Positions 1 through 64,000 of a DNA stretch of 64,000 nucleotides are shown here, one piece after another. The notes under the pieces were generated by a model. That model saw only the letters and a list, made by a program, of their open reading frames with translations. It was not told the DNA's origin and made no database searches. Position 1 is the stretch's first letter. Each line of letters begins with the position of its first letter. The DNA lies in IMG/VR virus record IMGVR_UViG_3300029309_000014, positions 1 to 64,000 of that record; one strand, 5' to 3'. The translations under genes and the position numbers were made by a program. This stretch comes from a virus.

Positions 1-256
1 TGTCACTGCTATCAATCCAAATCTGAAATCGGTTTTGAGCATCAGCACCAGCCGAATAAAGTACATGATCACCGCTTGATGTAAGGCTGCGTTTAACCCA
101 ACAACTAAACGTAAATGTCCTACGATTACCGGCAGACGCAGGGGTTCTTGTTAATCTCTGACTCAACCCATCATCAAACTTCAACGATTGATCAAGCAGA
201 TGGCTGTAAAAGCCTGTGCTTACTTCTCCTGAACCTGCTGCTTGAATTATACTCAT
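1..256 (-). CDS. Large LamG-type tail fibre, N-terminal fragment (copy A), cut by window edge
   Basis: This is the first 85 codons of a tail-fibre-like protein; the rest lies before position 1. It starts with MSIIQAAGSGEVSTGFY and continues into a concanavalin A-like (LamG) strand region (RTFTFSCWVKRS). It is almost identical to the start of the 1158-residue gene at 55738-59214, differing mainly around residues 18-23. The start is the ATG at 254-256. It lies just downstream of the 330-residue fibre-associated gene, as in copy B. A host-contact role is inferred from the family. Confidence 0.8.
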   Translation of the reverse strand, partial: MSIIQAAGSGEVSTGFYSHLLDQSLKFDDGLSQRLTRTPASAGNRRTFTFSCWVKRSLTSSGDHVLYSAGADAQNRFQIWIDSSD

Positions 257-265
257 AATTAAACC

Positions 266-1258
266 CTAAGTTAAGATAGCCGTAGCACCTACAAGAATTG
301 TATTATTCCCGCTAGCCGCAGTTACATAATATGTCACAAAGTAAGTACCTGTTGCACTCAACGCAGTCAAAACATCTGCATTTATGGCTACATCCGCGTG
401 TGCGCTAACTGTATGATTGCCACCATTTACAAATTTAATAGAGCCTGATTGACCAGCAGCTTTGTTTGTGAAGGTCATTGTGACACTTCCTGCGGTTGTC
501 GTGGTAAAATTGTTCCCTACTTCCAAATCATAAGTCGCATCATTTTCAGCGGTTATTGTGCTGCCGATTGCTCTGCCAACTACTGTAACATCATCATTTA
601 CAGTTAAAATTGTTGTGCCTGTTGCAATAGAAGCTACAGTCGCATCCGCATCATTTTTAATAGTAACATCTGATGTAGAGCCTTGACCTGTTAGTATCAG
701 CCCCTCTGCCGCAGTAAAACCAATCGCTGCATCATCTCCAGCCGCAGTATCTCCTGCGGCTTGTAATGTCCCTGCCGCAACAATATCGGCAGCAGCATTG
801 AATGTACCAGCTATAGATAAATCAGTAAGAGCATCAACCACTGCCGCGCCACTACCTGCTCCATCCAGATAAACCATAGATACCTGACCATTTGGTATGG
901 TTACATTTGCTCCAGATCCTTGACTAATTATGATGCTATAAGGACCAGAACTACCACTGTCTGTAGTGGCATTCTCAATTATATGAACCCTGCTATTAGT
1001 ATTCGGACCAATAGTAATTGTACAGTTTGAGTCTAAAGCACCTGTATACTTAATATACATAGCTCTAGCTTGATCGGTAGATCCATCAGCTACTGTGCTT
1101 GTATGGGTATCAGCATTTGTTGTTATAGCTTCTGTGCCAAAACCAAAGGCTTCCCCAATAAGCTCAAGGTTAGTATTAGTTGTTGTTCCCCAAGTACCAG
1201 AACCATCGCCAGTACCTAGCTCATTAAGTCTTAGATCATTTACATAGGTGCTTGCCAT
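266..1258 (-). CDS. Tail fibre-associated structural protein (copy A)
   Basis: A 330-residue protein rich in Thr, Ala, Gly and Asn. The opening residues (MASTYVNDLRLNELGTGDGSG) and the remainder, built of short beta-prone segments such as TSDVTIKND and GSIKFVNGG, are typical of phage tail-fibre or tail-needle proteins in marine viruses. No enzyme motif is visible. The homologue at 59224-60216 is the most conserved pair of the duplicated cassette, with substitutions concentrated around residues 45-75 and 240-250. It sits between a small repeat protein and the large LamG fibre gene, so a role in fibre attachment or as a short fibre is likely but not shown. Confidence 0.7.
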   Translation of the reverse strand: MASTYVNDLRLNELGTGDGSGTWGTTTNTNLELIGEAFGFGTEAITTNADTHTSTVADGSTDQARAMYIKYTGALDSNCTITIGPNTNSRVHIIENATTDSGSSGPYSIIISQGSGANVTIPNGQVSMVYLDGAGSGAAVVDALTDLSIAGTFNAAADIVAAGTLQAAGDTAAGDDAAIGFTAAEGLILTGQGSTSDVTIKNDADATVASIATGTTILTVNDDVTVVGRAIGSTITAENDATYDLEVGNNFTTTTAGSVTMTFTNKAAGQSGSIKFVNGGNHTVSAHADVAINADVLTALSATGTYFVTYYVTAASGNNTILVGATAILT

Positions 1259-1268
1259 TTTTCTGTCC

Positions 1269-1739
1269 TTACGCTGCTATATCTGTCCAATTAGGTGTTT
1301 GTGAAACTGTAACTCCTGCCCAACTTGGTGTTTGTGATGGAACTATTGGTCTATAAAGTATTTCTTCTCCTACCGCACCTGTCCCGACTACACCTGTGGG
1401 AAACACTCCTATTGAAGCTATAGGTGCTACCGTCCCTGTTCCTAATGTGGCAGTTATAGAGTTACCTGTAACCGCGAAAGTCGCCGCACCTGTTTCGGTA
1501 GTGTTTCCTAACGTACTTGTTCCAGCAGACCCAGTAACCGCAAAAGACGCTGTTCCTGCTACACTAACAGTTCCTACTGCACCTGTTGCCGCTACTCCCG
1601 TTGCAGGAATTTCTAGCACATTTTGTACAGTGGGGGATCCTAATGCGGTAGTTCCAGCAACTCCTGTTACAGCAAGTGGAACACTTTGGTTCCACGCACC
1701 TTCACCCCAAGTTCCTCTACCCCATCCTGTTAACGACAT
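1269..1739 (-). CDS. Glycine/threonine repeat tail protein (copy A)
   Basis: A 156-residue protein starting MSLTGWGRGTWGEGAWN, a GWG-x-G-x-WG motif seen in many uncultured phage tail genes. The rest consists of about five imperfect repeats of 20-25 residues of the type VTGxxGTxxLGxxT, likely to form beta hairpins. It ends with tandem SQTPxW units. The homologue at 60227-60697 has the same length with substitutions scattered through the repeats. A similar GWGxGTWG segment occurs in the stabilisation-like protein at 53267-55153. Probably a minor virion or fibre component. Confidence 0.65.
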   Translation of the reverse strand: MSLTGWGRGTWGEGAWNQSVPLAVTGVAGTTALGSPTVQNVLEIPATGVAATGAVGTVSVAGTASFAVTGSAGTSTLGNTTETGAATFAVTGNSITATLGTGTVAPIASIGVFPTGVVGTGAVGEEILYRPIVPSQTPSWAGVTVSQTPNWTDIAA

Positions 1740-1750
1740 AGGCTACCTCA

Positions 1751-2203
1751 TTAGGCTATCCGAATGATTGCATTACTTGCATCTGCTGTCGGAAACTGAA
1801 TTGTAAATGTCCCTGAAGTAGATGTTTTATTTGAAGTAAAATCCAATACCGCAACAGCTTTATTACTGTTCGTGCTATTATATATCAAAGCACCCATTGC
1901 TGTAATAGTAGCTGATGTAAAACTTAAATCAGCGAAATCAGTAAGTGCAGTTGTACCAGATGTAGTTGGTGCGACTTTAGTAAGCGTTCCACCCCCAGAG
2001 GAATATGTGCCACTGTCTGCAACCTCACCAGTAGTAGTGAATGCGGTTGTTGCTGCACCAAGAGTAGCTGTAGTGCTTGATTTACCGCCACTACCCTCTG
2101 CGTATAGAGCAAGTTTAAATGTGTTACCGTTTGTTGCGAAATTGTGTGTGCCTAGCATTAACTCTTGTTTAAATGCGGTACACATTGCTTGTGTAATTGC
2201 CAT
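1751..2203 (-). CDS. Conserved phage structural protein (copy A)
   Basis: A 150-residue protein beginning MAITQAMCTAFKQELMLGTHNF. The pattern FKQELMxGxHxF followed by FKLALY is common in virion genes of marine podoviruses and cyanophages, where it is only known as a conserved structural protein. The remainder is beta-rich (TTSGTTALTDFADLSF). The next gene on its 5' side ends within its start codon (TAATG-type junction at 2203), suggesting translational coupling. The homologue at 60709-61161 differs at roughly one residue in ten. Exact role unknown. Confidence 0.7.
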   Translation of the reverse strand: MAITQAMCTAFKQELMLGTHNFATNGNTFKLALYAEGSGGKSSTTATLGAATTAFTTTGEVADSGTYSSGGGTLTKVAPTTSGTTALTDFADLSFTSATITAMGALIYNSTNSNKAVAVLDFTSNKTSTSGTFTIQFPTADASNAIIRIA

Positions 2204-2490
2204 TACAGTCTCCCAATAGCTTCTGCTAATTCAATTTGTCCAGCTTCACGAACCTTCGCGCAAATACTAGCACGTTCTTCTTTCCTCGCCAACTCTATAT
2301 AGTATTGCGCTAGATTTCTTACTCTATCCCTAAATGCCTCAGCTTGTAAACGTATTGGCTCTGGGGCATCTTCAGATACATATAATAGTTTATTTGCTAA
2401 CATTTCAGATATTTGGTCATTAGATAAACCTCCATTTTCAGAGGTCATAACTTTTACAGAGCCGACTGACCCAGTGCTAATATCAAACAT
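2203..2490 (-). CDS. Small conserved virion-region protein (copy A)
   Basis: A 95-residue protein. The chosen ATG (MFDISTGSVGSV) has a GGGAGG ribosome site seven bases upstream; an in-frame TTG further upstream lacks one. The C-terminal half is helical and charged and strongly conserved with copy B (APEPIRLQAEAF, NLAQYYIELARKEERASI). It overlaps the upstream gene by eight bases and the downstream start by one. Function not recognised; its placement among adaptor and fibre genes suggests a morphogenesis factor. Confidence 0.65.
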   Translation of the reverse strand: MFDISTGSVGSVKVMTSENGGLSNDQISEMLANKLLYVSEDAPEPIRLQAEAFRDRVRNLAQYYIELARKEERASICAKVREAGQIELAEAIGRL

Positions 2491-3160
2491 TATCATGCCT
2501 CCCAAACATGACAGGGTTACTTTCCACAGGTTCTGGTGGTTTAAACTCAGATTGTTTCACTATCATTAAACCACCCTCCTGCACTGTTTGTACAAGAGGA
2601 TCTTCTAATCTGTGGTATCCGTACAGTTTCTCATTATCTGGAACATTGGTGTCTAATAGAGTAGACCTATGAGCCACTTCTAATTTTATACCTTTACTAG
2701 CAGCTATAGCGCACCAAAACTCTACACAAGCCCTGCCTGATTCAGCCGTATTTACATCTTTGTAAGTGAAGTCTAAACCATACAAACAAAGGCAAGTTAC
2801 TTTTTTCCATATTGCGTATGCTATTGCGTAAGCGACAGTATTATTGAAATAACAATAACCTAGCTCTGTAGCGACTTCTTTAAGAGGATAAAGTTTTAGT
2901 TGTTTAACTCTTTTATCTAGCTGACAAGTATAGATAGGGTTTTTATTTTTCTCTAAAAACTCTCTAGCTATACCTGTTTGCGTGTGAGCATTTTCCGTAT
3001 CTAAAAACCTAGATACAGGATCCATCATAAAAGTTTTATCAACGTGGATTACCGCACCTATAGAATTGATGCCCCAAACTTCATCAAACTCTTGTGACGC
3101 TACCCTTGCGGCTATGTAATCTGCGTAACTCCCACCTAACCCTACTATAGCTACCTTCAT
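2483..3160 (-). CDS. Rossmann-like conserved phage protein (copy A)
   Basis: A 225-residue protein starting MKVAIVGLGGSYADY, a beta strand and glycine-rich turn typical of a Rossmann fold. The centre has Cys- and aromatic-rich stretches (YCYFNNTVAYAIAYAIW, LCLYGLDFTY) and a later ACVEFWCA motif; the C-terminus (EKLYGYHRLEDPLV) is highly conserved with copy B. Such proteins occur in marine phage tail modules with no assigned function; a nucleotide- or sugar-binding role is only inference from the first 15 residues. It overlaps the adaptor gene by four bases (ATGA). Confidence 0.65.
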   Translation of the reverse strand: MKVAIVGLGGSYADYIAARVASQEFDEVWGINSIGAVIHVDKTFMMDPVSRFLDTENAHTQTGIAREFLEKNKNPIYTCQLDKRVKQLKLYPLKEVATELGYCYFNNTVAYAIAYAIWKKVTCLCLYGLDFTYKDVNTAESGRACVEFWCAIAASKGIKLEVAHRSTLLDTNVPDNEKLYGYHRLEDPLVQTVQEGGLMIVKQSEFKPPEPVESNPVMFGRHDNV

Positions 3161-4011
3161 GTTCTTGCCCGATCGGGTAGTCCTCTTCTATAAGCATCGG
3201 AATTTTCACGAGCTTCAGCAAGGTCTTTTACTCTACTAATTGCCTCTCCAAATCTGCCGTTATACAGATTCATCATATCTTGTTCACCTTTCATATAGGT
3301 GTATGCTTCAAATAAACTGCCGTACAACATCGCATTTGGTGCGTTTTCACTCAAAAATGTTTTAGTTGTGTCGGCAGAAGTAGAAACAACCACTCCAGTA
3401 GCACCGCTTGTGCCACCTGTCACAGTTTCTCCAACAGTGAACGTTCCTGTTGGAATAATCACAACAAACTCTGTAGCTGAAGTAATTGAGCTAATCGTAG
3501 TGCTTTCTGCACTTGTGCCGCCTGTTATAGTTTCTCCAGCTACAAAAGTGCCGGAAACACTACTCACAGTAAGACTAAAAGTGCTTTCTGATAAACTTGT
3601 AGGACGATAATAGTAATGAAGTTCTGTATCAAAATTTGCATTTGGCGTAGGGGCTAATATAAAAGTTTGATGGTCATAAGCAGCATAGTATCTAGGTATA
3701 CCAGTTGTGCTTGAATTTGGATTAAACTCTTGCAGATAATTAACGTCTTTTTGTAATAGAAAAATTTTATTGCTAGAGCTCGTAATAGAAAGACTAAACG
3801 AAGCTAAATAGTCCGTGGGGGTAGCTAAGAATTGATTACCAGATGTTATGGAACCAGAAACATTTTTACGAAAAAACTCTAAATCAACAGTTGAAAAAAT
3901 GCGTTGCTCTGTTGATTGAATAAATCTGTTTAGATTAGAAACAAAGCTAGTCTCATTATTATCTGTATAGTCTTGTATAGCCGACTTTAATTCTGTGTAT
4001 GTGTAACTCAT
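3157..4011 (-). CDS. Tail adaptor protein, SU10-adaptor/gp11-like (copy A)
   Basis: Probably the adaptor ring between portal and tail. The protein starts at the ATG overlapping the previous stop (MSYTYTELKSAIQDYTDN), giving 284 residues. The N-terminal helices (FVSNLNRFIQSTEQRIF), the membrane-like strand FLATPTDYLASFSLSI, the segment FNPNSSTTGIPRYYA and the ELHYYYRP motif match the adaptor family of short-tailed phages. Residues about 155-215 hold an inserted pair of repeats, each with GET[IV]TGGTS, absent from minimal adaptors. The C-terminus is helical (LYGSLFEAYTYMKGEQD). Copy B at 62115-62969 keeps the insert. Confidence 0.75.
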   Translation of the reverse strand: MSYTYTELKSAIQDYTDNNETSFVSNLNRFIQSTEQRIFSTVDLEFFRKNVSGSITSGNQFLATPTDYLASFSLSITSSSNKIFLLQKDVNYLQEFNPNSSTTGIPRYYAAYDHQTFILAPTPNANFDTELHYYYRPTSLSESTFSLTVSSVSGTFVAGETITGGTSAESTTISSITSATEFVVIIPTGTFTVGETVTGGTSGATGVVVSTSADTTKTFLSENAPNAMLYGSLFEAYTYMKGEQDMMNLYNGRFGEAISRVKDLAEARENSDAYRRGLPDRART

Positions 4012-4781
4012 GGTGTGTTTGCTTGCCATCCCATGCCGCTATGATTAGTACAATAGTAATACAGCGTTGGAGCTCCAGAAGCTACTGTTATTTGAGTATA
4101 AGCCCCAGAAGATCCAGGAGTTCCGTTTGTTGTAACTCCTGTTGTGTACTGAGAACCGCCCCCATGCGTGCCGTTTGCAGTTGTGCTAAACCTTAATGGA
4201 TGCCCTGAATTAGAAGAATCGCTTTGATCAAATCTATAAGTGCTACCCTCTGATAAACTTAATAATACATCCGATGTAGCAGTAGAACCATTTATTGCAA
4301 ATTTATTAGAAGAACCCACATTGTAATAAGGATGATTAACTGGATTGCCTCCGACCACTGTTACAGTATATGTTGCTGCTATAGCAGAACCTGTTCCAGA
4401 AGCTGTAACTGTGCCAACTGATCCTGTGCCAGAAACTCCTGTAATAACTGAGGTCACAGGTGTAGTTACATCACCTCCAAATGTAACTGTTCCTACTTGT
4501 CCTGTAATAGATGGGAGGTTCGGCTCTTTTGCAAAAGTATCATCATTAGTGACAGGAAAAGAAACAGTTATGTCTTGTGTTTCAGAAACATCAGGTCTCG
4601 GTTTATATAATGCCTCTGCATCTGCTCCTGTTTGGGTAGGCTCTAATTGTCTTGCTTTAGGTTCATAGCATTCAGGACATACTTTCAGATTATTCCACTC
4701 TTCACGCAAATCGAGGTAGGGGTATCTAAAACCACACCTATCGCAGATACCATAAGAATATTTGCCCAGAGCGTATGCCAT
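4008..4781 (-). CDS. Zinc-ribbon plus cupredoxin-like virion protein (copy A)
   Basis: A 257-residue protein. Near residues 13-16 and 36-39 there are CDRC and CPEC pairs, a classic zinc ribbon. The middle holds short beta repeats (TGQVGTVTFGG, GVSGTGSVGTVT). The last 125 residues resemble a small cupredoxin: YRFDQSDSS, GHPLRFS with a candidate His ligand, then YYYCTNHSGMGW, which supplies Cys, His and Met in C-x2-H-x2-M order like a type 1 copper site. Copper binding is inference. The ATG at 4781 overlaps the preceding stop by one base. In copy B the cupredoxin part is almost unchanged but the zinc-ribbon cysteines are gone. Confidence 0.65.
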   Translation of the reverse strand: MAYALGKYSYGICDRCGFRYPYLDLREEWNNLKVCPECYEPKARQLEPTQTGADAEALYKPRPDVSETQDITVSFPVTNDDTFAKEPNLPSITGQVGTVTFGGDVTTPVTSVITGVSGTGSVGTVTASGTGSAIAATYTVTVVGGNPVNHPYYNVGSSNKFAINGSTATSDVLLSLSEGSTYRFDQSDSSNSGHPLRFSTTANGTHGGGSQYTTGVTTNGTPGSSGAYTQITVASGAPTLYYYCTNHSGMGWQANTP

Positions 4782-5458
4782 CAACCAAACCCATAGTAAT
4801 CTCTTCTAGGAACCAAACTGAGATTAGCTCTATCTACATCTTCATAAGCTGCGCGAGCAAATTCTTCTTCATAAACCGCCTTTAAAATTTGTATTCTATC
4901 AGGAGCTTTTTTCATCGCAAGATAGTAAGCCAATCCCGCAGCTAAACAAGGGTAAAACCTAAAAGGAACATCCAATGTATCTGTTGCGGAGTCTGCATCT
5001 TGTATACGAGTCAACCTATCGTATACTAATGTATACGCCTTATCAGGGGTAGGCCATAATCTGATTTGTGGGGTTATTTGCCTATCCACATACCATTGGC
5101 TCGGTTGCGCCTCTGTATTTTTGCTCGGTATATTTATAAAAGTATCTCTACTTATACGAGTTATTTGAGTGTCCGATTGAGAGGTTCCTGTCCCTGTTCT
5201 TATGACAGCACTCAAAATATCAATCGTATCAGCAGGAAGAGAATATATAGCAGTGCTTGCCGTTATGGAAAGAGTACTTTGCTCTATAGTCCACCTATTT
5301 AAACCCCTATTTGCCCAATCAGCAAATAACAGATTCATAGAACGTTTAGCCGTTTTTAAATCATAACCTGTTCTAACCTCTAAGCCACAACGCTCAAAAG
5401 CTTCCTCAATGTAATCACTTACATCAAGTTCAAAATCTGTGGACTCAGAGGTAGCCAT
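4781..5458 (-). CDS. Tail accessory/head completion protein, gp4-like (copy A)
   Basis: A 225-residue protein starting MATSESTDFELDVSDYIEEAFERCG. The segment LKTAKRSMNLLFADWANRGLNRW, followed by YSLPADTIDILSAVIR and QWYVDRQ, is the pattern of short-tailed phage accessory factors (P22 gp4-like) that stack on the portal. The C-terminal FRFYPCLAAGLAYYLAMK is very conserved. It lies directly upstream of the cupredoxin-like and adaptor genes, fitting a connector role. A diverged, edge-truncated homologue is at 63751-64000. Confidence 0.7.
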   Translation of the reverse strand: MATSESTDFELDVSDYIEEAFERCGLEVRTGYDLKTAKRSMNLLFADWANRGLNRWTIEQSTLSITASTAIYSLPADTIDILSAVIRTGTGTSQSDTQITRISRDTFINIPSKNTEAQPSQWYVDRQITPQIRLWPTPDKAYTLVYDRLTRIQDADSATDTLDVPFRFYPCLAAGLAYYLAMKKAPDRIQILKAVYEEEFARAAYEDVDRANLSLVPRRDYYGFG

Positions 5459-5724
5459 TAGCTATACGGACCTTTGATAACTTTTGGGTTATTTCTGTTG
5501 ACCATACCACCTTTTGACATTTTCATTGGCTTTTTGACCATACCGCCTTTAGCCATTTTTTTCATGTCTTTTTTGACCATACCGCCTTTAGCCATCTTCA
5601 TTTTTTTGACCATACCGCCTTTAGCCATCTTGGTCTTTTTGACCATACCGCCTTTAGCCATTTTTCTTGGCTTTTTTACCATGCCGCCTTTTGCGTACAT
5701 TTTCTTTTTCATCTTTTTCGCCAT
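5458..5724 (-). CDS. Lysine-rich KGGM-repeat basic protein
   Basis: An 88-residue protein made almost entirely of six copies of a MAKGGMVKK-type unit separated by one to five basic residues, ending NPKVIKGPYS. The start chosen is ATG-GCG at 5722-5724, which has GAGGATG upstream; longer readings lack a site. It overlaps the end of the upstream 250-residue gene by about 70 bases in another frame. Such repeats recur in marine phage genomes without known function. The high positive charge and regular glycines suggest nucleic-acid contact or packaging, which is inference. Confidence 0.65.
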   Translation of the reverse strand: MAKKMKKKMYAKGGMVKKPRKMAKGGMVKKTKMAKGGMVKKMKMAKGGMVKKDMKKMAKGGMVKKPMKMSKGGMVNRNNPKVIKGPYS

Positions 5725-6406
5725 TTTCTTCATCCTCTTCTGCGTAAAGATTATCAAAGATCCGATTTACATCCATTGTATAGTCTAAATCAGATTTTGA
5801 ATAGTGAATGTGTTGTGAAGGTTTAAACTTAGGAGCACCCTCACCTGTTACATACCAAGCAGGATGTGTAACCCTCACACGATTATTAGGCAAAGCCACA
5901 ATATTTCCTGTCCACTTACCAGCATCTAATAACTCTAACACATGGCTTTGTTTGTGCTGAGCTGGATCATCTGCTACCTCACTATCTGTATAATCAACAG
6001 TGAAAAAATATTTAGCTGGATAAAATTCACCTTCTATCTTAGCAAGCCACGGACAGGGTTGGGCTCTGTTTAAACTGTATACAGAGTGTGTGTGAGACAT
6101 ACAATCCCAAGGCTGTGCTTGGTATACATCCATCGGTTCAGGCCAGCCCTCAAATGCTGTATCACCGACTAAAGCTGTTATTGGCATCCTTGCCCACATA
6201 GCACCACCATGAACGTTTTCTTCACCAGTTATATCACTTTCACAACCTGTAAATAAAACTTGGAAACTCAAGCATCTATTTGGCATAGTCGTTACGGCTA
6301 TTGCCATTGCATGAAGGAACTCTCCATGGAAGTCTTCGTGATTGCAAGTATACTCTCTCCTCACCCAACATTTGAAGTAAGGGACGTTACTTGTTAAAAA
6401 ACTCAT
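5654..6406 (-). CDS. Conserved marine-phage protein of unknown function
   Basis: A 250-residue protein starting MSFLTSNVPYFKCWVRREY. It is rich in aromatic residues, His and Cys (CNHEDFHGEFLHAM, WDCMSHTHSVYSLNRAQPCPW), then carries TGNIVALPNNRVRVTHPAWY and a very acidic-to-basic tail (EEDEENGEKDEK followed by KRRHGKKAKK). The tail overlaps the KGGM-repeat gene. I recognise it as a type of protein found near head genes in uncultured phages but not its function. It starts four bases inside the neighbour's stop (ATGA). Confidence 0.6.
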   Translation of the reverse strand: MSFLTSNVPYFKCWVRREYTCNHEDFHGEFLHAMAIAVTTMPNRCLSFQVLFTGCESDITGEENVHGGAMWARMPITALVGDTAFEGWPEPMDVYQAQPWDCMSHTHSVYSLNRAQPCPWLAKIEGEFYPAKYFFTVDYTDSEVADDPAQHKQSHVLELLDAGKWTGNIVALPNNRVRVTHPAWYVTGEGAPKFKPSQHIHYSKSDLDYTMDVNRIFDNLYAEEDEENGEKDEKENVRKRRHGKKAKKNG

Positions 6407-6675
6407 GTTTTCTTCTTAGCCTCCTTTTTGGGCTTTTTACCTTTGCCAAAAATATGTGCATCTACCTTGGCTGCTTTGCCACCAGTTAAAACACTATTCA
6501 CTCTAGCCATTGCCCATTGGCTAGGTGTTGTTCCAGGACGATGTCCTGTTCTATACGCTGCCAACCCCTTATTATAAACCCTACCGAGTTGTCCAGCGGT
6601 AACTTTTTTACCTTTTTTCCGTGCCGCTTCAGCTTTTTTTGCGAGTGACTTTTTTGTTGCTGCGCTCAGTGCCAT
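6403..6675 (-). CDS. Small basic protein, DUF5824-like
   Basis: A 90-residue protein. The ATG at 6673-6675 (MALSAATKKSLAKKAEAARK) is preceded by AAAGGGGAAAAA, so longer readings are not needed. After the lysine-rich N-terminus the motif AAYRTGHRPGTTPSQWAMAR is the hallmark of a small family of unknown function (DUF5824-like, from memory). It is one of several overlapping basic proteins between capsid and adaptor genes. Basic charge suggests DNA or RNA binding; no evidence beyond composition. Confidence 0.65.
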   Translation of the reverse strand: MALSAATKKSLAKKAEAARKKGKKVTAGQLGRVYNKGLAAYRTGHRPGTTPSQWAMARVNSVLTGGKAAKVDAHIFGKGKKPKKEAKKKT

Positions 6676-6961
6676 TTTTTCCCCTTTCTTTACGGATACT
6701 ATCTTTACCTTGCCTAAATATTTGAGCCACTTTTTGTTTGCCCATAACCTTGGCTCTTTGCTCACCAACAGTTAAAATCTGTATTTTTCTAGCAAAAGGT
6801 TTATTAACTTTTTTAACTTTTGCCACAGTAGCTCTTGCATCCGCTGGTGTAGCAAATTTTATCCCTACCGTATCCTTTGGATTTTCATCCGTATAAAGCC
6901 TTCTACCAGAACCTTTAGGTTTTTTTCCTGTTCCTTTTTTTGGATCCTGCTTTTTTACCAT
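6629..6961 (-). CDS. Small basic protein of unknown function
   Basis: A 110-residue lysine-rich protein (MVKKQDPKKGTGKKPKGSGRR) whose centre, ENPKDTVGIKFATPADARATVAKVKKV, looks like a small folded domain with an alternating hydrophobic pattern. The C-terminal third is again basic. It overlaps both neighbours in different frames, as is usual in this stretch. Related sequences occur in marine phages without a function. Likely a virion-packaged or nucleic-acid-binding protein by composition only. Confidence 0.55.
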   Translation of the reverse strand: MVKKQDPKKGTGKKPKGSGRRLYTDENPKDTVGIKFATPADARATVAKVKKVNKPFARKIQILTVGEQRAKVMGKQKVAQIFRQGKDSIRKERGKNGTERSNKKVTRKKS

Positions 6962-7076
6962 ACTCTGTAAACTTTTTATTTTTGAGGAGTGTGCTTAGAG
7001 ACTTAGCTTGTTTAGAATGTAATTTAGAGGCTTTTTTTAAACCTTTAACTACTTTTTTTACTCTTTTTTCGTGCAT
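6915..7076 (-). CDS. 53-residue basic protein
   Basis: A short frame reading MHEKRVKKVVKGLKKASKLHS and then a helical stretch KQAKSLSTLLKNKKFTEYGKK. It overlaps its upstream neighbour (7045-7194) by 32 bases and its downstream neighbour (start 6961) by 47. The alternation of Lys with Val, Leu and Ala would form an amphipathic basic helix. It resembles KxSKxHxKQAK proteins known from marine phage sequences. Real expression is likely from the tiling of the operon but is not proven. Confidence 0.5.
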   Translation of the reverse strand: MHEKRVKKVVKGLKKASKLHSKQAKSLSTLLKNKKFTEYGKKAGSKKRNRKKT

Positions 7077-7194
7077 TTTTTTGACCTCTAGATTTATTTT
7101 TAGCAGCAGTAATTATATCCGCACGAGTAATTTTGTTTCGGGGCGGTGCAAAAGCCGCTAACTTTTTTTGCTTTGCAGATAATTTTTTTGCCAT
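7045..7194 (-). CDS. 49-residue basic protein
   Basis: Reads MAKKLSAKQKKLAAFAPPRNK, then TRADIITAAKNKSRG and a KKSKKSS end. It begins two bases after the stop of the 7197-7481 gene with GGGGGTAAAAAGAAATAGTT upstream. About a third of residues are Lys or Arg. Without this and the previous frame the stretch 6962-7196 would be empty in an otherwise gap-free operon, which supports both. Confidence 0.5.
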   Translation of the reverse strand: MAKKLSAKQKKLAAFAPPRNKITRADIITAAKNKSRGQKNARKKSKKSS

Positions 7195-7196
7195 AA

Positions 7197-7481
7197 CTAT
7201 TTCTTTTTACCCCCAAACATTTTGCGAAATTTTTTGGTATGCACAGATTCTTTTGTTTTCCTTCTAGCTCCTGACTTATTAGTATCACTTGGGAAAACAT
7301 AAGCTGAAGGATCCTTTGCTGATTTACGAGCATTACGTTGTATTTCTTTACGACGTTTAGCTTTATCCCCAGAACTTAAACCAGCTAAATATTTGGCTGG
7401 TATTTTACGTTTTTTATTTTTCTTACGGCTCGCAGGGGCTTTTTTAATCTGTTTTGCCATATTACCACGAGTCATTGCCAT
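7197..7481 (-). CDS. Small basic protein, DUF5872-like
   Basis: A 94-residue protein rich in Lys and Arg. Its centre, IPAKYLAGLSSGDKAKRRKEI, and the later KDPSAYVFPSDT match a small basic phage family (DUF5872-like, from memory). Possible starts are 7481 (MAMTRGN) or 7460 (MAKQIKKAP); neither has a strong ribosome site, and a reading up to 7541 overlaps the neighbour further. Function unknown; same basic cluster. Confidence 0.55.
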   Translation of the reverse strand: MAMTRGNMAKQIKKAPASRKKNKKRKIPAKYLAGLSSGDKAKRRKEIQRNARKSAKDPSAYVFPSDTNKSGARRKTKESVHTKKFRKMFGGKKK

Positions 7482-7485
7482 TATA

Positions 7486-7770
7486 TCACCAAGCCTTACA
7501 AGACCAATACCGCGCACTAAATTTATCTTTAGCACTGGCACAATTATGTCTAGCCCTAAAAGATTTACGTCTTGCTGGTTGGTCTTTTTTAATACTCATA
7601 TTAGGATCACCGAAACGCACCAATTTAATCTGGCTACCTTTTTTAGCTAATACGGCAGATTTTTTCTTTGCTCCTGGAGTGCGTTTTGGTTTGTTATATC
7701 CAGGAAACGTCTCCCCCCGATAAGTTAACTTACCGGAAGGAGTGCGTTTTACATCTTTAGTGGTAGCCAT
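7486..7770 (-). CDS. Small basic protein, DUF6321-like
   Basis: A 94-residue protein with the recognisable order KRTPSGKLTYRGETFPGYNKPKR, an AVLAKKGSQIKLVRFGD strand pair, ARRKSFRARHNC and a final ARYWSCKAW. This arrangement is a widespread phage and cyanophage family (DUF6321-like, from memory) with no established role. The conserved Cys, His and Trp near the C-terminus hint at a small metal-binding or nucleic-acid-binding fold. Its ATG overlaps the stop of the 7770-8174 gene by one base. Confidence 0.65.
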   Translation of the reverse strand: MATTKDVKRTPSGKLTYRGETFPGYNKPKRTPGAKKKSAVLAKKGSQIKLVRFGDPNMSIKKDQPARRKSFRARHNCASAKDKFSARYWSCKAW

Positions 7771-8174
7771 TATGCGTATTCCTTACGGACTTGCAGTATA
7801 ATGGTATAACTATCCGCAGAGCTATGGCCTACAGTTGTGAATAAAATGTCACCTGTTTTGCCACTGCCAGCATTATTAGTTATCCCACCAAAAGAGCTAT
7901 AATCATGGTATCCGCTTTGGTTCTCACCTAGTTCAATCGCAATAACATTTGATGTAGCATCAAAAAGCATTTGGACTTTCATGCCGTTGCACTGCCACCA
8001 TATTTTTTCTATAGAGCATCCTGTGCAAGTTTGTTTATTGCCACTAACCGATAAAGAGCTAACGTCTACTTTTGCTACAGCACTTTCGCCGGAACCATCG
8101 GAGATGTTTGTAAACTTTAATACAGCAGTGCGCTCACCGTCTATCAAAGTTTGTGAAGTGACTGCATCAGCCAT
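7770..8174 (-). CDS. Putative virion (decoration-type) protein
   Basis: A 134-residue beta-rich protein starting MADAVTSQTLIDGERTAVLKFTNISDGSGE. The pattern TLIDGxRxAVLKFTNISDGSGE and the later YHDYSSFGGI are typical of structural proteins of marine phages encoded next to the capsid gene. Two close cysteines (CTGC) lie in the middle. It follows another structural gene with 12 bases between them and starts after a clear AGGAGAATGTT site. Head decoration or a small fibre are both possible. Confidence 0.6.
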   Translation of the reverse strand: MADAVTSQTLIDGERTAVLKFTNISDGSGESAVAKVDVSSLSVSGNKQTCTGCSIEKIWWQCNGMKVQMLFDATSNVIAIELGENQSGYHDYSSFGGITNNAGSGKTGDILFTTVGHSSADSYTIILQVRKEYA

Positions 8175-8186
8175 AACATTCTCCTA

Positions 8187-8807
8187 TTAGTAAACTGAGT
8201 ATTCTAGCTCCACAGTAAATCTGCCAGCGGTGACATCGGCATTTACAGTTGTTGTAGCTCTAGCATACAAATGTACGTTTGCGACAGCCGCAGTAATGTT
8301 TGGCACAAAAATATGATAATTACCTGCGGTGTCGTTAAAGTTCACATCAATCTCAGTAATAGATTGAGTTGCGCTCAACTGCTCGTTAAAAGAGGTAACA
8401 CCAGCACCAACAATTTCAGTGCCTGAAACAGCAGCATTAGTAGCTGTCCCACTTGTAGAACTCAAAGCAAGGTTTCCAGCAAGAGTTTGACCAGCAGCAG
8501 TTGTAATGCCAATTAATGCACGATGAATAAATATTTTGCTCGGTGTAACCAGATCATCAGGGGCATCTACATTTAAAGTGCCAAGCTCTACAAGACAATC
8601 ACCATCTGCATAAGCTGTTGAAGCAGCGTTTGTTGCTGCTAGAGTACCAGCAAAAGACTGTATCTTGCGTGTCCCCATTGAAACAATCTGGCCTGTGGCA
8701 TTAACAGAAAAACCTGTTTGCGTAACCGCACCAGTTGTGCTGCTTTCATTGATTACATTGAAACCGCCCTTTGAACGGACTGGTCCCGAAAAAGTGGTAG
8801 TAGCCAT
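8187..8807 (-). CDS. Putative virion structural protein
   Basis: A 206-residue protein (MATTTFSGPVRSKGGFNVI) rich in Thr, Ala and Asn with alternating hydrophobic residues suggesting beta structure (IFIHRALIGIT, GNYHIFVPNITAAV). N-termini reading TTFSGPVRSxGGF are common in phage structural genes placed next to capsid genes. It is the first gene after the strong terminator at 8874-8904, so it needs its own promoter or read-through. No enzymatic motif. Confidence 0.6.
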   Translation of the reverse strand: MATTTFSGPVRSKGGFNVINESSTTGAVTQTGFSVNATGQIVSMGTRKIQSFAGTLAATNAASTAYADGDCLVELGTLNVDAPDDLVTPSKIFIHRALIGITTAAGQTLAGNLALSSTSGTATNAAVSGTEIVGAGVTSFNEQLSATQSITEIDVNFNDTAGNYHIFVPNITAAVANVHLYARATTTVNADVTAGRFTVELEYSVY

Positions 8808-8873
8808 GTCGATCTCCTGTCTTGGCTAATGTCAGTCACACTATGTAACTGTCAGGATGGAAAAACTATAAAC

Positions 8874-8904
8874 AAAAAAAGGGCGGCTCGCAAGCCGCCC
8901 TTTT
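8874..8904 (-). terminator. Strong intrinsic terminator after major capsid gene
   Basis: A perfect eight-base GC-rich stem, GGGCGGCT paired with AGCCGCCC around a four-base loop, lies at 8881-8900. On the minus strand it is followed by seven T residues. It begins about 15 bases downstream of the capsid stop codon, the ideal layout for limiting read-through after a highly transcribed gene. Confidence 0.9.
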
Positions 8905-8916
8905 GAATATTTTATG

Positions 8917-9825
8917 TTACGCTCCCGGAGAGGCGAAAACGCAACGTGGGTCAGATACTCCAAAGCTATAACGCTCACGAGCTTTGTACCGCACGTTACC
9001 TGTATCAAAATCGCCTTCCATAGCAGTTTGCATCGGTGTACGAACAAAATGCTTGAAGCCGTTTGGTGCATCCGTTTTAATGAAAAATGCGTCCGTATCG
9101 GTTAAAAAGTGGTTGACCACATAACCTTCAGGTAGCATACCCATATTACGGAGGGCGTTGATATCGTTGTCTGCTGTTGCAGTACGCAGATTCGAAGCCA
9201 TCAACCGCTCTGCCACAAATTGCAATGCTGGTGGAATAATCATCTTCATACCGCGAAGTGCAATCTTAAGACCGCGCTCATCGATAAAAGCTGAAATATC
9301 AATCAGTGATTGCTCAAGTGACGTTTCATTCAAGTCAGCCGCAGTTGTCAACTCATTACGGAAGTTGCCACCAGCAGTGGTTGGATGATCTGTTGCACAC
9401 AATTCTTTACCATCACCAAGTGTAAAGCTAGAATCAAAAGCATTGTTCAGCACTGCTGCTGCTTTGACTTGCTTTGTATTAGCCATGGAACGAGCCAATG
9501 CACGAGTATAACGAGAGCTGAGCTTGTCGTAAAGGTTATCCTCAACGGCTTCTTCAGTGATCGAAAACGCAAGTGCGATTGTTTCATGTGTGTAACGAGC
9601 GGTAAATGCTTCATTAGCAATATCAAATGATACCGCAGCACCTTCTTGTTTAATGGGTGCTGAGCCAAAGCCAGCGAGCATTACCTCTTCTTCGAACGCA
9701 CGATCAGAGTTTTCTGAATCAAAAATTTCAGCATGCTCATTTTCGTAACGATCATACTCCATACCAAACAGAGCGTTTAGTCCAGGCTCTAGTTCTTTAA
9801 GGAGTTGGGATCTTGCAATAGCCAT
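8917..9825 (-). CDS. Major capsid protein (Mu gpT-like/HK97 fold)
   Basis: A 302-residue protein. The N-terminus (LLKELEPGLNALFGMEYDRYENEHAEIF) and the block FEEEVMLAGFGSAPIKQEGA are characteristic of a major head subunit family seen in marine and Mu-like phages. The central TARYTHETIALAFSITEEAVEDNLY and the later LKIALRGMKMIIPPALQF fit the HK97-type spine and A-domain. It lies between a small head protein and a strong terminator, with scaffold upstream, the standard capsid gene order. No long N-terminal delta domain is present, consistent with a separate scaffold gene. Confidence 0.85.
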   Translation of the reverse strand: MAIARSQLLKELEPGLNALFGMEYDRYENEHAEIFDSENSDRAFEEEVMLAGFGSAPIKQEGAAVSFDIANEAFTARYTHETIALAFSITEEAVEDNLYDKLSSRYTRALARSMANTKQVKAAAVLNNAFDSSFTLGDGKELCATDHPTTAGGNFRNELTTAADLNETSLEQSLIDISAFIDERGLKIALRGMKMIIPPALQFVAERLMASNLRTATADNDINALRNMGMLPEGYVVNHFLTDTDAFFIKTDAPNGFKHFVRTPMQTAMEGDFDTGNVRYKARERYSFGVSDPRCVFASPGA

Positions 9826-9838
9826 ATCTAATTACTCC

Positions 9839-10462
9839 TTATAGACCAGTGGTTGCAGTATGGAATGGGAGGTTCAATTTAACAAGAAGTGTAACACCAG
9901 CAGATGCTACATCAATCTCATCAAATGGATCTTTAATTCCCACAATACGGAAGTTATCCGTAGCCGTAGTTGCACCAGCAGTTGCCACAGAAACTTCACC
10001 GATAGAAATACCAGTTGAACCGTTCTGTGAACCAAAGTTTACCCCTTCTGCATTAGAATGGATCAACGCAGTCGCTGTTGCAATATTAGTGAGTGAAGCA
10101 TCAGCTTTGACCTCATAAACTTGGTGGGGGTTATCATAAACAAAAACCCTCGCTTCGCTATTTGATTTCAAAGAAGATGTTCCAGGATAGTTATTATCAA
10201 ACACTGTTTCACCAGCAGTGTTTACATACTGACATCCTGCCATAACACCTAGGATAGCAACACTACCACCATCTGCCGCACTTACATCTACAAGTCCATT
10301 AGTAAGCGGGATCACCATATCACCTTGAAAAATAGATGATGAAGAACCAGCCGTTCCATTTACTTGCACGAGATAAGACGTCAAACCGTTGGAGTTCGCT
10401 GCGCCACCTAGAAGATTATGCGGACGCAAGCCAAATGGGGCATCAAGATTTGTACCAGCCAT
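9839..10462 (-). CDS. Head decoration/stabilisation protein
   Basis: A 207-residue protein starting MAGTNLDAPFGLRPHNLLGGA. The N-terminus NxxAPFGLRPV-type and the following FQGDMVIPLTNGLV, with VAILGVMAGCQY, match small head proteins encoded immediately upstream of the capsid gene in many marine podoviruses. It has a clear ribosome site (AAGAGG). Probably a capsid-bound decoration protein; direct evidence would be virion proteomics. Confidence 0.65.
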   Translation of the reverse strand: MAGTNLDAPFGLRPHNLLGGAANSNGLTSYLVQVNGTAGSSSSIFQGDMVIPLTNGLVDVSAADGGSVAILGVMAGCQYVNTAGETVFDNNYPGTSSLKSNSEARVFVYDNPHQVYEVKADASLTNIATATALIHSNAEGVNFGSQNGSTGISIGEVSVATAGATTATDNFRIVGIKDPFDEIDVASAGVTLLVKLNLPFHTATTGL

Positions 10463-10480
10463 TATCTAGTCCTCTTCTTA

Positions 10481-10933
10481 TTACTCGGAGCCTCCTTTGG
10501 CTCCGAAGGTTACACGAGACTGCCTTTCATTATGAATAGGCATCGAACTATGTTGTTCCCTCATAAGGTCATTATCAACAGCAGTCATTTGATCAGCTGT
10601 TTTTTCACGATAAAATTTATCACGCTCGGTTTTTGACTCAACAGGGAACCTTGCTAAAATGAGACCACCAACTCCAATAACTCCTGCGTGTTTACCATCT
10701 TGCACAGTAGGAGCTTCAAAATTAGGATACTCATCGGCGCGAACTAATTCAAAGCCTTCGCGTAGGCGAGCTGAAAGGTTTTTATTATCATCATAACCCA
10801 TAACCGATTCACGGATCCAACGATGTATGTAACCCTCAGGGGGTGGTGGGGCGTCTAACGAAGACGGAGGTTGCCAAGGTTTACGACGTGTTTCTTTTTC
10901 ACGAGTGGCAGTAGTGCGTGGGGTACGATCCAT
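10481..10933 (-). CDS. Conserved head-region protein
   Basis: A 150-residue protein whose N-terminus is basic and proline-rich (TREKETRRKPWQPPSSLDAPPPP) followed by GYIHRWIRESVMGYDDNKNLSARLREGFELVRADEYPNF. The middle GKHAGVIGVGGLILARFP is strongly patterned. This order is common next to scaffold genes in uncultured phages; the role is unknown, possibly a scaffold partner. It has a good AAGGAAT site. Confidence 0.6.
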   Translation of the reverse strand: MDRTPRTTATREKETRRKPWQPPSSLDAPPPPEGYIHRWIRESVMGYDDNKNLSARLREGFELVRADEYPNFEAPTVQDGKHAGVIGVGGLILARFPVESKTERDKFYREKTADQMTAVDNDLMREQHSSMPIHNERQSRVTFGAKGGSE

Positions 10934-10944
10934 GATCTATTCCT

Positions 10945-11841
10945 TCACGATTGTAAGCGAGCAAGTTGCTTCGCGTATTGTTCATAAGATACACCTAATT
11001 TATCTGCGATTGCAACCTGAGAAGGTGTTAATTTGATTTTTTTATTTGCAGGCTTCCCTGAAGAGCGTGTTGCACCAGCTACAGGAGCACGAGAGGAAGA
11101 CCTATTATCTTGTTGAAATTTATGAGGAAACTCAGTTCGAATACGCTTATCCAACTCAGTGTAGTATTCATCTGAAGTAGGATCAAAATATTCAGTTTCA
11201 ACAAGTTGTTTATGTATAGAAAATGCTGTCAACGTCATAGGCTCATCCTGACCAAACCAAGTATTGCGTTCAGCCCATGACCGTGCTTTAGGGTCAATCT
11301 GATCGGGTGAGGGTGCTTGTGCCTGTGCTTGTTGAGGAGCTGCTTGAGGAGCTGTTTTACGTTGCTCAAGCTGTTGTTTCGCAACATTTAGTCGTTCCGT
11401 CTCAATAGCTAGTTTTGCTATTGATTTTTGTGCTTCTATTTGTGCATCAACATCACCAACATTGATAGCGTCACTTAGTTGCTTTTTAAGCACATCTTCC
11501 TGTGATGTTACCCTTTGATCGTACTCATTTATGTACGATTCATCAATTTGAGAACTGCGTTTCTGAAGCTCTTCATTTTGCTTTTGAACAGATTGAGCAT
11601 ACTCAGTAGCTGCTTTTTCACGACGCTCAGCTTCCCGCATTTTGTAGGTGAGCTTTTCAATTCGCTTTTTGACTTTGTCGCTGTAACCTTCAAGGTCTTC
11701 GTCTGAGGTTTCTTCGCTTGCACTGACTTTTTCTGTGCTTTCTTCTTCGGCAGTTTCTTTGTTGTCTTCTTGGTTTTCTTCTGTGTCATTTTCCAATTCC
11801 ACTTCTACAACGTCTTCTTCGACTTTTTTAGCCTCTGGCAT
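10945..11841 (-). CDS. Capsid scaffolding protein
   Basis: A 298-residue protein starting at the ATG with AGGAG eight bases upstream (MPEAKKVEEDVVEVELEN). Residues 5-60 are extremely acidic, residues 55-170 form long charged coiled coil (KKRIEKLTYKMREAERREKAA), a Gln/Ala/Pro linker follows, and the C-terminus is basic (NKKIKLTPSQVAIADKLGVSYEQYAKQL), matching the capsid-binding end of podovirus scaffold proteins. Location upstream of the capsid genes supports this. Expected to direct procapsid assembly and then leave. Confidence 0.75.
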   Translation of the reverse strand: MPEAKKVEEDVVEVELENDTEENQEDNKETAEEESTEKVSASEETSDEDLEGYSDKVKKRIEKLTYKMREAERREKAATEYAQSVQKQNEELQKRSSQIDESYINEYDQRVTSQEDVLKKQLSDAINVGDVDAQIEAQKSIAKLAIETERLNVAKQQLEQRKTAPQAAPQQAQAQAPSPDQIDPKARSWAERNTWFGQDEPMTLTAFSIHKQLVETEYFDPTSDEYYTELDKRIRTEFPHKFQQDNRSSSRAPVAGATRSSGKPANKKIKLTPSQVAIADKLGVSYEQYAKQLARLQS

Positions 11842-11852
11842 AAGATACACTC

Positions 11853-12299
11853 CTATGTGTGGATAATGTCTTCAGGGTTATTGATTGTTGCTAAAATTTC
11901 ATCATCATTCAGCAATCTAACTTCACCGCCTTCGATTTTAAAGCGACTACCAGCATACCTACCAAAAATAACCCAATCACCTTCTTTACACCAAGGCTCC
12001 CAGTTTTCAGTAGGATCATTAGGGTTTCCAAATTTAATGGGGTCTTTATAGGCTAGTGGACCAATTTTGACTACATAACCACAAACAGTGGCTAATGCCT
12101 CACGGTCTACTGTAGTATCTGGTATATAAATACCTCCTGCTGTTTTACCTTTGCCACGATAAGGCAAAATAAGAATACGCCAACCAGAGGGTTCTGGAAG
12201 TTTTTCTTTAGCAGTTATATTATCAGGAGAAGTTTCTTTTTTAGCAGTTTGTTGTGCGGCCTTTGCATACCGCTCTGGAACAAATAGAGTTTTACTCAT
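11853..12299 (-). CDS. GroES-like co-chaperonin
   Basis: A 148-residue protein with a 35-residue variable head and then a GroES fold: GWRILILPYRG, GKTAGGIYIPD (the mobile-loop and IxxP pattern of Cpn10), GYVVKIGPLAY, and KEGDWVIFGRYAGSRFKIEG, the usual GDxVxFxxYxGxxxxxxG ending. It lacks large extra domains. Phage co-chaperonins such as T4 gp31 cap host GroEL so it can fold the capsid protein; the position beside scaffold and capsid genes supports that use. The mobile-loop GxYxP variation may tune binding. Confidence 0.85.
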   Translation of the reverse strand: MSKTLFVPERYAKAAQQTAKKETSPDNITAKEKLPEPSGWRILILPYRGKGKTAGGIYIPDTTVDREALATVCGYVVKIGPLAYKDPIKFGNPNDPTENWEPWCKEGDWVIFGRYAGSRFKIEGGEVRLLNDDEILATINNPEDIIHT

Positions 12300-12483
12300 G
12301 TTCTATCCTTTTTAGCAGGAGATCTAATTCCTGTTTAACAGTTGCAAGCTCTACGAGTCTAGCTCGTAGTTCCTTGAAAGCGGTTATATCATCTACTGAG
12401 CCTTGCAATAATTGCTCAGTAATCATATTTTCCCGATCTACGATTATATTACGGAGTTTTTCGTGTATGTAAAGGGTAGACAT
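12292..12483 (-). CDS. Small coiled-coil protein
   Basis: A 63-residue, mostly helical protein (KLRNIIVDRENMITEQLLQG, ELRARLVELATVKQELDLLLKRIEHE) with heptad-like leucines. It overlaps the co-chaperonin gene by eight bases and abuts the next gene. No family recognised; possibly an assembly helper or a head-tail accessory. Confidence 0.55.
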   Translation of the reverse strand: MSTLYIHEKLRNIIVDRENMITEQLLQGSVDDITAFKELRARLVELATVKQELDLLLKRIEHE

Positions 12484-12627
12484 CTATACTGCACGAACTT
12501 TTTTGCGTTTTTTAGCTGTTTTAGCAGCATTTCTAAAATCTGCCGCCGATGGTGCGCCTTTTTGTCCAGGCTTACGCATCTTTTTACCACTAGCTCTACG
12601 CTTTGCAATATTCCTGTATAAACTCAT
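12484..12627 (-). CDS. 47-residue basic protein
   Basis: Reads MSLYRNIAKRRASGKKMRKPGQ, then GAPSAADFRNAAKTAKKRKK. The pattern K-MRKPG-x-KGAP-A-DF-AAKTAK is a recurring tiny family in marine phages. It fills the gap between the holin and the coiled-coil gene and overlaps the holin end by four bases (ATGA-type). It has high positive charge and unknown function. Confidence 0.6.
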   Translation of the reverse strand: MSLYRNIAKRRASGKKMRKPGQKGAPSAADFRNAAKTAKKRKKVRAV

Positions 12628-13001
12628 TTTTTAAATCCTTTAATACCACGGATTCCGAAACTAGCTCCAATTGAAGCATACATTGCCCATTGAAACCACT
12701 CAGGGGTGCGCGATAAAGCATCAAATCCACGCTCTACAAAAGGTTGCAAAGGTGGGATGAAACACATCCCAATAATAACAATAAATAAAATAGTCCATGC
12801 TTCATCTTTCCAGCTATTATCGCTGGCTTGAGCCATAATTTTTTCCCAACCAGCTTCATGCGTGGCGGCTGTAACCATAACTTGTGCTTCTGCTTCAGCA
12901 CGAGCTTTAGCTACTGCACCTTTAGCTTTAGTCTGCTCAACCTTAGATTCCATCCAAGATCCTGCAAGGTTAGCAATAGGACCTATAAGTGCCTGTATCA
13001 T
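12624..13001 (-). CDS. Holin (3-TM, gene-transfer-agent/phage type)
   Basis: A 125-residue protein: N-terminal short hydrophobic anchor (MIQALIGPIANLAGSW), an Ala/Glu/Lys helix, the motif WEKIMAQASDNSWKDEAWTILFIVIIGMCFIP and a C-terminal hydrophobic helix (YASIGASFGIRGIKGF). WKDEW followed by two transmembrane segments is the signature of the three-TM holin family of gene transfer agents and podoviruses. Expected to open the inner membrane at lysis. The lysozyme is encoded 32 kb away in this window (44410-44850). Confidence 0.75.
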   Translation of the reverse strand: MIQALIGPIANLAGSWMESKVEQTKAKGAVAKARAEAEAQVMVTAATHEAGWEKIMAQASDNSWKDEAWTILFIVIIGMCFIPPLQPFVERGFDALSRTPEWFQWAMYASIGASFGIRGIKGFKK

Positions 13002-13219
13002 TCTACAATCCTCACAATATAATTTGTGCCATCTGAATTCTTTGATACCTCAACAGTTTTATTTTCACAAGCATACCGCACAGAAGTTGATTTTTTATAC
13101 AAGTTACGTTCAATAGTACGCTTTGCTTTTAGGCATTTAGCTATTTGCTCAAATGCTGTATGCTCAGCGACATCTCCTCCCATATATAATATCAGAGTAA
13201 TTGTTTTAATTACTTCCAT
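12998..13219 (-). CDS. Small secreted or membrane-anchored protein
   Basis: A 73-residue protein with an N-terminal hydrophobic stretch (ITLILYMGGDV) then a Cys-containing domain (AKCLKAKRTIERN, VRYACENKT). The two cysteines could form a disulphide outside the cytoplasm. It sits directly upstream of the holin with a four-base overlap. A lysis-related role such as a spanin component is possible but no lipobox is visible. Confidence 0.5.
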   Translation of the reverse strand: MEVIKTITLILYMGGDVAEHTAFEQIAKCLKAKRTIERNLYKKSTSVRYACENKTVEVSKNSDGTNYIVRIVE

Positions 13220-13604
13220 TACGCATCTTTTCTATTTGTTCTTCTATATTAGTTAATCTTTTTTCATAAAAATCTAATGTTAATTTTTGTTGTTGATCAT
13301 GTGGTGCGCGGCCTTCATCTATTTGTTCTTGCAATTTAGCAAGTTGTTCCGACAAATGTTCAATCAGCATAAACTGTTCAGAGTCTGCTGGCAAAGCACC
13401 CATTTCTCCTCTAGGCCATTTAATTCTAAAATCTGTATTTTGACCAAGATCTGCTTCCATTAGGATAATTTTATTTTCCATAGTATTAAGGCGTTCAATA
13501 ATCCCAAAATACGCCCATGTTCCTATAGCCGCCCCTACAACCATAGCCATAAGGTTACGGATCGGCATTGATAATTCAGTATTCTCATTTAGTTTAGTTG
13601 CCAC
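13206..13604 (-). CDS. Membrane protein with C-terminal coiled coil
   Basis: A 132-residue protein. Residues 14-34 form one transmembrane helix (IRNLMAMVVGAAIGTWAYFGI) followed by a long charged coiled-coil region (SEQLAKLQEQIDE, YEKRLTNIEEQIEKM). This single-TM plus coiled-coil topology resembles inner-membrane spanins, and the gene sits in the lysis neighbourhood. That assignment is inference; it could equally be a membrane-bound assembly factor. Confidence 0.55.
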   Translation of the reverse strand: MATKLNENTELSMPIRNLMAMVVGAAIGTWAYFGIIERLNTMENKIILMEADLGQNTDFRIKWPRGEMGALPADSEQFMLIEHLSEQLAKLQEQIDEGRAPHDQQQKLTLDFYEKRLTNIEEQIEKMRNGSN

Positions 13605-13843
13605 TACTCAACACCCATTATCCGTGACAGACCAAACACCTCCATAAGCATAAACGTAAAGAACAATAATAAAATACCACCAGCGATTAATTTCCCACTG
13701 AAATTGGTAGAACCTATTTTTATAGCCACAAACTCATTGCCCAATATTCGCAAAACAAGCTCAAAACTATTTTCCCCTACGTTTACAGATACAGGTTTTT
13801 TCTTTTCTTCAACCAAAGAGATAACCCCCCATAAAAGATACAA
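13604..13843 (-). CDS. Small single-TM membrane protein
   Basis: Up to 79 residues; a TTG start at about 13816 after a GGGGGG stretch would give 70 residues beginning MVEEKKKPVSVNVGEN. The C-terminal half is one hydrophobic helix (LIAGGILLLFFTFMLMEVFGL). It overlaps the next gene by one base. Function unknown; part of the membrane-protein run in the lysis module. Confidence 0.5.
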   Translation of the reverse strand: MYLLWGVISLVEEKKKPVSVNVGENSFELVLRILGNEFVAIKIGSTNFSGKLIAGGILLLFFTFMLMEVFGLSRIMGVE

Positions 13844-13870
13844 ACCATATAATCGGTAAAATATGAATCA

Positions 13871-14083
13871 TTAATAAAGCTCCGTATTTTTATTCACCTT
13901 AACAGGCTTACAATACGCAGTAGCTCGGTGTTCTGCTGGAACAGAACTAAGACTACCATAATTTCCATACCTCTTTGTTACTTGCGATGCAAAGTAATTA
14001 CAATCAACTATAGATCTGAAGTACATATCTCTGCTCTGAACTTCACCGCCTAATACCACTACCAGTAAAAAAGCATGGATCAT
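13871..14083 (-). CDS. Small exported protein
   Basis: A 70-residue protein starting MIHAFLLVVVLGGEVQS, a short hydrophobic signal-like segment, then a polar domain with cysteines at IVDCNYF and AYCKPV that could be disulphide-linked. It overlaps the next upstream gene by four bases. No family recognised. Confidence 0.5.
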   Translation of the reverse strand: MIHAFLLVVVLGGEVQSRDMYFRSIVDCNYFASQVTKRYGNYGSLSSVPAEHRATAYCKPVKVNKNTELY

Positions 14084-14397
14084 TTCTTTGCCATATATGC
14101 CTGTGCGCCAAAGTAAAAACCTACAATAGAGGCTTGACTTAAAAATAACATATCACTAAGACTTGCCAGAAACTCTAATCTTTTTTCTGGTATCCACGGT
14201 ACAAGTGGCAAAAGTGCGAAACCAACCATACTAGCAACAGCAACCCAAGCCATTCGTTTTTGGGCATCTGCCTTTTCCTCTCGCAACTCTAACTCAAGCA
14301 TATCCTTCGCATGAGCTATTTCCTCATCGGTAACAGTACCATCATTATCTAAATCATACTGTGCAAACCTAGAATTTTCTGATAAGGATTTTGGCAT
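14080..14397 (-). CDS. EF-hand-like membrane protein
   Basis: A 105-residue protein. Residues 15-26 read DLDNDGTVTDEE, a textbook EF-hand calcium loop (D-x-D-x-D-G-x-[VI]-x-x-x-E), followed by a charged helix and two transmembrane segments (MAWVAVASMVGFALLPLVPW and the later ASIVGFYFGAQAYMA). Similar EF-hand plus TM proteins appear in marine phage lysis regions, where they are sometimes called putative holins. Calcium control of a membrane event is speculation. Confidence 0.55.
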   Translation of the reverse strand: MPKSLSENSRFAQYDLDNDGTVTDEEIAHAKDMLELELREEKADAQKRMAWVAVASMVGFALLPLVPWIPEKRLEFLASLSDMLFLSQASIVGFYFGAQAYMAKK

Positions 14398-14400
14398 CGT

Positions 14401-14631
14401 TTAAAAAACACCTTTAAACTTTGTTCCTTGCAGAGCTGCTCTACCACCACGCGAAAGAGAGCGTTTTGCAACCTCACCAGTTCTAGGGGAACCCTTACTG
14501 CGATTAGCAATACCTCTGCGCTTAAATTCTTCAAATGACATAGTTTCATCATAATTGCCATCATAAAACATTTCGCGCAGTGCTTGCTCTGGATCAATGG
14601 GTATTTCTTTTACATCTTTATCATCTGCCAT
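14401..14631 (-). CDS. Small hypothetical protein
   Basis: A 76-residue hydrophilic protein (DDKDVKEIPIDPEQALREMFYDGNYDETMSF then EEFKRRGIANRSKGSPRTGE). The acidic N-terminal half and basic C-terminal half suggest a mostly extended protein. It begins nine bases after the upstream stop. Not recognised. Confidence 0.5.
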   Translation of the reverse strand: MADDKDVKEIPIDPEQALREMFYDGNYDETMSFEEFKRRGIANRSKGSPRTGEVAKRSLSRGGRAALQGTKFKGVF

Positions 14632-14640
14632 TAGGGTCTC

Positions 14641-15810
14641 CTAATCTAAAATATCTGTTAATGAAGCGATGCCACTTTTCCCAGCTTTTAAAGCTGCTTC
14701 ATATGCTTCTTGTAAATTTGTCGTATCAAACCCAGATGAGCCCCTGTTCCGAGAAGTACCCACAGGGTTGCTAGTATAGGTTCTACCTTTTCGTGCTAAT
14801 GTCGGTGAAAGCTGTTGCATTTTATCCCGCATAGCACCGAAATTAAAAAAAGCTAATTGATCAGCAGTAGAAGGACCACCTAAAGCACGGAAAGATGTAT
14901 CTATGTTTTCTGGTGTAATACGAGAATCAGGTTCTCTATCTGGAAACCCTACATTTACATCACCAAAAGGTGTAGGCACATCTACAGTACGCGGCAAACC
15001 AAAATAATCTAAAGCATCATTTACTGACGGTCCTGGAGGAGGAGCTATGTTTAATTCGGGTATAGTGACAGTGAGATCATCTAAATTAAATGCTGTTTGT
15101 TGTGTTCCTGGAGGCATACCAGAAGTGGTGGGGGCAGTATAATTATCCTGCATAAACTGTCCTGCTTTAGTTTGGGCTCTGCCAAGAGGAGCATCATCAG
15201 GGCGACCTGTATATTCACCAATAATACTATCTTTACCCACTACTGTACTACCAGAAGCTATCCCTTGATTTTTTGTTGCAGGATTTGTTGTAGAACCTAG
15301 CCCCATCCTGCCAGCAATAGTATTTGCTAATCCAACAATACCTTTCACAGTATCAGTTCCAGGAACAACTGCCGATAATATACCTAATGGTGTATTTCGT
15401 CCAGGAACAACCATATTCTCTATATTTTGACCAAAACTTTTTTTAGTATCGTAGCCAAACATTCCAGGAATATCTGTTGGCTCTCTATACCCTAATTGAT
15501 CAGCTACATAATTTTGTGTAGAAGTAGCATATGGATTCATACCTTGAGACAATGCATCTAAAGCCGCATTATACGCATCCGCTCCTGGACCAGACATTCT
15601 ACCAGTAGCTTCATACCCAACATTGCCACCACTTTCACTAAAAGGGCTGTCTTGTCTACCAATGCCAGAGCCACCGCCATCGCCACCACCACCACTAAAA
15701 GTATCGGCCGTTAAACTACTCTGTCCTTCACCCATACCTCCGCCAAAAGAGCCACCGCCATAGCCGACGTTGCCTCCACTTTCACTATCGGGACCATCTT
15801 GTCTACCCAT
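14641..15810 (-). CDS. Glycine-rich protein downstream of portal
   Basis: A 389-residue low-complexity protein. A unit GRQDxPxSESGGNVGY occurs twice (about residues 2-18 and 51-67), separated by a GGGS-type glycine-rich stretch. Later parts contain proline-rich linkers and short helices (ADAYNAALDALSQGM; AYEAALKAGKSG at the C-terminus). It overlaps the portal stop by one base and so is co-translated with it. Position suggests a head-tail or virion component; no domain recognised. Confidence 0.55.
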   Translation of the reverse strand: MGRQDGPDSESGGNVGYGGGSFGGGMGEGQSSLTADTFSGGGGDGGGSGIGRQDSPFSESGGNVGYEATGRMSGPGADAYNAALDALSQGMNPYATSTQNYVADQLGYREPTDIPGMFGYDTKKSFGQNIENMVVPGRNTPLGILSAVVPGTDTVKGIVGLANTIAGRMGLGSTTNPATKNQGIASGSTVVGKDSIIGEYTGRPDDAPLGRAQTKAGQFMQDNYTAPTTSGMPPGTQQTAFNLDDLTVTIPELNIAPPPGPSVNDALDYFGLPRTVDVPTPFGDVNVGFPDREPDSRITPENIDTSFRALGGPSTADQLAFFNFGAMRDKMQQLSPTLARKGRTYTSNPVGTSRNRGSSGFDTTNLQEAYEAALKAGKSGIASLTDILD

Positions 15811-18212
15811 TACCCACCCCCTCTATTAGCTGTGCGTTGTAGGGCTATCTGTGCTCGCATCGCAGCTATATCTTCTGTGCTGCCAATACGCTCACGTTGG
15901 ATGGCGGCTTGCTCATTTGCTTTTTGTTTATTAAACTCCAGCTCCATTTGCTCTTGGCGAGCATCCTGCATTTGATCTTGTTGGCGTAGCATAAGCTCTT
16001 GCTGTTTTAATTCAACTAATGGGTCTTGTTTCTGCATACCCATTAATTGTGCTTCTTCTTGTAGATATGCTGTAATTAAATCCGACTCTATTTCATCTAA
16101 ACGGCTTTGCATCATTTCAGGTGGTATTTGTTGACCCTGTTGTTGCATCTGCTGCATCTCTTGCTGAGCAATCATTTGTGCTTTCATAGATAAATGCTCA
16201 AATATATGTGTTTGCAAAATCTGCATTGCTGCAGGATTACCTTTTACAATAGCACTATTGAAATAAGCTAAATGTGATTTTATATGTGCATCATGGTTTT
16301 GTTCTGGGAAGGCTTTTAATTGTTGTCTACCAGCCATAGCTAATTGCAATTGACCATTTTCAGTAATGGCATTTGTGGGCTTTGGCTGTTGTGGGGGAGT
16401 AAGTATTTGCTCAATATTATCCACACCCAAAGCACTATACATCCTGCGGTATGCTTCATAAGTATTATGCAACTGTGGGCTTGCTTGTGCGAGTTTTAAT
16501 TGCTCACTCGCCAAACTCACACGTTGTGACATACTGAAAATATTAGGGTTAGCTACTGGTACAATATCTACACGACCATCAAAATCCTGTGCTTTCATAC
16601 CTTGTTGGTTGCCAGTAACATTGTACAAATAATCACTGCCATCTGTACCGATTATTTCAGCAAGTAACTTAAACTCTTGCTTCATAGCATTGTACAAGCG
16701 TTTATGCACCGCAGACATAATACGGCTACCACGCTCCATCAAGGCTACTGTCGTACCAACAGGCATTTCAGTATTTTGGATATTGCCTGTGCCAATATCT
16801 GTAGTACCTACAAATTTTTGTGCTGCCTGAACTACAAAACCAAGCAGCTGGAACAGAGTCGCGCTCGGCTCTTTGTAGGGCAAAGGTAAGAGCGAGCCGC
16901 GTAACTCTGTTCCAACAACATCTACATCGCGCCATTCTCCGGGCTGAAGTGGCTGGTCATCATCACGGATACGTAACCCTCGTGCTTTAAATCCTGCTGG
17001 CATATTTGACAAAGTGCCAGCATCTATCAGCTGTCTAAGGTTAGCTGTAGCTGTACGCGATAGATTACCAAGTAAATGAATCAAACCATTACCGTAAAAA
17101 CCCAATCCTGGAGTAAACATATAATGAATAAAAAACTGTTTTTTACGCTTAAACGTATCATTATCAGCATAATTACGGTAAATAGATAAAACTTGACCAG
17201 AATCTGCAGAAACAGTAACAATATATGGCAGTTTTATACCTGTCGGCTCACCATCTTCATCTTTATCAGCAAAATCTTCTATATCTAGGTAACAATGGCA
17301 CTCATAAAGCACTAATTCTTCATAAGAACCTGATTTTTCCAAACCAGAAAGCTCTTCTTTAGCCTCTTTTAACTCATCATACTCACCTTCTCCAGGATAT
17401 ACCTCTAAATCACGGTAAAAACCATTTACTTGTAACTTGCGTAACTCATTTTCAGTCATACGAATGATATGTGTTACACGTTCTGTGCTTGCTAAATCAG
17501 TAGCATTGTATGGAACTAGCAAATCTTCGGCTTGTATAAACTTACTTACCTGTCTGCCTAGTTGTGGATCAGGGTATACCTTCTTAAATGCACTACCGCA
17601 TAGCCCTAAGTAGTATAACATCTGGTCAAATTCAGAATCATACTCTTCCATAACATGCAGAATCTGGTAATTCATCTCTGTTTTAATACGTTCTGCCTGT
17701 TTCTCTAATTCTGGTGATGTATCACCCAAGACTTGTGTGCGGACAGGACCACTCGGAGGCAATAATTCTTTATAGGCTTGGCTTTGAAACTGGCTAACAG
17801 CTTCATTCAACATAGGATGTATTACACCAGTAGCACCCTGAAAAGGTTCTGTACGATTATCGTACTTTACACCCAATAAATCTAAACCTTTTGTATATGT
17901 GCTTAACCATTCATTACGAGAAGCTTTATCCTCATCTACTTTTTCAAGCACCATACTAGATATACCTGTAAGTTCATCATCATCGATAAACTCAGCTAGG
18001 TTATCCATAAATTTTGCTTCACCTTTATCCTCCGCATCAGGTTCGGCAAACTCTACTGAACCATCTTCAAGTGTGGACATCTCCATACCATCAAAAGAAG
18101 GTTCAGGGGCAGCGGTCGGTAGTTCTATTTCTAATTCATCACTAGGCAGTGGTTGACCAACTAAAGTAAATTCACGCTCAACATTATTATAAGGGCTAGG
18201 TTTTTTCGCCAC
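15810..18212 (-). CDS. Portal protein
   Basis: An 800-residue protein starting at a GTG with GGGAGGT nine bases upstream (MAKKPSPYNNVEREF). It is the right size for the large podovirus-type portal. Key segments: DKASRNEWLSTYTKGLDLLG, EPFQGATGVIHPMLNEAVSQFQSQAYKELLP (the conserved portal core), GLCGSAFKKVYPDPQLG, FIHYMFTPGLGFYGNGLIHL and a C-terminal Gln-rich coiled coil (MQQMQQQGQQIPPEMM). It forms the ring through which terminase packs DNA and on which the tail adaptors build. It directly follows the terminase large subunit in transcription order. Confidence 0.9.
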   Translation of the reverse strand: MAKKPSPYNNVEREFTLVGQPLPSDELEIELPTAAPEPSFDGMEMSTLEDGSVEFAEPDAEDKGEAKFMDNLAEFIDDDELTGISSMVLEKVDEDKASRNEWLSTYTKGLDLLGVKYDNRTEPFQGATGVIHPMLNEAVSQFQSQAYKELLPPSGPVRTQVLGDTSPELEKQAERIKTEMNYQILHVMEEYDSEFDQMLYYLGLCGSAFKKVYPDPQLGRQVSKFIQAEDLLVPYNATDLASTERVTHIIRMTENELRKLQVNGFYRDLEVYPGEGEYDELKEAKEELSGLEKSGSYEELVLYECHCYLDIEDFADKDEDGEPTGIKLPYIVTVSADSGQVLSIYRNYADNDTFKRKKQFFIHYMFTPGLGFYGNGLIHLLGNLSRTATANLRQLIDAGTLSNMPAGFKARGLRIRDDDQPLQPGEWRDVDVVGTELRGSLLPLPYKEPSATLFQLLGFVVQAAQKFVGTTDIGTGNIQNTEMPVGTTVALMERGSRIMSAVHKRLYNAMKQEFKLLAEIIGTDGSDYLYNVTGNQQGMKAQDFDGRVDIVPVANPNIFSMSQRVSLASEQLKLAQASPQLHNTYEAYRRMYSALGVDNIEQILTPPQQPKPTNAITENGQLQLAMAGRQQLKAFPEQNHDAHIKSHLAYFNSAIVKGNPAAMQILQTHIFEHLSMKAQMIAQQEMQQMQQQGQQIPPEMMQSRLDEIESDLITAYLQEEAQLMGMQKQDPLVELKQQELMLRQQDQMQDARQEQMELEFNKQKANEQAAIQRERIGSTEDIAAMRAQIALQRTANRGGG

Positions 18213-18348
18213 TTGACTTACCTCCCTGTATCACACGCAATTTGGGACGGTCAATAACAGCTACCTCATCCAATACTTTTTCAATATATTGTTTTAATTC
18301 TTCTATTCTAACCGTAATAGGAATTTGTTCTTGGCGGTGCATCGACAT
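18196..18348 (-). CDS. 50-residue protein between terminase and portal
   Basis: Reads MSMHRQEQIPITVRIEELKQ then helices YIEKVLDEVAVIDRPKLRVIQGGKS. It overlaps the terminase end by 41 bases and the portal start by 17 in other frames. A GAGG lies 12 bases before the first ATG, which is far. The charged amphipathic helix looks protein-like and the overlap pattern matches the rest of the operon, but expression is uncertain. Confidence 0.4.
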   Translation of the reverse strand: MSMHRQEQIPITVRIEELKQYIEKVLDEVAVIDRPKLRVIQGGKSSGEKT

Positions 18349-19780
18349 AATCGTTATAATCCTCTGGGTGTTGTATAAACCCACCTTCGCGGAAACGTCG
18401 GAGAGCCTGTGTTACTGTATCAACAAAATCATCATTTTCGCCAACAGGAAATGAAGCACACTCTTCTATCACTTCCTCTGCCCATCTAGTATCCGGAGCC
18501 CATACTAACCCACTTTCTAGGATTGGCGCAATGGAGTTTACACGAGTATATTTATCATTACCTCTACTCGGGGAATAATTCTGCACTGGAATACCCATAC
18601 TACGCAATTCTTGCGTTAATGGCATACCACTGGCTTTTGCCTCAATAATCACACATTCTGGTTCCCAATAATCATATTCTTCTTTTGCAATACGTTTTAA
18701 TTCAGGAAAATCCCATCGGCCACGTCGCGCATCTACCAAAACAATATTAGGTGCTTCACCCTCAACTGGGTAAAATACACCCCATGTTGTTATTGCACTA
18801 TAATCAGCATTCTCTTTTTTACTGTATGCTGTATCATAACTCTGCATCACATAACTTAATTTAGGAATATCTTCTTTTTCCCACTTATTCCACCACTCAC
18901 GCTTTAATATAGCTGTTGTTTCACTCGTCGGGTTTTGCTGCCATTGTGCTTCCCATTTACCAACTGATAATGAAGCCTTCACCTTTAATAATTCATCTTT
19001 TTTCCAAAACTCCGGCCATAATACCTTTTCATCATCTAATAATGCTGGAAACTCTATTACCTCCCACTGGTCTGCTAATACATCCCGCGCCTGTTGCTTT
19101 AATAATTTGCCAGTCAAATCTATCTCTGACCAACGCGTCATCACAATTACAATCGCTCCTCCAGGCTGCAATCTTTGCCGTGGACCAGATGTATACCACT
19201 CATAGGCATTCTCTAATGCTGCTGGGGATAAAGCATCTTGTTCAGAGTGTGGGTCATCAATAATCATTAAATCCGCACCACGGCCTGTAATCGCACCCCC
19301 TACACCAGCCGCAAAATATTCACCGCCAGCATGGGTCTCCCATCGGCCAGCCGCACTACTATCCTGTCGCAATTTAACATCTGGAAAGACTAGAGAGTAA
19401 TCGTTACTATTCATAAGGTTACGCACCTTTCGGCCAAACCTTACTGCTAACTCACCTGTATGCGTTGCCTGTATTATCTTTAATTTTGGATTTAATCCCA
19501 TTAAATAACTCGGCAATAAATAACTTGCATACTCTGACTTTGTATGTCTTGGCGGCATATTCACAATTAACCGCTTAATACTACCATCAGCTAAACCATT
19601 AAACTTCTGCGCCATTATCTTATGGTGCTTCCCCTCAATAAACTCAGGCCATACTGTTTTGCAGTAGGCCATAAAATCCTTCCTCGCGTGATCACTCGAG
19701 ATATGCTGTTTCTGCTTCTCAAGCAACCGCGCATACTGCTTTAATACTTCTTCGGGGATAGTTACCGGAACATCACTCAT
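18308..19780 (-). CDS. terL: Terminase large subunit
   Basis: A 490-residue DNA-packaging motor. The ATPase domain shows a Walker A-like MPPRHTKSE near residue 75, the adenine-motif region ending at LLPSYLM, a Walker B LMIIDDPHSE near residue 168 and a C-motif IVIVMTRWSE. The C-terminal nuclease domain has SYDTAYSKKENADYSA with its catalytic Asp, then CVIIEAKASG and a late DFVDTVTQAL acidic residue. It pulls genome DNA through the portal and cuts concatemers. It follows the small subunit after an unusual 2.3 kb interruption. Confidence 0.92.
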   Translation of the reverse strand: MSDVPVTIPEEVLKQYARLLEKQKQHISSDHARKDFMAYCKTVWPEFIEGKHHKIMAQKFNGLADGSIKRLIVNMPPRHTKSEYASYLLPSYLMGLNPKLKIIQATHTGELAVRFGRKVRNLMNSNDYSLVFPDVKLRQDSSAAGRWETHAGGEYFAAGVGGAITGRGADLMIIDDPHSEQDALSPAALENAYEWYTSGPRQRLQPGGAIVIVMTRWSEIDLTGKLLKQQARDVLADQWEVIEFPALLDDEKVLWPEFWKKDELLKVKASLSVGKWEAQWQQNPTSETTAILKREWWNKWEKEDIPKLSYVMQSYDTAYSKKENADYSAITTWGVFYPVEGEAPNIVLVDARRGRWDFPELKRIAKEEYDYWEPECVIIEAKASGMPLTQELRSMGIPVQNYSPSRGNDKYTRVNSIAPILESGLVWAPDTRWAEEVIEECASFPVGENDDFVDTVTQALRRFREGGFIQHPEDYNDYVDAPPRTNSYYG

Positions 19781-20013
19781 ATTATTCTAATAATATAAAA
19801 ATTTTCTCGGCGCAATGATCTCGGATCAATGTTTCAAAAAAGGGGGTATGGGTACGCTGTATAATTTTCAGAGTGGTAACGATTTGGACAGAACCGTGTA
19901 CTGCGCTGGTGCTTGTACACCACTCGTCGCGCTAGGGGGGTTGCCCTGTGGCAAAAGTGCAACAGTGTTGCAAACCAGCCGCCAAGTACCTTTTGGCGGC
20001 TGGCTGCTAGGGG
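19781..20013. other. Intergenic region with a perfect inverted repeat upstream of terL
   Basis: No gene is supported here. At 19975-20003 an 11-base perfect stem (CCAGCCGCCAA/TTGGCGGCTGG) with a seven-base loop lies just after the stop of the 20014-20544 gene; it has only a short T run on the minus strand, so it is a plausible but imperfect terminator. A second short palindrome, GGTTAG/CTAACC, overlaps that stop codon (20012-20026). Nearer terL the sequence becomes AT-rich with a TATATTATT element, a possible terL promoter, not proven. Confidence 0.5.
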
Positions 20014-20544
20014 TTAGCTGCTAACCACCAGTTTGCACAGTGGGTTGCCCCAGCCTACGCTGCTAGGGCTGCTGCCGCCAGCCATAGCCTTTAACACTGG
20101 GTTTTGGTTAAGGCTGCTGGTAACGCTGCTGCCGCTATTAGCAGCAATAGCATTTACCATTGCAAGCGGCACAGCGGCTGGCACTTTAGTAGGCACTGTG
20201 GTTTTTAACCAGCCAAAGCTAGTAATAAACTTAGGCTTTGGTGCGGTATAGCCTTGTGCGCTAGGCTGCCAATACTTAGCTGGCAAGCCACCATTAACCA
20301 TAACCCAAAGCATTTGCCCAAAGTGGCCTATTGCCTTGCCGTTGGCTGGCTGCATAGCACGCCAAAAGTTAGCACCGCCCATAAGCGCGTTGGCTTGCAC
20401 GGCGGCTGGTGTTAGCTGCACGTTAATATTGCCAATGCCATTAGCAGTAATAAACGCCTTAATAGCAAGGCTGCAATAAACGCCTTGGCTACCCAAATTT
20501 GCGGCCGTAAAGGCTGCCGCTGCCTGTGTTGTTGTGTTACCCAT
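20014..20544 (-). CDS. Orphan Ala/Asn-rich protein inserted between terminase genes
   Basis: A 176-residue protein, MGNTTTQAAAAFTAANLGSQ, with many Ala, Asn, Gly and Pro and short patches such as AIKAFITANGIGNINVQLTP and FWRAMQPANGKAIGHFGQMLW. Its codons use many GCC, GGC and AGC triplets, and the region looks more GC-rich than its neighbours. It has an AAAAGGGGTTTA leader nine or ten bases from ATG. I do not recognise it. Position and composition suggest a moron, that is, an independently acquired gene. Confidence 0.6.
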   Translation of the reverse strand: MGNTTTQAAAAFTAANLGSQGVYCSLAIKAFITANGIGNINVQLTPAAVQANALMGGANFWRAMQPANGKAIGHFGQMLWVMVNGGLPAKYWQPSAQGYTAPKPKFITSFGWLKTTVPTKVPAAVPLAMVNAIAANSGSSVTSSLNQNPVLKAMAGGSSPSSVGWGNPLCKLVVSS

Positions 20545-20625
20545 TGGTAAACCCCTTTTGTAAAAAGCAAAGCACCATTGCCTTGCCCTATTGTTATGGC
20601 ATAGGTGGTATATGTTTGTAAACCC

Positions 20626-20685
20626 CTAAAAGCACATTAATGCAAATAAAGTTATTATTGCACCAAGTATTGCCGCCACTAACAT
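20626..20685 (-). CDS. Possible 19-residue membrane micropeptide
   Basis: Reads MLVAAILGAIITLFALMCF, a single hydrophobic helix. It starts seven bases inside the end of the next gene. It resembles the 20-residue frame at 24037-24099 (both contain ILGAI-x-TL). No strong ribosome site is visible, and with this length chance is a real alternative. Confidence 0.3.
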   Translation of the reverse strand: MLVAAILGAIITLFALMCF

Positions 20686-20861
20686 TTATGCCGCCATGCG
20701 CTAATGTAACCATGCGCGGCTAACACCAGCCCCATAACAAACATAAACACGTTTATATAATGGTGCATTGGCGGCAAGTTAAACGTGCCTAAACTAGCAA
20801 ACATTAATGTAACACCAGCCACCATATTTAACGTGCAAAAAAACATATATACATAAACCAT
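20679..20861 (-). CDS. Small two-TM membrane protein
   Basis: A 60-residue hydrophobic protein starting MVYVYMFFCTLNMVAGVTLMF with a second segment YINVFMFVMGLVLAAHGYI and a short basic tail (AWRHKC). The ATG is preceded by AAAAAGGGGTTTTATT, nearly the same leader as the 20014-20544 gene, which is why this start is preferred over a longer upstream reading. Part of the inserted block between the terminase subunits. Function unknown. Confidence 0.55.
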   Translation of the reverse strand: MVYVYMFFCTLNMVAGVTLMFASLGTFNLPPMHHYINVFMFVMGLVLAAHGYISAWRHKC

Positions 20862-21019
20862 AATAAAACCCCTTTTTGTTTGTTGCGTTATGTAAATACT
20901 TAAAAGCAAAAACACGCTCAAGCAAGCGGCAATGTGCTCAAAAAATATCGCGGCCTGATCTCTAAAGAGACCGTATATGATAGATGCGATCACGTCCAGG
21001 ATCGGATGGAAAGATAGAT

Positions 21020-21043
21020 CAATCCATCCATCCATCCATCCAT
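21020..21043. repeat. Short tandem repeat (ATCC)n
   Basis: A run of about six ATCC units at the edge of the compositionally odd block. Similar CATC-rich sequence recurs at 21640-21770 inside the C-terminal coding part of the nuclease gene. Such repeats can slip during replication. No gene depends on the first run as annotated here. Confidence 0.7.
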
Positions 21044-21092
21044 CGGCTACAAAAAGGTTGGTAGGGCAACCGAAGTCGCCCTACCGTTGGGG

Positions 21093-21458
21093 TTAACTGA
21101 TATCGTGCCAATGCCAACGGTACTCGTTTTTTGGCTCGTCAAAAGTTGGCTCCTCAAGGTTGGGTTTAGCCTCAAGTTTTTGCCAGCGTGGTTGGCTACC
21201 GTCAATGTACTTAAACCAAACCTCATCTTTACCGTCGGCAGTAAAGACATCCTTACCATGGTAAAAGATCTCGCAGTCTTGGTTGCTCCAACTTGGGCAA
21301 CCGTCGGCGTCAAAAAGGTCGTCGTCTTTTTCATAATTTATGTACACGTTTTGATAAAAACGCAAACCTTGTATAAGGCTTAGGATGTCAACGGCATTTA
21401 CCCGTCGTACATGTATAGCTGTTGTAAAGCTATTATGGTGGTCAACTATATAAAGCAT
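21093..21458 (-). CDS. Hypothetical protein
   Basis: A 121-residue protein starting MLYIVDHHNSFTTAIHVRRV with a GAGGT ribosome site. Middle and C-terminal parts are rich in aromatic and acidic residues (FYQNVYINYEKDDDLFDADG; NEYRWHWHDIS). No motif recognised. It is the first gene after the nuclease on the downstream side, separated by about 170 bases of AT-rich DNA. Confidence 0.5.
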   Translation of the reverse strand: MLYIVDHHNSFTTAIHVRRVNAVDILSLIQGLRFYQNVYINYEKDDDLFDADGCPSWSNQDCEIFYHGKDVFTADGKDEVWFKYIDGSQPRWQKLEAKPNLEEPTFDEPKNEYRWHWHDIS

Positions 21459-21630
21459 TGTACTTACCTCGTTTTGTAGCTGTTACCAAAATTAGTAACA
21501 ATTAAAAGGTAGCACACAGCACATCGCTGAGTGTCCTACTTGGTCGCTGTGACGTCTTAAGATGTCCAGCTCTGATGTCTTTTGAGGTCTGTTTTGTTTG
21601 AGTATATATGATGGTGTATATACATATGAA

Positions 21631-22092
21631 TCATTCGTCATCTTTCATCGTCCATCTATCCATGTCCATCGGGTCGTCGCTCGTCATCAATCGTCCGAGG
21701 ACTCTTGCCCATCCATCACGATCCATCGGCCATTCCATTCGATCATCGTACACTGGCTCATCATCCATCAATCTCTTGCTCAGGTTACGACCATCCAAAA
21801 ATAATAGCTGACTAGACGAAAGATGATGGACCAAGTTCCAAACGCATCCACCAACAGAGGTTCTTGAGGTCTGCCATGCTATTTGATGAGGACGCCATTG
21901 TGGGAACTTCTTGTCAGACTTTGTCGTAAGAACCTTTAGCTCAACCCAAAAGTCCTTGCCATTCAAGCAACCGTTGACGTCAGGTACTCCTGGACTCGCC
22001 CACGACTCCATCCTAGTCCAATGCACCCCGAGGGGCTTGGTTCCATCACGTAGGGCTTTCCAAAGTTTAGATTCAGGCTTCTTTGTCGCCAT
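21631..22092 (-). CDS. PD-(D/E)XK nuclease, VRR-NUC/resolvase-like
   Basis: A 153-residue protein. Residues 27-56 show the nuclease core: RMESWASPGVPDVNG with Glu and the Asp of the PD motif, then FWVELKVL with the E-x-K pair. The following WRPHQIAWQTS helix is also typical of VRR-NUC-type enzymes. Likely a structure-specific DNA endonuclease for replication intermediates or packaging; it overlaps the terminase small subunit by 20 bases, so a packaging-linked role is plausible. The last 45 residues (DDPMDMDRWTMKDDE end) are acidic and encoded by CATC-rich repeats. Confidence 0.75.
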   Translation of the reverse strand: MATKKPESKLWKALRDGTKPLGVHWTRMESWASPGVPDVNGCLNGKDFWVELKVLTTKSDKKFPQWRPHQIAWQTSRTSVGGCVWNLVHHLSSSQLLFLDGRNLSKRLMDDEPVYDDRMEWPMDRDGWARVLGRLMTSDDPMDMDRWTMKDDE

Positions 22093-22627
22093 CAGGTAGA
22101 ACCTCCAAGTTGTCCATTTCTATGACAGGGCTGGTTGCTTCTACCAATGCTGGATACTCTTGCTGTATCCGCTTAATTTCAGTGAGCACTTCTTCTTTAC
22201 TCATTTGGTCTATTTTACCATGCAGTATTTCTTTACGATCAATGTAAAGACCTGCCGCTGAACCTCTGGCTTTTTCAGCAGATACGGCGGCGGCATAGTT
22301 TCCATTTTGCAATGCTTGGTCACGCAGTTGTGCGAGCTTTTGTACATGACTTTCAAAAGTAACCTCGTACTTATGCTGTAGCTCTTTCTTGATTTCATAA
22401 ACCCTTTGCAAGACTTGTGGGTAGTTACGACCATTTAGCATATGACTCGCAATAGAGTGTGCGTTGGATTCAGCATACCCTGCCCTGAGTGCCGCTTCCG
22501 TTTGCGTAACCTCTTCTGTAGCATAAATCATTGCAAATTTTTCCTGCATGGGTGTCAGCCCTTTTTCCACCCGAGGGTTTGCAACAATGTCCAAACTATT
22601 TTTGTGAGTGACTTTTGCTTTTGCCAT
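22073..22627 (-). CDS. terS: Terminase small subunit
   Basis: A 184-residue protein. Residues 25-70 hold the helix-turn-helix DNA-recognition domain typical of the family (LTPMQEKFAMIYATEEVTQTEAALRAGY followed by SIASHMLNGRN). A long helix follows for oligomerisation (RDQALQNGNYAAAVSAEKARG) and the C-terminus interacts with the large subunit. It recognises viral DNA to begin packaging. Unlike most phages it is separated from terL by a nuclease, two or three small genes and an odd insert. Confidence 0.8.
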   Translation of the reverse strand: MAKAKVTHKNSLDIVANPRVEKGLTPMQEKFAMIYATEEVTQTEAALRAGYAESNAHSIASHMLNGRNYPQVLQRVYEIKKELQHKYEVTFESHVQKLAQLRDQALQNGNYAAAVSAEKARGSAAGLYIDRKEILHGKIDQMSKEEVLTEIKRIQQEYPALVEATSPVIEMDNLEVLPDGDKEA

Positions 22628-22858
22628 GAGATCATACTACTTTTCTATAATAGGAACGTAAATAGAAATCGAGTCATTACAAAAAACCAACGGCTCAAAC
22701 TCGCGTAGCTGTCTAAAGTTTAGACTACAATATATGAATTAGAGGTATAATCCTTTGATATGATTGTATAGCCATATATCGTATATTTGAATATCGGATA
22801 GAGTACAATACCCCATATTTCATTTTTGATACTATATATAAAAGTAGCACAATATCAA
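22628..22858. other. AT-rich intergenic region upstream of terS
   Basis: About 230 bases with no credible gene. On the minus strand a TATTATAG element lies about 20 bases before the terS start, resembling a -10 box, and the far side is marked by a terminator (22859-22890). Several TATAT and ATATC repeats are present. Most likely the promoter region for the packaging genes. Confidence 0.4.
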
Positions 22859-22890
22859 AGAGAGCCATGATCCGTGGACCATGACCCTCT
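22859..22890 (-). terminator. Hairpin terminator after 22915-23373
   Basis: Two 15-base arms (AGAGAGCCATGATCC and GGACCATGACCCTCT) can pair with a few G-U wobbles around a tiny loop, followed on the minus strand by a TTT-containing AT-rich run. It lies about 25 bases beyond the stop of the 152-residue gene. Confidence 0.6.
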
Positions 22891-22914
22891 ACTTGCCTTT
22901 CGTATAATTTGTGA

Positions 22915-23373
22915 TTACTTGGCTGGGATAACAAACAACTCAACGAAAGCATTACCCCAAGTCGCTTTTTTAGCTGGCGACTGCCCACCATTAAGCGCAT
23001 CCAATAAAGCATGAAACTTGCGTGCTTTAATTGAGCGGTGGCAATTATCAACATCTTGTAAAGTAACAAGCTGATTACCAGAGTTGATCAACTGCCAGAC
23101 CACTTTACCACGAAGTGTAGTTTTTGGCTGACCGTCAGTATCGTACAAAGTACGCTTGGCCTCGTACGGTAATGGCTGGTCGGTCTTTGGGTCAACCGTT
23201 GCCACTAGGCGAACACCGACATTGTTTGGGTTGCCGCCAGCGTGCTCCTGAACAAATGAATCAATGTGGTCGGCAGTGATGCCAAACTTTTGTTGATCCT
23301 CAGGCAACTCATTGATGCCACGAAAAACGACTTCTGCCACTTGGGACTTTTTAGCTACAGCTGATTTAGCCAT
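22915..23373 (-). CDS. Hypothetical early protein
   Basis: A 152-residue protein, MAKSAVAKKSQVAEVVFRGI. The ATG follows CGTAGAAAGGAGCATCATT, the conserved leader of many genes here. The middle (RLVATVDPKTDQPLPYEAKRT) and the C-terminus (WGNAFVELFVIPAK) look like a compact alpha/beta domain. Not recognised. It has a terminator after it, so it is a single-gene or terminal transcript. Confidence 0.55.
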   Translation of the reverse strand: MAKSAVAKKSQVAEVVFRGINELPEDQQKFGITADHIDSFVQEHAGGNPNNVGVRLVATVDPKTDQPLPYEAKRTLYDTDGQPKTTLRGKVVWQLINSGNQLVTLQDVDNCHRSIKARKFHALLDALNGGQSPAKKATWGNAFVELFVIPAK

Positions 23374-23529
23374 AATGATGCTCCTTTCTACGAGCAATAC
23401 CGCGACTACATTGCCGCTTTGGTAAGTATAGAGTACCGCAGTTGATAAACGATGTAAATACTTATTTACTCATTTAGAGAAAAAGAATTACCAGTAAAAC
23501 AGGTATCATATCCCAGAGTAATTCCATGA

Positions 23530-23934
23530 TTACCACCAACAGTGATACACGACTTGTGTACCTTCTGCCATTGCTTGCCGAGCGGCTATTACAAACTGAT
23601 GATCATAATTTTCATATTGTTCTACCGATTCTTTTTGGAATTGGTCACCGTAGAAAAAACCATTATTGCTAATATTTTCGGCGTACCCTCTAAACACAGC
23701 CTTTTCAAGCTCATCTATATCAGCTTCGGTAAGTACCATATCCTCACAATTTAACTCAACGGCTGGTCTGCCAGTTTTTTTAACCCACAGTTTTTCCATA
23801 AATTTTTGAAGCCGAGCATGTTTACGCCAGTAAAATTCTTGGTCGGCCATTTTTACTTCAAATTCTTTACCAGTATCTGTATCGGTGCGCTTTTCGGTTT
23901 TAACGCCAATCATACCATATTGATCAAGTCCCAT
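23530..23934 (-). CDS. Conserved phage early protein
   Basis: A 134-residue protein starting MGLDQYGMIGVKTEKRTD, with MADQEFYWRKHARLQKFMEKLW and FRGYAENISNNGFFYGDQF. MGLDQY openings followed by EFYWRKH are frequent in uncultured phage genes without function. The upstream region has a promoter-like element (23975-23995) and a GGAGGG ribosome site. Confidence 0.55.
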   Translation of the reverse strand: MGLDQYGMIGVKTEKRTDTDTGKEFEVKMADQEFYWRKHARLQKFMEKLWVKKTGRPAVELNCEDMVLTEADIDELEKAVFRGYAENISNNGFFYGDQFQKESVEQYENYDHQFVIAARQAMAEGTQVVYHCWW

Positions 23935-23974
23935 TGTACCCTCCAGTTAAGATTGAGCAGTTACACTGCCTATA

Positions 23975-23995
23975 ATTATATAATAAAGCGTGATG
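23975..23995 (-). promoter_or_regulatory. Promoter-like element, repeated upstream of two early genes
   Basis: On the minus strand this reads CATCACGC followed by TTTATTATATAAT. The same 21-base string, with one change, occurs at 24439-24459, each time exactly 41 bases before the start codon of its gene. TATAAT matches a sigma70 -10 box; no convincing -35 is seen. Confidence 0.6.
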
Positions 23996-24036
23996 CCACA
24001 TGAAGTAGTATTAAATACTCCATGTGACTATTTTGT

Positions 24037-24099
24037 TTAACCAAGTATCCACAGAACTATGAGCAGTGTTATTGCTCCTAAAATGCCAAACAGTATCAT
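24037..24099 (-). CDS. Possible 20-residue membrane micropeptide
   Basis: Reads MILFGILGAITLLIVLWILG, a single hydrophobic helix, with GAGGG four bases before the ATG. It overlaps the end of the 100-residue gene by four bases, an operon-like arrangement. Phage micropeptides of this kind can affect host membranes; that is speculative. Confidence 0.4.
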   Translation of the reverse strand: MILFGILGAITLLIVLWILG

Positions 24100-24398
24100 G
24101 TTTCCCTCAATACACGTTGTTGGCGAAACCATTGGTGAGTAGCCCCACCCTCTTGTGGATAACGGTGCTCAATGTAAAGCCAGTCATCTGTTACAACTTG
24201 CAGATAAATGTAATACTCAAGCCCACGCTCTACTTCACAAGTACCTGTGGGGTCTTCACAAAGATGCCCTATTTGTTGCTCTAACAAACAATTTTCATAT
24301 TGCACAATTTCCTCAGGGGATAATGTGGCGCAATCAGTATACCATACCTGATGGGTACTATCATCACTGATTACATTTTGCCAAGTATTGTTAGACAT
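24096..24398 (-). CDS. Hypothetical early protein
   Basis: A 100-residue acidic protein (MSNNTWQNVISDDSTHQVWY) with a Cys-containing middle (ENCLLEQQIGHLCEDPTGTCEVE) and aromatic strands (YYIYLQVVTDDWLYIEH). Upstream lie the repeated promoter-like element and a GGAGGG ribosome site. Not recognised. Confidence 0.5.
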   Translation of the reverse strand: MSNNTWQNVISDDSTHQVWYTDCATLSPEEIVQYENCLLEQQIGHLCEDPTGTCEVERGLEYYIYLQVVTDDWLYIEHRYPQEGGATHQWFRQQRVLRET

Positions 24399-24438
24399 TA
24401 CTGCCCTCCATTAGTTGATGTAGCCACCATTGGCTACC

Positions 24439-24459
24439 ATTATATAATAAAGTGTGATG
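24439..24459 (-). promoter_or_regulatory. Promoter-like element, second copy
   Basis: Matches 23975-23995 in 20 of 21 positions, including the TATAAT box. It lies 41 bases before the 24398 start codon and just beyond the terminator at 24494-24520, so it begins a new transcript. Confidence 0.6.
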
Positions 24460-24493
24460 GGCAAAGAGGTTGGTCATAATACTCATCGCGAGT

Positions 24494-24520
24494 AAAAAGA
24501 CGGTCGCCGTAGCGACCGCC
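24494..24520 (-). terminator. Intrinsic terminator after 24547-24768
   Basis: A nine-base stem (GGCGGTCGC with GCGACCGTC on the minus strand, one G-U) and TACG loop are followed by five T residues. The wobble pairs only in RNA made from the minus strand, confirming the orientation. Confidence 0.85.
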
Positions 24521-24546
24521 AGTCTTCCAAGGGAGGAGATTTATCA

Positions 24547-24768
24547 TTACTCATCTTTTTGTATCGCGCAAGCATCAATCATTGAGTGTGCGATATTTTT
24601 TGCACGAAGGGCAGTATGCTCATCAATGAACTCTTCAATCTCATCAGGATCCATCAATCCGCTACTATTGAGTCGCTCTGCACATTGTCGTGCATTAATC
24701 TGTCCATCCACAAAATCACTCTGAGCATCTTCCATAATACCCATCGCCCATGCTTTGACTTTACCCAT
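24547..24768 (-). CDS. Small hypothetical protein
   Basis: A 73-residue protein (MGKVKAWAMGIMEDAQSDFV then NARQCAERLNSSGLMDPDEIEEFIDEH). The helical, acidic C-terminus resembles small UIM-like or regulatory proteins but is not assignable. It overlaps the gene upstream by eight bases and is followed by a strong terminator. Confidence 0.5.
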   Translation of the reverse strand: MGKVKAWAMGIMEDAQSDFVDGQINARQCAERLNSSGLMDPDEIEEFIDEHTALRAKNIAHSMIDACAIQKDE

Positions 24769-24940
24769 CTTTCCTATACTCCTCCATCCATGTGTTTACA
24801 ACTTCTGTAGCTGCATGTCTTGTTAAACCAAACTCTTCCATGATGTATGCGGTAGCCCCGAACATATTGGTTTCGCCACTATCCCGCAAATCATCAAGGA
24901 ATTGTTTGTACGAATTACTCAATCCACCAGAGCTACCCAT
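24761..24940 (-). CDS. 59-residue hypothetical protein
   Basis: A frame reading MGSSGGLSNSYKQFLDDLRD, then MFGATAYIMEEFGLTRHAAT and VVNTWMEEYRKDG. It starts at the last base of its upstream neighbour's stop codon (TAATG junction) and overlaps the downstream gene by eight bases, which strongly suggests a real coupled gene. Helical; the FGLTRHAATEVVNTWME end resembles a helix-turn-helix half but is too short to call. Confidence 0.6.
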   Translation of the reverse strand: MGSSGGLSNSYKQFLDDLRDSGETNMFGATAYIMEEFGLTRHAATEVVNTWMEEYRKDG

Positions 24941-25323
24941 TAGTATTCACTCGGTAGCATAAGTACGCCATCCTGTAAGTAGAACTTGAAACCAGAGTTA
25001 GTGGGCAGATCAGTATACTCAATAGTGCGAGTATGCAGGGTTATCGGACCACCGCCTTTATCACCATCTGTACCTACAATCACTGCACTATTATCATCAT
25101 TAACAGTTACTTCAATGAAGATAATATAATCTTCTTCACTGAGCAGTGGCAGGAACTCAGTAGCTATAATATCCATAAGCCAGTAAGCACCCATCTTTTC
25201 AGCAAAGGATTTAGTACCATCCGTGAGCCGTAGTTCAGGCGTCATAGGTAATTGGTGGGAATAATGATTTAGGCTACCAGTAAAGGCAGTAAAATCAAAG
25301 ATCAAGTCTTTTGCATTATTCAT
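24940..25323 (-). CDS. Hypothetical early protein
   Basis: A 127-residue protein (MNNAKDLIFDFTAFTGSLNHYSH). The segment TKSFAEKMGAYWLMDIIATE and the next strand DYIIFIEVTVNDDNSAVIVGTDGD are the pattern of a phage family of about 130 residues (DUF6876-like, from memory) of unknown function. Leader TATAGAAAGGAGCATAGA precedes the ATG. Confidence 0.55.
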   Translation of the reverse strand: MNNAKDLIFDFTAFTGSLNHYSHQLPMTPELRLTDGTKSFAEKMGAYWLMDIIATEFLPLLSEEDYIIFIEVTVNDDNSAVIVGTDGDKGGGPITLHTRTIEYTDLPTNSGFKFYLQDGVLMLPSEY

Positions 25324-25606
25324 TCTATGCTCCTTTCTATAAGCATTTATACCATACTTTAACTATAAAGCCTGAGGTATTGAAAACAACTAATAAATAC
25401 TCAAAGTAATCGGTTAGGTGTTCCATGGATTTGCAGCCAATGATTTAAGGTAACATCTGCTTTTGCTCGCCACATCCCGTATAATCAATCAATGAGGGAC
25501 AGAATGTTTAGAGATCCATGGCCTTGTATTCCACGATGCTAGACTCCTCTAAAACATCGCTAGGACGTCGTCAAACCTAATACACGTCGCCCAGAAAGGT
25601 GTGTCG
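25324..25606. other. Intergenic region with open-frame remnants
   Basis: No gene is clearly supported. On the minus strand one frame reads about 20, 20 and 32 residues separated only by TAA stops (fragments SDVLEESSIVEYKAMDL, IDYTGCGEQKQMLP, and MEHLTDYFEYLLVVF onward), which may be a decayed gene or chance. The last part contains GGTATAAAT and the conserved TATAGAAAGGAG leader for the downstream gene, so a promoter is likely here. Confidence 0.4.
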
Positions 25607-25879
25607 TTACCCCCTCTGTCTCGGAACAGGATTATTATCATCCTGCCCATACCTATAATTCAAACCCCAAAACTCCGATGCTTCCTCATCACAGTGCATA
25701 ATACGCAACTCTTGCCTATCAATAATCCAAACTTCATTATCGGGGCGAAAGCATATCCTAGCATGTAGGTTATCACTTATATCAAACGCACTACACTCAG
25801 CAGTAGTCGGGCTTGCCCAGTCAAATGAAACAATTAGTTCCAGAAGCTCTGGATCCTTTTCCAAATTCTTTTTATCCAT
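25607..25879 (-). CDS. Hypothetical early protein
   Basis: A 90-residue acidic protein (MDKKNLEKDPELLELIVSFDW) with strand-like AFDISDNLHARICFRPDNEVWII and a final GLNYRYGQDDNNPVP. GGAGGG lies five bases before the ATG. Not recognised. Confidence 0.5.
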   Translation of the reverse strand: MDKKNLEKDPELLELIVSFDWASPTTAECSAFDISDNLHARICFRPDNEVWIIDRQELRIMHCDEEASEFWGLNYRYGQDDNNPVPRQRG

Positions 25880-25927
25880 CGGTCCCTCCTTGGTGTTGCA
25901 GATAAAATATGTAACCCAATCAATGAG

Positions 25928-26146
25928 TTACCCCCAGTCTTTACGGTCTTCTTCTGTATCATAACCATTACGATACTCCTTTATTTGTTCAGGAGTCATA
26001 TTTTCTATCTTTACTTCACGAAAACACAGCTCCATCTTGCCAGCGATAGACTCATATGTCCATACATGATAATGCGGTCGGTACACCCGACCGTAGTAGC
26101 GATCAACACTACCACGATCGGCTGGTGTACCATGATTACCCCACAT
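25928..26146 (-). CDS. Hypothetical early protein
   Basis: A 72-residue protein starting at the ATG overlapping its neighbour's end (MWGNHGTPADRGSVDRYYGR). It contains YRPHYHVWTYESIAGKMELCF and ends in an acidic MTPEQIKEYRNGYDTEEDR. Longer upstream readings are poor sequence and lack a ribosome site. The pattern of short protein with YGRxYxPHY is frequent in phage early regions; role unknown. Confidence 0.55.
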   Translation of the reverse strand: MWGNHGTPADRGSVDRYYGRVYRPHYHVWTYESIAGKMELCFREVKIENMTPEQIKEYRNGYDTEEDRKDWG

Positions 26147-26369
26147 TACTCTCAAGCTCCCTATCAATACGAGCTTGGGCAATACGCTCAGCACATAACA
26201 TAGCTTCTTTATGCACTTGAGGATGCCGTGCTTCAACATAACCAACATATGCGAGTAGCTCACCGTATATTTGGCTCAAGTCACCAATAGCATGAGCAGC
26301 ATCAAGTATACCGTGATGCACCTTGGTAAACTCTTCAAGGTTTTCAATCAAGTCTTTATTTGCAGTCAT
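26136..26369 (-). CDS. Hypothetical early protein
   Basis: A 77-residue helical protein (MTANKDLIENLEEFTKVHHGI, then LLAYVGYVEARHPQVHKEAML). Preceded by AAAGAAAGGAGCAAGCC, the conserved leader. Overlaps the next gene by 11 bases. Not recognised. Confidence 0.55.
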   Translation of the reverse strand: MTANKDLIENLEEFTKVHHGILDAAHAIGDLSQIYGELLAYVGYVEARHPQVHKEAMLCAERIAQARIDRELESNVG

Positions 26370-26407
26370 GGCTTGCTCCTTTCTTTAACAATATGCCATA
26401 ATTAACT

Positions 26408-26734
26408 TTATGTATTTACAGCCTCATGTGCAAGCCGTAATTTATCACGCCGATAAATATTGTATATCATCTGTCGGCTTACACCATAATCATTAGCGAT
26501 ACTTTGGTATGACTCACCAGCCTCCCGTCTATTGCGAATATCAATACGACGAGCAGTAATCCAATCAGCATCTTGGCGTGTATGTCTACCATCGGGTAGA
26601 TCTAGGTTATACTGCATCTTCCATCGGAGAACGGTCGGTGGTGCAATATCAAAATGATCGCGGAACTCTTTATGGCTACCGACAGTAGCTGCTACTTCAC
26701 GCAATGTTTCTACATCAATCGGAGTTCTAGCCAT
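26408..26734 (-). CDS. Helix-turn-helix DNA-binding regulator
   Basis: A 108-residue protein starting MARTPIDVETLREVAATVGS. It has two helix-turn-helix-like units: residues 12-38 (SHKEFRDHFDIAPPTVLRWKMQ) and residues 70-92 (SYQSIANDYGVSRQMIYNIYR), the second closely matching a resolvase or DeoR-type recognition helix. Probably a phage transcription regulator for the early region. The neighbour at 26981-27427 is another DNA-binding protein. Confidence 0.6.
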   Translation of the reverse strand: MARTPIDVETLREVAATVGSHKEFRDHFDIAPPTVLRWKMQYNLDLPDGRHTRQDADWITARRIDIRNRREAGESYQSIANDYGVSRQMIYNIYRRDKLRLAHEAVNT

Positions 26735-26984
26735 TTTGCTTCTCCCAAAACTCATCCGGCCTATCATACGGATGTTTAGGTGTACTAGAATCACCCGAGC
26801 GTAATTTATAGTGACGAGTGGTATTCTCTTTAGGTGTTGCGTGGAATGATTTCATATACCGATGTAACTCATCTAGTGATGGAAACATAAGTGGGTCTTT
26901 AACCATAGGTCCATCCAGTAACCAGATTTTACAACCTGTATCAGTAACATCATTAGCTTGGTAGACTTCCCATACAGGTTTCAT
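26727..26984 (-). CDS. Hypothetical early protein
   Basis: An 85-residue protein (MKPVWEVYQANDVTDTGCKI then DPLMFPSLDELHRYMKSFH) with a strong GGAGGGCAGC leader. It lies between two regulator-type genes and overlaps both slightly. Not recognised. Confidence 0.5.
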   Translation of the reverse strand: MKPVWEVYQANDVTDTGCKIWLLDGPMVKDPLMFPSLDELHRYMKSFHATPKENTTRHYKLRSGDSSTPKHPYDRPDEFWEKQNG

Positions 26985-27427
26985 GCTGCCCTCCTTGCTA
27001 CAAGTGCATTATGAGAACGGATGCCCTGTTGTGTTATATGGTAATAGTAAGGGCGACCAGAAGTGCCAATGCGTTGTAAATCACCACGAGTACAAAGTGT
27101 TGACAGTATTTTAGATGGGTCGCACTCATTGGCTAGATGGTCAAAATCATCTTTACACATTGTTGCTCTTGTCTGTGCAAACTGCTCAAGTATCTTAGAA
27201 GTGTAACTTTCTTTTGTACGCATTGAGCTTTGTGCAGCAGTAACTTTTTTCTTACGACGTATAGGCACGGCTGGCGACATTGGTTTAAGGTCAGCGAGCA
27301 TTGGCATTTGTTTAATAAGCCAACGGATCTGACCACCAATAGTACGGCACTCATGGTCAGCTACTCGCTTGAGTATTTCATAGGTCTCAATATCGAGAGC
27401 TACGGATTTATGGTTATTGGTGTCCAT
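26981..27427 (-). CDS. Ribbon-helix-helix plus winged-helix regulator
   Basis: A 148-residue protein. The N-terminus (KSVALDIETYEILKRVADHECRT) is a ribbon-helix-helix pattern, with the strand at residues 6-12 and the helices after it. The C-terminal 70 residues (ILEQFAQTRATMCKDDFDHLA then ILSTLCTRGDLQRIGTSGRPYYYHIT) form a winged helix, including the wing GDLQRIGTSGRPYYY. A two-domain DNA-binding regulator or dimer is likely, possibly the early-to-late switch; no operator was identified. Confidence 0.6.
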   Translation of the reverse strand: MDTNNHKSVALDIETYEILKRVADHECRTIGGQIRWLIKQMPMLADLKPMSPAVPIRRKKKVTAAQSSMRTKESYTSKILEQFAQTRATMCKDDFDHLANECDPSKILSTLCTRGDLQRIGTSGRPYYYHITQQGIRSHNALVARRAA

Positions 27428-27436
27428 TTCTTTCTC

Positions 27437-27910
27437 CTATGCACACAGGTCTAACATAAAGTCAGGGATAGGTCTATTAGTCCACTTACAAAATTTTGAC
27501 TTTTCCCCACGGTAGTAATCACGGTACGCAACCATAACATCATGGTGTTTATACTCATCTGGCATAGCTTGTGGAAATTTAGTAAACCCACGAGCAGTAA
27601 GAGCAGGAGGCGCACATCGCACCGCATACAATACTGATTCGGACTTATGTACATTGCCGTATCGGTAAGTGTATTCTTTGAATAGGTGATAACCCACACT
27701 CCAAGCTAAACGGTAATTATCTACAGTTTGGCCTACCCATAGAGTGCAGGGGTGTTTTTCATGTACAGATAGATAAGGTGCTTCATTGCCATGTTGCCAA
27801 TGAGTAGTGCAAAGCATCTGCACCATCTCAAGTGGCATTTTGACAACATGCTTATCACAGTGCATTTGAGCGCACTGCTGAGGATCCATAGATAACCAGA
27901 ATATATTCAT
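27437..27910 (-). CDS. DenV-like pyrimidine-dimer DNA glycosylase
   Basis: A 157-residue protein. The ATG at 27908-27910 has GGAG nearby and gives MNIFWLSMDPQQCAQMHCDKH. The order CDKHVVKMPLEMVQMLCTTHW, then HPCTLWVGQTVDNYRLAW and YTYRYGNVHKSE, ending YRDYYRGEKS, matches a phage and large-virus family related to endonuclease V of T4 (DenV). It would cut the glycosidic bond at damaged or modified pyrimidines, relevant next to the predicted base-modification cluster. The family link is by memory; function unverified. Confidence 0.65.
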   Translation of the reverse strand: MNIFWLSMDPQQCAQMHCDKHVVKMPLEMVQMLCTTHWQHGNEAPYLSVHEKHPCTLWVGQTVDNYRLAWSVGYHLFKEYTYRYGNVHKSESVLYAVRCAPPALTARGFTKFPQAMPDEYKHHDVMVAYRDYYRGEKSKFCKWTNRPIPDFMLDLCA

Positions 27911-28155
27911 GGCAGTCTGTGCTCCGCAATAGGTAAGCTGACTGTGAGTAAGCGGTTGGGTGGCTGACATATAGCATACATGAGTACCCTACGCTGTGGC
28001 TCCTCAGCTTTTAGTTTGCGTATTGCCATAGTGCAATCCTGTAAATCATCATAACGCCATGTGCTGTATTTGGCACAGCCATGGAACTCTGTAATTGTGT
28101 AATAAACTACATGGTCAAACATATAGTCTTCATATTGTTGCCAATCCATAAGCAA
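27907..28155 (-). CDS. Hypothetical protein
   Basis: An 82-residue protein (MLMDWQQYEDYMFDHVVYYTI, then EFHGCAKYSTWRYDDLQDC). An in-frame ATG at 28149 (MDWQQYED) is also possible and sits nearer the GCAGAAAGG leader. It overlaps the glycosylase by four bases. A TATAAT element lies about 25 bases upstream. Confidence 0.5.
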   Translation of the reverse strand: MLMDWQQYEDYMFDHVVYYTITEFHGCAKYSTWRYDDLQDCTMAIRKLKAEEPQRRVLMYAICQPPNRLLTVSLPIAEHRLP

Positions 28156-28237
28156 ACCTTTCTGCGTTTACTTAATTATAGTAGCATACCTATTTACGGA
28201 TTTGTACTTCAAGGTAATAAAAAAGTTATCTTTTTTA

Positions 28238-28765
28238 TCAAACGCTTAAATTATAATGGATTAGCACTTTATTCACTGGTTCAAAATCAGCTAAATCAGA
28301 AAACTTTTTATAGAGATAGTTGATGCCTGTGTGCATTATCACTTTCATCTGGTCACTTTGATTTGAATGGCGATGGGAATAGAGTACGAGTTCAAGCATA
28401 TCTGCCATTTTCAATCTATTCTTTTCTTCTGGAGTGAGAACAAATATCAATCCAAGGTCATCCATCACTTTCTTTTCAGCATCTTCAAATGCTTTATGTA
28501 CCTCAGGAAAAGACCATTTAGCTGTGGCTGGTATATCACCAAGAATGAGTTCAGGTACATCATGGTACAATGAAGCCATAATCAATTGTTTTGTACTATC
28601 AGGCCAAAGCTGGTCAATCAATATACTTACTGCGTATGAATGTGCTCCCACTGTCTGTCTCTCTGCTTGCATGGCAACTGTGTGGAAGCGCAATAAGAAC
28701 TGAGCATCCCACGCTGTTGTCAAAGTTTTAATGTTCGGTATTGTCTTGCATTGGCGTTGCGCCAT
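28238..28765 (-). CDS. HD-domain deoxynucleotidase, YfbR-like
   Basis: A 175-residue protein with an HD metal-binding core: RQTVGAHSYAV (first His), MASLYHDVPELILGD (HD pair), then KMADMLELVLYSH. YfbR-type enzymes remove the 5' phosphate from deoxynucleoside monophosphates. It overlaps the polymerase end by 38 bases and has its own GAGGGG site. In this neighbourhood it could tune the dNMP pool so that a modified nucleotide replaces the normal one; that link is inference. Confidence 0.75.
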   Translation of the reverse strand: MAQRQCKTIPNIKTLTTAWDAQFLLRFHTVAMQAERQTVGAHSYAVSILIDQLWPDSTKQLIMASLYHDVPELILGDIPATAKWSFPEVHKAFEDAEKKVMDDLGLIFVLTPEEKNRLKMADMLELVLYSHRHSNQSDQMKVIMHTGINYLYKKFSDLADFEPVNKVLIHYNLSV

Positions 28766-30647
28766 CGCTTACCCCTCTTAACCACGGCTTATCACTAAAT
28801 GTTTTCTTTGCTTCGCCCCAACTCGGACCAAACTCAGCATCTACCACACTTGGTATTTGCATATCAACACATGTCTGCATTATTTCTTTTATTTTCAATC
28901 CATTATCCGGATCACCAACTGATATATCTAATTCATCATGCACTTGTATGAGGGGTACTATCCCTTCTTTATGCAAAGCTACCATCGCAGCTTTTGTCTG
29001 ATCGGCAGCACTGCCCTGTATCAATCGGTTAAGTGCTTTATAAGTGAAGGCACGTTTGATAGCTGGACCATGCTCTGCATATGCATCCTCATATTTCTGT
29101 GGTTTATACAATCCATACGCATTTGGTTCCCACTTATCAAACCTACATTTGCGACCAAGCAGGGTACGGATAACACCTTTATTAGAAGCACGGTTGACTA
29201 CATAATCAGCAAGCTGTTGAACAAAGGGGACTTTACCGTGGTACTCAGCAAATAAATCTTTAGCATCTTCAAACTCTAAACCAAGCTGCTCTGCCAGTTT
29301 ATTCTTACCCATCCCATAAAACAGACCAAGGTTTATATCTTTAGCTTGTTTGCGTGGCACTCCTACAATATCGGCAGCCATCTGGTGAAAGTCTGTATTA
29401 GCATCTACATTGTATTGGTCGGCAAACTCTTGTGCGCCTGTCAATTTAAGTAGACTTGCATAATGAACAACGAGCCGTGGTTCTTGGCTACTGTAATCAA
29501 AAGCCCCCCACAGTTCACCTTCTTCTGGTAAAAACAATCCGCGTATCATCGGACCAATCTCAGCATTCCTTGCTGGCACTTGCTGTAGATTAGGATTGCT
29601 ATAACTAAAACGACCTGTAACCGTCCCACCATCATCACTGCGAAGGCTGTGTGCTTCCGCATGAATGCGACCATTATGTTGGTGCTTTATAATAGTATCG
29701 ATAAAAGTAGTTCTAGCTTTATTCAGCTCACGAGCTCGAACCACAGCCTGAGGTAATGAATGGGCATGGTTAGCTAGAAAATTTTTAGTAAAGCTAGGCT
29801 GTCCTGATTTGGGCGTTTTAGGGTAAGTCAACCCATTTGCATCAAATGCTTTAGCAATACTAGCTGCTGCCCATATATCAATATTACTGCCACCAGCTTC
29901 TTGTAATACTTTTTCTTCTTCAGCTTGCAGATACTGTTTTAACTCTTCAGCTTTACCAAGGTCTACACGCACACCTTTTTTACGCATGTCAAATACAACT
30001 TTGAGGACATTTAACTCAAGGTCAAATATATCTCCTACATCTTCTTTCTGTATGAGACCCTTAAAGAACTGCCATAGCTTCAGGGTAAGTGCCGCATCCT
30101 GTTCTGCATATGCTCCAACAAAATGAGCTGGGAGTTTATACATCTCACTCTTAGCATTTACACCAAAAGAGTTAGCTGCTTCATATAAATCCCTTTCACT
30201 CTTACGTTCATTAAGGTAATCGCGACCAAGAGCATTTAAGGCATAACTAAATCTGTTTTCATCAAGTAATGCGGCAACAACCATTGTATCAACAATACGA
30301 CCTTTTACTTCTATACCTTCTGCCCATAACCATCCGAGGTCATACATAGCATTATGCATAATGTAATCGCGCTCAATAGAGCATACATCAGCCAGCCAGC
30401 GGAGGGTTTGCTTTGCATCTAAATTACTGCCATTTTCATGCCTGATTGGGAAATACCAAGAAGCACCATCTACAGCTACAGCGACGCCAATTACATAACC
30501 ATCATTGCGAGGCCAGCCACTACCCCGAGAAGTAAGGTTAGGGTCACAAGTTTCTAAATCAATAGATACTTCCCTAGCCTCTGCTAAGTTGGGATAGCCA
30601 TCAGGCATAACCCACTCAGTCGGAGGTGTGAATAGAGGAAACTGCAT
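28728..30647 (-). CDS. polA: DNA polymerase A with 3'-5' exonuclease
   Basis: A 639-residue T7-like replicative polymerase. Exonuclease residues: D30 and E32 in SIDLET, the DTMVVAALLDENRF segment, and YAEQDA. Polymerase motifs: WGAFDYSSQEPRLVVHYA (motif A), RKQAKDINLGLFYGMGKNKLA (motif B) and IQVHDELDISV (motif C). No thumb insertion for thioredoxin is obvious. It copies the genome; the primase and helicase are encoded at 37-40 kb. Its C-terminal 38 bases overlap the HD gene. Confidence 0.9.
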   Translation of the reverse strand: MQFPLFTPPTEWVMPDGYPNLAEAREVSIDLETCDPNLTSRGSGWPRNDGYVIGVAVAVDGASWYFPIRHENGSNLDAKQTLRWLADVCSIERDYIMHNAMYDLGWLWAEGIEVKGRIVDTMVVAALLDENRFSYALNALGRDYLNERKSERDLYEAANSFGVNAKSEMYKLPAHFVGAYAEQDAALTLKLWQFFKGLIQKEDVGDIFDLELNVLKVVFDMRKKGVRVDLGKAEELKQYLQAEEEKVLQEAGGSNIDIWAAASIAKAFDANGLTYPKTPKSGQPSFTKNFLANHAHSLPQAVVRARELNKARTTFIDTIIKHQHNGRIHAEAHSLRSDDGGTVTGRFSYSNPNLQQVPARNAEIGPMIRGLFLPEEGELWGAFDYSSQEPRLVVHYASLLKLTGAQEFADQYNVDANTDFHQMAADIVGVPRKQAKDINLGLFYGMGKNKLAEQLGLEFEDAKDLFAEYHGKVPFVQQLADYVVNRASNKGVIRTLLGRKCRFDKWEPNAYGLYKPQKYEDAYAEHGPAIKRAFTYKALNRLIQGSAADQTKAAMVALHKEGIVPLIQVHDELDISVGDPDNGLKIKEIMQTCVDMQIPSVVDAEFGPSWGEAKKTFSDKPWLRGVSDGATPMQDNTEH

Positions 30648-30789
30648 CGTTTACTTTTACCTTCATAGGTTGGTTACATTTAGAGCAGTGAGGCCATTTG
30701 TTTTTGAGTTTGCGAAAAGTCATTACCCTCTTTTCCCTACCACACTCACACTCGGCTAATACTTCTCTATCCAGCTTTTCGTTTACCAT
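30616..30789 (-). CDS. Small zinc-ribbon protein overlapping polymerase start
   Basis: A 57-residue frame starting MVNEKLDREVLAECECGREK and containing CEC and later CSKC, four cysteines suited to one zinc. It overlaps its upstream neighbour by 22 bases and the polymerase start by 32. The TGA falls inside the polymerase coding region. A GAGGTA sits right before the ATG. The real-gene case rests on the cysteine pattern and gap-filling. Confidence 0.55.
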   Translation of the reverse strand: MVNEKLDREVLAECECGREKRVMTFRKLKNKWPHCSKCNQPMKVKVNDAVSSIHTSD

Positions 30790-31180
30790 TACCTCGCATT
30801 CGCACTTCTGCTTCTACAAGAAATAAATACCGACGTAAGTCACGGATATCATCAAGGATACCTTCCTCACGCATATCATCAAAGGCAGCTTTAAATACAT
30901 CATAATTATATTCTGTAACTTGTTTTTCAAGCCTATCCCATTTACGAGCCAGCATCATAAAAGCACCAACACCGCCACGCTGCTTCCAGCTATCACCGTA
31001 AGACTGCTCTGAATTATGTAACCCTTCTACATCTTGATTAGCTAACCCAACGATATTATTAACAATAGGGCTATAATCATCAGGGGTAATATCACCGTTT
31101 TTTGCCATATTTGTATACTCCTCCCAATCTAATTCCTGCATACGCCTTTTCATGTATTGTTCGTGGCTTTCTCTTGCCAT
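30767..31180 (-). CDS. Nmad1 (DUF1599)-like nucleotide-modification-associated protein
   Basis: A 137-residue helical protein. The centre SYGDSWKQRGGVGAFMMLARKWDRLE and the C-terminal GILDDIRDLRRYLFLVEAE define the Nmad1 (DUF1599) family, predicted from its neighbourhoods to act with modified-nucleotide synthesis; it resembles MazG-type all-alpha nucleotide hydrolases. It has a strong AGGAG site and overlaps the thymidylate synthase-like gene by 31 bases, a linkage seen in other phages. Function not experimentally established. Confidence 0.7.
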   Translation of the reverse strand: MARESHEQYMKRRMQELDWEEYTNMAKNGDITPDDYSPIVNNIVGLANQDVEGLHNSEQSYGDSWKQRGGVGAFMMLARKWDRLEKQVTEYNYDVFKAAFDDMREEGILDDIRDLRRYLFLVEAEVRMRGNGKRKAG

Positions 31181-32178
31181 TTATCTCTCCTACGTTCTAA
31201 CCATTCCCAAGTAGCTAAATGCCAATCATCGGGTTTTATATCTGCACAATGGTCAAAAGCTAAAGCTAATTCTTTAGCTTTCCATGCTTGCCATACTCGG
31301 TGCATAGGTTGTGCCAAATCGGAGAAACAGGAATTTATATATGGTCTTGGCCTTTCAGTATCTTCCATAAACCATTCTAACTCTTCATCAAATGATTCTA
31401 TATTATTTACAAGAGCATCTGGCCTAATCATACGCACATTGTATGATTCATAATCAGGGTTCATACCCTCTAGCTTTTTTAATACTTCAGTATAAGCATG
31501 AAGGTTATTACTAAACTGTGTATAGATACCAACACTCGCGCCAATGCGAGAGGCTATATACTCTTGAAGAATGGACATATGGACAGCATTAGCTCCCAAT
31601 GCACCCCAGATCATATCATTACTACGGTTACATACTGTCATATCCAATATATTATCACGCACATTAAAATAGATATGAGTATTACAGGGATGGTCTTTAC
31701 AGCTATTACTCATCCGTAAATCACCCTCAGCATCCCACATTGCTAGAACTGCTCGTCTATCATTTGTATGTGTCATCAACCTGTGGATGATTACATCAAT
31801 CTGATCACGATGAAAGTAATTACGCCAACGGTATCCGTATGCTCCCTGTAATATTTTACCATCATCACTATACTCACCCATCCGTGCATTATAGCGTTGT
31901 ATCCACTCTAAATCATTACGCCCTGCTAACATCCACAGGCTTTCCATAAAGTGAAATATTGGGTTTGCATCACGTTCGGGGTAAAACAGTACACGCTCGC
32001 GTGGGTTATTGTAGACAATAGCACATGGTTCACGGAACTCAATTGCTTTACCATTACGAGTTTCTACTTCTACACCATTAGCTTCTAATGCTTGCTTCAC
32101 AACAAACAATGCTTCGCTTACATTTCCTACGGTGAAAGTATGCACCCCTCGCATGGGTGCTTTGCCATATAATGCCAT
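31150..32178 (-). CDS. Thymidylate synthase or dUMP hydroxymethylase
   Basis: A 342-residue protein of the thymidylate synthase fold. Visible landmarks: FMESLWMLAG with the catalytic-loop Glu, LQGAYGYRWRNYF, HPCNTHIYF (nucleophile Cys), CNRSNDMIWGALGAN (phosphate-binding Arg-Ser and a pyrimidine-binding Asn one residue further than in bacterial ThyA), and NNLHAYTE (His and Tyr). Retained Asn suggests a uracil substrate. It lacks the usual short hydrophobic C-terminus and ends in a Trp-rich tail. Members make dTMP or 5-hydroxymethyl-dUMP; sequence alone does not decide. It starts the base-modification cluster. Confidence 0.75.
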   Translation of the reverse strand: MALYGKAPMRGVHTFTVGNVSEALFVVKQALEANGVEVETRNGKAIEFREPCAIVYNNPRERVLFYPERDANPIFHFMESLWMLAGRNDLEWIQRYNARMGEYSDDGKILQGAYGYRWRNYFHRDQIDVIIHRLMTHTNDRRAVLAMWDAEGDLRMSNSCKDHPCNTHIYFNVRDNILDMTVCNRSNDMIWGALGANAVHMSILQEYIASRIGASVGIYTQFSNNLHAYTEVLKKLEGMNPDYESYNVRMIRPDALVNNIESFDEELEWFMEDTERPRPYINSCFSDLAQPMHRVWQAWKAKELALAFDHCADIKPDDWHLATWEWLERRRDKWQEKATNNT

Positions 32179-32206
32179 ATTTAACCGCCTTTCTATGGGG
32201 TTTTAA

Positions 32207-32222
32207 AGCTGCTACAGCAGCC
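32207..32222 (-). terminator. Weak hairpin between radical SAM and thymidylate synthase genes
   Basis: A six-pair stem (GGCTGC/GCAGCT with a wobble) and TGTA loop is followed by TTTAAAA on the minus strand. It is short, so partial attenuation is as likely as full termination. The conserved CATAGAAAGG leader of the next gene begins about 10 bases later. Confidence 0.35.
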
Positions 32223-32261
32223 TGATTTAATTTGCCCTACCCTATTACTAAAAGCAACCCT

Positions 32262-33281
32262 CTAGCTTTCTGAGTAGCCTGTAATAAAGTCAAAATGTTT
32301 CTTAACTCTCTTAGTATAAGTGCCTCCTCTTAACGCCTCCTTGATTGCAAGCGTTGTTTCCTCAGTAGGCTCGGGTAATGCCTTGCGTCCCATGCGGTCA
32401 GGTAACAATCCATTACGCAGAGTGGTATTGTCACAACCGTTACAAGGACCGAAATCACGTTGCCCATGATACAATTTTGTTCTCGCTGCATGAAATGCTT
32501 CCCCCTGCCATACTTCTTCCATTGGTACATCAACTACATTGCCACATTTGTACCATCCAGGCCAATCGTTACAGCAAACAGCGACATTACCATCCCAACG
32601 TATAGACATTTCACGGAAAGGTTTAGCGCAGCGTTTACCATCTTGTTCATGGTTTAGATGGAAAGCGTTACCAGCGTGGTTACTGACTTGGGCATGGGTT
32701 CCGCTTGTAGCGAGCGTAAGATCCATTCCAACAACGATAATATGTTCTGTAACTTTTCGTCGTTGGTGAGGGTTTGCGTTGCGCTCTGCAGGGTATTCGT
32801 ATACAGGGTATGGACCATTATATCTCTCCTTTATTTTATCTACTATTTTGATACGATCATAATTATCAAGAAACAAAACATTAAGTCCTGCTTCCATCAG
32901 TTGGTTGACACTTTTTTGAGTGTCGCGTAAAAGACCACCGCCATTGCTTGTCATCATAAGAGAAGTTTTTGGCAACTCCTGACGGAATAGTCTAATCATG
33001 TCTATGAAGAAAGGGTGCATAGTCGGCTCACCGTGCATGGCAAACTCTAGCCGTGGGTTCCATCCTGCTTCTTTTATACGGTCACAGATAGACCTTGCTC
33101 TTTCTATTGTTAAATATCTGTAAGGGGCAGATGCTTTACCATGTATATTTTCTGGACCATCTGCTTCATTTTCACGTATAGATTGTATGCCGCAAAAAGA
33201 ACAAGCAAGGTTACACCCCTCTGTTAATTCAATCTGAATAGAGTTGGGTGGGTCTTGGTGATAGTTAGATTGCACCGCCAT
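32262..33281 (-). CDS. Radical SAM/SPASM enzyme
   Basis: A 339-residue enzyme from the ATG at 33281 (MAVQSNYHQDPPNSIQIE). C23, C27 and C30 form the CxxxCxxC cluster (CNLACSFC) for the S-adenosylmethionine-binding iron-sulphur centre; MHGEPTMHP is the GE motif and SLMMTSNGG an SAM-contacting strand. The C-terminal SPASM-type part has CAKPF, CCNDW, CGNV and CNGC for extra clusters. Such enzymes do difficult C-H chemistry. Placed between a synthase and a glycosyltransferase, it may alter a DNA base or its side group, though peptide modification is the commoner SPASM role. Confidence 0.75.
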   Translation of the reverse strand: MAVQSNYHQDPPNSIQIELTEGCNLACSFCGIQSIRENEADGPENIHGKASAPYRYLTIERARSICDRIKEAGWNPRLEFAMHGEPTMHPFFIDMIRLFRQELPKTSLMMTSNGGGLLRDTQKSVNQLMEAGLNVLFLDNYDRIKIVDKIKERYNGPYPVYEYPAERNANPHQRRKVTEHIIVVGMDLTLATSGTHAQVSNHAGNAFHLNHEQDGKRCAKPFREMSIRWDGNVAVCCNDWPGWYKCGNVVDVPMEEVWQGEAFHAARTKLYHGQRDFGPCNGCDNTTLRNGLLPDRMGRKALPEPTEETTLAIKEALRGGTYTKRVKKHFDFITGYSES

Positions 33282-34050
33282 CTTTAGCTGCCTTTCTCCA
33301 TTGAACACGAACATCCCAACGTGTTTTCATACCCTCCCATCCTGTTTTAGTTTCTTTCTGCACTGCTTTTACATACAGTGGAAACTCTTCAGCTAATGCC
33401 CTACTTGCCTTTTCTTGTAACTCTGCATTACGGTATGAACTACAACCACCAGCCGCACCAGAAGCACCACGTTGATCCCATGTCCAATCTACAATTACAG
33501 CATTACGATGCCCTGATTGAAACAGTTTAAGGGTAACATAATAATCCTCCATTAAGTCCATAGTATCGTATCTTATGCCTAGCCCATGAATAATTTCAGG
33601 ACGTATAGCATGAACAGCATTTTGTCGCATACCGTACTTAATTGTATCAGGAAAATGTTTATCGTTCATTTGTCGTGGGCTAAGACCAACATGGGTATGG
33701 TTCATTAACAACCACTCCATACGCTCCCATAATTCGTGCATTTCTTCTTGGTTTGTTTTTCTTAGATTTGGAATATCCCCAGATATACGCCTCCCAAATA
33801 TAAGATCATCATCCAAAACAATAATTTTATCATGCCCTGCCTCCATAGCGTGTTCTAATATGAACTGCCGTACATTATTGATTCCTTTAATTTCACCGCG
33901 ATTTATACAATCACGCCCCTGTTTGGTATGCCAATTTATTTCTTCTTGTGGGCAAACAAGAGCAGCATACTCTCGGGCTTCCGGACCAATACTATCCCAA
34001 GTAATTTGGTTATTCATCCTACCCCTTGTTGGTATATATATTGGTATCAT
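33265..34050 (-). CDS. GT-A glycosyltransferase, TET-associated (TAGT)-like
   Basis: A 261-residue protein beginning MIPIYIPTRGRMNNQ, a Rossmann strand of a GT-A fold. Later GRDCINRGEIKGINNVRQFIL and the IIVLDDDLIFGRR segment supply the DxD-type metal site; GLSPRQMNDKHF and TMDLMEDYYVTLKLFQSGH complete the pattern. It matches the phage family predicted to glycosylate hydroxymethylated cytosine in DNA in TET-linked clusters. No TET dioxygenase is present here, so the substrate may be a hydroxymethyl-pyrimidine made by the synthase-like gene. Confidence 0.65.
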   Translation of the reverse strand: MIPIYIPTRGRMNNQITWDSIGPEAREYAALVCPQEEINWHTKQGRDCINRGEIKGINNVRQFILEHAMEAGHDKIIVLDDDLIFGRRISGDIPNLRKTNQEEMHELWERMEWLLMNHTHVGLSPRQMNDKHFPDTIKYGMRQNAVHAIRPEIIHGLGIRYDTMDLMEDYYVTLKLFQSGHRNAVIVDWTWDQRGASGAAGGCSSYRNAELQEKASRALAEEFPLYVKAVQKETKTGWEGMKTRWDVRVQWRKAAKDGGAI

Positions 34051-34355
34051 ATCTCATCCTCATCAAATCTTACTTGGCCTGTCATAATAGCTTCTTCTAG
34101 CTCTTCATCTGTAAGGGTGCGTACATCTTCTAACTGATTCCATACTTTAGGGTTTTTCACTTTTGGTTTTAATTTTCTTTTCTTTGGTTTTACCAATTTC
34201 AGTTTGGGTGGCTCTTTGCTCTTGGGTGGCTCTAATACTTCCAATGTCCGATAGCTGTACTTGCATTTCTGACAAATCCTCTTCCTCCGTATCGTGCTTT
34301 CGTAGGATCGACTGTCTACGACGGAAGATCTGCCATTGCATTTTGGACACAACAT
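34047..34355 (-). CDS. NrdR-like zinc-ribbon protein
   Basis: A 102-residue protein. The first 45 residues (MLCPKCNGRSSVVDSRSYES then RRKRICQKCKYSYRTLEVLE) copy the zinc ribbon of the ribonucleotide reductase regulator NrdR, but the ATP-cone that follows in NrdR is missing, replaced by a lysine- and proline-rich tail and an acidic end. A GGAGGTG site precedes the ATG. May bind DNA or recruit the host reductase regulon; inference. Confidence 0.65.
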   Translation of the reverse strand: MLCPKCNGRSSVVDSRSYESTIRRKRICQKCKYSYRTLEVLEPPKSKEPPKLKLVKPKKRKLKPKVKNPKVWNQLEDVRTLTDEELEEAIMTGQVRFDEDEI

Positions 34356-34357
34356 AT

Positions 34358-35254
34358 TTACGCCACCTCCCCATTAACAGCCTCCAGCATTGAACCTTGT
34401 AATCCATTATACTTACTACGAGGAGTGCCTTGACCAAGACGTACACGCTCATACTTATCCCACTCGCAAAGGCTGTGTTCAATACAACGCATATCCACAG
34501 CCAGAGTCGGGATGTGATTGCCAAGATAACGGTGCGAATCTTCGAGTAAATCGTGCATCTCCCTATTGCTTTGATAAGCACCTAACGCTTTTGTAAGAGG
34601 TCTATCATGGATTCTATTGAGGCCTCGTTTTGCTCCTGGACCTGCATTTGCCCAACTAAAACGGTCTTTTGCCTTGTCCAATACAGGTGTGTAGTTGAGG
34701 TCGGTAACCACCTCGTATGACATAAAACCTCCTCCTCCCCACCCTTTATACTTAGCCATCGCTTCATGTACCGCTTGGAGCGACTGCGTTTCGGTGGCAA
34801 TCTGCGCCAACGCTTCTTTGTTCTCCCATATTGGCGAAAGGAAATAGTCAACTACTACCTCTGATTTTGGTAACTTGAGTCCTTGGTTAGTGATTATATA
34901 AGCACCAGTAAATGTCCGTAAACCCTGCTCAAGCCGAGCCTTTATCAAGTCTTTAGTAAAAGTAGGGTTAAAATCGTGCGACCAACCATGTGCATCAGCA
35001 AACTCACTAGTCCCAACCATACGAAACATACAGCAATTAAATATAATTTCACCATGTGGACGGTTACTATTTGGCTTAGTAAAATTCTGTCTCATCCACA
35101 CAGTAACCCTATCATTCTCACGGAAAGGATTAGTAAACTTATAATCGCGTAATATAGGGTCATCAGTCCAAGGGGCTGGTTGCCCCTTGGCTCGTTTTTG
35201 GTAAATAGCGTGACGCTCGTTTATCCAGTAGCAGAACCTTTCTATGTTCTCCAT
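34358..35254 (-). CDS. HMUDK_hel/aGPT-PPlase-like DNA base-modification protein
   Basis: A 298-residue mostly helical protein. The N-terminal order FCYWINERHAIYQKRAKG, PWTDDPILRDYKFTNPFREND and RVTVWMRQNF matches the helical domain associated with 5-hydroxymethyl-dU DNA kinases and the predicted glutamyl/putrescinyl-thymine pyrophosphorylases of hypermodified phages. A later GGGGFMSYEVVTDL and the C-terminal CEWDKYERVR fit as well. No P-loop kinase motif is present, so this is a stand-alone version that might act on a modified pyrimidine in DNA. Next in line are the zinc ribbon and glycosyltransferase. Confidence 0.65.
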   Translation of the reverse strand: MENIERFCYWINERHAIYQKRAKGQPAPWTDDPILRDYKFTNPFRENDRVTVWMRQNFTKPNSNRPHGEIIFNCCMFRMVGTSEFADAHGWSHDFNPTFTKDLIKARLEQGLRTFTGAYIITNQGLKLPKSEVVVDYFLSPIWENKEALAQIATETQSLQAVHEAMAKYKGWGGGGFMSYEVVTDLNYTPVLDKAKDRFSWANAGPGAKRGLNRIHDRPLTKALGAYQSNREMHDLLEDSHRYLGNHIPTLAVDMRCIEHSLCEWDKYERVRLGQGTPRSKYNGLQGSMLEAVNGEVA

Positions 35255-35257
35255 AAT

Positions 35258-35875
35258 CTATTCTCCTAACTGGATACAGCCTTTTTCGATAGCAAGGCGA
35301 ATATCAACACTATTGCCTCCTGGACTCAATGCTTTCATAGCGGCAAGTGCTTCACCCACTGTGTTTGATTTTACAAGGGCTTCAAAATTATGCCACCGAT
35401 TACTACCCTCGCGGTAAGGGTTTTGGTACACACCTGAAGCACCAGCGATCACAAGTATCTTTGCATTTATGTTATACTTGGATTTAGCTACACGCTTTGG
35501 TTTATCGGTTACAACAGCCTCAATGCCTTGTGGCTCAGGCGTGATATCTACTACTTCAGCAGTCATTTGTTTCTCCTTTGAAACAGGTTTATATTTTTTA
35601 GCTCGCTCATGTACAAACTCAGCAAAGTTTTTATGGAAGCTGGGATAGTTAGGCAGGGAACACTCACCCTGAGTAGCAGCAACCACACTCCGTAACTCTT
35701 CTTCACTATATGTATCCTGTAATTGTTGTACTTCTGAGAATACAATACTGTGTTCGTTTAACTCTTTACACCCTTTTAGTTCGCGTAAAGATTTGAAAAC
35801 AAAGTAAGAATACGCATCGTTACGGTTACTGGTATTATCATTTTCTAACACCGCATATGTTTTGATAGCTGCCAT
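35258..35875 (-). CDS. Hypothetical protein
   Basis: A 205-residue protein (MAAIKTYAVLENDNTSNRND then FVFKSLRELKGCKEL). The middle carries a charged linker, and the C-terminal 75 residues (KSKYNINAKILVIAGASGVYQNPYREGSNRWH) form a separate small domain. A CCATAGAAAGGAGG leader precedes it. Not recognised; its position before the modification cluster could make it part of it. Confidence 0.5.
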   Translation of the reverse strand: MAAIKTYAVLENDNTSNRNDAYSYFVFKSLRELKGCKELNEHSIVFSEVQQLQDTYSEEELRSVVAATQGECSLPNYPSFHKNFAEFVHERAKKYKPVSKEKQMTAEVVDITPEPQGIEAVVTDKPKRVAKSKYNINAKILVIAGASGVYQNPYREGSNRWHNFEALVKSNTVGEALAAMKALSPGGNSVDIRLAIEKGCIQLGE

Positions 35876-35953
35876 AACTGCCTCCTTTCTATGGGGCTAA
35901 TATATAAACTCTAACTACATATAGGGAATCAAGCAAGCCCTAATTACTCCAAT

Positions 35954-36014
35954 GCCCTACTAAAAGTTATCTCCTAGCAGGGCATCGGGCGAGTGGTGAG
36001 CTTCTGCTCACCAC
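35954..36014. other. Two stem-loops between DUF932 gene and downstream gene
   Basis: At 35993-36014 a perfect nine-base stem (GTGGTGAGC/GCTCACCAC) with a four-base loop follows the stop of the DUF932 gene. A second stem (GCCCT..CTA/TAG..AGGGC) occupies 35954-35983. Neither has a clear T run on the minus strand, so they may be attenuators, processing sites or protein-binding structures. Confidence 0.5.
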
Positions 36015-36020
36015 CACATT

Positions 36021-37046
36021 TTAAGCAGCATACTCAAGTGCTTTAGTCATAGCTTTACGCTTAGTGCTTGCAGCTGAACCAAACCATGCAGAGTTAAGTG
36101 CATGGTCACGAGTCTTGGCTCGCTTTTGGTGATCCATAACATAAGTAACACCATTCAGTGCTCCCCACCAAGTACCCTTGGCAGACTTTAGGTCATGTCC
36201 TGGAGATGTTTCAATAGCCTCCAGTATAGACTGGGAGGTTTTAGTAAACTCCTCATGCAGAGGTGGTAAGTCAGCTTCCTTAGACTTAGCACGTTCAATA
36301 AGCAGTTTAGGTTGGAACAACTCGGCAATGTAGTTATCGATCTGCTCTTTGGTAGCTCGCTTACTGGCAAGGAACTCTGACTGTTCTTGGAACTTAGTCA
36401 TTTGCTCACCACTAATACCGAGTGCAGTTTCAGCCGCTTGCATAATTTCCTCATCAAACATTTGTAAATGCAATACACGAAACTTACCAGTCATACCCTC
36501 TTGGTTAAGAGCTAGGGTAATCGTATTGTTACATACAACACGGATAGGTGTGAACATTACAGTCATAGCTGTGCCGACCTTATGGCTATTTGCCATAAGC
36601 AAGTAACCTTCAATATCATCACCGCCAGCCAGCTTGAAGCCTTTCTTAATTTTAGCCAAGCCCCAAACACGCTCACCATCACTTAGGCTACCAGCCGTAT
36701 CCATCTCCATATGCCCTGCTTCAGTAAACTTTTTAAAGAAGGACATTGTTTCGTGGTTTTGGAAAGGTACAAACCCTTCACCACAGTGGGATAGTACACG
36801 GTTATCTGTATCACGAACAACCACATAATGTTCGTTAGCGCGAAGCATAGCTGCTTCACCGCGTGGGTCATTAAGATCCCATGTATTAGGTTTATCCGCA
36901 TAATAGATAGGACGTTTACTTACTGTCCAATCAAGCCCTGCGGCTTTGAGCATCTCTTCGGGTGTAAGGTTATGCTCAACTTTTTCACCAAGCCCATGCC
37001 AAGGAACCTGTCCTGCATAAGCCATTGTTTCTACCATATGTGCCAT
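36021..37046 (-). CDS. DUF932 phage/plasmid protein
   Basis: A 341-residue protein starting MAHMVETMAYAGQVPWHGLGE. The VPWHGLG opening, LDWTVSKRPIYY, and the later GYLLMANSHKVGTAMTVMFTPIRVVCNNTITLAL define the DUF932 (phage/plasmid-like protein, TIGR03299-type) family. The function is not established; members are frequent in replication regions and may be DNA-binding. A leader TATAGAAAGGAG precedes the start. Confidence 0.8.
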   Translation of the reverse strand: MAHMVETMAYAGQVPWHGLGEKVEHNLTPEEMLKAAGLDWTVSKRPIYYADKPNTWDLNDPRGEAAMLRANEHYVVVRDTDNRVLSHCGEGFVPFQNHETMSFFKKFTEAGHMEMDTAGSLSDGERVWGLAKIKKGFKLAGGDDIEGYLLMANSHKVGTAMTVMFTPIRVVCNNTITLALNQEGMTGKFRVLHLQMFDEEIMQAAETALGISGEQMTKFQEQSEFLASKRATKEQIDNYIAELFQPKLLIERAKSKEADLPPLHEEFTKTSQSILEAIETSPGHDLKSAKGTWWGALNGVTYVMDHQKRAKTRDHALNSAWFGSAASTKRKAMTKALEYAA

Positions 37047-37070
37047 AATATATCTCCTTTCTATAAGATG

Positions 37071-37334
37071 TTAAGCACTGGTGTCAACCGTAGGCAACAC
37101 ATCAAAGTCGGACAAAGCAATGTCCAACCAGCAAGTATTACCCTCGGAACTGGTTGCTATGTGGCAACGCATCTCCACATCATTATGTAGCAGTGTTTCA
37201 ATAATCGGAAACTTTAGGCCATCTGATAAACGCTTTACAAACTTAGGCTCAACTGTACGGTTAGCCTTGCGTTGAATAGCGCGGTCATTTAGCCGTGCGA
37301 ACTGCTCTTTGGTTAAGTATTTTACTTCTGACAT
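37071..37334 (-). CDS. Hypothetical protein
   Basis: An 87-residue protein (MSEVKYLTKEQFARLNDRAIQRK then KFPIIETLLHNDVEMRCHI and WLDIALSDFDVLP). It has a CATAGAAGGGG leader. The N-terminal helix and C-terminal strands suggest a compact domain. Not recognised. Confidence 0.5.
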   Translation of the reverse strand: MSEVKYLTKEQFARLNDRAIQRKANRTVEPKFVKRLSDGLKFPIIETLLHNDVEMRCHIATSSEGNTCWLDIALSDFDVLPTVDTSA

Positions 37335-37425
37335 ATAATAAGCCCCTTCTATGGCTGTTTAGGTTATGCCCATATTAAATAAGTGTACGCTTTGGAGCGC
37401 AACCATAAACCACTCCACATGACAA

Positions 37426-38943
37426 TTATGCTGGGATTTGATAGCCACGGCTGTACATTGGATGTACCAGATGTAGATGTTGTAAAGCGCGAGTAAGCCC
37501 CACATAAAAAACGCGAGCCTCATCCAAATGTTCGTTCTCAAACTTTCGCCACATAGAATAGGAACGACGCATAGTATCAGTGAGAAGCATAACGTGATCA
37601 GCTTGCGCTCCTTTTGCAGAATGAATCGTAGAGATTCGGATACGAGGCTCCTCCGTTAATGACTCACCTTTACGGAGGCAAGCCATAATATACCTTTTAT
37701 CATTTTCTGATATTTTACCTAATCCTTCATCCCAAGGTAAGGTATGCAATAAACCATGGAAATCTAACAGGTCTTGCATAGTATAACGCTGGTCAGATTG
37801 TCCTTTACTAAAAGTCTTATGACCATACTCAACTTGGCTACCTAATAACATCTGGCTGTATATTATACGCACCTGTTCAGCATTGAGTGAAGAGCCATTC
37901 CTCATATTTTCCCATAAACGCACAGCCTCTAAAACTTTACCATCAATAGATTTACTGCCATTATAGATATATAGGTGACCTCTACGACGCACTTCTTCTT
38001 CTATTTGTTTTGCGCCTCTGGTTGTACGGCTTAATAGAAGCCACTCACCACTGCTCATATCTACTTCTTCGGAGTGCCTATGCCAGTTAATATAACCATC
38101 CTCATCCCTTGGGTTGAACTCTTTGGGTCTGCGGTCAACCACTCGTTGAATAACTTTTTGACTAAGTGTATGGTGGCTGGCGGGAATCCTGTAACTTTGA
38201 TCCAGAACAGTAACAGAACCTTGCAGCCCTATGAAGTAATCTACATCTGCACCAGCATAACGGAATATGGCTTGGTCATCATCGCCAGCTACAAACATCT
38301 CTTTGGAGTTAGCCTGTAATAGATGAACCATACTCCACTGTAATGGTGATAGATCTTGTGCCTCATCAATAAACACAACCTCTAGTTTTGGTGCTAACTC
38401 TCTATAACAAAACTGCTCAAGCATATCCGTATAATCAAAAAGCTGGTATCTATCTTTCCAAGCTCGTAACCCTCTATCTACATAATCCACCCTTGCCCAA
38501 TCTGTTTTAAGTGGAACGGTAGATTCATTGTAGGCTTTGCGTAGAGGTTGTTGTAGGATCCTAGATATATTAATGATCTCTAAAAACTTATCACCATAAC
38601 CAAAATCTTTGTATGGACCTTGGTCAGTAAGCCCTGAGTTAAAAAACCCACCTATCTTTAACCACTCACCAATCTCAGGGAATTTATCAGCAGTCATAAT
38701 CTGGTTATGATTTATACCCATCTGCATAAATGCCAAGCTATGTAGAGTCCGGAAAAAAGGTAAGTCACGCCTATGTAATTTAAACTTTTCACAAGCACGA
38801 TCAATAGCCTCACTTGCTGCACGACGAGTAAAACCAAAGTAACCTATGCGATCTGGTGGGACACCCTTTTGTAAGTACTCTTCGACCTTATTCAGTAAGT
38901 AGGTTGTTTTCCCTGTTCCTGGAGGTCCGAGTATTATATTCAT
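37426..38943 (-). CDS. SF1 DNA helicase, UvrD-like
   Basis: A 505-residue helicase. Motif I is GPPGTGKTTYLLN at residues 6-18; motif Ia FFRTLHSLAF; motif II VVFIDEAQDLSPLQW; motif III VAGDDDQAIFRYAGAD; motif IV SRTTRGAKQ; motif V STIHSAKGAQADHV; motif VI FYVGLTRALQ. The size is shorter than bacterial UvrD, as in other phages. It unwinds DNA at the fork or in recombination. It overlaps the primase stop by one base and is thus coupled to it. Confidence 0.85.
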   Translation of the reverse strand: MNIILGPPGTGKTTYLLNKVEEYLQKGVPPDRIGYFGFTRRAASEAIDRACEKFKLHRRDLPFFRTLHSLAFMQMGINHNQIMTADKFPEIGEWLKIGGFFNSGLTDQGPYKDFGYGDKFLEIINISRILQQPLRKAYNESTVPLKTDWARVDYVDRGLRAWKDRYQLFDYTDMLEQFCYRELAPKLEVVFIDEAQDLSPLQWSMVHLLQANSKEMFVAGDDDQAIFRYAGADVDYFIGLQGSVTVLDQSYRIPASHHTLSQKVIQRVVDRRPKEFNPRDEDGYINWHRHSEEVDMSSGEWLLLSRTTRGAKQIEEEVRRRGHLYIYNGSKSIDGKVLEAVRLWENMRNGSSLNAEQVRIIYSQMLLGSQVEYGHKTFSKGQSDQRYTMQDLLDFHGLLHTLPWDEGLGKISENDKRYIMACLRKGESLTEEPRIRISTIHSAKGAQADHVMLLTDTMRRSYSMWRKFENEHLDEARVFYVGLTRALQHLHLVHPMYSRGYQIPA

Positions 38944-40457
38944 CAGAGTATTTCTTCTTGCTCTGGTAAGTCAGGTAAAGCTAATGGCTCTTGACTATCT
39001 GCAAAGTAATCCTGTGGTAATGACCACACATGAATACCTTTATTTTTCACACGCCAAAACATTTTTTCTGCTTCCAACCCTTGCAATCTTAGAGTTATTT
39101 TATTTGAAGAGTAATGGTTAAAGTCGTTTACTGTTAAATGCTTTTTAATATCTTTAACTTGAAAAAATACTTTCCCATCAAGCCAAACAGCAACACCTTG
39201 TAACACATCTTCACGCTCTGTACCTTTAGCTCTATCAATACAGAACTGTGAAAGTAAATCTTCAAACTCCCCTTTTATTGTAGCGTCAGGTGGTACTTCC
39301 ACAATAGTTAAGTTGTCTAATAATAACTGTATTCGTGTCTGCCATGCTCTTTGGCTAACAGCAATCGGCAGCTTATTTATCTGAGATACACAATCTTTTT
39401 GAAACCTTGTTTGACTAATCAAACCATCAGTGCTAAGTTCAACACGCAAACCATCAACATCTAATATCCATATGGGTGGGTCACCATCGATCTTTGTTAA
39501 ACTTGACATCTGGTTTTGTACACCAGCTGGACCAACACCAAATTTACGAGTAACGCATATATCTTTATTACAAAAAGGCTTAATGGGTTGATCATCACAT
39601 TTATAATAATAATCTTTACGTTGTAATTGTTTGATTACCGCACCTACCTCAGTATGACTGAGTGGTGGCTGTAAGTAATCCACATTATATCTTTGTACTA
39701 ATGCTTCCCAATTATCAGAGTCAAACATCCTCGCGTACACACCAAGGTTAAAGAGAGCATTGTTGCGTGAGCCTTCGCCAAACCCCTGTTGGCAAAGTTC
39801 GTTCAAGCAGGGTGGACCATCCTTTAACTTAGGTTCTGGTTCTGATATACGGTACTTTTCAAAATCCTCTGGTATAATTAAATACTTAGAGGCTTTAGTT
39901 ACAAAATCTTTGGGCGACATAAGTTCACCCTTAAAATCGTATACAGACCTAGTGCTTAAATCACCTTTGAAATACGGCATATTCAAACCATTACCAGTAT
40001 CCCCACGGTCTACTAGAATAGTTGTTTGTTTAGGGAATATTTCGCCCTCAGCATGTCCTAATGATGCAGCTAACTCAGTAAGTTTAGATTGCACAAACTC
40101 AGCTTGTAGCGCATCTTTGAAGAAAAAATAAATATGAGCACCACCGCTTTTACTACGACCTACCCACCCTATAATCTTAGCTTCTTTTAATTTATTTACT
40201 AATGATTTATGGTCAACACTGTAATTATCAATATCAATAGCACCCCATTTACACAGACTATCATCCCGTATGGGTATAATGCCAAGACCTTGTTTACCAT
40301 CAAGATGCTGTTGCCAGAGTTCTTCTGTGGGTGGTTCTTTTATAATTTTATATACGCCTAGACGTTTACCATCACCACGTTGTTCATCAGGATTAAACAC
40401 CCCATGAGCGCGTTTATTACCATCAAAAAGTTTTAAGAACTGTTCAGCTAATGTCAT
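38943..40457 (-). CDS. Archaeo-eukaryotic-type primase (TOTE-like)
   Basis: A 504-residue protein. The ATG chosen has TTGGAGAAAGCA before it; a TTG four codons earlier is less likely. The N-terminal domain holds WGAIDIDNY with the paired catalytic Asp, RSKSGGAHIYFFF (the GGxHxY-like motif) and EIFPKQ, the signature of TOTE-type archaeo-eukaryotic primases. A helical middle domain and a Cys-containing patch (FCNKDICVTRKFGVG) follow. It makes primers for PolA. The C-terminal acidic end (LPDLPEQEEIL) may contact the helicase. Confidence 0.75.
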   Translation of the reverse strand: MTLAEQFLKLFDGNKRAHGVFNPDEQRGDGKRLGVYKIIKEPPTEELWQQHLDGKQGLGIIPIRDDSLCKWGAIDIDNYSVDHKSLVNKLKEAKIIGWVGRSKSGGAHIYFFFKDALQAEFVQSKLTELAASLGHAEGEIFPKQTTILVDRGDTGNGLNMPYFKGDLSTRSVYDFKGELMSPKDFVTKASKYLIIPEDFEKYRISEPEPKLKDGPPCLNELCQQGFGEGSRNNALFNLGVYARMFDSDNWEALVQRYNVDYLQPPLSHTEVGAVIKQLQRKDYYYKCDDQPIKPFCNKDICVTRKFGVGPAGVQNQMSSLTKIDGDPPIWILDVDGLRVELSTDGLISQTRFQKDCVSQINKLPIAVSQRAWQTRIQLLLDNLTIVEVPPDATIKGEFEDLLSQFCIDRAKGTEREDVLQGVAVWLDGKVFFQVKDIKKHLTVNDFNHYSSNKITLRLQGLEAEKMFWRVKNKGIHVWSLPQDYFADSQEPLALPDLPEQEEIL

Positions 40458-40470
40458 TGCTTTCTCCAAT

Positions 40471-40518
40471 GAAAAGGTGGGAGAGTAGTGTTAGTTGATA
40501 CCTAGACACTACCCTCCC
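40471..40518 (-). terminator. Hairpin terminator between ssDNA-binding and primase genes
   Basis: Thirteen-base arms (GGGAGAGTAGTGT and ACACTACCCTCCC, one mismatch) lie at 40479-40491 and 40506-40518, with TTTT following on the minus strand. It ends the ssDNA-binding-like gene transcript about 35 bases after its stop and separates it from the primase. Confidence 0.65.
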
Positions 40519-40554
40519 GAGCAACCTAGAGGCGATCAACCCCCTCGGTTGTAC

Positions 40555-41355
40555 TTAAAAAGGCACATCATCATCAGTTGCTATACCTTTATCCTCAGGT
40601 GCAGGAGGGGCTGTTTCTTTAACCTCTACTTCACCAGCTTTTACTGATTTAGCAAAAGCTACAGCCATCTCAAACACATTAGCTTCTTCAGCATCGCCAA
40701 GGCTTATCGGACCGATTTTACTAATTTCCCAACCGAACCAATTACCTTTATCATTGCTTTCAGCAACAGTAGATAGCTGGTATTTATGGGACATCATAGG
40801 CAAAGTGTACGGACCATTTTTACCCTGTGCCGTAAGAGCTTGCATTTGTGTAACCCATTTACGAGCCTTCTTTAGCTGTGTGCTAGACATGGTAATCAGG
40901 CAACGCTGTGGACCATCATCATCAAGCAGGATTACAAAGAACTGTGCAGTATTAGTGAGTATATTACCATTTGGCAGAATATCTTCACCACGCTCATTCT
41001 TTGTTGTAGTGTTAGTAATAGGGTCATCTGGGTGGTATGAACCAAAGTAACCACCACCTTTTTCCCTAGGAGCCCACTCTACAAACCTACGATTGTAATA
41101 GCATGGCACTACAGTCACACCCTTCTCACCATCGTATGCTTTATTAGCTACTGTATTAAACATCATACCAGCTTCAGCACCCTCAACATAAGCACCATCG
41201 CGCTTATTCACTTGTGGACTAAGTTGTGCTAATATCCGTAAAAACGGTACAGCCATATCTTGGGAAGTGGTTTCTTCAAAACCCAACCCACCTAAATCTT
41301 CAAACTGTGCTACTGCTACAGCAGAAGACTCTTTCTTTGCTACTTCTGTTGCCAT
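40555..41355 (-). CDS. ssDNA-binding-like protein with acidic tip
   Basis: A 266-residue protein (MATEVAKKESSAVAVAQFED). The core FLRILAQLSPQVNKRDGAY and later FVILLDDDGPQRCLI, with KYQLSTVAESNDKGNWFGWEI, look like an oligonucleotide-binding barrel common in podovirus replication modules. The last residues read DDDVPF, almost the DDDIPF tip of bacterial SSB that recruits replication proteins. Together with its location next to primase this supports ssDNA binding; no classical SSB motif is visible. Followed by a terminator. Confidence 0.65.
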   Translation of the reverse strand: MATEVAKKESSAVAVAQFEDLGGLGFEETTSQDMAVPFLRILAQLSPQVNKRDGAYVEGAEAGMMFNTVANKAYDGEKGVTVVPCYYNRRFVEWAPREKGGGYFGSYHPDDPITNTTTKNERGEDILPNGNILTNTAQFFVILLDDDGPQRCLITMSSTQLKKARKWVTQMQALTAQGKNGPYTLPMMSHKYQLSTVAESNDKGNWFGWEISKIGPISLGDAEEANVFEMAVAFAKSVKAGEVEVKETAPPAPEDKGIATDDDVPF

Positions 41356-41357
41356 AT

Positions 41358-41900
41358 CTACCTCCGTATTTTGGCTCGCTGCCCCACAAATATTCCCAAC
41401 AGGTCATACGGCAAATTCTCACCTTTTTCTACCTGTTCCTTCACAAACGACTTGAGAGTCATGGGTTCAACCCAAGTCTTAGTTTGTGTTTGCAAACCGC
41501 GCTGTTCAAGCTCGGCAAGCAAATCTTTAGCAGAGTTATCCTCACCACGGCCAAAAGCCGCTGTAACGTGGTTCTTAATTAGCGAACCATGCCCTGCTGT
41601 AGTAAGCCATTGAAAGGCTTCATCCTGACGGTCTTTAGCAATGCTTGCACTATAATAAGGTGCAACAGTAATCTCACTGCCATCATCCATCTTGAGTTCA
41701 GTAACACCATACTCTTGCAAAGCTGCTGGCAATAAATCTTCTGCCACTTTACGATGCTCGCGTTTAGCGTCCTTTAACTCTAACTCTAGATCAGCAATGC
41801 GCTTTTCTAACGCAATTTGTTGTTTGCATAGGTTACTCACAGTGCTGATACCTGATTGATTTATGCTGGTTAGGTCTCCAGCTACACTTTCAAAGTCCAT
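41358..41900 (-). CDS. Conserved coiled-coil replication-module protein
   Basis: A 180-residue protein. Residues 25-60 form a coiled coil (CKQQIALEKRIADLELELKDAKRE), then DLLPAALQEYGVTELKMDDGSEI, a fragment that recurs in podovirus replication modules next to ssDNA-binding genes. The C-terminus has FVKEQVEKGENLPYDLLGI. Function unknown. It begins at the last base of its upstream neighbour's stop. Confidence 0.6.
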   Translation of the reverse strand: MDFESVAGDLTSINQSGISTVSNLCKQQIALEKRIADLELELKDAKREHRKVAEDLLPAALQEYGVTELKMDDGSEITVAPYYSASIAKDRQDEAFQWLTTAGHGSLIKNHVTAAFGRGEDNSAKDLLAELEQRGLQTQTKTWVEPMTLKSFVKEQVEKGENLPYDLLGIFVGQRAKIRR

Positions 41901-42223
41901 TATATAGACTCCTTCCTATGATACAGATCCACTTCCAAAGGATAGTAGCGTTCCTCTAGCCTGTCCCACTTCAATGCTTTGAACCTACCGTTATTCAAAC
42001 GAGCTGCTTCTGCACAAGCAATGCCTATACATAAAGGGTCACCTGACATTAATAGGTAATCATTATCATTAAAGTTACGAAGACCACGAGCAATCCTACG
42101 CACCGTTGGCTGAGTGCTGAATGAAACCTGTTCCTTGGCCGGAACAAGTATCTGCAAGTCACCAAAGGCAACTGCATCTGTGATATCTCTACCACGCACT
42201 TCTTGTGTAATGTAGACTGTCAC
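41900..42223 (-). CDS. Hypothetical protein, GTG start
   Basis: A 107-residue protein (MTVYITQEVRGRDITDAVAFGD) starting at GTG with GGAGTAGAAAGCC before it. The middle ILVPAKEQVSFSTQPTVRRIA and a final RYYPLEVDLYH suggest a small beta barrel. It is the first minus-strand gene of the replication operon, facing the helicase gene. Confidence 0.5.
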   Translation of the reverse strand: MTVYITQEVRGRDITDAVAFGDLQILVPAKEQVSFSTQPTVRRIARGLRNFNDNDYLLMSGDPLCIGIACAEAARLNNGRFKALKWDRLEERYYPLEVDLYHRKESI

Positions 42224-42483
42224 GGCTTTCTACTCCGCTGCTTTCTATGCTTGGCATTATTACCAAACACCTACACCCTACACTTTTATATATAGGGGTA
42301 AAACAAAAAAGTTATCTTACTGATCAATCCGATATTTTAATATCTGATATCTGATATCTGGGTTTTGTTCGTTTACAAATACTTACTTTGAGCCCCCACG
42401 CGAGATATACTAAGAACATAAAAAGCTATGCAAGATTTTGTTTCCTGTGCTATTATAAAAAGTACCCAATAGAAAGCGGTGTC
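42224..42483. promoter_or_regulatory. Divergent promoter region with operator-like repeats
   Basis: This gap separates two divergent transcription units. At 42331-42344 lies an inverted repeat GATATT-tt-AATATC, followed at 42341-42360 by three overlapping TATCTGA-type copies of seven bases, a likely binding site for a repressor. On the plus strand a GCTATTATAAAAAG element and the CAATAGAAAGCGG leader precede the helicase start. A TTTATATATAGG element lies on the other side. Confidence 0.55.
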
Positions 42484-43920
42484 ATGCGTTACAAATTTAA
42501 GTACCAGCCATATGAGCATCAGCTCGAGGCTTTGAAAAAATCTTGGAATAAGAAAGAATTTGCTTACTTCATGGATATGGGGACAGGTAAATCAAAAGTT
42601 CTTATTGATAATATGTGTGTACTCTACGACCGTGGAGAGATTACTGGTGCATTGATAGTAGCCCCTAAAGGTGTGTACCGAAACTGGGAGCAAGGTGAAC
42701 TGCCCACGCATATTCCAGAACATGTTATGTATGATACTGTACTATGGAACCCTAATCAAACTAAAACACAAATAGAAAAACAAAAGAGGTTATACCAAGT
42801 AGATGATAACCTGAAAATATTTGTTATGAATGTAGAAGCTTTCAGCACTAAAAAAGGGTGTACTGAAGCAGAGCGTTTTTTAAATTCACATCACTCAATT
42901 ATGGCTATAGATGAAAGCACCACTATAAAAAACAAAGATGCAAAACGCACAAAGAGTATAGTGAAAATAGGTAAATCAGCGCATTACAAACGCATATTAA
43001 CAGGGTCTCCAGTAACTAAAAGCCCTATGGATTTGTACACACAAGCTGAGTTCCTTGATGAATGGTTATTAGGTCATAGTAGTTTTTTCAGTTTCCAATA
43101 TGAGTATGCCATCGTACAAAGACGTAGTATGGGAGCGCACAGTTTTAATCAGGTAGTTGGCTATCGTAATTTAGATAAGCTGAATGGTATACTTGAGAAT
43201 TTTAGTTACAGAGTAAAAAAGGAGGACTGTTTGGATTTACCAGATAAAGTGTACATCAAACGCAGTGTTGAACTGACTGATGAACAAAAATCGGTATATA
43301 ATAGTTTGAAAACTTTTGCTCTTGCCCTATTAGAGGAAGGCTCAGTAACCACTGATACAATACTCACACAATTACTTAGGCTGCAACAAGTATGCTCAGG
43401 CCATGTGAAAATGGATGATGGTGTTATGAAAACTTTTAACTCTGCTAAACTACCAGAGCTTATGTCTGTACTAGAAGAAGTAGATGGTAAAGTTATTATA
43501 TGGGCGAACTTTACGCATGATATAAAAACAATAGAACAAGAAATATCTAAAGTATATGGTGCTGAAACAGTTGCTACATACTACGGTGAAACAGAGAGTG
43601 ATGATCGGCAGTCTATTGTAAATCGTTTCCAGGATCCTAATGACCCACTCAAATATTTTATTGGACAACCACGGACAGGTGGTTATGGATTAACGCTTAC
43701 AGAAGCTAAAACAGTAGTGTACTACAGTAATAATTTTGACCTTGAGATAAGGTTACAAAGTGAAGATAGAGCTCACCGTATTGGTCAAACAAGTAAAGTT
43801 ACTTATATAGATATTGTTGCTGATAAAACTGTGGATGACCGTATACTCAAAGCCTTGCGTAATAAAATCAATATAGCCAGCCAAGTGCTTGCAGAAGATT
43901 TTAGGGAATGGATTGTTTAA
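42484..43920 (+). CDS. SNF2-type DEAD helicase
   Basis: A 478-residue protein, the only plus-strand gene. The ATG at 42484 (MRYKFKYQPYEHQLEAL) has AATAGAAAGCGG upstream; the longer reading lacks homology. Motif I DMGTGKSKVL, motif II AIDEST, motif III LTGSP, then the C-terminal domain GYGLTLTEAKTVVYYSNNFD and motif VI RAHRIGQ are all SNF2-family. Phage members remodel DNA or translocate on it during replication or late transcription. Its stop overlaps the convergent minus-strand gene. Confidence 0.85.
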   Translation: MRYKFKYQPYEHQLEALKKSWNKKEFAYFMDMGTGKSKVLIDNMCVLYDRGEITGALIVAPKGVYRNWEQGELPTHIPEHVMYDTVLWNPNQTKTQIEKQKRLYQVDDNLKIFVMNVEAFSTKKGCTEAERFLNSHHSIMAIDESTTIKNKDAKRTKSIVKIGKSAHYKRILTGSPVTKSPMDLYTQAEFLDEWLLGHSSFFSFQYEYAIVQRRSMGAHSFNQVVGYRNLDKLNGILENFSYRVKKEDCLDLPDKVYIKRSVELTDEQKSVYNSLKTFALALLEEGSVTTDTILTQLLRLQQVCSGHVKMDDGVMKTFNSAKLPELMSVLEEVDGKVIIWANFTHDIKTIEQEISKVYGAETVATYYGETESDDRQSIVNRFQDPNDPLKYFIGQPRTGGYGLTLTEAKTVVYYSNNFDLEIRLQSEDRAHRIGQTSKVTYIDIVADKTVDDRILKALRNKINIASQVLAEDFREWIV

Positions 43921-44408
43921 GAAGATCTGGCTATAGTGTAAATCATTGCTAAAAATAAAACAGCAGCAACCAGTATTGCACCACTAATTGTGAGAACTTG
44001 TTTCATATTCTCAGCACGTTCTCTCTCTTCTTGTTTTCTTTTACGGCGAGCTTCAGCCTCTGCCTCTTTAGCTTCGCGTATACGTTTAGCTCTTTCATCC
44101 ACAATACTTCTCCATGTGCCATGACCAAACCGCATATCTACCATACTAGCTATTTCTTGCATTTGTTCTTTAGCTAATTTAGCATCAATAATTTCTTGAG
44201 CAACGTGCTTGATACCAAACTGTTCACCAACACCAACTCCAGACTGTTGGTTACGACGTTGTTGGACTTGTTTCTCTCCCTCAAAGAGCTTGTCTATAAA
44301 ACCAGCAATCTCTCCAACATCATTAGCAGTGCCAATCGCGCCTTTGATGCCATCAACAGCACTTTTGAATAAGGCGATCCCTGCGAGAGCAGTGGATATA
44401 GGTTCCAT
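43917..44408 (-). CDS. Membrane-anchored coiled-coil protein near lysozyme
   Basis: A 163-residue protein. The first 35 residues (ISTALAGIALFKSAVDGIKGAIG) are hydrophobic and glycine-rich, the middle is a charged coiled coil (RAKRIREAKEAEAEARRKRKQEERERA), and the last 25 residues form a transmembrane helix (TISGAILVAAVLFLAMIYTIA). Such proteins follow the lysozyme in marine podoviruses and may be a tail or lysis component; function unverified. Its TAA stop lies within the TTAA shared with the opposite gene. Confidence 0.6.
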   Translation of the reverse strand: MEPISTALAGIALFKSAVDGIKGAIGTANDVGEIAGFIDKLFEGEKQVQQRRNQQSGVGVGEQFGIKHVAQEIIDAKLAKEQMQEIASMVDMRFGHGTWRSIVDERAKRIREAKEAEAEARRKRKQEERERAENMKQVLTISGAILVAAVLFLAMIYTIARSS

Positions 44409-44409
44409 G

Positions 44410-44850
44410 TCATACTTCTCTCATCCTTTGAACTAACCGTTCAGCGCGATTAGTTACTTGGTGATACCATTTCGAGTCAACCATTTCATCAGCTGCTTGT
44501 TGCCAATCACGTGCATCAACACCAGCCTTCATTCCTTTAAATTTACTCAAACGTGGATATCCCATATTGAACATCATATTCGCTATTATTAGTTGCACTT
44601 CTTCTGGTAAGGAATCAAAGTCGGGGTACAATCGTTCACAGTCTGAAATGACTGTTTCAACATCTTTATTAAAGCACTCTGCGACTCTATCTGCTGTGAT
44701 AAATGTTCCGACTGGACGGTTATATTCTTCGTCAGATTCAGTGACCAAGTGACCAATCCCAAAAGTAGGCAGACCCAAATGATCCAAGTATATTTCATAC
44801 TTACACCCCTCATCTGCTTCAATTTGTTTTCTAAGTATTTCTAGATCCAT
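44410..44850 (-). CDS. Lysozyme, T4-type (GH24)
   Basis: A 146-residue muramidase. Catalytic residues fit the T4 triad: E14 (in ADEGC), D23 (IYLD) and T29 (PTFGIGH), the latter in the hallmark TxGxGH motif. The middle LIIANMMFNMGYPRLSKF, then WQQAADEMVDSKW and the C-terminal NRAERLVQRMREV are canonical. There is no signal peptide, so it needs a holin (12624-13001 in this window). It degrades peptidoglycan at the end of infection. Confidence 0.9.
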   Translation of the reverse strand: MDLEILRKQIEADEGCKYEIYLDHLGLPTFGIGHLVTESDEEYNRPVGTFITADRVAECFNKDVETVISDCERLYPDFDSLPEEVQLIIANMMFNMGYPRLSKFKGMKAGVDARDWQQAADEMVDSKWYHQVTNRAERLVQRMREV

Positions 44851-47800
44851 TACACTATTCCCATAATACCTTGGTTACGACGATTTGCTATTGCACCACC
44901 TAACTCATCTTGTGGGAATAGACTAGAAAAATTTGTAATACCTGTACCACGACCAGCCATCTGCATGGGTTTTGCTGGTGGTGGCATACTTAAACTAGCA
45001 ACTGGAGTTCCTAAATTAGGGGGAACATTTGTTCTAATTTCTTCTTCAGCTGGTGTTTCAAATCCAGGAGGAGCTTTAGGCTCTAAAGTTGGCACAGGTG
45101 TATTGATCACACCGATATTTTCAGTTAAATTTAACCCGTCTGCCCATTGGTTGAATAGAGTAATAGCAGCTCGCATTCTTGCATTATTAGTTCTTTGACC
45201 CACAGCTCTTTCTAATTGTTCTATAGAGGGTTTTGAACCAAAAATATTTGCTAGTACTTTATTTGTCAGCAAAGTTTTAGAAGCCCTCAATGTTCCAGAT
45301 AATTGAGCAGAAGTAATAGCAGATCTTATTGCACCTGTGGCAAAAGGACCACCTACATCAGCTGTGGTAGCAAGAAAACTTGAATAAAGTTGTGCATCTG
45401 TAATAAGATCTAAATATTTCTTTTCAGCAGCAGTGGGTAATATTTTTTGTGTACCATCTGTATCTACTTTTGAAGAAAACAAGTATTTGAAATTTGCATA
45501 TGGACCTTTAAATTCTTTTAACATGGCAAGCTCTCTGGAAAGAGCTTCAGAATTTATTACCATGTCTGCATGAACATCACTAGTAGGATCTAATTTTACT
45601 GTGGGATTTTTTTCTAAAATATCTCTTAATATAGCTGCTCGCATTTGATCAGCTAACTCACCATTAATACCTCCATTGGCATCAATAAATTGTTTGATAG
45701 CTAGATCATCTTGTTTCCCACCAGCACTCCTAACATATTGCAAAGCTAAAGAAGCATTATCAGCATTACTTTTTAAAACAGCTTGTGCAGGGTCAGTCGC
45801 TAATAATCGTGCTGTATCTTCAAATCGACCTAATTGAGCTCTAATTTGTTCGTTAGGGAATAGTTGATTGAACAACACACCATCATCAACTTTTTTCATC
45901 GTTGCTATTTTTTCAGCAGCATTATCTGAATTCCGTAACAAATACGCAAGAGAGGCATCTTGTATATCGGTTATAAGTTGTCTACCAGCTTGCCTTTCAG
46001 TTTCATTTAAGGCAGTAGAGTTTGCCATGCGTTTAATGATACCAAATTGCTCTACATTTAATTTACCATTTATGAGACCCTCTGCTACTTCAAGTGGAAC
46101 AATATCTGCTTTTTTACTTCCAAAAATTTGCCCCACTTGCGTAAAATTTTTCACATCATTACGTTGTTTGACTAACGCACCAGCCTCTATGTAAGCCTTA
46201 CGCCACGCATCACTACCACCTTTTACAAGGCCGTTTTCCACACCATTTAAAATAAGATCATCTATAGATTTTACTAAATCAAGAGCTCGGCCTTCACCCA
46301 TATTAACTAAATCTTGTGCTTGGTCTCTTATATCTTTCAGCTGTTGAAAAGAGCTAACAGTTCTGCTATCAGACTCTCCCGCTACACCTTTTATCTTAAA
46401 ATTTTTAACTGTTGGATCAAAAACTTTGAGAAGTCTATCTGTTAAAGATTTAAGATCCCCACCATACTCACGACTACGAACAGATTGTTCTTCTATAAAA
46501 ACAGTTCTGTTTGTGTTTTTATCTTTACCTAACGGTTTTCCCGTTTTTGTGCGACCTGCGGGAGGCAGTTTAGTAACAGGTATACCATCAGCAATCCTTT
46601 GAGCAGTGCTTAAAACATTAGTTAAATCAAATGTCACATTTTCTGCACCAGCTAAACTAAAAGCTGCTTGATATTGATCATCAATAGCACGAGCATATCC
46701 AGCATCTACTTCTTTTGCTCTTTGAATTAAGCTAGTTGCTGCATCCGGGAAATCTCGTAAAGCATAATTACCTTCTTGAAAAAATCTAAAAGTAGCAAAA
46801 GTATCATCAGCTAAACCTTTATTAGTTAGCTGGATGAATTTGTTTATCTCATCGTGAGAAAATTTATCAAAGGAACCACCATCGCTGCTCCATTTTTTAG
46901 AAAGAGCTGTCAACAAATTGCCTTCTGCTTTAGAAAGGTTTTTGGGCAGTGTTCCAGCAGTGCCAGAAACTTGTGATGCAATACCTCTTAATAAGATATT
47001 ATTGCTTAATTGAGAGACATTTAAAGGTTCTATTTCAGCACCTGTAGTTGCGGCTAACCTTTGAGCTGCTGCCTGTGCTTGTGCTGCTTTAGGATTTACA
47101 CTAAAAATTCCTAACTCATAAAGTAAAGAACCATCTGGCTTTTCTCCTAGCCCAAACCTTTTTGCAAGATACGCACCACCTCTTCCCATTCCAGGAAGGG
47201 CTTTTGTAATTACACCATCTGTTAAAGCTAATACAGCTCTATCACCAGCTAAAAATCTTGTATTGAATTGTTCTTCTGTTTCTATTCCTAAACCTGTAAA
47301 AGTGCCGTCGGCAAGACTGTTAGCGATATAATCATCTATAGTTGCTCCTATATATGCTCCCCCTGCCGTGCCAAGTAAGGGACTAAACACCGAGCCGATA
47401 ACAGATCCTGCTGTAGTAAAATTTAATAAAGCACCTGTGCCAGCACCCATATCTGCAAACGATAACACATCGTTAGAAACTCTATACACTTTACCCTGTG
47501 GAGAGGTTTTGTAGAGTTCTACTAAATCACCATCAGTGCCTGTTTCCACACGAAATAATTCACCATTAGGAAATTTTCTTTTAAACCATGCCTGTCTTTG
47601 TTCAAATTTACGCATTCTTGCTAATGTGTCTCTATCACCAAAATTAAGAACACCTTCTTTTTTAGTGCCAGCATAATTAGGCACTATATCAAAAAGAACA
47701 TCTTCAACACGCTCTTTTTCCAAAGCTAAAGATTGTTCATACGCCTGTTTTGCTTCATTTAATAATTGACTTTGTAAACTAAGGGGATTTGGCATTTCAG

Positions 47801-48035
47801 GCACAACCAACCCTCTATCTCTTAAGGCTGAACCCATGTCAAATGAGCTTTGTACGTCTTGGGTAAAGGCTTCTTCTGCCGCAGCTCTCGCAATGTCATC
47901 ATCAACAGGTTGGATTGTATCTTTTAATTCAATAGGTGTTAAAGATACTCCTCCTGGAGTTTGAGGATCGACAGTTGCCATAGAAAACTTTGCGCCACCT
48001 GATGGCGTATTTGCGCTCATAGAAAACTTTGCCAT
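44850..48035 (-). CDS. Very large internal virion/ejection protein
   Basis: A 1061-residue protein, MAKFSMSANTPSGGAKFSMA (a short unit repeated twice). The N-terminal third is helical (LNEAKQAYEQSLALEKERVED) and residues about 195-240 hold a long glycine/alanine hydrophobic segment (GSVIGSVFSPLLGTAGGAYIGA) suited to insertion in a membrane. Long helices follow up to residue 950. The C-terminus is proline-rich. This is the profile of podovirus internal proteins that enter the cell with DNA. It overlaps the lysozyme gene by one base. Confidence 0.65.
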   Translation of the reverse strand: MAKFSMSANTPSGGAKFSMATVDPQTPGGVSLTPIELKDTIQPVDDDIARAAAEEAFTQDVQSSFDMGSALRDRGLVVPEMPNPLSLQSQLLNEAKQAYEQSLALEKERVEDVLFDIVPNYAGTKKEGVLNFGDRDTLARMRKFEQRQAWFKRKFPNGELFRVETGTDGDLVELYKTSPQGKVYRVSNDVLSFADMGAGTGALLNFTTAGSVIGSVFSPLLGTAGGAYIGATIDDYIANSLADGTFTGLGIETEEQFNTRFLAGDRAVLALTDGVITKALPGMGRGGAYLAKRFGLGEKPDGSLLYELGIFSVNPKAAQAQAAAQRLAATTGAEIEPLNVSQLSNNILLRGIASQVSGTAGTLPKNLSKAEGNLLTALSKKWSSDGGSFDKFSHDEINKFIQLTNKGLADDTFATFRFFQEGNYALRDFPDAATSLIQRAKEVDAGYARAIDDQYQAAFSLAGAENVTFDLTNVLSTAQRIADGIPVTKLPPAGRTKTGKPLGKDKNTNRTVFIEEQSVRSREYGGDLKSLTDRLLKVFDPTVKNFKIKGVAGESDSRTVSSFQQLKDIRDQAQDLVNMGEGRALDLVKSIDDLILNGVENGLVKGGSDAWRKAYIEAGALVKQRNDVKNFTQVGQIFGSKKADIVPLEVAEGLINGKLNVEQFGIIKRMANSTALNETERQAGRQLITDIQDASLAYLLRNSDNAAEKIATMKKVDDGVLFNQLFPNEQIRAQLGRFEDTARLLATDPAQAVLKSNADNASLALQYVRSAGGKQDDLAIKQFIDANGGINGELADQMRAAILRDILEKNPTVKLDPTSDVHADMVINSEALSRELAMLKEFKGPYANFKYLFSSKVDTDGTQKILPTAAEKKYLDLITDAQLYSSFLATTADVGGPFATGAIRSAITSAQLSGTLRASKTLLTNKVLANIFGSKPSIEQLERAVGQRTNNARMRAAITLFNQWADGLNLTENIGVINTPVPTLEPKAPPGFETPAEEEIRTNVPPNLGTPVASLSMPPPAKPMQMAGRGTGITNFSSLFPQDELGGAIANRRNQGIMGIV

Positions 48036-50518
48036 TATTGATACGTCCGAATAATTGACAACATAAAGTCATTTATTTGTGCATTTGATACATTGTTTGG
48101 TAGTGGGTCAAACAACATAGGGTATTTTTGTTGAACAGAGGAGTAATCTTGTTTTAATGCTTCTGCTTTTTGTGCATCAGTACCTTGATAATTTGCAAAC
48201 TCTGTTGAAATAAAATCTTGTTCTTGATTTGCTAAAGTCATTTCATTCTTTTTGTATTGCTCAAATTTATTCATAAGACCCTGCAACTCGGGGTTATTTT
48301 CAGGATCATTCAGCTTGTTATTAATCTCAACTTCGGCTTTATCAAGAATAAGTTTTAATTCAAAATCAGACTTACCTTGATTAGCTTGCGCTACTTTACC
48401 AAGCTCCTCCGCAACACGTCTTTGTCTAGCCGCTACATTTTCCATAGCCAGAGCGAGTATTTCGTTAGCCTCTGGTGTTTTACCAAGTCCTGCGACCGCG
48501 CTTTGCAGAATATCAATTTCTGTTTGGTTGAGGTTTCCAGGAAAATTAGCTGCTAGATCAACAACCAATGCCTCGCCCAAGGCACGTTGAACTTCAGCTA
48601 ATTCTGTAGCACCACCTAGATATTGTTCAAAATTATCTACACCTAATTTATCCGCTAAGAATGCCTCTACACCTAATTCTTTAGCAAGTTTACCAATAGC
48701 TGCTCTTTGCGGACCAAGTATACCACCCTCAAAACCACCTTCAACAGAAGTTTGAGCAACAATCCTAGTTTTTCCTGCAAACTCAATAGCTCTAGAAGCT
48801 GTTTCATTAACCCTATCAAGTTGTTTAATCATAGAATCGGCAGAGGCTTTATTTCTAGCAGCTAAAGGATCAAACTGTCTATTTGGTGTATTTTTAGAGA
48901 CAATGAAATCTTTTAACATTCCAGCTTCTACATCATTAACTATACGGTCTACTTCTTCTTTGGAAAGAGATGGCATTTCTCTTTTAACCTGTGCTCTATA
49001 ATCTTCAATATACGATTCTAATACACGTTCAAACTCACCTTGTTCTGCACCTACTAAACTCTTAGTGAGAACTTTTAACTCTGCTGTTTCAGCTGTTGTG
49101 GGGTTTTCTTTAGCTTGTAACATACCAAAACGCTCAGCATTTTTCATAAGCTCAGTGCGTTGGTCTCTTCCTGGATAAGTATATCCAGGGATTTCTAAAA
49201 GCGTAACCCTACCATCTAATATTCGTGCAAAACCATCTGTTGCATTACCTACAACTTGACCACCGCCAGTTTGCACTGTTACTTTTTCATTAGGGTCGGC
49301 TTTGTTTACCATAAAAACATCGCCTTCTTTAGACTCTATTTTTACCCACTCTTTATTTCGAGTGCCGCCAACAGTATACGAACCTGTATTCCCATCAACA
49401 GTTACAAACTGACCCTCACCCAAAGAGATAGTTTTAAAATTAGGAGCTGCCTCACCCTCTAAAGTCATGGGGGTATAATCTTCACCTTTTAATGCTGCTT
49501 CTCTCATTGCAGCAGGATCAATAACATACATTTTATTACCAATAGTTTGGAATTTAAGATCTTCTCTTTCCAATAATTTAGGTACTGCCGCAGTCAATAT
49601 AGCTTGTTTAGATTTACTTTCTTGTGAGGCAGAAGCTGTTGCTGCTTCCATAGCAGCTTTTTTAGCTAAAAGATCAGATTGTCCTTTAGCTTTTGCCATT
49701 TCTAAAATAGGATCACTAACAGCTTTAATTGTTTCAGGTGCTAAAACAGAACTAATAAGTTCACCTTCCGGTGCATTAGCTATAGCGGCTGCTAATTGTA
49801 ACCCTGATATATAAGGGTTTAGCTCGTATGCTTTACCAGCATCACCATATAATTCTTTATATTTAGGTAATAATTCAGCTGAAGTTTGCGCTTCTGGAAC
49901 TTTTTGTAAAAGTTGGTTCAACATAGCTTGTTGAGGATTTACATTTTTAGCGAAAGGTACAGTTTTTCCTGGAAACAAACCTTTTGTTAGATCGATTATA
50001 GGATAATCTTGTGCCTCATAACCCTCACCTCCTGCGGCAGTCTGTGGTGTGCCAGCAGCTCGCATTACAGGTTGTTCACCCATAGCCATACGAGCCATAG
50101 CTTCACCCTGTCCAGGAGCTTGTGTAAGGGCTGACATAATACCCTCATTCATACTTACATCATCAGTTTCTGGAGAGCCTTGTTCAGTGGCTTCTAGTAA
50201 AGTAAGTGAGGGCTGTATAAGAGTAAGCGCAGATTCAGGTGTATCTTTTGCATCCTCTTTACCTATATAACCAGCCAGCTCATTACGACGTTGTTCAATA
50301 CTTTGATTATCACCACGGATAGCATTCATAATACCTACAAAATCATCAGCATTATCTATACCATCATTCATCTCTTTTAACTGACCAGCAACATCACCCA
50401 GTACACTTTCCATTTGAGCTTCTTGCTCAGGTGTAGTTTCAAGCCCAGAAGTAATACCTGTCCCAGCAGCTTGGGGTGGCTGACCACTAAACATTGCTCT
50501 CTGTAGCACTGGATCCAT
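48035..50518 (-). CDS. Large internal virion protein
   Basis: An 827-residue protein, mostly helical (MDPVLQRAMFSGQPPQAAGT). It has Pro/Ala/Gln-rich N-terminal and acidic linkers and a beta stretch near residues 320-430 (FKTISLGEGQFVTVDGNTGSY, YPGRDQRTEL), then a C-terminal coiled coil (LDKAEVEINNKLND, KFEQYKKNEMTLANQEQDF). Large size and placement between other internal proteins support a virion role. Function by analogy only. Confidence 0.6.
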   Translation of the reverse strand: MDPVLQRAMFSGQPPQAAGTGITSGLETTPEQEAQMESVLGDVAGQLKEMNDGIDNADDFVGIMNAIRGDNQSIEQRRNELAGYIGKEDAKDTPESALTLIQPSLTLLEATEQGSPETDDVSMNEGIMSALTQAPGQGEAMARMAMGEQPVMRAAGTPQTAAGGEGYEAQDYPIIDLTKGLFPGKTVPFAKNVNPQQAMLNQLLQKVPEAQTSAELLPKYKELYGDAGKAYELNPYISGLQLAAAIANAPEGELISSVLAPETIKAVSDPILEMAKAKGQSDLLAKKAAMEAATASASQESKSKQAILTAAVPKLLEREDLKFQTIGNKMYVIDPAAMREAALKGEDYTPMTLEGEAAPNFKTISLGEGQFVTVDGNTGSYTVGGTRNKEWVKIESKEGDVFMVNKADPNEKVTVQTGGGQVVGNATDGFARILDGRVTLLEIPGYTYPGRDQRTELMKNAERFGMLQAKENPTTAETAELKVLTKSLVGAEQGEFERVLESYIEDYRAQVKREMPSLSKEEVDRIVNDVEAGMLKDFIVSKNTPNRQFDPLAARNKASADSMIKQLDRVNETASRAIEFAGKTRIVAQTSVEGGFEGGILGPQRAAIGKLAKELGVEAFLADKLGVDNFEQYLGGATELAEVQRALGEALVVDLAANFPGNLNQTEIDILQSAVAGLGKTPEANEILALAMENVAARQRRVAEELGKVAQANQGKSDFELKLILDKAEVEINNKLNDPENNPELQGLMNKFEQYKKNEMTLANQEQDFISTEFANYQGTDAQKAEALKQDYSSVQQKYPMLFDPLPNNVSNAQINDFMLSIIRTYQ

Positions 50519-51420
50519 TAGCTAAATGCCTTCTGTGCTGCACCGTATAGGCTAAGACCGCCAATACCAGCACCTAGTAATTGATTAAGTATACTCGGTT
50601 GTGCTGATGCTCCTTGGGATATTGTCATTTGTGAAGTAGGCGCACCACGCAATATATCACTGTAAAAACCAAGACGTTGATACGGCTCAAATACTGTTTG
50701 CATTTGTGTTTGACGAGTAGCTTCATCTTGCGCTTGTTGCAAGGCACGTTCTTGTTCACCAAGTGCAAATAGATTTGCTGAATCAGCTATACCTAATTTA
50801 GAAGTTAACTCACCCAATCCTGCTTGTTGCAATCCAAGTTGCCCAATACCCTGCCCTAATTGACCTGCCGCTTGCCCGACCTGTATAGCTCTAGCCATTT
50901 CATTTTGTGCAGCTTGTTGAGCTTGTAAAAAATTATCAGCTTGTGATTTTGCTAATGCAGCAGCTTCATTACGGCCTATCTCAGCTTGTTGCACGGCTGC
51001 ACGGCTACCACCAAAAGCTCCTGCTTGTGCTGCTTGCTGACCTAATTGTGACCTTTGCATATCAAAAGCACGGCTAATTTCATTTTGCACCGCTTGTTGA
51101 TAAGGGTTCATATAAGATTGCATTTGGGCTTGTGTTGGCGCACCCATACCACCAGCTAGGGCAGCTTGACCAACACCAAACTGACCAAGAGCTGCTTGTT
51201 GTGTAGCTTGTCCAGATTGTATAAAAGGTTGATAAGCACCCAACCCTGTTTGAGCAGCACTTAACGCATCTTGTTGTGCTTGCGTCATACCCTGTGAAGT
51301 AATTGCTGGTAGACCACCTGTAGGGGGAGCAGAAGTCAGAGCTTTAGCTTGCTCCATAAGCCCTAATTTATAGGCTTCTATTTCCGGTGATTCTTTTTGG
51401 ATAATGGTTTCTGTAGCCAT
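50518..51420 (-). CDS. Ala/Gln-rich internal virion protein
   Basis: A 300-residue protein with long Ala/Gln helices (AQAGAFGGSRAAVQQAEIGRN; AQQAAQNEMARAIQVGQAAG). The block AGAFGGSRxAV and the following helix are typical of small podovirus ejection proteins. C-terminal hydrophobic GIGGLSLYGAA. Start codon overlaps the previous stop. Confidence 0.65.
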   Translation of the reverse strand: MATETIIQKESPEIEAYKLGLMEQAKALTSAPPTGGLPAITSQGMTQAQQDALSAAQTGLGAYQPFIQSGQATQQAALGQFGVGQAALAGGMGAPTQAQMQSYMNPYQQAVQNEISRAFDMQRSQLGQQAAQAGAFGGSRAAVQQAEIGRNEAAALAKSQADNFLQAQQAAQNEMARAIQVGQAAGQLGQGIGQLGLQQAGLGELTSKLGIADSANLFALGEQERALQQAQDEATRQTQMQTVFEPYQRLGFYSDILRGAPTSQMTISQGASAQPSILNQLLGAGIGGLSLYGAAQKAFS

Positions 51421-52898
51421 TAGCCCATCCTCTCAAACTTACGCATCATATTATACATACGTTGCGCTCCAGCTTTACGATCACCGCCCCCTGCCCCACG
51501 GACAGCTTTTGCATTCATAACAAATTCACCATCACTTAGCATAGCTGGTATAGAATCACTTGTTGATGTTCCAGGACCATTGATTGCACCACCTCTAGCC
51601 GCTGTCATCATTTGAGTCCTAAATGTAGGGTCTTGATAATAAGGGTTTTCACCATAAAAATCATCACCAAAGAAACGATCTGGGTATTGTTGTTTATACT
51701 CCTCAAGTGTCAGACCTGTATAATCATCTACCCCATCATCATCTTGATCGTTATAACCAGCTAATGCTGCCGCTCCTGCAACGCCAGCTCCAGCATATAA
51801 TAGAGGGGCTGATTGTTTCAAAAATCCAGGAGCTCCTGCTGTAGCTGCTTCTGCTATTTGTTGGCTAGCTTTATTTGTAATTGCTTTTCTAGCTGCTTCA
51901 TCAAGTGCTGTATCACCTAATGTACCAAGGGCTTTTGCAGCTTCACCTTTTGCTATTTGTGTTTGTAAAGCTGGATCTATACTTGCACGACTTGGGCTAA
52001 ATATTGATTCTAATGTACCTTCACCACTTACTGCTCCAGTGCTTGCATCAACAGTAGCAGGGGCAGGGTCATAAACATATTGTTCAAATAAATCTTTGCC
52101 TTTATCTAAAAGGCTTCTGTTTGGGTCTACAGTTTGCAAAGGATCTTTGAATGGAAGTTTTTCTCCTAGTTTACTCATCGCTACATCTTTAGAAGGTGCT
52201 GTTGCCTGAGCTGCTTTAGTTGCATCCGTACCTGATTGTCCTGCAGCAGCAGTAGGATCTACTGCTTTATCACCACCAAATAATTTAGCAAAAGATGCTC
52301 TTTGTTGTGCTGCTGCTTGTAATGGGCTTCCAGCGGCAAATTGTATATTTTCCAAGAAACTACCTTGATTACCAGTAAAACCAGCACCTAGCGCACCAAT
52401 ACCACCTGATATAAGGGCTGATTTAGCAGCATCTTTTAAACTACCACCCTGTAATAATGTAGTGATACCAGAGCCTAGCCCTGCACCATAGATAGGACCA
52501 AGAGCAAAGGATAAAGCAATAGGTAAAACAACAGGCGCGATCTTTTTAACAACTTTTTTAAGACCTCTTCCTATTTTCCTAAATATCTTTTTAAGGAAAA
52601 ATTCTGGTTGACCAGTAACAGGGTTAATACTATTTAATTCATTACCTACAATATAACGTTCAGGCTCAATACCCATTTCTTCCATTTGGGTAAATAACAT
52701 ACTTTTGAGTTTAGGGTTTTCATCTAACACTTCCATAGGAACCATTGTCTCACCCTCTGCAGCGTGGACAATATAAGTATCACCATTACGACCAAACTCC
52801 GCTAACATCTCTGCTGCGGACTTCATTGTTTGCAAACCACCTTCTGGAATGAGAGGTTGTTCGTGTACCTCGTATGGGAGTGTAGCTATACCTTGCAT
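51420..52898 (-). CDS. Virion protein with channel-like helix and EF-like motif
   Basis: A 492-residue protein with start MQGIATLPYEVHEQP (AAGGAAAG before it). Residues 40-80 form a compact domain (GRNGDTYIVHAAEGETMVPMEV). Residues about 120-160 (FRKIGRGLKKVVKKIAPVVLPIALSFALGPIYGAG) are a basic then hydrophobic helix suited to membrane insertion. Near the C-terminus DQDDDGVDD is a calcium-loop-like motif, and DSIPAMLSDGEFVMNAKAV is a motif repeated in many tail-module proteins. Probably ejected or tail-internal. Confidence 0.6.
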   Translation of the reverse strand: MQGIATLPYEVHEQPLIPEGGLQTMKSAAEMLAEFGRNGDTYIVHAAEGETMVPMEVLDENPKLKSMLFTQMEEMGIEPERYIVGNELNSINPVTGQPEFFLKKIFRKIGRGLKKVVKKIAPVVLPIALSFALGPIYGAGLGSGITTLLQGGSLKDAAKSALISGGIGALGAGFTGNQGSFLENIQFAAGSPLQAAAQQRASFAKLFGGDKAVDPTAAAGQSGTDATKAAQATAPSKDVAMSKLGEKLPFKDPLQTVDPNRSLLDKGKDLFEQYVYDPAPATVDASTGAVSGEGTLESIFSPSRASIDPALQTQIAKGEAAKALGTLGDTALDEAARKAITNKASQQIAEAATAGAPGFLKQSAPLLYAGAGVAGAAALAGYNDQDDDGVDDYTGLTLEEYKQQYPDRFFGDDFYGENPYYQDPTFRTQMMTAARGGAINGPGTSTSDSIPAMLSDGEFVMNAKAVRGAGGGDRKAGAQRMYNMMRKFERMG

Positions 52899-52976
52899 CT
52901 TACTTTCCTTATAAAATGAGATGCAGGGTAGCAATGCCTGATATTTGCTAACTGCATCATAAACATATTTTTTCTC

Positions 52977-53267
52977 CTATGCAACCGAGATAGTGACTGT
53001 TCCCACAGAACCTGTTGCAGAAACAGAACCACTAAATGTCTCTGTTTTACCAATAACTTTCAGAAAACCACCATCTGCAATATAAATATCACCTTGTTGT
53101 AATAAATTATTGTTCCCATCTGTAGGCACTTCTTGAAAATTTAACTGTGGGTTTTGTGCTTGCCTTAAAAATATTTCTAAAGCTCTTACTAAATCAGCAA
53201 GATATTGAGCGTTTACTTCACTTGGAGGGGTAGGAAGACGCGGAAAAGGAGTTACATTAGTAGCCAT
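52977..53267 (-). CDS. Small tail protein
   Basis: A 96-residue protein (MATNVTPFPRLPTPPSEVNAQ). Residues 25-40 form a helix; the C-terminal 25 residues (FSGSVSATGSVGTVTISVA) are the same beta unit found in the 4008-4781 gene. Its stop is followed by about 75 bases with no gene before 52898. Confidence 0.5.
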   Translation of the reverse strand: MATNVTPFPRLPTPPSEVNAQYLADLVRALEIFLRQAQNPQLNFQEVPTDGNNNLLQQGDIYIADGGFLKVIGKTETFSGSVSATGSVGTVTISVA

Positions 53268-55153
53268 TAACGCCTCCCATCTTGCCTTATCTCGACCCGA
53301 GGACTACCTAACCGCCAACGAACACCTTGAACAGAACAATCAACCTTAATAGAAAAAGCCCTACCACGAAGCCTAACATCAGCTTTATTAGTATATTGTT
53401 CAAAAGGCACTGTTGTAGAAGTGGCTGTTCTATCTATTTTAGAAATTTCAGATTGTAAAAAATTACCAGCGGGAAAATTATTAGATTGTAAAGTAACATT
53501 TACAGTAGGCTCTGCATTAGTAGAACCATTAAATGTAAAATCAGGTATCACCCTACGAACAAAAGAAAATTGGTCACCTTCACCTATATCAATAGGGCTA
53601 GATTCTATTGAAGATATCATGGCAGAACCATCATCATTATAACCTGTTTCATGGTTATATAAATAGCCACCCTCTGCTGCTATTGGAAAAGTCCTTATAC
53701 CTCTGTCCAAAAAAGCAGTTCTACTTAAAGTACCATAATACCAAGTTTGTTCTGCATAATTGTAAATCACATAACGGTCATTCTCACCTGTCCCCCCATT
53801 TGCAACAGAATTTGTATCGGAACAATAATACCAAACTATCTCACTAAATTCAGAGATTACGCCAGCAAATACTTTATGTGCCTGATCATAATTAAAATCA
53901 AAAAATACACGTTCTTTTACAGAGCAGGGTAACTGTTGTGTTTTACCGTCGTAGATATAGAAATTTTGTCTACCCATCCAAAACACAGCATCTTCTACTG
54001 CTATAGCTGCATTTGGACCCATAATAGTTGTATTTGATGCAAGAGGTTGAATACCAAAAGTAAACGGAGCACCAATAAACTGCATTGAATGCACTGAGCT
54101 ATCTGTAAATATTATAATTTCACGTTTAGTTTCAATAGCTTTTACAAACTCAGAACCAGAACCAATCCTTAAATCACCAGCCGTATTAGTAGCTTTCGGA
54201 TTCCAATCAGTTAAAGATTCTTGATCTGAAAAACGTATGAGCAAAGGGTCTTGTGTTGAACTTCCAACAGGGTTAGTTCCAAAAGCAATTACATGGCGGT
54301 CAACATCTGAAACCATTATTTGTTTTGCTGTTATAGGTGTTTCTTCTGCTCCAGATACTGTCCCTATTTCTACCGCCCTTGTAGTGACTCCACTGCTTTT
54401 ATCCCAGTAAAAAATTGAACCATCTCTGGGATTTATTAATAAATCTTCCCCAAAGTTATCATGGCTCCACATTCGTAGAGAAGTAGTTACACCTATGGTG
54501 GCTCCGGAACCCCAAGTGCCTCTGCCCCAAGTTCCAGCACCCCAACCAGTGCCACCAACACCTGTATTCAAACCAGCATTGATTTGATATTCACCATCAA
54601 CACCAGAGCCACCATTACCACTATCACTAGCATTTGCTGTTACAGTAGCTCCTGTTGTATCTTTAGCCGTAAAAGTATAGGTGTTTCCACTGGGAACCGA
54701 GTCTATCTGATACTCTTGGTTAAGAACCGCAGCGGTGATATTACCACCTAAACTAACTGCGCCAGATATGGTCACAAAATCACCCTGCACTGCGCCATGT
54801 GTGGAGTCCGTAGCTGTAATTGTAGAAGAACCATTTGTCGCGGCAAACGTGATGCCATTAGTGGTTGTAGCTCTTATAGGGGTAACATCATAAAATGCTT
54901 GGCCTTGCTCTATATAATATTTTAAATGCGTTCCCACACCTAGAAAATCAGACCCATCAAGCGCAACCCAATTAAACAACGCCCTAGCTGTGCCGAGATA
55001 CGTGTTTGAAGAATACTTTTCCCAACCACCAATTACTTCAGGAAACCCTTGCCTAAAACGTACTTTATCACAATCAACCCAACCACCCTCATTAGAGTAA
55101 GATGTTATATCGCGGTTGATTCCGGGTCTAAATTGTAACTTGGTTAAAGGCAC
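53267..55153 (-). CDS. Tail stabilisation protein, P22 gp10-like
   Basis: A 628-residue beta-rich protein (MPLTKLQFRPGINRDITSYSN). GGWVDCDKVRFRQGFPEVIGGWEKY, ALFNWVALDGSDFLGVGTH, RLWPT-type strands and DAVFWMGRQNFYIYDGKTQ are characteristic of the DNA-stabilisation/tail needle-hub proteins of short-tailed phages. Residues 190-215 hold an inserted GTGWGAGTWGRGTWG segment like the small tail protein at 1269-1739. It probably plugs the tail tube beneath the adaptors. Confidence 0.7.
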   Translation of the reverse strand: MPLTKLQFRPGINRDITSYSNEGGWVDCDKVRFRQGFPEVIGGWEKYSSNTYLGTARALFNWVALDGSDFLGVGTHLKYYIEQGQAFYDVTPIRATTTNGITFAATNGSSTITATDSTHGAVQGDFVTISGAVSLGGNITAAVLNQEYQIDSVPSGNTYTFTAKDTTGATVTANASDSGNGGSGVDGEYQINAGLNTGVGGTGWGAGTWGRGTWGSGATIGVTTSLRMWSHDNFGEDLLINPRDGSIFYWDKSSGVTTRAVEIGTVSGAEETPITAKQIMVSDVDRHVIAFGTNPVGSSTQDPLLIRFSDQESLTDWNPKATNTAGDLRIGSGSEFVKAIETKREIIIFTDSSVHSMQFIGAPFTFGIQPLASNTTIMGPNAAIAVEDAVFWMGRQNFYIYDGKTQQLPCSVKERVFFDFNYDQAHKVFAGVISEFSEIVWYYCSDTNSVANGGTGENDRYVIYNYAEQTWYYGTLSRTAFLDRGIRTFPIAAEGGYLYNHETGYNDDGSAMISSIESSPIDIGEGDQFSFVRRVIPDFTFNGSTNAEPTVNVTLQSNNFPAGNFLQSEISKIDRTATSTTVPFEQYTNKADVRLRGRAFSIKVDCSVQGVRWRLGSPRVEIRQDGRR

Positions 55154-55164
55154 AGATAGCTCCT

Positions 55165-55728
55165 TTATATAGCATCAGGCCAGTCATTGATTGGTGCGTT
55201 GCCCGTTGGCTTGCCATCACTATCAACAGGTGTATCGTAGAGTGCCATAAAAGCGGCAAGGTCAGCGGCATTAGTGATAGCTGTTTCAATGTTATTGCTG
55301 GCTGTACGAACAGCAGCCCTATAAGTTGTAACACTTGACGGCACAGAGTAAGACTCAACTTCTGTTGCTTTGATAACTTGCCAATCGTGTGGAGCGAGTA
55401 AACTTGCTGCTTGAGCTTTTGCTGTTTCAATAGCTAAAGTCTTTAGTCCTTTAGTCACAAGCTGGTTGCCATCAATGTCGAGGATTGCTTTGCCATCTTC
55501 ATTTACTTCGTTGACATCTGTCAGTGATCGAGGGATTAGCTCGCCATCAGCATCACGCCCCCAATAAAATCTGTTATCGTGAGCCGCAACCTCCTCTTCC
55601 CACGTTAAGCCAATCGCAGCTTTCTCATCTGCACTTAGGTTGTTCCACACGGCAGGATATTGTGTGCCGTTGTTATCGACCCACGCCTTACCAACTCTGA
55701 TTATTCTTCCGCTATATTTCCACGGCAT
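55165..55728 (-). CDS. Tail fibre-associated protein
   Basis: A 187-residue protein (MPWKYSGRIIRVGKAWVDNN). The start GKAWVDxNGxQYPAVWN followed by an acidic domain and the helical end (QVIKATEVESYSVPSSVTTYRAAVR, AFMALYDT) resemble fibre-associated genes found after fibre genes in marine phages. A chaperone role is possible, but no homology proof. Confidence 0.55.
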   Translation of the reverse strand: MPWKYSGRIIRVGKAWVDNNGTQYPAVWNNLSADEKAAIGLTWEEEVAAHDNRFYWGRDADGELIPRSLTDVNEVNEDGKAILDIDGNQLVTKGLKTLAIETAKAQAASLLAPHDWQVIKATEVESYSVPSSVTTYRAAVRTASNNIETAITNAADLAAFMALYDTPVDSDGKPTGNAPINDWPDAI

Positions 55729-55737
55729 TGTTATCTC

Positions 55738-58700
55738 CTATCCCGAATTACTAAATTTAAATGGCTGGTCAGCAAAGGCGAGATATATATAGGTGTTTGC
55801 ACTGCCATTTGACGTTCCATAAGTATTTCTAACTTTAAATCCGTTTGATAATATATCTAAATCGTTACTATTTGATTCTGCTGCGGTGGTGTTAGCATCT
55901 ACTGTTTTTTCTGCTGGATTATAACCGGGACGTTTATTATCGTGAATTTCCCAACCACCTGTTGTTCCGTAGTTTTTTACCATAATCCAAGCTGGCCTGA
56001 ATCCTGTGTAGACAAACGACCCATCTGCATTTCCGTTTCCAACGTAGCTGCCAACCTTGCAGTAGCCTTCGACTGAGTGAAATGCGTAACAGATGTAGTT
56101 ATCTCCACTTTCATTAATATGAATGTTGTTGCCAATACTAAATACTGTGCTTGTAGGGGCTGTGTCGTTCCAAGTTGCAGAAGCCGCTGTCCCACTATCT
56201 TGAGCAAGTGTGTAATTCAACCAAATACGCTTTGTTGCCCCCAGCGCAGAGTGATAAACCATCCAATCTCTTGCAGTGTCTTTGTTTTTGACAATTAACA
56301 TTTCTGGAGCAGCACTTAATCCATGCTTTATTGTCCCTGCTGAACCTGTCCCAGTATAAGAGACTATACTAAATCCAGCCGTTGTGTTTACCTGACCAGT
56401 GCTATCAATCGTGCCAACGCCTGTTGCTGAAGCATCGTTGCTAAACGCTGTGCCAGCAAGCCAATTCCAAGCTACATAGGTTGCTGAATTAGTATTCATG
56501 GAATAATCATTTGCATAGTAAGGAACATCAATAGTGCCATTTGCATTAGAATTAAAAGGACCAACCCCATACTCAGCAATAGTTTGATTTGAGTTTAGTG
56601 CTTTGTCCCCTCTCACAGAATCGACAAGGCTGTGATGTCCTGACCCACTGCTTCTGCTTTTTATCCATGTAAAATCGGGGTCAAACCCAACAGTTACATT
56701 TTGAGTGGTACTTCCATCGCCAGTATAAAGGACCGTATTAAAATTATCAGTGCCATCAATGATATCTACGTCGGGCAAGTTCTGAGAACACAAGGCAAGA
56801 AACCCACTTGGCGGTGCGTAGGCAAAGCTGCCGTGACCGTTTCCATCTGCGTTACTGTTGGCTGTGGCGTGAAGACCAGCAAAGCTGCTGTCTTGACCAA
56901 AATTAAAATGAACAAGATTATCTGAGCCACTAAGATATGCGCCAAAAGCAAAAAACTTACCAACACCAACAAAACTAGAAATGTCTCGTTGTGTTTGTGA
57001 AGCATTATTAATAAAAAACTCAACTGTTCCACTGTCAAAATCGGCAGCAATTCCAATTATGTCACCATCCGAAACACTATCAACAGCAGACACGCTTGTT
57101 CCATTGTAGTCTTTTGAGCCATTTTCGAGGATTAAAGCATATCCTGCACTTGTAGATGAATTTGTAAAATGACTAAAACCTACCCACCCAAATCCAGCAA
57201 TGCTTTTGACCTCTACATACCATTTCCCAGAATCAACAAAGATAGTGGAAGCTGCAAAAAGTGCGCCTGATGTACTGCTATAATCTGCTCTAAGGTTTCC
57301 TTCCGAAAGAGTGGGTGAAAAATAATTTGTCCCCCCACTTTGAAAAGTGTACAGAGGATTTAAAGTTACAAAGTTATTCGTGGGTACGTCAGGGACGGAA
57401 TCCCTATAGTCTAGATTCACAGGTGTGAAGTGATTGCCGTTGCTTGAAACATCTTTGAAGAAGGCTGCTTCTCTTGTGTCGGCAAAGGCCATGTAGATGT
57501 ATGTCGCGCTTGATGTGTTTACGTCTGAGCCGGTATGTTTAATCTGAAAGCCTGTTGCTGTTACTTCAATGTCGTAAGAACCACCAGCATCTTCGGCATT
57601 GCTTAAATTAGCATAAAGTCTATCGTCATTAGGATTAGAAGGATGTCTGGTAGTATCCCATATGTTCCAGTGACCAATAGTACCAACACTGCTTTTTATC
57701 ATAATCCAAGCTGGAGCAAAGCCAGTCGTGACTGTTGGACCTGTTGCAGACCCATTTCCCGTGTATGAACCAAATTTTGAGTAGCCAGAAACTTCTGCCC
57801 AACAATAAAGTACCATACTGTCTCTGTTCACATATTCGTAAGTCCCAATATTAACAACTGTGCTAGAAGGGCTGTCTGTCCAAATAATACTACTAGATGT
57901 ATTAGCGGCAGTACTATCTAATCTCAGATAAGAGCCGCCTCCGCTGTTTACACTGTCATGGTAAACAGGCCATTCGGTTGATGAATCTCTGTTTTTTGCA
58001 ATGACCCATTTTGGCGCAGATGATAAGCCATGCGCAACTGAGCCAGCCGTTGATGTACCCTCAAAAGTTACAATAGAAAAACCTCTAGCAGTGTTTGCAG
58101 ATATTCTTGTTGCAGCTATTGAACCAGCTAATGCTGAACCAAGATTACTGCCATCTATCTTAACTGACCCTGATGTTGGGGTAGCCCCTGCGCCAGCAGA
58201 GTTGTCGGCTGTTGGTGCGCCGCCAGCTTCCCAGCACCATGCAACCATTGAACTACCATTATTGTTGTAAGTTCCATCTTCAAATTGTCCGACAGAAAAT
58301 CCATCTGCATCAAAACTAATCAAATCTTTGTCGGTTGCGGCAGCGGCAGATACTTCTGCATTTGTGGCATTTGATATAAGGTTTCGGCCTCGTCCCCGAA
58401 CAACATCTGACCAAGCATGAGAATTTCCGTTATCACGGTCTTTCACCCAAACTAAGCCCGGAGAAAATCCCAAACCGCTTATGCTTTGAGTCGTTGAATT
58501 TCCTTCAAAAATAGCTGTATTGAACCCCTCAGAAATAACATCATCTTTGAAAGTCAGGTGAAAACCATTGGTTCCGAATGTTAAGCCGCTGGTATCTTTT
58601 GGTATCCAGATGCCGTTTTTAGTCTCGCCGAAGCTGGCAGCAGTTAGGGCGGCTCCGTCAATCGCGTTTACTTCTGCTATATAACCATCAAGAAGGGATA

Positions 58701-59214
58701 CAGCGGAATAACTTGATCCCCCTATTGCATGAGCAACCGTGTTATTCATATGCGTATCTAAATTTTGTGTTGGGGTTGTTGTGCTTGTGTAAGCGTATGA
58801 TGTTCCATTGACAGAAAGTACAATTCTATTTCCAGCAGTGCCATCGGTAGTATCGACTGTAACAACTACATTATACCATGCTGAAGGATCTCTAAATTTA
58901 GCGGTAGTATAAACATAAATTTGATCACTATTAGATGTGTTTTGGTAAACAGCTAATCTGTCACTGCTATCAATCCAAATCTGAAATCGGTTTTGAGCAT
59001 CAGCACCAGCCGAATAAAGTACATGATCACCGCTTGATGTAAGGCTACGTTTAACCCAACAACTAAACGTAAATGTCCTACGATTACCGGCAGACGCAGG
59101 GGTTCTTGTTAATCGCTGACTCAACCCATCATCAAACTTCAACGACTGGTCAAGCAGTAGCTTGTAAAAGCCTGTGCTTACTTCGCCTGAACCCGCTGCT
59201 TGAATTATACTCAT
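55738..59214 (-). CDS. Giant LamG/SPRY-type tail fibre
   Basis: A 1158-residue protein with concanavalin A-like and SPRY-like folds. Residues 30-200: LamG domain (RTFTFSCWVKRS, YVYTTAKFRDPSAWYNVVV, DGYIAEVNAIDG). Then three or four units with GLSSAPKWVIAKNR-type strands (F-x-G-x-S-T, W-x-x-K-N/S-R, W-x-DS/TTR) alternate with a SPRY-like unit (about 610-780: SGKWYVEVKSIAGFGWVGFSH, DIIGIAADFDSGTVEFFINN). The last repeats lie at about 800-1158. It is likely to bind host glycans. The first 85 codons are nearly identical to positions 1-256. Confidence 0.75.
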   Translation of the reverse strand: MSIIQAAGSGEVSTGFYKLLLDQSLKFDDGLSQRLTRTPASAGNRRTFTFSCWVKRSLTSSGDHVLYSAGADAQNRFQIWIDSSDRLAVYQNTSNSDQIYVYTTAKFRDPSAWYNVVVTVDTTDGTAGNRIVLSVNGTSYAYTSTTTPTQNLDTHMNNTVAHAIGGSSYSAVSLLDGYIAEVNAIDGAALTAASFGETKNGIWIPKDTSGLTFGTNGFHLTFKDDVISEGFNTAIFEGNSTTQSISGLGFSPGLVWVKDRDNGNSHAWSDVVRGRGRNLISNATNAEVSAAAATDKDLISFDADGFSVGQFEDGTYNNNGSSMVAWCWEAGGAPTADNSAGAGATPTSGSVKIDGSNLGSALAGSIAATRISANTARGFSIVTFEGTSTAGSVAHGLSSAPKWVIAKNRDSSTEWPVYHDSVNSGGGSYLRLDSTAANTSSSIIWTDSPSSTVVNIGTYEYVNRDSMVLYCWAEVSGYSKFGSYTGNGSATGPTVTTGFAPAWIMIKSSVGTIGHWNIWDTTRHPSNPNDDRLYANLSNAEDAGGSYDIEVTATGFQIKHTGSDVNTSSATYIYMAFADTREAAFFKDVSSNGNHFTPVNLDYRDSVPDVPTNNFVTLNPLYTFQSGGTNYFSPTLSEGNLRADYSSTSGALFAASTIFVDSGKWYVEVKSIAGFGWVGFSHFTNSSTSAGYALILENGSKDYNGTSVSAVDSVSDGDIIGIAADFDSGTVEFFINNASQTQRDISSFVGVGKFFAFGAYLSGSDNLVHFNFGQDSSFAGLHATANSNADGNGHGSFAYAPPSGFLALCSQNLPDVDIIDGTDNFNTVLYTGDGSTTQNVTVGFDPDFTWIKSRSSGSGHHSLVDSVRGDKALNSNQTIAEYGVGPFNSNANGTIDVPYYANDYSMNTNSATYVAWNWLAGTAFSNDASATGVGTIDSTGQVNTTAGFSIVSYTGTGSAGTIKHGLSAAPEMLIVKNKDTARDWMVYHSALGATKRIWLNYTLAQDSGTAASATWNDTAPTSTVFSIGNNIHINESGDNYICYAFHSVEGYCKVGSYVGNGNADGSFVYTGFRPAWIMVKNYGTTGGWEIHDNKRPGYNPAEKTVDANTTAAESNSNDLDILSNGFKVRNTYGTSNGSANTYIYLAFADQPFKFSNSG

Positions 59215-59223
59215 GATTTAGTC

Positions 59224-60216
59224 CTAAGTTAAGATAGCTGTAGCACCTACAAGAATTGTGTTATTGCCACTGGCCGCAGTTACATAATATGTCACAAAGT
59301 AAGTGCCTGTTGCACTCAGCGCAGTTAATATGTCTGCATTAATAGCTACATCTGCGTGTGCGCTAACTGTATGATTACCGCCATTTACAAATTTAATAGA
59401 GCCTGATTGACCCGCAGCTTTATTTGTAAAAGTCATCGTTACAGTTCCGGCTGTAGTAGTAGTAAAATTATTTGCCGTTGCTAAATCATAAGTCGCATCA
59501 TTTTCAGCCGTTATTGTGCTGCCGATTGCCCTGCCAACTACCGTAACATCATCATTTACAGTTAAAATTGTTGTGCCTGTTGCAATGGAAGCCACAGTAG
59601 CATCCGCGTCATTTTTAATAGTAACATCTGATGTAGAGCCTTGGCCCGTTAGGATCAGGCCCTCTGCCGCAGTAAAACCAATCGCGGCATCATCTCCGGC
59701 AGCAGTATCTCCTGCGGCTTGTAATGTCCCTGCCGCAACAATATCGGCAGCAGCATTGAATGTGCCAGCTATAGATAAATCAGTAAGGGCATCAACTACG
59801 GCCGCACCACTTCCCGCACCGTCCAAATAAACCATAGATACCTGACCATTTGGTATAGTTACATTGGCTCCAGACCCTTGACTAATTATAATACTATAAG
59901 GACCAGAACTACCACTGTCTGTAGTGGCGTTCTCAATTATATGAACTCTGCTTATAGTGTTTGGGGCTATTGTAATTGTGCAGTTAGAGTCCAAAGCACC
60001 TGTGTATTTTACATACATATTGCGAACAGGATCTGCTGCCCCATCAGCTATAGTGCTTGTGTGCGTATCAGCATTTGTTGTTATAGCTTCTGTGCCAAAA
60101 CCAAATGCTTCAGCTATAAGTTCAAGGTTTGTATTTGTTGTTGTTCCCCAAGTACCAGAACCATCGCCAGTACCTAGCTCATTAAGTCTTAAATCATTTA
60201 CATAGGTGCTTGCCAT
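59224..60216 (-). CDS. Tail fibre-associated structural protein (copy B)
   Basis: A 330-residue homologue of 266-1258 with the same length and start. Substitutions are limited and clustered: around residues 35-75 (GEAF to AEAF; DQARAMYIKY to DPVRNMYVKY) and around residue 245 (LEVGNNF to LATANNF). The rest is nearly unchanged. A tail fibre or baseplate role is inferred. Confidence 0.7.
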   Translation of the reverse strand: MASTYVNDLRLNELGTGDGSGTWGTTTNTNLELIAEAFGFGTEAITTNADTHTSTIADGAADPVRNMYVKYTGALDSNCTITIAPNTISRVHIIENATTDSGSSGPYSIIISQGSGANVTIPNGQVSMVYLDGAGSGAAVVDALTDLSIAGTFNAAADIVAAGTLQAAGDTAAGDDAAIGFTAAEGLILTGQGSTSDVTIKNDADATVASIATGTTILTVNDDVTVVGRAIGSTITAENDATYDLATANNFTTTTAGTVTMTFTNKAAGQSGSIKFVNGGNHTVSAHADVAINADILTALSATGTYFVTYYVTAASGNNTILVGATAILT

Positions 60217-60226
60217 TTTTCTGTCC

Positions 60227-60697
60227 TTACGCTGCTATATCCGTCCAATTAGGTGTTTGTGAAACTGTAACTCCTGTCCAACTTGGTGTTTGTGATGGAA
60301 TTATTGGTCTATAAAGTATTTCTTCCCCTACCGCGCCTGTCGCTGAAACCCCCGTTAAAAAGAAGCCTATTGAAGCTATAGGTGCTACTGTCCCTGTTCC
60401 TAATGTAGCAGTTGATGAAGCTCCTGTAACTGCGAAAGTTGCTGCCCCTGTTTCGGTAGTGTTTCCTAACGCACTTGTTCCGGCAGACCCAGTAACCGCA
60501 AAAGCTGCTGCACCTAGTACGCTAACAGATCCTACCGCCCCTGTTCCAGCAACTCCTGTTACAGAGACTTCCAAAACATTTTGTACAGTAGGAGACCCTA
60601 ATGCGGTAGTTCCAGCAACCCCTGTTACAGCAAGTGGAACACTTTGGTTCCACGCACCTTCACCCCAAGTTCCTCTACCCCATCCTGTTAACGACAT
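60227..60697 (-). CDS. Glycine/threonine repeat tail protein (copy B)
   Basis: A 156-residue homologue of 1269-1739 with the same length, GWGxGTWG opening and repeats. Differences fall inside the repeat units (for example VSVAGTASF against VSVLGAAAF), as expected of sequence that is free to drift while holding a fold. Confidence 0.65.
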   Translation of the reverse strand: MSLTGWGRGTWGEGAWNQSVPLAVTGVAGTTALGSPTVQNVLEVSVTGVAGTGAVGSVSVLGAAAFAVTGSAGTSALGNTTETGAATFAVTGASSTATLGTGTVAPIASIGFFLTGVSATGAVGEEILYRPIIPSQTPSWTGVTVSQTPNWTDIAA

Positions 60698-60708
60698 AGG
60701 TTACCTCA

Positions 60709-61161
60709 TTAGGCTATCCGAATAATTGCGTTACTTGCATCTGCTGTTGGGAACTGAATGGTAAATGTCCCAGAAGTAGAGGTTTTATTTGAACTAAAAT
60801 CCAAAACCGCAACAGCTTTATCACTATTTGTATCGTTGTAAATTAACGCGCCCATTGCTGTAATTGTAGCTGTTGTGAAACTAAGATCTGCAAAATCAGT
60901 CAAAGCTGTCGTACCAGAAGTGGTCGGAGCAACTTTAGTAAGAGTACCACCACCCGCCGTGTAAGAGCCGCTGTTGGCTACCTCACCCGTGGTTGTGTAA
61001 GCTGTCGTTGCTGCACCAAGAGTAGCTGTAGTGCTAGACTTACCGCCACCACCCTCTGCGTAAAGAGCCAGCTTAAAAGCATTACCGTTTGTTGCGAAAT
61101 TGTGCGTACCCAACATCAATTCTTGTTTGAATGCGGTACACATTGCTTGTGCTATTGCCAT
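60709..61161 (-). CDS. Conserved phage structural protein (copy B)
   Basis: A 150-residue homologue of 1751-2203 (MAIAQAMCTAFKQELMLGTH), differing at about one residue in ten, for example NGNAFKLALYAEGGGGK. Same one-base overlap with the next gene. Confidence 0.7.
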   Translation of the reverse strand: MAIAQAMCTAFKQELMLGTHNFATNGNAFKLALYAEGGGGKSSTTATLGAATTAYTTTGEVANSGSYTAGGGTLTKVAPTTSGTTALTDFADLSFTTATITAMGALIYNDTNSDKAVAVLDFSSNKTSTSGTFTIQFPTADASNAIIRIA

Positions 61162-61448
61162 TACAGTCTCCCTATAGCGTCAGCTAGTTGATGTTGACCC
61201 GCCTCACGGACCTTGGCGCAAATACTAGCACGTTCTTCCTTCCTAGCCAACTCTATATAGTATTGTGCTAAATTTCGGACTCGATCCTTAAAAGCCTCCG
61301 CTTGTAAGCGGATGGGTTCTGGAGCATCGTCAGAAATATAAATAAGTTTGTTAGCCAGCATCTCTGCTATTTGATCATTAGATAAACCACCGTTTTCGGA
61401 AGTCATTATATTAACGGCTCCCACACTTCCTGAACCTAAATCAAACAT
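61161..61448 (-). CDS. Small conserved virion-region protein (copy B)
   Basis: A 95-residue homologue of 2203-2490 (MFDLGSGSVGAVNIMTSENGG) with GGGAGA upstream. The APEPIRLQAEAF to IELARKEERASI block is unchanged, and differences cluster at both ends (REAGQHQLADAI). Function unknown. Confidence 0.65.
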   Translation of the reverse strand: MFDLGSGSVGAVNIMTSENGGLSNDQIAEMLANKLIYISDDAPEPIRLQAEAFKDRVRNLAQYYIELARKEERASICAKVREAGQHQLADAIGRL

Positions 61449-62118
61449 TGTCATGTCTCCCAAAAATTATAGGGTCGGACTCTACTGGCTCTGGAGGTTG
61501 AATCATGGACTGTTTTGTTATCAACAGACTACCATTCTCAACCGTTTGAACTAAAGGATCCTCTAATCTATGATACCCATATAACTTTTCATTTTCTGGC
61601 ACATTGGTATCCATTAAGCCCGATCGATGCGCTATCTCTATCTTTATGCCTTTGGAAATAGCTGTAGCGCACCAAAACTCTACACAAGCTCTTCCAGACT
61701 CAGCCATGTTTACGTTTTTGTAAGTAAAATCTATGCCAAATAGGCATATTTTTTTTACTTTTTTCCAAATGGCGTAAGCTATAGCGTAAGCTACCGTGTT
61801 ATTAAAATAACATAGCCCAGTTGCTTTAGCTATTTTTTCTAATGGATACAACTCTATAGCCGGGAAATCTGGATGTTCTATACAAGAATATATGGGGGCC
61901 GTATTTTTAGCTAAAAACTCACGAGCTATGCCTGTTTGAGAACCGGCATTTTCTGTGTCTATAAACCTAGATACAGGATCCATCATGAAAGTCCTATCGA
62001 CGTGTATGATGCCACCAATACAATTTATACCCCAAGTTTCATCAAATTCTTGAGAGGCAACTCTGGCAGAAATATAGTCAGCGTAGCTGCCCCCTAGTCC
62101 AACAATAGCAATTTTCAC
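61441..62118 (-). CDS. Rossmann-like conserved phage protein (copy B)
   Basis: A 225-residue homologue of 2483-3160 (MKIAIVGLGGSYADYISARV). It is more diverged than genes nearer the fibre: residues 75-105 differ almost entirely (CIEHPDFPAIELYPLEKIAK against CQLDKRVKQLKLYPLKEVAT), while the YGYHRLEDPLVQTV block is identical. Same four-base overlap with the adaptor gene. Confidence 0.65.
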   Translation of the reverse strand: MKIAIVGLGGSYADYISARVASQEFDETWGINCIGGIIHVDRTFMMDPVSRFIDTENAGSQTGIAREFLAKNTAPIYSCIEHPDFPAIELYPLEKIAKATGLCYFNNTVAYAIAYAIWKKVKKICLFGIDFTYKNVNMAESGRACVEFWCATAISKGIKIEIAHRSGLMDTNVPENEKLYGYHRLEDPLVQTVENGSLLITKQSMIQPPEPVESDPIIFGRHDNV

Positions 62119-62969
62119 GAACGGGCCCTTCTTGGTAGCCCCTGCCTGTTTGCATCATCATTTTCACGGGCCTCACCTAAGTCTTTCAGCCTGACTAAGG
62201 ACTCTATAAATCTCTCACTGTACATCTTCATCACATCCGCTTCACCCTTCATAAAGGTGTAAGCCTCTATAAGACTTCCATACAAAAGAGCATTAGGCGC
62301 GTTCTCGCTTAACCAAGTTAATGTTGTATCGGCAGAGGTTGATACAACTGTCCCGGTAGCCCCACTTGTGCCCCCTGTAACCGTCTCTCCAACGGTAAAA
62401 TCTCCCGTAGGCAAAACTATTACAAATACAGTAGACGACGTGATAGAGTTAATCGTCGTGCTCTCCCCGCTAGTTCCACCTGTAATGGTCTCATTAGCAG
62501 CAAACGTGCCAGTAACACTGCTTACCGTTAAATTAACCTTACTTTTTGTTAAGCTAACAGGTCTGTAATAATAATGAATTTCTGTTTCAAAAGATGCGTT
62601 TGGCGTAGGTGCAAGTATAAAGTTATTTACGTCATACATGGCGTAATATTTTGGAACACCCGTGGTTGATGAATTAGGGTTATACTCCTGCACAAAATTA
62701 ACATCTTTTTGTAACAAAAATTCTTTAGAACTAGAGTTCACTATGGATAAACTAAAAGAAGCTAAATAATCATCTGGTGTGGCCATAAATTGATTACCAG
62801 AAGTCATTGTTCCAGATGCGTTTTTTCTAAAAAACTCTAAATCTACACTTTTAAATATACGTTCTTCAGCGGATCGAATAAACGTGTCTAAATGAGACAC
62901 AAAAACTGTTTCTTGATTGTCTGTGTAATTTTTTACAGCCGTTTTTAGCTCTGTGTATGTATAACTCAT
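62115..62969 (-). CDS. Tail adaptor protein, SU10-adaptor/gp11-like (copy B)
   Basis: A 284-residue homologue of 3157-4011 (MSYTYTELKTAVKNYTDNQE). The family landmarks FMATPDDYLASFSLSI, FNPNSSTTGVPKYYA-type segment and EIHYYYRP are kept, as is the inserted GETITGGTS/GETVTGGTS pair. Helical end regions vary (MYSERFIESLVRLKDLGE). Confidence 0.75.
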   Translation of the reverse strand: MSYTYTELKTAVKNYTDNQETVFVSHLDTFIRSAEERIFKSVDLEFFRKNASGTMTSGNQFMATPDDYLASFSLSIVNSSSKEFLLQKDVNFVQEYNPNSSTTGVPKYYAMYDVNNFILAPTPNASFETEIHYYYRPVSLTKSKVNLTVSSVTGTFAANETITGGTSGESTTINSITSSTVFVIVLPTGDFTVGETVTGGTSGATGTVVSTSADTTLTWLSENAPNALLYGSLIEAYTFMKGEADVMKMYSERFIESLVRLKDLGEARENDDANRQGLPRRARS

Positions 62970-63751
62970 GGTGTGTTCGCCTGCCAACCCATACCACTGT
63001 GATTAGTACAATAGTAATACAGAGTAGGAGCTCCGGAAGCTACTGTTATTTGTGTATAGGCTCCAGAGTATCCGGGTGTACCGCTTGTGGTTACGCCAGT
63101 TGTGTATTGAGATCCACCACCATGTGTCCCATTTGCGGTGGTGCTGAATCTTAAAGGGTGTCCTGAATTAGAGGAGTCACTTTGATCAAACCTATAGGTG
63201 CTGCCCTCTGACAAACTTAACAATACATCTGACGTAGCGGTAGACCCGTTGATTGCAAATTTATTAGAAGAACCCACATTGTAATAGGGGTGATTTGCGG
63301 GATTACCGCTCACTACAGTAACCGTATATGTGGCAGCGATTGTAACGCCTGTTACGGAAACAGTAACAGTACCTATAGAACCCGTGGCCGCTTGAGCCCC
63401 CGAAACAAGATGGCTAGTAGGTGTATGCACATCTCCACCGAAAGTAACGGTCCCTATTTCTCCAAGAATTGAAGGAAGTTTAGGTTCATAACTAAGGGTG
63501 TTCTGGTTAAAAATTGGAAAAGTAATCGTCACACTTTCAGTAGAAATCTCAGGTCTATCTGGACGAGGATCACGTAAAGTCTGAGGATCAAACACCTTTC
63601 GGAAAGGACCTAACTGTGGATGCTTTCTTTCAAACTCGTCTTTTCCAACAAGCAAACCATTCCACTCTTTACGCATGTCCTTATATCTGTAGCGAAGTCC
63701 AGAACGATCTGAAATAGCATAAGCGTATTTCCCGGTTGCATACCTAGCCAT
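62966..63751 (-). CDS. Cupredoxin-like virion protein without zinc ribbon (copy B)
   Basis: A 261-residue homologue of 4008-4781. The last 120 residues (from ATYTVTVVSGNP to GMGWQANTP) are almost identical, including the His and the C-x2-H-x2-M motif. The N-terminus is very different: YAISDRSGLRYRYKD and VGKDEFERKHPQLG replace the CDRC and CPEC pairs, so the zinc ribbon is lost. A GQVGTVTFGG-type beta unit is retained (GEIGTVTFGG). Confidence 0.65.
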   Translation of the reverse strand: MARYATGKYAYAISDRSGLRYRYKDMRKEWNGLLVGKDEFERKHPQLGPFRKVFDPQTLRDPRPDRPEISTESVTITFPIFNQNTLSYEPKLPSILGEIGTVTFGGDVHTPTSHLVSGAQAATGSIGTVTVSVTGVTIAATYTVTVVSGNPANHPYYNVGSSNKFAINGSTATSDVLLSLSEGSTYRFDQSDSSNSGHPLRFSTTANGTHGGGSQYTTGVTTSGTPGYSGAYTQITVASGAPTLYYYCTNHSGMGWQANTP

Positions 63752-64000
63752 TAGTTTGTCCTAAAATAGGAGTATTCAGGAGTGACGGTGAAACTAGACC
63801 GGTCACGATCCTCCCCCATAGCTCTTTCAAACTCTTCTTCATAAATAACTTTTAACATTTGAGTTCTATTAGGAGCTCTTTTTAAAGATATGTAGTAAGC
63901 CAGTCCCGCCGCTAAACAGGGGTAGAAACGAAACGGCACATCCATTGTGTTGACCGCAGCATCCCCATCATCAATACGAGTTAAAGCGTTATATACAATA
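63751..64000 (-). CDS. Tail accessory/head completion protein, gp4-like (copy B), cut by window edge
   Basis: The last 82 codons or so of a gene whose start is beyond 64000. The final 65 residues (from DVPFRFYPCLAAGLAYYISLK) match 4781-5458 with changes after residue 20 (APNRTQMLKVIYEEEFERAM). The frame stays open to the window edge through YNALTRID, matching YDRLTRIQ in copy A. Function as in copy A. Confidence 0.7.
   Translation of the reverse strand, partial: IVYNALTRIDDGDAAVNTMDVPFRFYPCLAAGLAYYISLKRAPNRTQMLKVIYEEEFERAMGEDRDRSSFTVTPEYSYFRTN

Follow-up and report, generated by a model that had tools for sequence, protein, structure and literature searches.

Organization of the locus

The window analysed here is the whole stretch of 64,000 nt taken from the IMG/VR virus record IMGVR_UViG_3300029309_000014 (positions 1 to 64,000). 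The open reading frame (ORF) under study has a coding part that, without the stop codon, spans 4011–4781 on the minus strand and encodes 257 aa. Along the protein, a zinc-ribbon-like N-terminal part is followed by a low-confidence linker and a C-terminal cupredoxin domain (Table 1). The C-terminus reads ...APTLYYYCTNHSGMGWQANTP, and the tail carrying Cys244, His247 and Met250 is YYYCTNHSGMGWQANTP. No signal peptide was seen at the N-terminus of the protein.

Table 1. Coordinates of the ORF, its domains, the predicted copper ligands and associated genes within the window
Feature	Position	Strand	Basis or remark
Whole ORF, virion-region protein	4008–4781	minus	257 aa; ATG at 4781, stop ends at 4008
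Zinc-ribbon-like N-terminal domain (CDRC...CPEC)	4578–4781	minus	Zn_ribbon_8 sub-threshold; phrog_28581
Cupredoxin domain, aa 131–257 (start approximately 131)	4011–4391	minus	AF2 model and cupredoxin matches
His194, predicted copper ligand (first His, GHPLRF)	4200–4202	minus	Near-invariant column; aligned with the bridge-protein His that matches the plastocyanin ligand His
Cys244, predicted copper ligand	4050–4052	minus	Alignments and conservation
His247, predicted copper ligand	4041–4043	minus	Alignments and conservation
Met250, predicted axial copper ligand	4032–4034	minus	Loop C-x2-H-x2-M, amicyanin spacing; Gln in one bacterial copy
Upstream neighbour, head/tail structural protein	4781–5458	minus	phrog_12985, phrog_399, phrog_10775
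Downstream neighbour, virion structural/connector protein	3157–4029	minus	phrog_2941; part matches head closure Hc2, phrog_460
'Copy B', homologous gene	62966–63751	minus	261 aa; shares the cupredoxin domain but has lost the Cys residues of the N-terminus

Among the families matched by the genes next to the ORF are those of virion structural, tail and head closure proteins, and the major head protein is encoded a few genes upstream. The placement in a virion adaptor region, proposed from the sequence alone, agrees with this context. Several other features of the region were observed. The downstream connector-like protein contains a GETITGGTS-type repeat segment, which has further matches in large virion structural families and in head closure Hc2 and resembles another mobile insert. 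Repeats of a lysine-rich KMAKGGMVKK unit make up a small protein encoded at 5458–5757, and the repeated end of the record has a gene resembling it. A gene near the connector genes (5654–6406) matches phrog_3704 'ferredoxin' (E 4e-28) without an NCBIfam model, and this label may be wrong.

The two domains of the protein are separable. In relatives, the N-terminal zinc-ribbon-like domain is mostly a separate protein of ~115 aa, and a scan with this domain alone found the cupredoxin in 9 of 79 proteins. Proline-rich linkers join the two domains in some relatives. Likewise, the full-length model (pLDDT 70.6) consists of two confident parts with a low-confidence stretch between them, and is poor outside both domains. 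Thus, the cupredoxin is an optional, tethered accessory module on a small zinc-ribbon protein.

Fold and sequence relationships of the C-terminal domain

The beta sandwich anticipated by the sequence-only reading was recovered when the structure was predicted; the AF2 model of the domain, built from a 97-sequence alignment starting at aa 127, has a pLDDT of 90.9 and a pTM of 0.86. In a structural second look with VIA, all 50 of the 50 matches listed are cupredoxin-domain proteins, with most of the domain aligned at Z 6.8–7.9, a range below the value of 8 under which, by the tool's own warning, similarity can reflect a common arrangement. Among the matches listed are nitrite reductases, laccases, rusticyanin, auracyanin and the purple cupredoxin 5fc9. 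Foldseek against the PDB places rusticyanin best and several amicyanins near the top, with a weak best E of 0.016, and its list also has an azurin with an amicyanin loop. The model is a Greek-key beta-sandwich of the cupredoxin type, with individual scores that are modest. Given these scores, the weight of the fold assignment rests on the unanimity of the VIA matches together with a bridge in sequence to known blue copper proteins, which matters because a Z below 8 alone may reflect a common arrangement. Carbohydrate-binding module (CBM), Ig and PPC folds were also considered; they gave sub-threshold sequence matches only and are absent among the VIA top 50, which is not a formal exclusion.

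Direct searches of Pfam, NCBIfam and PDB sequences with the 257-aa protein returned no cupredoxin. The protein lies below every Pfam cut-off and gave no match to PF00127 Copper-bind (cut-off 21.2 bits), which may be the reason that the domain has stayed unnamed. Weak Copper-bind matches occur in 9 of 97 family members (best E 0.023). The A1 profile against the PDB gave a weak pseudoazurin line only (E 0.58), and when A1 was aligned directly to one PetE sequence with hhalign the E-value was 0.47, so a bacterial intermediate is needed for the link. Such an intermediate was found in a Bacteroidetes single-cell genome, a domain of which is matched by the family profile at E 3.9e-5. This bridge domain scores 29.2 bits against Copper-bind, where the gathering cut-off is 21.2; the scores of bacterial relatives passing the cut-off are 29.2 and 23.5 bits. 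It also matches plastocyanin 1b3i (phmmer, E 5.6e-5) with the His, Cys, His and Met residues aligned. In a profile–profile comparison of the phage family with five bacterial sequences led by the bridge domain, the probability was 99.2 and the E-value 1.9e-19, and all four ligands line up in the alignment. The earlier proposal of a cupredoxin-like domain is therefore supported by the fold, by the sequence bridge with all four ligands aligned and by the all-or-none conservation of the ligands described below, and there is very little doubt that a cupredoxin domain forms the C-terminal half of the protein.

Conservation and distribution of the predicted copper site

From the sequence alone, Cys, His and Met had been noted in type 1 copper order, with a further His in an earlier GHPLRF motif; these residues are Cys244, His247, Met250 and His194 of the ORF. 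The ligand set His, Cys, His, Met/Gln is kept in 333 of 342 homologous copies, a count with a bias towards intact copies because the retrieval peptides partly covered the Cys-His loop; this bias does not affect second copies found within one locus, nor the cyanophage tail regions, which were searched whole. The full sets comprise 330 copies with HCHM, two with a longer loop that still reaches Met (the second gp7 of P-HM1 and of P-HM2, with one extra loop residue) and one with Gln for Met. The remaining nine copies lose at least two ligand positions together, examples being L026 (NSNL), L064 (NSNY), gp7 copy 1 of P-HM1/2 and copy 2 of Syn1, and loss of exactly one ligand was found in none of the 342. 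Additionally, the ligand columns rank among the most conserved of the family. A chance motif is ruled out by the number of homologous loci, at least 596 in IMG/VR, together with the joint conservation of the four residues.

These patterns bear on the main rival explanation, in which a cupredoxin-derived beta-sandwich serves as a structural or adhesive module only, working without metal, and the metal residues are historical. The persistence of the ligand-less copies is consistent with such a module, as are the sub-threshold CBM_4_9 matches in 16 of 97 family members and the behaviour of the domain as a mobile accessory. However, a module of this kind predicts that ligands decay one by one, whereas the observed copies keep the full set or lose two or more positions at once, in columns that are among the best conserved. 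The all-or-none ligand pattern therefore argues against a purely structural module, and this explanation is considered unlikely.

Blue copper proteins usually have Pro or Gly before the second His (PROSITE PS00196). The loop of the phage family is without Pro/Gly at this place, and the strict pattern matches none of 354 copies; the relaxed form [YF]-x-C-x2-H-x(2,4)-[MQ] matches 331 of 354. Gln is the axial ligand of stellacyanin. At the end of a secreted-looking 424-aa ORF of a Porticoccaceae MAG (L294), Gln was observed at the axial Met position.

The site could instead hold another metal, or its copper could be of type 2 or of the red/purple kind; one use of such a site would be a metal-presenting mode of entry. 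The residues between Cys and His differ from those of canonical blue copper proteins, and the structural matches include the purple cupredoxin 5fc9, both of which would suit such a site. On the other hand, the ligands follow the order and the loop spacing of type 1 copper proteins, especially amicyanin, and the one natural axial substitution is a stellacyanin-like Gln. Even allowing that iron in phage tails has already been proposed (PMC11705849), a site of this other kind appears quite improbable, less likely than the metal-free module. Type 1 copper remains the preferred reading, and the domain probably binds copper in the virion.

Constraint on the domain is evident from a homologous gene near the end of the window, which the sequence-only reading had called copy B and had described as keeping the domain almost unchanged while the rest diverges. 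That description holds: 6 of 127 residues differ over aa 131–257, against 62 of 130 over aa 1–130. Within aa 161–257 the two genes differ at 2 of 97 residues and by 47 synonymous codon changes, with 32 of 54 fourfold sites changed. As synonymous sites are heavily diverged, the near-identity of the domain reflects constraint at the protein level and not recent copying; recent duplication or gene conversion is ruled out by the same divergence. The cupredoxin domain of both genes is held by selection on the protein, in line with the strong constraint that had been proposed.

The origin of copy B appears to differ from what its name suggests. The part of the 69,322-base record that begins at base 58,959 and runs to the last base is colinear with the first part, the main aligned blocks having about 66–81 % DNA identity. 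The repeated stretches are 1–4526 and 58959–63487 in the window and 58959–69322 in the whole record. Phage 023Pt_psg01, with a gene order comparable to that of this region, is a circle of 59,769 bases. It is likeliest that the record starts with a genome of ~59 kb, to which the assembly has attached ~10 kb from a related strain. Given this colinearity and the size of the 023Pt_psg01 circle, copy B most likely comes from the second, related genome and would not be a paralogue. A true duplication within one genome is not favoured, the whole record end being colinear with its start. Thus, the constraint drawn from comparing the two genes is real, while the idea of a second copy in one genome probably has to give way to that of a joined relative. 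Copy B also reads SDRS...GKDE at 63548–63751, where the ORF at 4578–4781 has the four-Cys CDRC...CPEC; the surrounding residues still align, and both motif types occur among cupredoxin-carrying relatives.

In the INPHARED collection the domain is present in 325 phage records, nearly all of them from phages of Synechococcus and Prochlorococcus; phages of Pelagibacter and Methylophilales are also represented. The carrier proteins are annotated as tail fibre, gp7, gp9-type connector or 'virion structural'. A copper-binding protein in a phage tail had been called unusual beforehand; it is unusual as an idea, but it is not rare, since hundreds of marine phages carry the domain. Mass spectrometry of S-SM1 virions is among the work reported in PMC3037559.

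In BFVD, 62 structural matches were found at E up to 0.001. The name 'cupredoxin' is absent from the 50 of these 62 that were listed, and several are giant-virus 'beta-sandwich proteins'. Those of Pithovirus LCPAC and Marseillevirus LCMAC among the structural matches are A0A481Z6J5, A0A481YY19, A0A481YWX9 and A0A481Z7Q7. Cellular relatives are scarce; the proteins that contain them are of surface type, among them collagen-like proteins of Bacteroidetes. In Bacteroidetes AG-914-G02 (L292) the open frame that contains the cupredoxin domain is 10,091 aa long; other Bacteroidetes (L297–L299 and L301) have the domain in collagen-like proteins.

A last alternative is that, during infection, a redox-active blue copper domain passes electrons in the periplasm or at the surface of the host. 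The type 1 ligand set would allow this, and cyanophages also encode the soluble plastocyanin PetE as a gene of its own. However, the domain resides in tail and baseplate proteins and not in a soluble periplasmic protein, it is carried alike by phages of photosynthetic and non-photosynthetic hosts, and no redox partner is apparent. Electron transfer is thus regarded as very improbable, and likewise ranks below the metal-free module.

Proposed role and comparison with known systems

The explanation that we consider probable overall is that a cupredoxin domain with an intact ligand set, carried on a connector-region protein, is displayed on the particle surface, loaded with copper and aids attachment. 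Of this, the fold, the ligands, the constraint, the modularity and the distribution come from the computations, and display on the particle, copper loading and adhesion are inferred. The cupredoxin would hang by a flexible linker on the zinc-ribbon protein, most likely exposed on the outside of the virion, close to the neck or tail. It would be made metal-free in the reducing cytoplasm of the host and could pick up copper at lysis, either from the periplasm or from seawater. The bound metal would then fix the loops of the exposed face, through which the particle may hold host or other surfaces. That surface attachment is the main role of the domain is suggested with less confidence, as a tentative assignment. 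Equally tentative is the extension to marine tailed phages as a group, which may carry a copper-loaded type 1 cupredoxin on tails or connectors, metallated at release and acting in attachment or entry.

If copper is bound, there is a metal centre on the tails of marine phages that infect Synechococcus, Prochlorococcus, Pelagibacter and Methylophilales. The idea of metal in tails, so far argued for iron, would extend to copper, and copper supply could affect infection. Virions would be copper-binding particles in seawater, a countable class for marine chemists. The proposal would be directly testable on the cultured phages S-TIM5, P-HM1/2, HTVC028P and Mosig. With the domain present on tail fibres and baseplates of hundreds of marine phages, copper may belong to how ocean viruses work.

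Searches that combined cupredoxin or blue copper with phage tails found no relevant open-licence paper, and no annotation was found that names the domain a cupredoxin. What is present here combines a known fold with a predicted metal site of known kind; the subfamily has no name, and its place is unexpected. As in the plastocyanin, azurin and amicyanin proteins of PF00127, the domain is a beta-sandwich with the first His on an earlier loop; the Cys-x2-His-x2-Met loop before the last strand, followed by Gly, has amicyanin spacing, and homology to PF00127 runs via the bacterial intermediate that passes the Pfam cut-off. Unlike these secreted, soluble electron carriers, the phage domain sits in virion-region proteins without a signal peptide seen. 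It also differs from them in having no Pro/Gly before the second His, in its longer central segment and in falling below the Pfam cut-off.

In tailed phages, Ig-like domains are optional, mobile beta-sandwich additions to virion proteins whose function is otherwise unchanged. The phage cupredoxin is likewise an optional, mobile beta-sandwich on virion proteins, but it has cupredoxin topology and a conserved set of metal ligands. Iron in phage tails (the Ferrojan or Trojan horse hypothesis) was proposed from HxH motifs in the fibre of a marine alterophage (PMC11705849). Both cases place metal sites in tail proteins of marine phages, yet the cupredoxin fold is different and its Cys/His/Met set points to copper, not iron. 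Finally, cyanophage PetE plastocyanin (e.g. of ACG-2014d) is also a cupredoxin encoded by marine phage. PetE is host-derived and metabolic, with a gene of its own and a soluble product, whereas the domain described here is built into proteins of the tail and connector.

Follow-up and report, generated by a model that had tools for sequence, protein, structure and literature searches.

A predicted thymine hypermodification cassette with an exchangeable glycosyltransferase position in a marine phage

Results

A single minus-strand block of predicted base-modification genes lies within the window, by which we mean the whole 64,000-base stretch analysed here (positions 1–64,000 of the 69,322-base marine phage record IMGVR_UViG_3300029309_000014 in IMG/VR). 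The TerL protein of this record is approximately 62% identical to those of HTVC023P-type pelagiphages. With gene families assigned at curated Pfam cutoffs, the block encodes an HMUDK_hel protein (5-hmdU DNA kinase helical-domain family, aGPT-PPlase1; 34358–35254, 298 aa, PF18723, E 1.6e-50), a NrdR-type zinc ribbon protein (34047–34355, 102 aa, PF22811, E 2e-10), a TAGT-family (GT-A) glycosyltransferase predicted to act on 5-hmdU-DNA (33265–34050, 261 aa, PF20691, E 8.9e-15), a radical SAM (rSAM) protein with a SPASM/twitch-type C-terminal domain (32262–33314, 350 aa, PF13186 SPASM 1.2e-11, PF04055 Radical_SAM 2.4e-9) and a thymidylate-synthase (TS)-family enzyme that is a predicted dUMP 5-hydroxymethylase (31150–32178, 342 aa, PF00303 2.8e-20, phrog_5131 1.3e-104). 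The TS gene is overlapped by a gene for a conserved 137-aa protein (30767–31180), and genes for a family A DNA polymerase (PolA; 28728–30647, PF00476 5.8e-58) and a YfbR-like HD-domain 5′-deoxynucleotidase (28238–28765, PF12917 1.4e-8, phrog_6047 3.1e-34) adjoin on the same strand. The family phrog_6047 also includes gp59 of Pseudomonas phage M6, and an HD gene is present in the M6 cluster as well.

Pfam and PHROG matches bore out the gene list and coordinates of a first-pass annotation with one exception, the 137-aa protein, which had been called Nmad1. This protein carries a YGDSWKxRGG...RKWDRL motif and gave no above-cutoff match in Pfam or NCBIfam; the Nmad1 family itself (PF07659, DUF1599) was found neither in the full record nor in 17 related records (18 in all), and the identification was dropped. 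A close homologue (E 2e-42) is present within the Pam3 cluster, and the LuckyBarnes TS is matched only weakly, in its C-terminal extension (E 0.0066). The first-pass annotation had also proposed a search for the same gene order in other genomes; dozens of independent contigs retain it, down to approximately 57% protein identity, so the order is not due to chance.

TET dioxygenase (PF12851), 5-hmdU kinase (PF18748) and amino acid:DNA transferase (PF18724) were found nowhere in the 69,322-base record, and neither TET nor a P-loop 5-hmdU DNA kinase in 13 sister records. Both kinase and ADDT were detected in the positive controls, phages M6 and Sonora. The earlier claim that no TET and no P-loop hydroxymethyl-dU kinase is visible can thus be extended from the window to the full record and its sisters. 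PF18723 spans residues 4–273 of the HMUDK_hel protein, with no kinase domain attached. An AlphaFold model of this protein (mean pLDDT 89.5) matched family members in BFVD with a probability of 1.00, including helical-domain proteins of PhiW-14 and RSL1 and the SP10 5-hmdU DNA kinase. Matches to amino acid:DNA transferases were weaker (E 4.6e-4), that to a viral endonuclease III was not significant (E 0.16), and a fold search of the PDB returned nothing significant, its only matches, to endonuclease III and to the glycosylase MagIII, being weak. The transferase and endonuclease III matches slightly help the idea that HMUDK_hel may flip bases, which stays a hint because the PDB search gave nothing significant.

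Comparison with sister phages places an exchange slot between HMUDK_hel and TS, occupied by TAGT plus rSAM, by either of two genes for GT-B-like putative glycosyltransferases (GT-B1 and GT-B2) or by a 338-aa gene. Two contigs, L094 and L096, share 95.9% identity along a 10.9-kb stretch that runs to the final base of the HMUDK_hel stop codon; beyond it L094 carries GT-B1 and L096 carries GT-B2, and the sequences realign just ahead of TS. Weak matches to Pfam GT4 (3.9e-4) and to Alr3699 in the PDB (9.8e-4) suggest that GT-B1 may be a glycosyltransferase; the evidence for GT-B2 is weaker still, and no match was found that would make the 338-aa gene a glycosyltransferase. An apparently empty slot in L125 and L126 was rejected when GT-B1 was found approximately 7 kb upstream, as was the absence of a glycosyltransferase from L239 (M6 lineage), which encodes a weakly GT-4-like protein and a PIG-L deacetylase. 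The NrdR protein is 50–70% identical between genomes whose adjoining genes share 86–100%, and its gene stands after HD in GT-B1 phages; on these comparisons the zinc ribbon is a loosely attached part of the module.

Among 59 HMUDK_hel clusters, which are not phylogenetically independent counts, a kinase is present in 14 and an exchange-slot gene in 43 (40 placed automatically and three by hand); no cluster has both. Cultured Microbacterium phages show the same alternation, with a kinase-like gene in Golden and Koji and a TAGT in Alakazam, Nucci, Mercedes and Chepli. The Brevibacterium phage LuckyBarnes encodes two TAGTs but lacks a kinase, and L239, with its weakly GT-4-like protein, is an instance of the exchange within the M6 lineage. 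Comparative genomics thus shows both the pairing of HMUDK_hel with glycosyltransferases and their exchange with the kinase, and by gene content the pairing in place of a kinase occurs in several unrelated phage groups. The Pfam name of HMUDK_hel derives from kinases, and its role in glycosylation is putative. On the best reading, HMUDK_hel would be a 5-hmdU DNA module common to both arrangements, working with a kinase in some phages and with a glycosyltransferase in others.

Phages encode surface-modifying glycosyltransferases and SPASM rSAM enzymes often mature peptides, and TAGT and rSAM could be passengers whose substrate is a surface glycan of the host or a peptide and which lie inside a DNA-modification operon by chance. 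We regard this as the least probable of the alternatives considered here: the genes in the HMUDK_hel–TS interval are tightly packed or overlapping, one glycosyltransferase is swapped for another at exactly the same position, kinase and glycosyltransferase are mutually exclusive in HMUDK_hel clusters, and the arrangement recurs in unrelated phages.

The window TAGT matches phrog_842 (beta-glucosyl-HMC-alpha-glucosyltransferase, 1.8e-43) and combines the PF20691 assignment with a metal motif, its conserved motifs being LDDDL (DxD) and ED. Across 16 rSAM sequences the C34-x3-C38-x2-C41 motif and C229, C247, C248, C257, C291 and C294 are invariant. The nearest solved relative of this enzyme is BtrN, an enzyme of cyclitol oxidation, matched by the rSAM profile over the C-terminal domain (8.7e-11). 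A structure model of the rSAM protein was set aside as too poor for use (pLDDT 57.6), and no bacterial relatives were found in a search of genome contigs. Wherever a locus of the window group extends across both positions, TAGT and rSAM are found together, and this group forms one clade in the PolA tree. The distribution of the rSAM gene matches that of TAGT, not that of the core genes, and within the phage group the gene is missing when another glycosyltransferase fills the slot. This rSAM is absent from LuckyBarnes and L223, although both encode TAGT, and in MW202897, which has TAGT and TS, no HMUDK_hel was found within the stretch examined; on account of these exceptions neither partner is obligatory for TAGT.

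The first-pass annotation had placed radical chemistry before glycosylation. Both enzyme families were confirmed, but the reverse order is more likely, in which the rSAM enzyme would edit a sugar already attached, since rSAM tracks TAGT and has BtrN as its closest relative of solved structure. Alternatively, TS, HMUDK_hel and TAGT would modify 5-hmdU while the rSAM enzyme acts earlier, on the base or nucleotide, for instance by isomerising it as in M6. There, rSAM isomerases reportedly act on thymidine hypermodifications, and a gene annotated as DNA repair photolyase, which we take to be the M6 rSAM, adjoins the kinase and ADDT. Early action nevertheless seems unlikely to us, as the window enzyme has a SPASM/twitch domain and a BtrN-like nearest relative, and within the phage group it is found only where TAGT is and is gone with other slot glycosyltransferases.

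Cys165 and Asn197 of the TS-family enzyme are invariant in 15/15 relatives, including M6, although this conserved Cys and uracil-type Asn cannot by sequence alone distinguish a hydroxymethylase from a methylase. The best solved match is CMP hydroxymethylase, and the characterised T6 TAGT works on glucosyl-hmC (PMC13216743), both of which would fit a T6-style glycosylated 5-hydroxymethylcytosine as the product. We consider such a product very unlikely. At the site where MilA, a CMP hydroxymethylase, carries Asp, the enzyme retains the Asn used by TS for dUMP, and HMUDK_hel belongs to 5-hmdU systems. The enzyme is also 43% identical to the TS of M6, whose DNA carries 5-(2-aminoethyl)dU (PMC6449724). 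The modified pyrimidine is therefore most likely uracil rather than cytosine, which refines the earlier proposal of a hydroxymethyl-pyrimidine formed as a nucleotide and glycosylated afterwards, a proposal otherwise supported as a reading of the locus.

Discussion

Taken together, the block is probably a thymine-replacement hypermodification cassette in which hydroxymethyl-dU would receive a TAGT-added sugar that is then edited by the rSAM enzyme. In the pathway we propose, the TS-family enzyme would produce 5-hydroxymethyl-dUMP, the HD nucleotidase would trim normal thymidine nucleotides and PolA would place 5-hmdU into phage DNA. HMUDK_hel, which in other phages accompanies the 5-hmdU DNA kinase as its partner domain, would serve TAGT as a 5-hmdU DNA-recognition module, and TAGT would move a sugar onto the hydroxymethyl oxygen of 5-hmdU in DNA. 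Last, and with least certainty, the radical SAM/SPASM enzyme inherited together with TAGT may change this sugar, for instance by dehydrogenating or epimerising it. To our knowledge, chemistry of this kind, in which a radical enzyme edits a sugar carried on DNA, would be new. We found no nucleoside data in the literature for HMUDK_hel phages that lack a kinase.

The glycosyltransferase position is, as judged from aligned loci, an exchange slot, and related phages would therefore bear different sugars on the same base. That near-identical genomes differ in this gene points to selective pressure from defences recognising particular modified bases. More tentatively, HMUDK_hel might be a general platform presenting 5-hmdU in DNA to interchangeable partners (a kinase or diverse glycosyltransferases), giving a switchable sugar 'serotype' on thymine that would include sugars rebuilt on DNA by radical SAM enzymes. 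If the proposed pathway is correct, the exchange of kinase and glycosyltransferase would be a genetic rule predicting sugars versus amino acids on phage thymine. Glycosylated thymine in phage DNA has rarely been characterised, the cases we found being SP-15 (PMC5977210) and YerA41 (PMC9023294). The pathway would also explain part of the TAGT genes that occur without an alpha- or beta-glucosyltransferase, as in 288 of 753 phage genomes (PMC13216743).

Of the known systems, that of phage M6 shares with the window the TS-family enzyme, HMUDK_hel (34% identity), the HD nucleotidase, PolA, adjoining Pam3 gp33/gp34-type genes and a similar gene order. M6, however, has a P-loop 5-hmdU kinase, ADDT and a PLP-type enzyme, whereas here kinase and ADDT are absent and the phage group bears glycosyltransferases in their place. 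HTVC023P-type pelagiphages (PMC9599517) are a related lineage by terminase; the main text of that study does not mention radical SAM and, in the part available to us, there is no mention of the missing kinase or of slot exchange and no mechanism is proposed. TET/JBP-TAGT systems also use a TAGT-family glycosyltransferase, but the TET/JBP dioxygenase is absent here, where the hydroxymethyl group is predicted to be added to the nucleotide. The T6-like TAGTs belong to the same family and have a DxD-type motif; in contrast to the T6 enzyme, which adds a second sugar to glucosyl-hmC, the window TAGT would add the first sugar in a uracil-type pathway.

Organisation of the predicted modification block

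The predicted modification block lies on the minus strand at 28238–35254 and encodes, 5′ to 3′ on that strand, an HMUDK_hel protein, an NrdR-type zinc ribbon, a TAGT glycosyltransferase, a radical SAM/SPASM protein (rSAM), a thymidylate synthase (TS)-family enzyme, a 137-aa protein, PolA and an HD 5′-deoxynucleotidase. Genes overlap by 50 bases (TAGT/rSAM), 4 bases (zinc ribbon/TAGT) and 31 bases (TS/137-aa gene). Every product except the 137-aa protein matched its named family above curated cutoffs, in agreement with the first-pass annotation; the proposal that the 137-aa protein is Nmad1 is ruled out, since a PF07659 match was found in neither the window's record nor 17 related records (18 in all). 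A 177-aa protein matching phrog_624 ('DNA binding protein'; 27437–27970) comes after the cluster in most relatives. We also noted that, where two genomes share 86–100% identity in the neighbouring genes, their zinc ribbons (34047–34355) are 50–70% identical, and that in phages carrying the slot gene GT-B1 (see below) its gene is positioned after HD, unlike in the window.

The terminase of the 69,322-base record shares approximately 62% identity with the HTVC023P-type pelagiphage terminase. The record seems to be chimeric at its ends: the same structural genes occur at 1–4373 and 58959–63331 with only 81.5% nucleotide identity, and it was therefore probably assembled from two strains with a circular genome of ~59 kb. 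Despite this, the cluster recurs in many independent contigs.

Absence of the kinase and probable identity of the base

In the first-pass annotation neither a TET dioxygenase nor a P-loop hydroxymethyl-dU kinase was visible, and wider searches bear this out. TET/JBP was absent from all 18 records searched, and the P-loop 5-hmdU DNA kinase (PF18748) from the whole record and 13 sister records in a search that was positive for Pseudomonas phage M6 and Sonora; HMUDK_hel thus stands without the kinase that named its family. No amino acid:DNA transferase was found in the window's own record.

The TS-family enzyme retains the catalytic Cys and uracil-recognising Asn of TS. All 15 relatives compared, M6 among them, share this Asn; in the CMP hydroxymethylase MilA the corresponding residue is Asp. 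M6 DNA contains 5-(2-aminoethyl)dU, derived from 5-hmdU (PMC6449724). From the TS-type Asn and this M6 base, 5-hydroxymethyl-dUMP is the likely product.

Exchange of the gene between HMUDK_hel and TS

Among relatives gathered by scanning viral contigs (57–100% identity), the order HMUDK_hel – slot – TS – 137-aa protein – PolA – HD is retained in nearly all. Genomes of the window's clade have TAGT and rSAM in the slot, and the two co-occur in every contig spanning both; in other clades the slot holds one of three genes: GT-B1 (~424 aa; Pfam glycosyltransferase family 4 at 3.9e-4, PDB Alr3699 at 9.8e-4), GT-B2 (~330 aa; no family match, and a full-length profile alignment to GT-B1 at E 0.0011 with a probability of just 21%) or a 338-aa gene for which no known relatives were found. 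The last two are at most candidate glycosyltransferases. Contigs L094 and L096 share 95.9% identity across 10.9 kb up to the final base of HMUDK_hel, beyond which L094 has GT-B1 and L096 has GT-B2, with alignment resuming just ahead of TS; this is a clean swap of the slot gene. In a PolA tree all genomes with TAGT+rSAM fall into a single supported clade and GT-B1 and GT-B2 genomes are intermingled. Some slot variants (L109, L116, L124, L136) have an FkbM-type methyltransferase gene adjoining TS, possibly for sugar capping.

Kinase and glycosyltransferase genes across HMUDK_hel clusters

Scans seeded with HMUDK_hel from M6 and Brevibacterium phage LuckyBarnes gave, once near-duplicates were dropped, 59 HMUDK_hel clusters. 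With the kinase scored within 6.5 kb, an automatic count found a kinase in 13, a slot-type gene in 40 (TAGT 14, GT-B1 20, GT-B2 4, 338-aa 2), both in 0 and neither in 6. Four of these six could be assigned manually: in L243 a kinase lies at the other contig end, L125 and L126 have GT-B1 ~7 kb upstream, and in L239 (1266–2898) the genes immediately upstream, adjoining HMUDK_hel and TS, encode a weakly GT-4-like protein and a PIG-L-family deacetylase. L229, a truncated contig, and L244 stay in the 'neither' class. Fisher's exact test on the resulting counts (0/14/43/2) gave 9e-12 for clusters that are related by descent, and for this reason we rely on recurrence in separate lineages instead: the window group versus the M6 group, L239 inside the M6 lineage, LuckyBarnes (two TAGTs, kinase absent) and the Microbacterium phages. 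In L239, replacement of the kinase by the GT-4-like protein and deacetylase suggests a deacetylated amino sugar on DNA.

Cultured Microbacterium phages (L253, L254 and L256–L260) combine HMUDK_hel and TS with a kinase-like gene in some cases and with TAGT in others, and offer a laboratory system for this exchange. In Golden (L254) and Koji, a kinase-like P-loop gene lies immediately upstream of HMUDK_hel and the region contains no TAGT. Alakazam (L253), Nucci, Mercedes and Chepli are without this gene; one or two TAGTs separate their TS from the P-loop gene that comes next. HMUDK_hel is 63% identical between Golden and Alakazam. The putative Golden kinase is assigned from its position, its P-loop and a profile match that is weak (E 0.0024). 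Golden, Koji, Alakazam and others have in common another P-loop gene ('thymidylate kinase' or 'AAA-ATPase') with no PF18748 match. In Pikmin, a DDD-motif protein matching none of the profiles used sits at the TAGT position.

Proposed roles

The predicted structure of HMUDK_hel is confident (pLDDT 89.5). It resembles the helical-domain proteins from PhiW-14 and RSL1 as well as the fused SP10 5-hmdU kinase; amino acid:DNA transferases are weaker matches. Since HMUDK_hel is constant while its catalytic neighbour changes, the simplest reading would be a role in recognising or presenting 5-hmdU in DNA. TAGT would then put a sugar onto the hydroxymethyl group. The radical-SAM and auxiliary-cluster cysteines of rSAM are all invariant, its profile matches BtrN (8.7e-11), a radical dehydrogenase acting on a cyclitol intermediate in antibiotic synthesis, and within the window's phage group it tracks TAGT rather than the core genes; we therefore propose that rSAM may edit the sugar once it has been transferred. 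The PIG-L-type deacetylase of L239 makes this phage look like another example in which a sugar is first attached and then edited. Campylobacter phage CPt10 (L007, 4291–9846) has several radical SAM genes in a row and an amidinotransferase-like gene; one of these radical SAM proteins, at ~23% identity, belongs to the annotated phage proteins most closely related to the window rSAM.

Comparison with known phages

We found no description of the mutual exclusion of kinase and glycosyltransferase, of exchange at the slot or of the link to rSAM, and regard them as new with reserve, as several central papers lie outside the literature covered. One report already describes TS and aGPT-PPlase1 (another name for HMUDK_hel) near PolA in HTVC023P-type pelagiphages; in some of these phages the same region also has a 5′-deoxynucleotidase and a putative TAGT-type gene (PMC9599517). 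Among 753 phage genomes, a recent study counted 288 that have TAGT but no other DNA glucosyltransferase, and called the role of TAGT there open (PMC13216743). A sugar on a thymine-type base is known in phage SP-15 (PMC5977210) and probable in phage YerA41 (PMC9023294).
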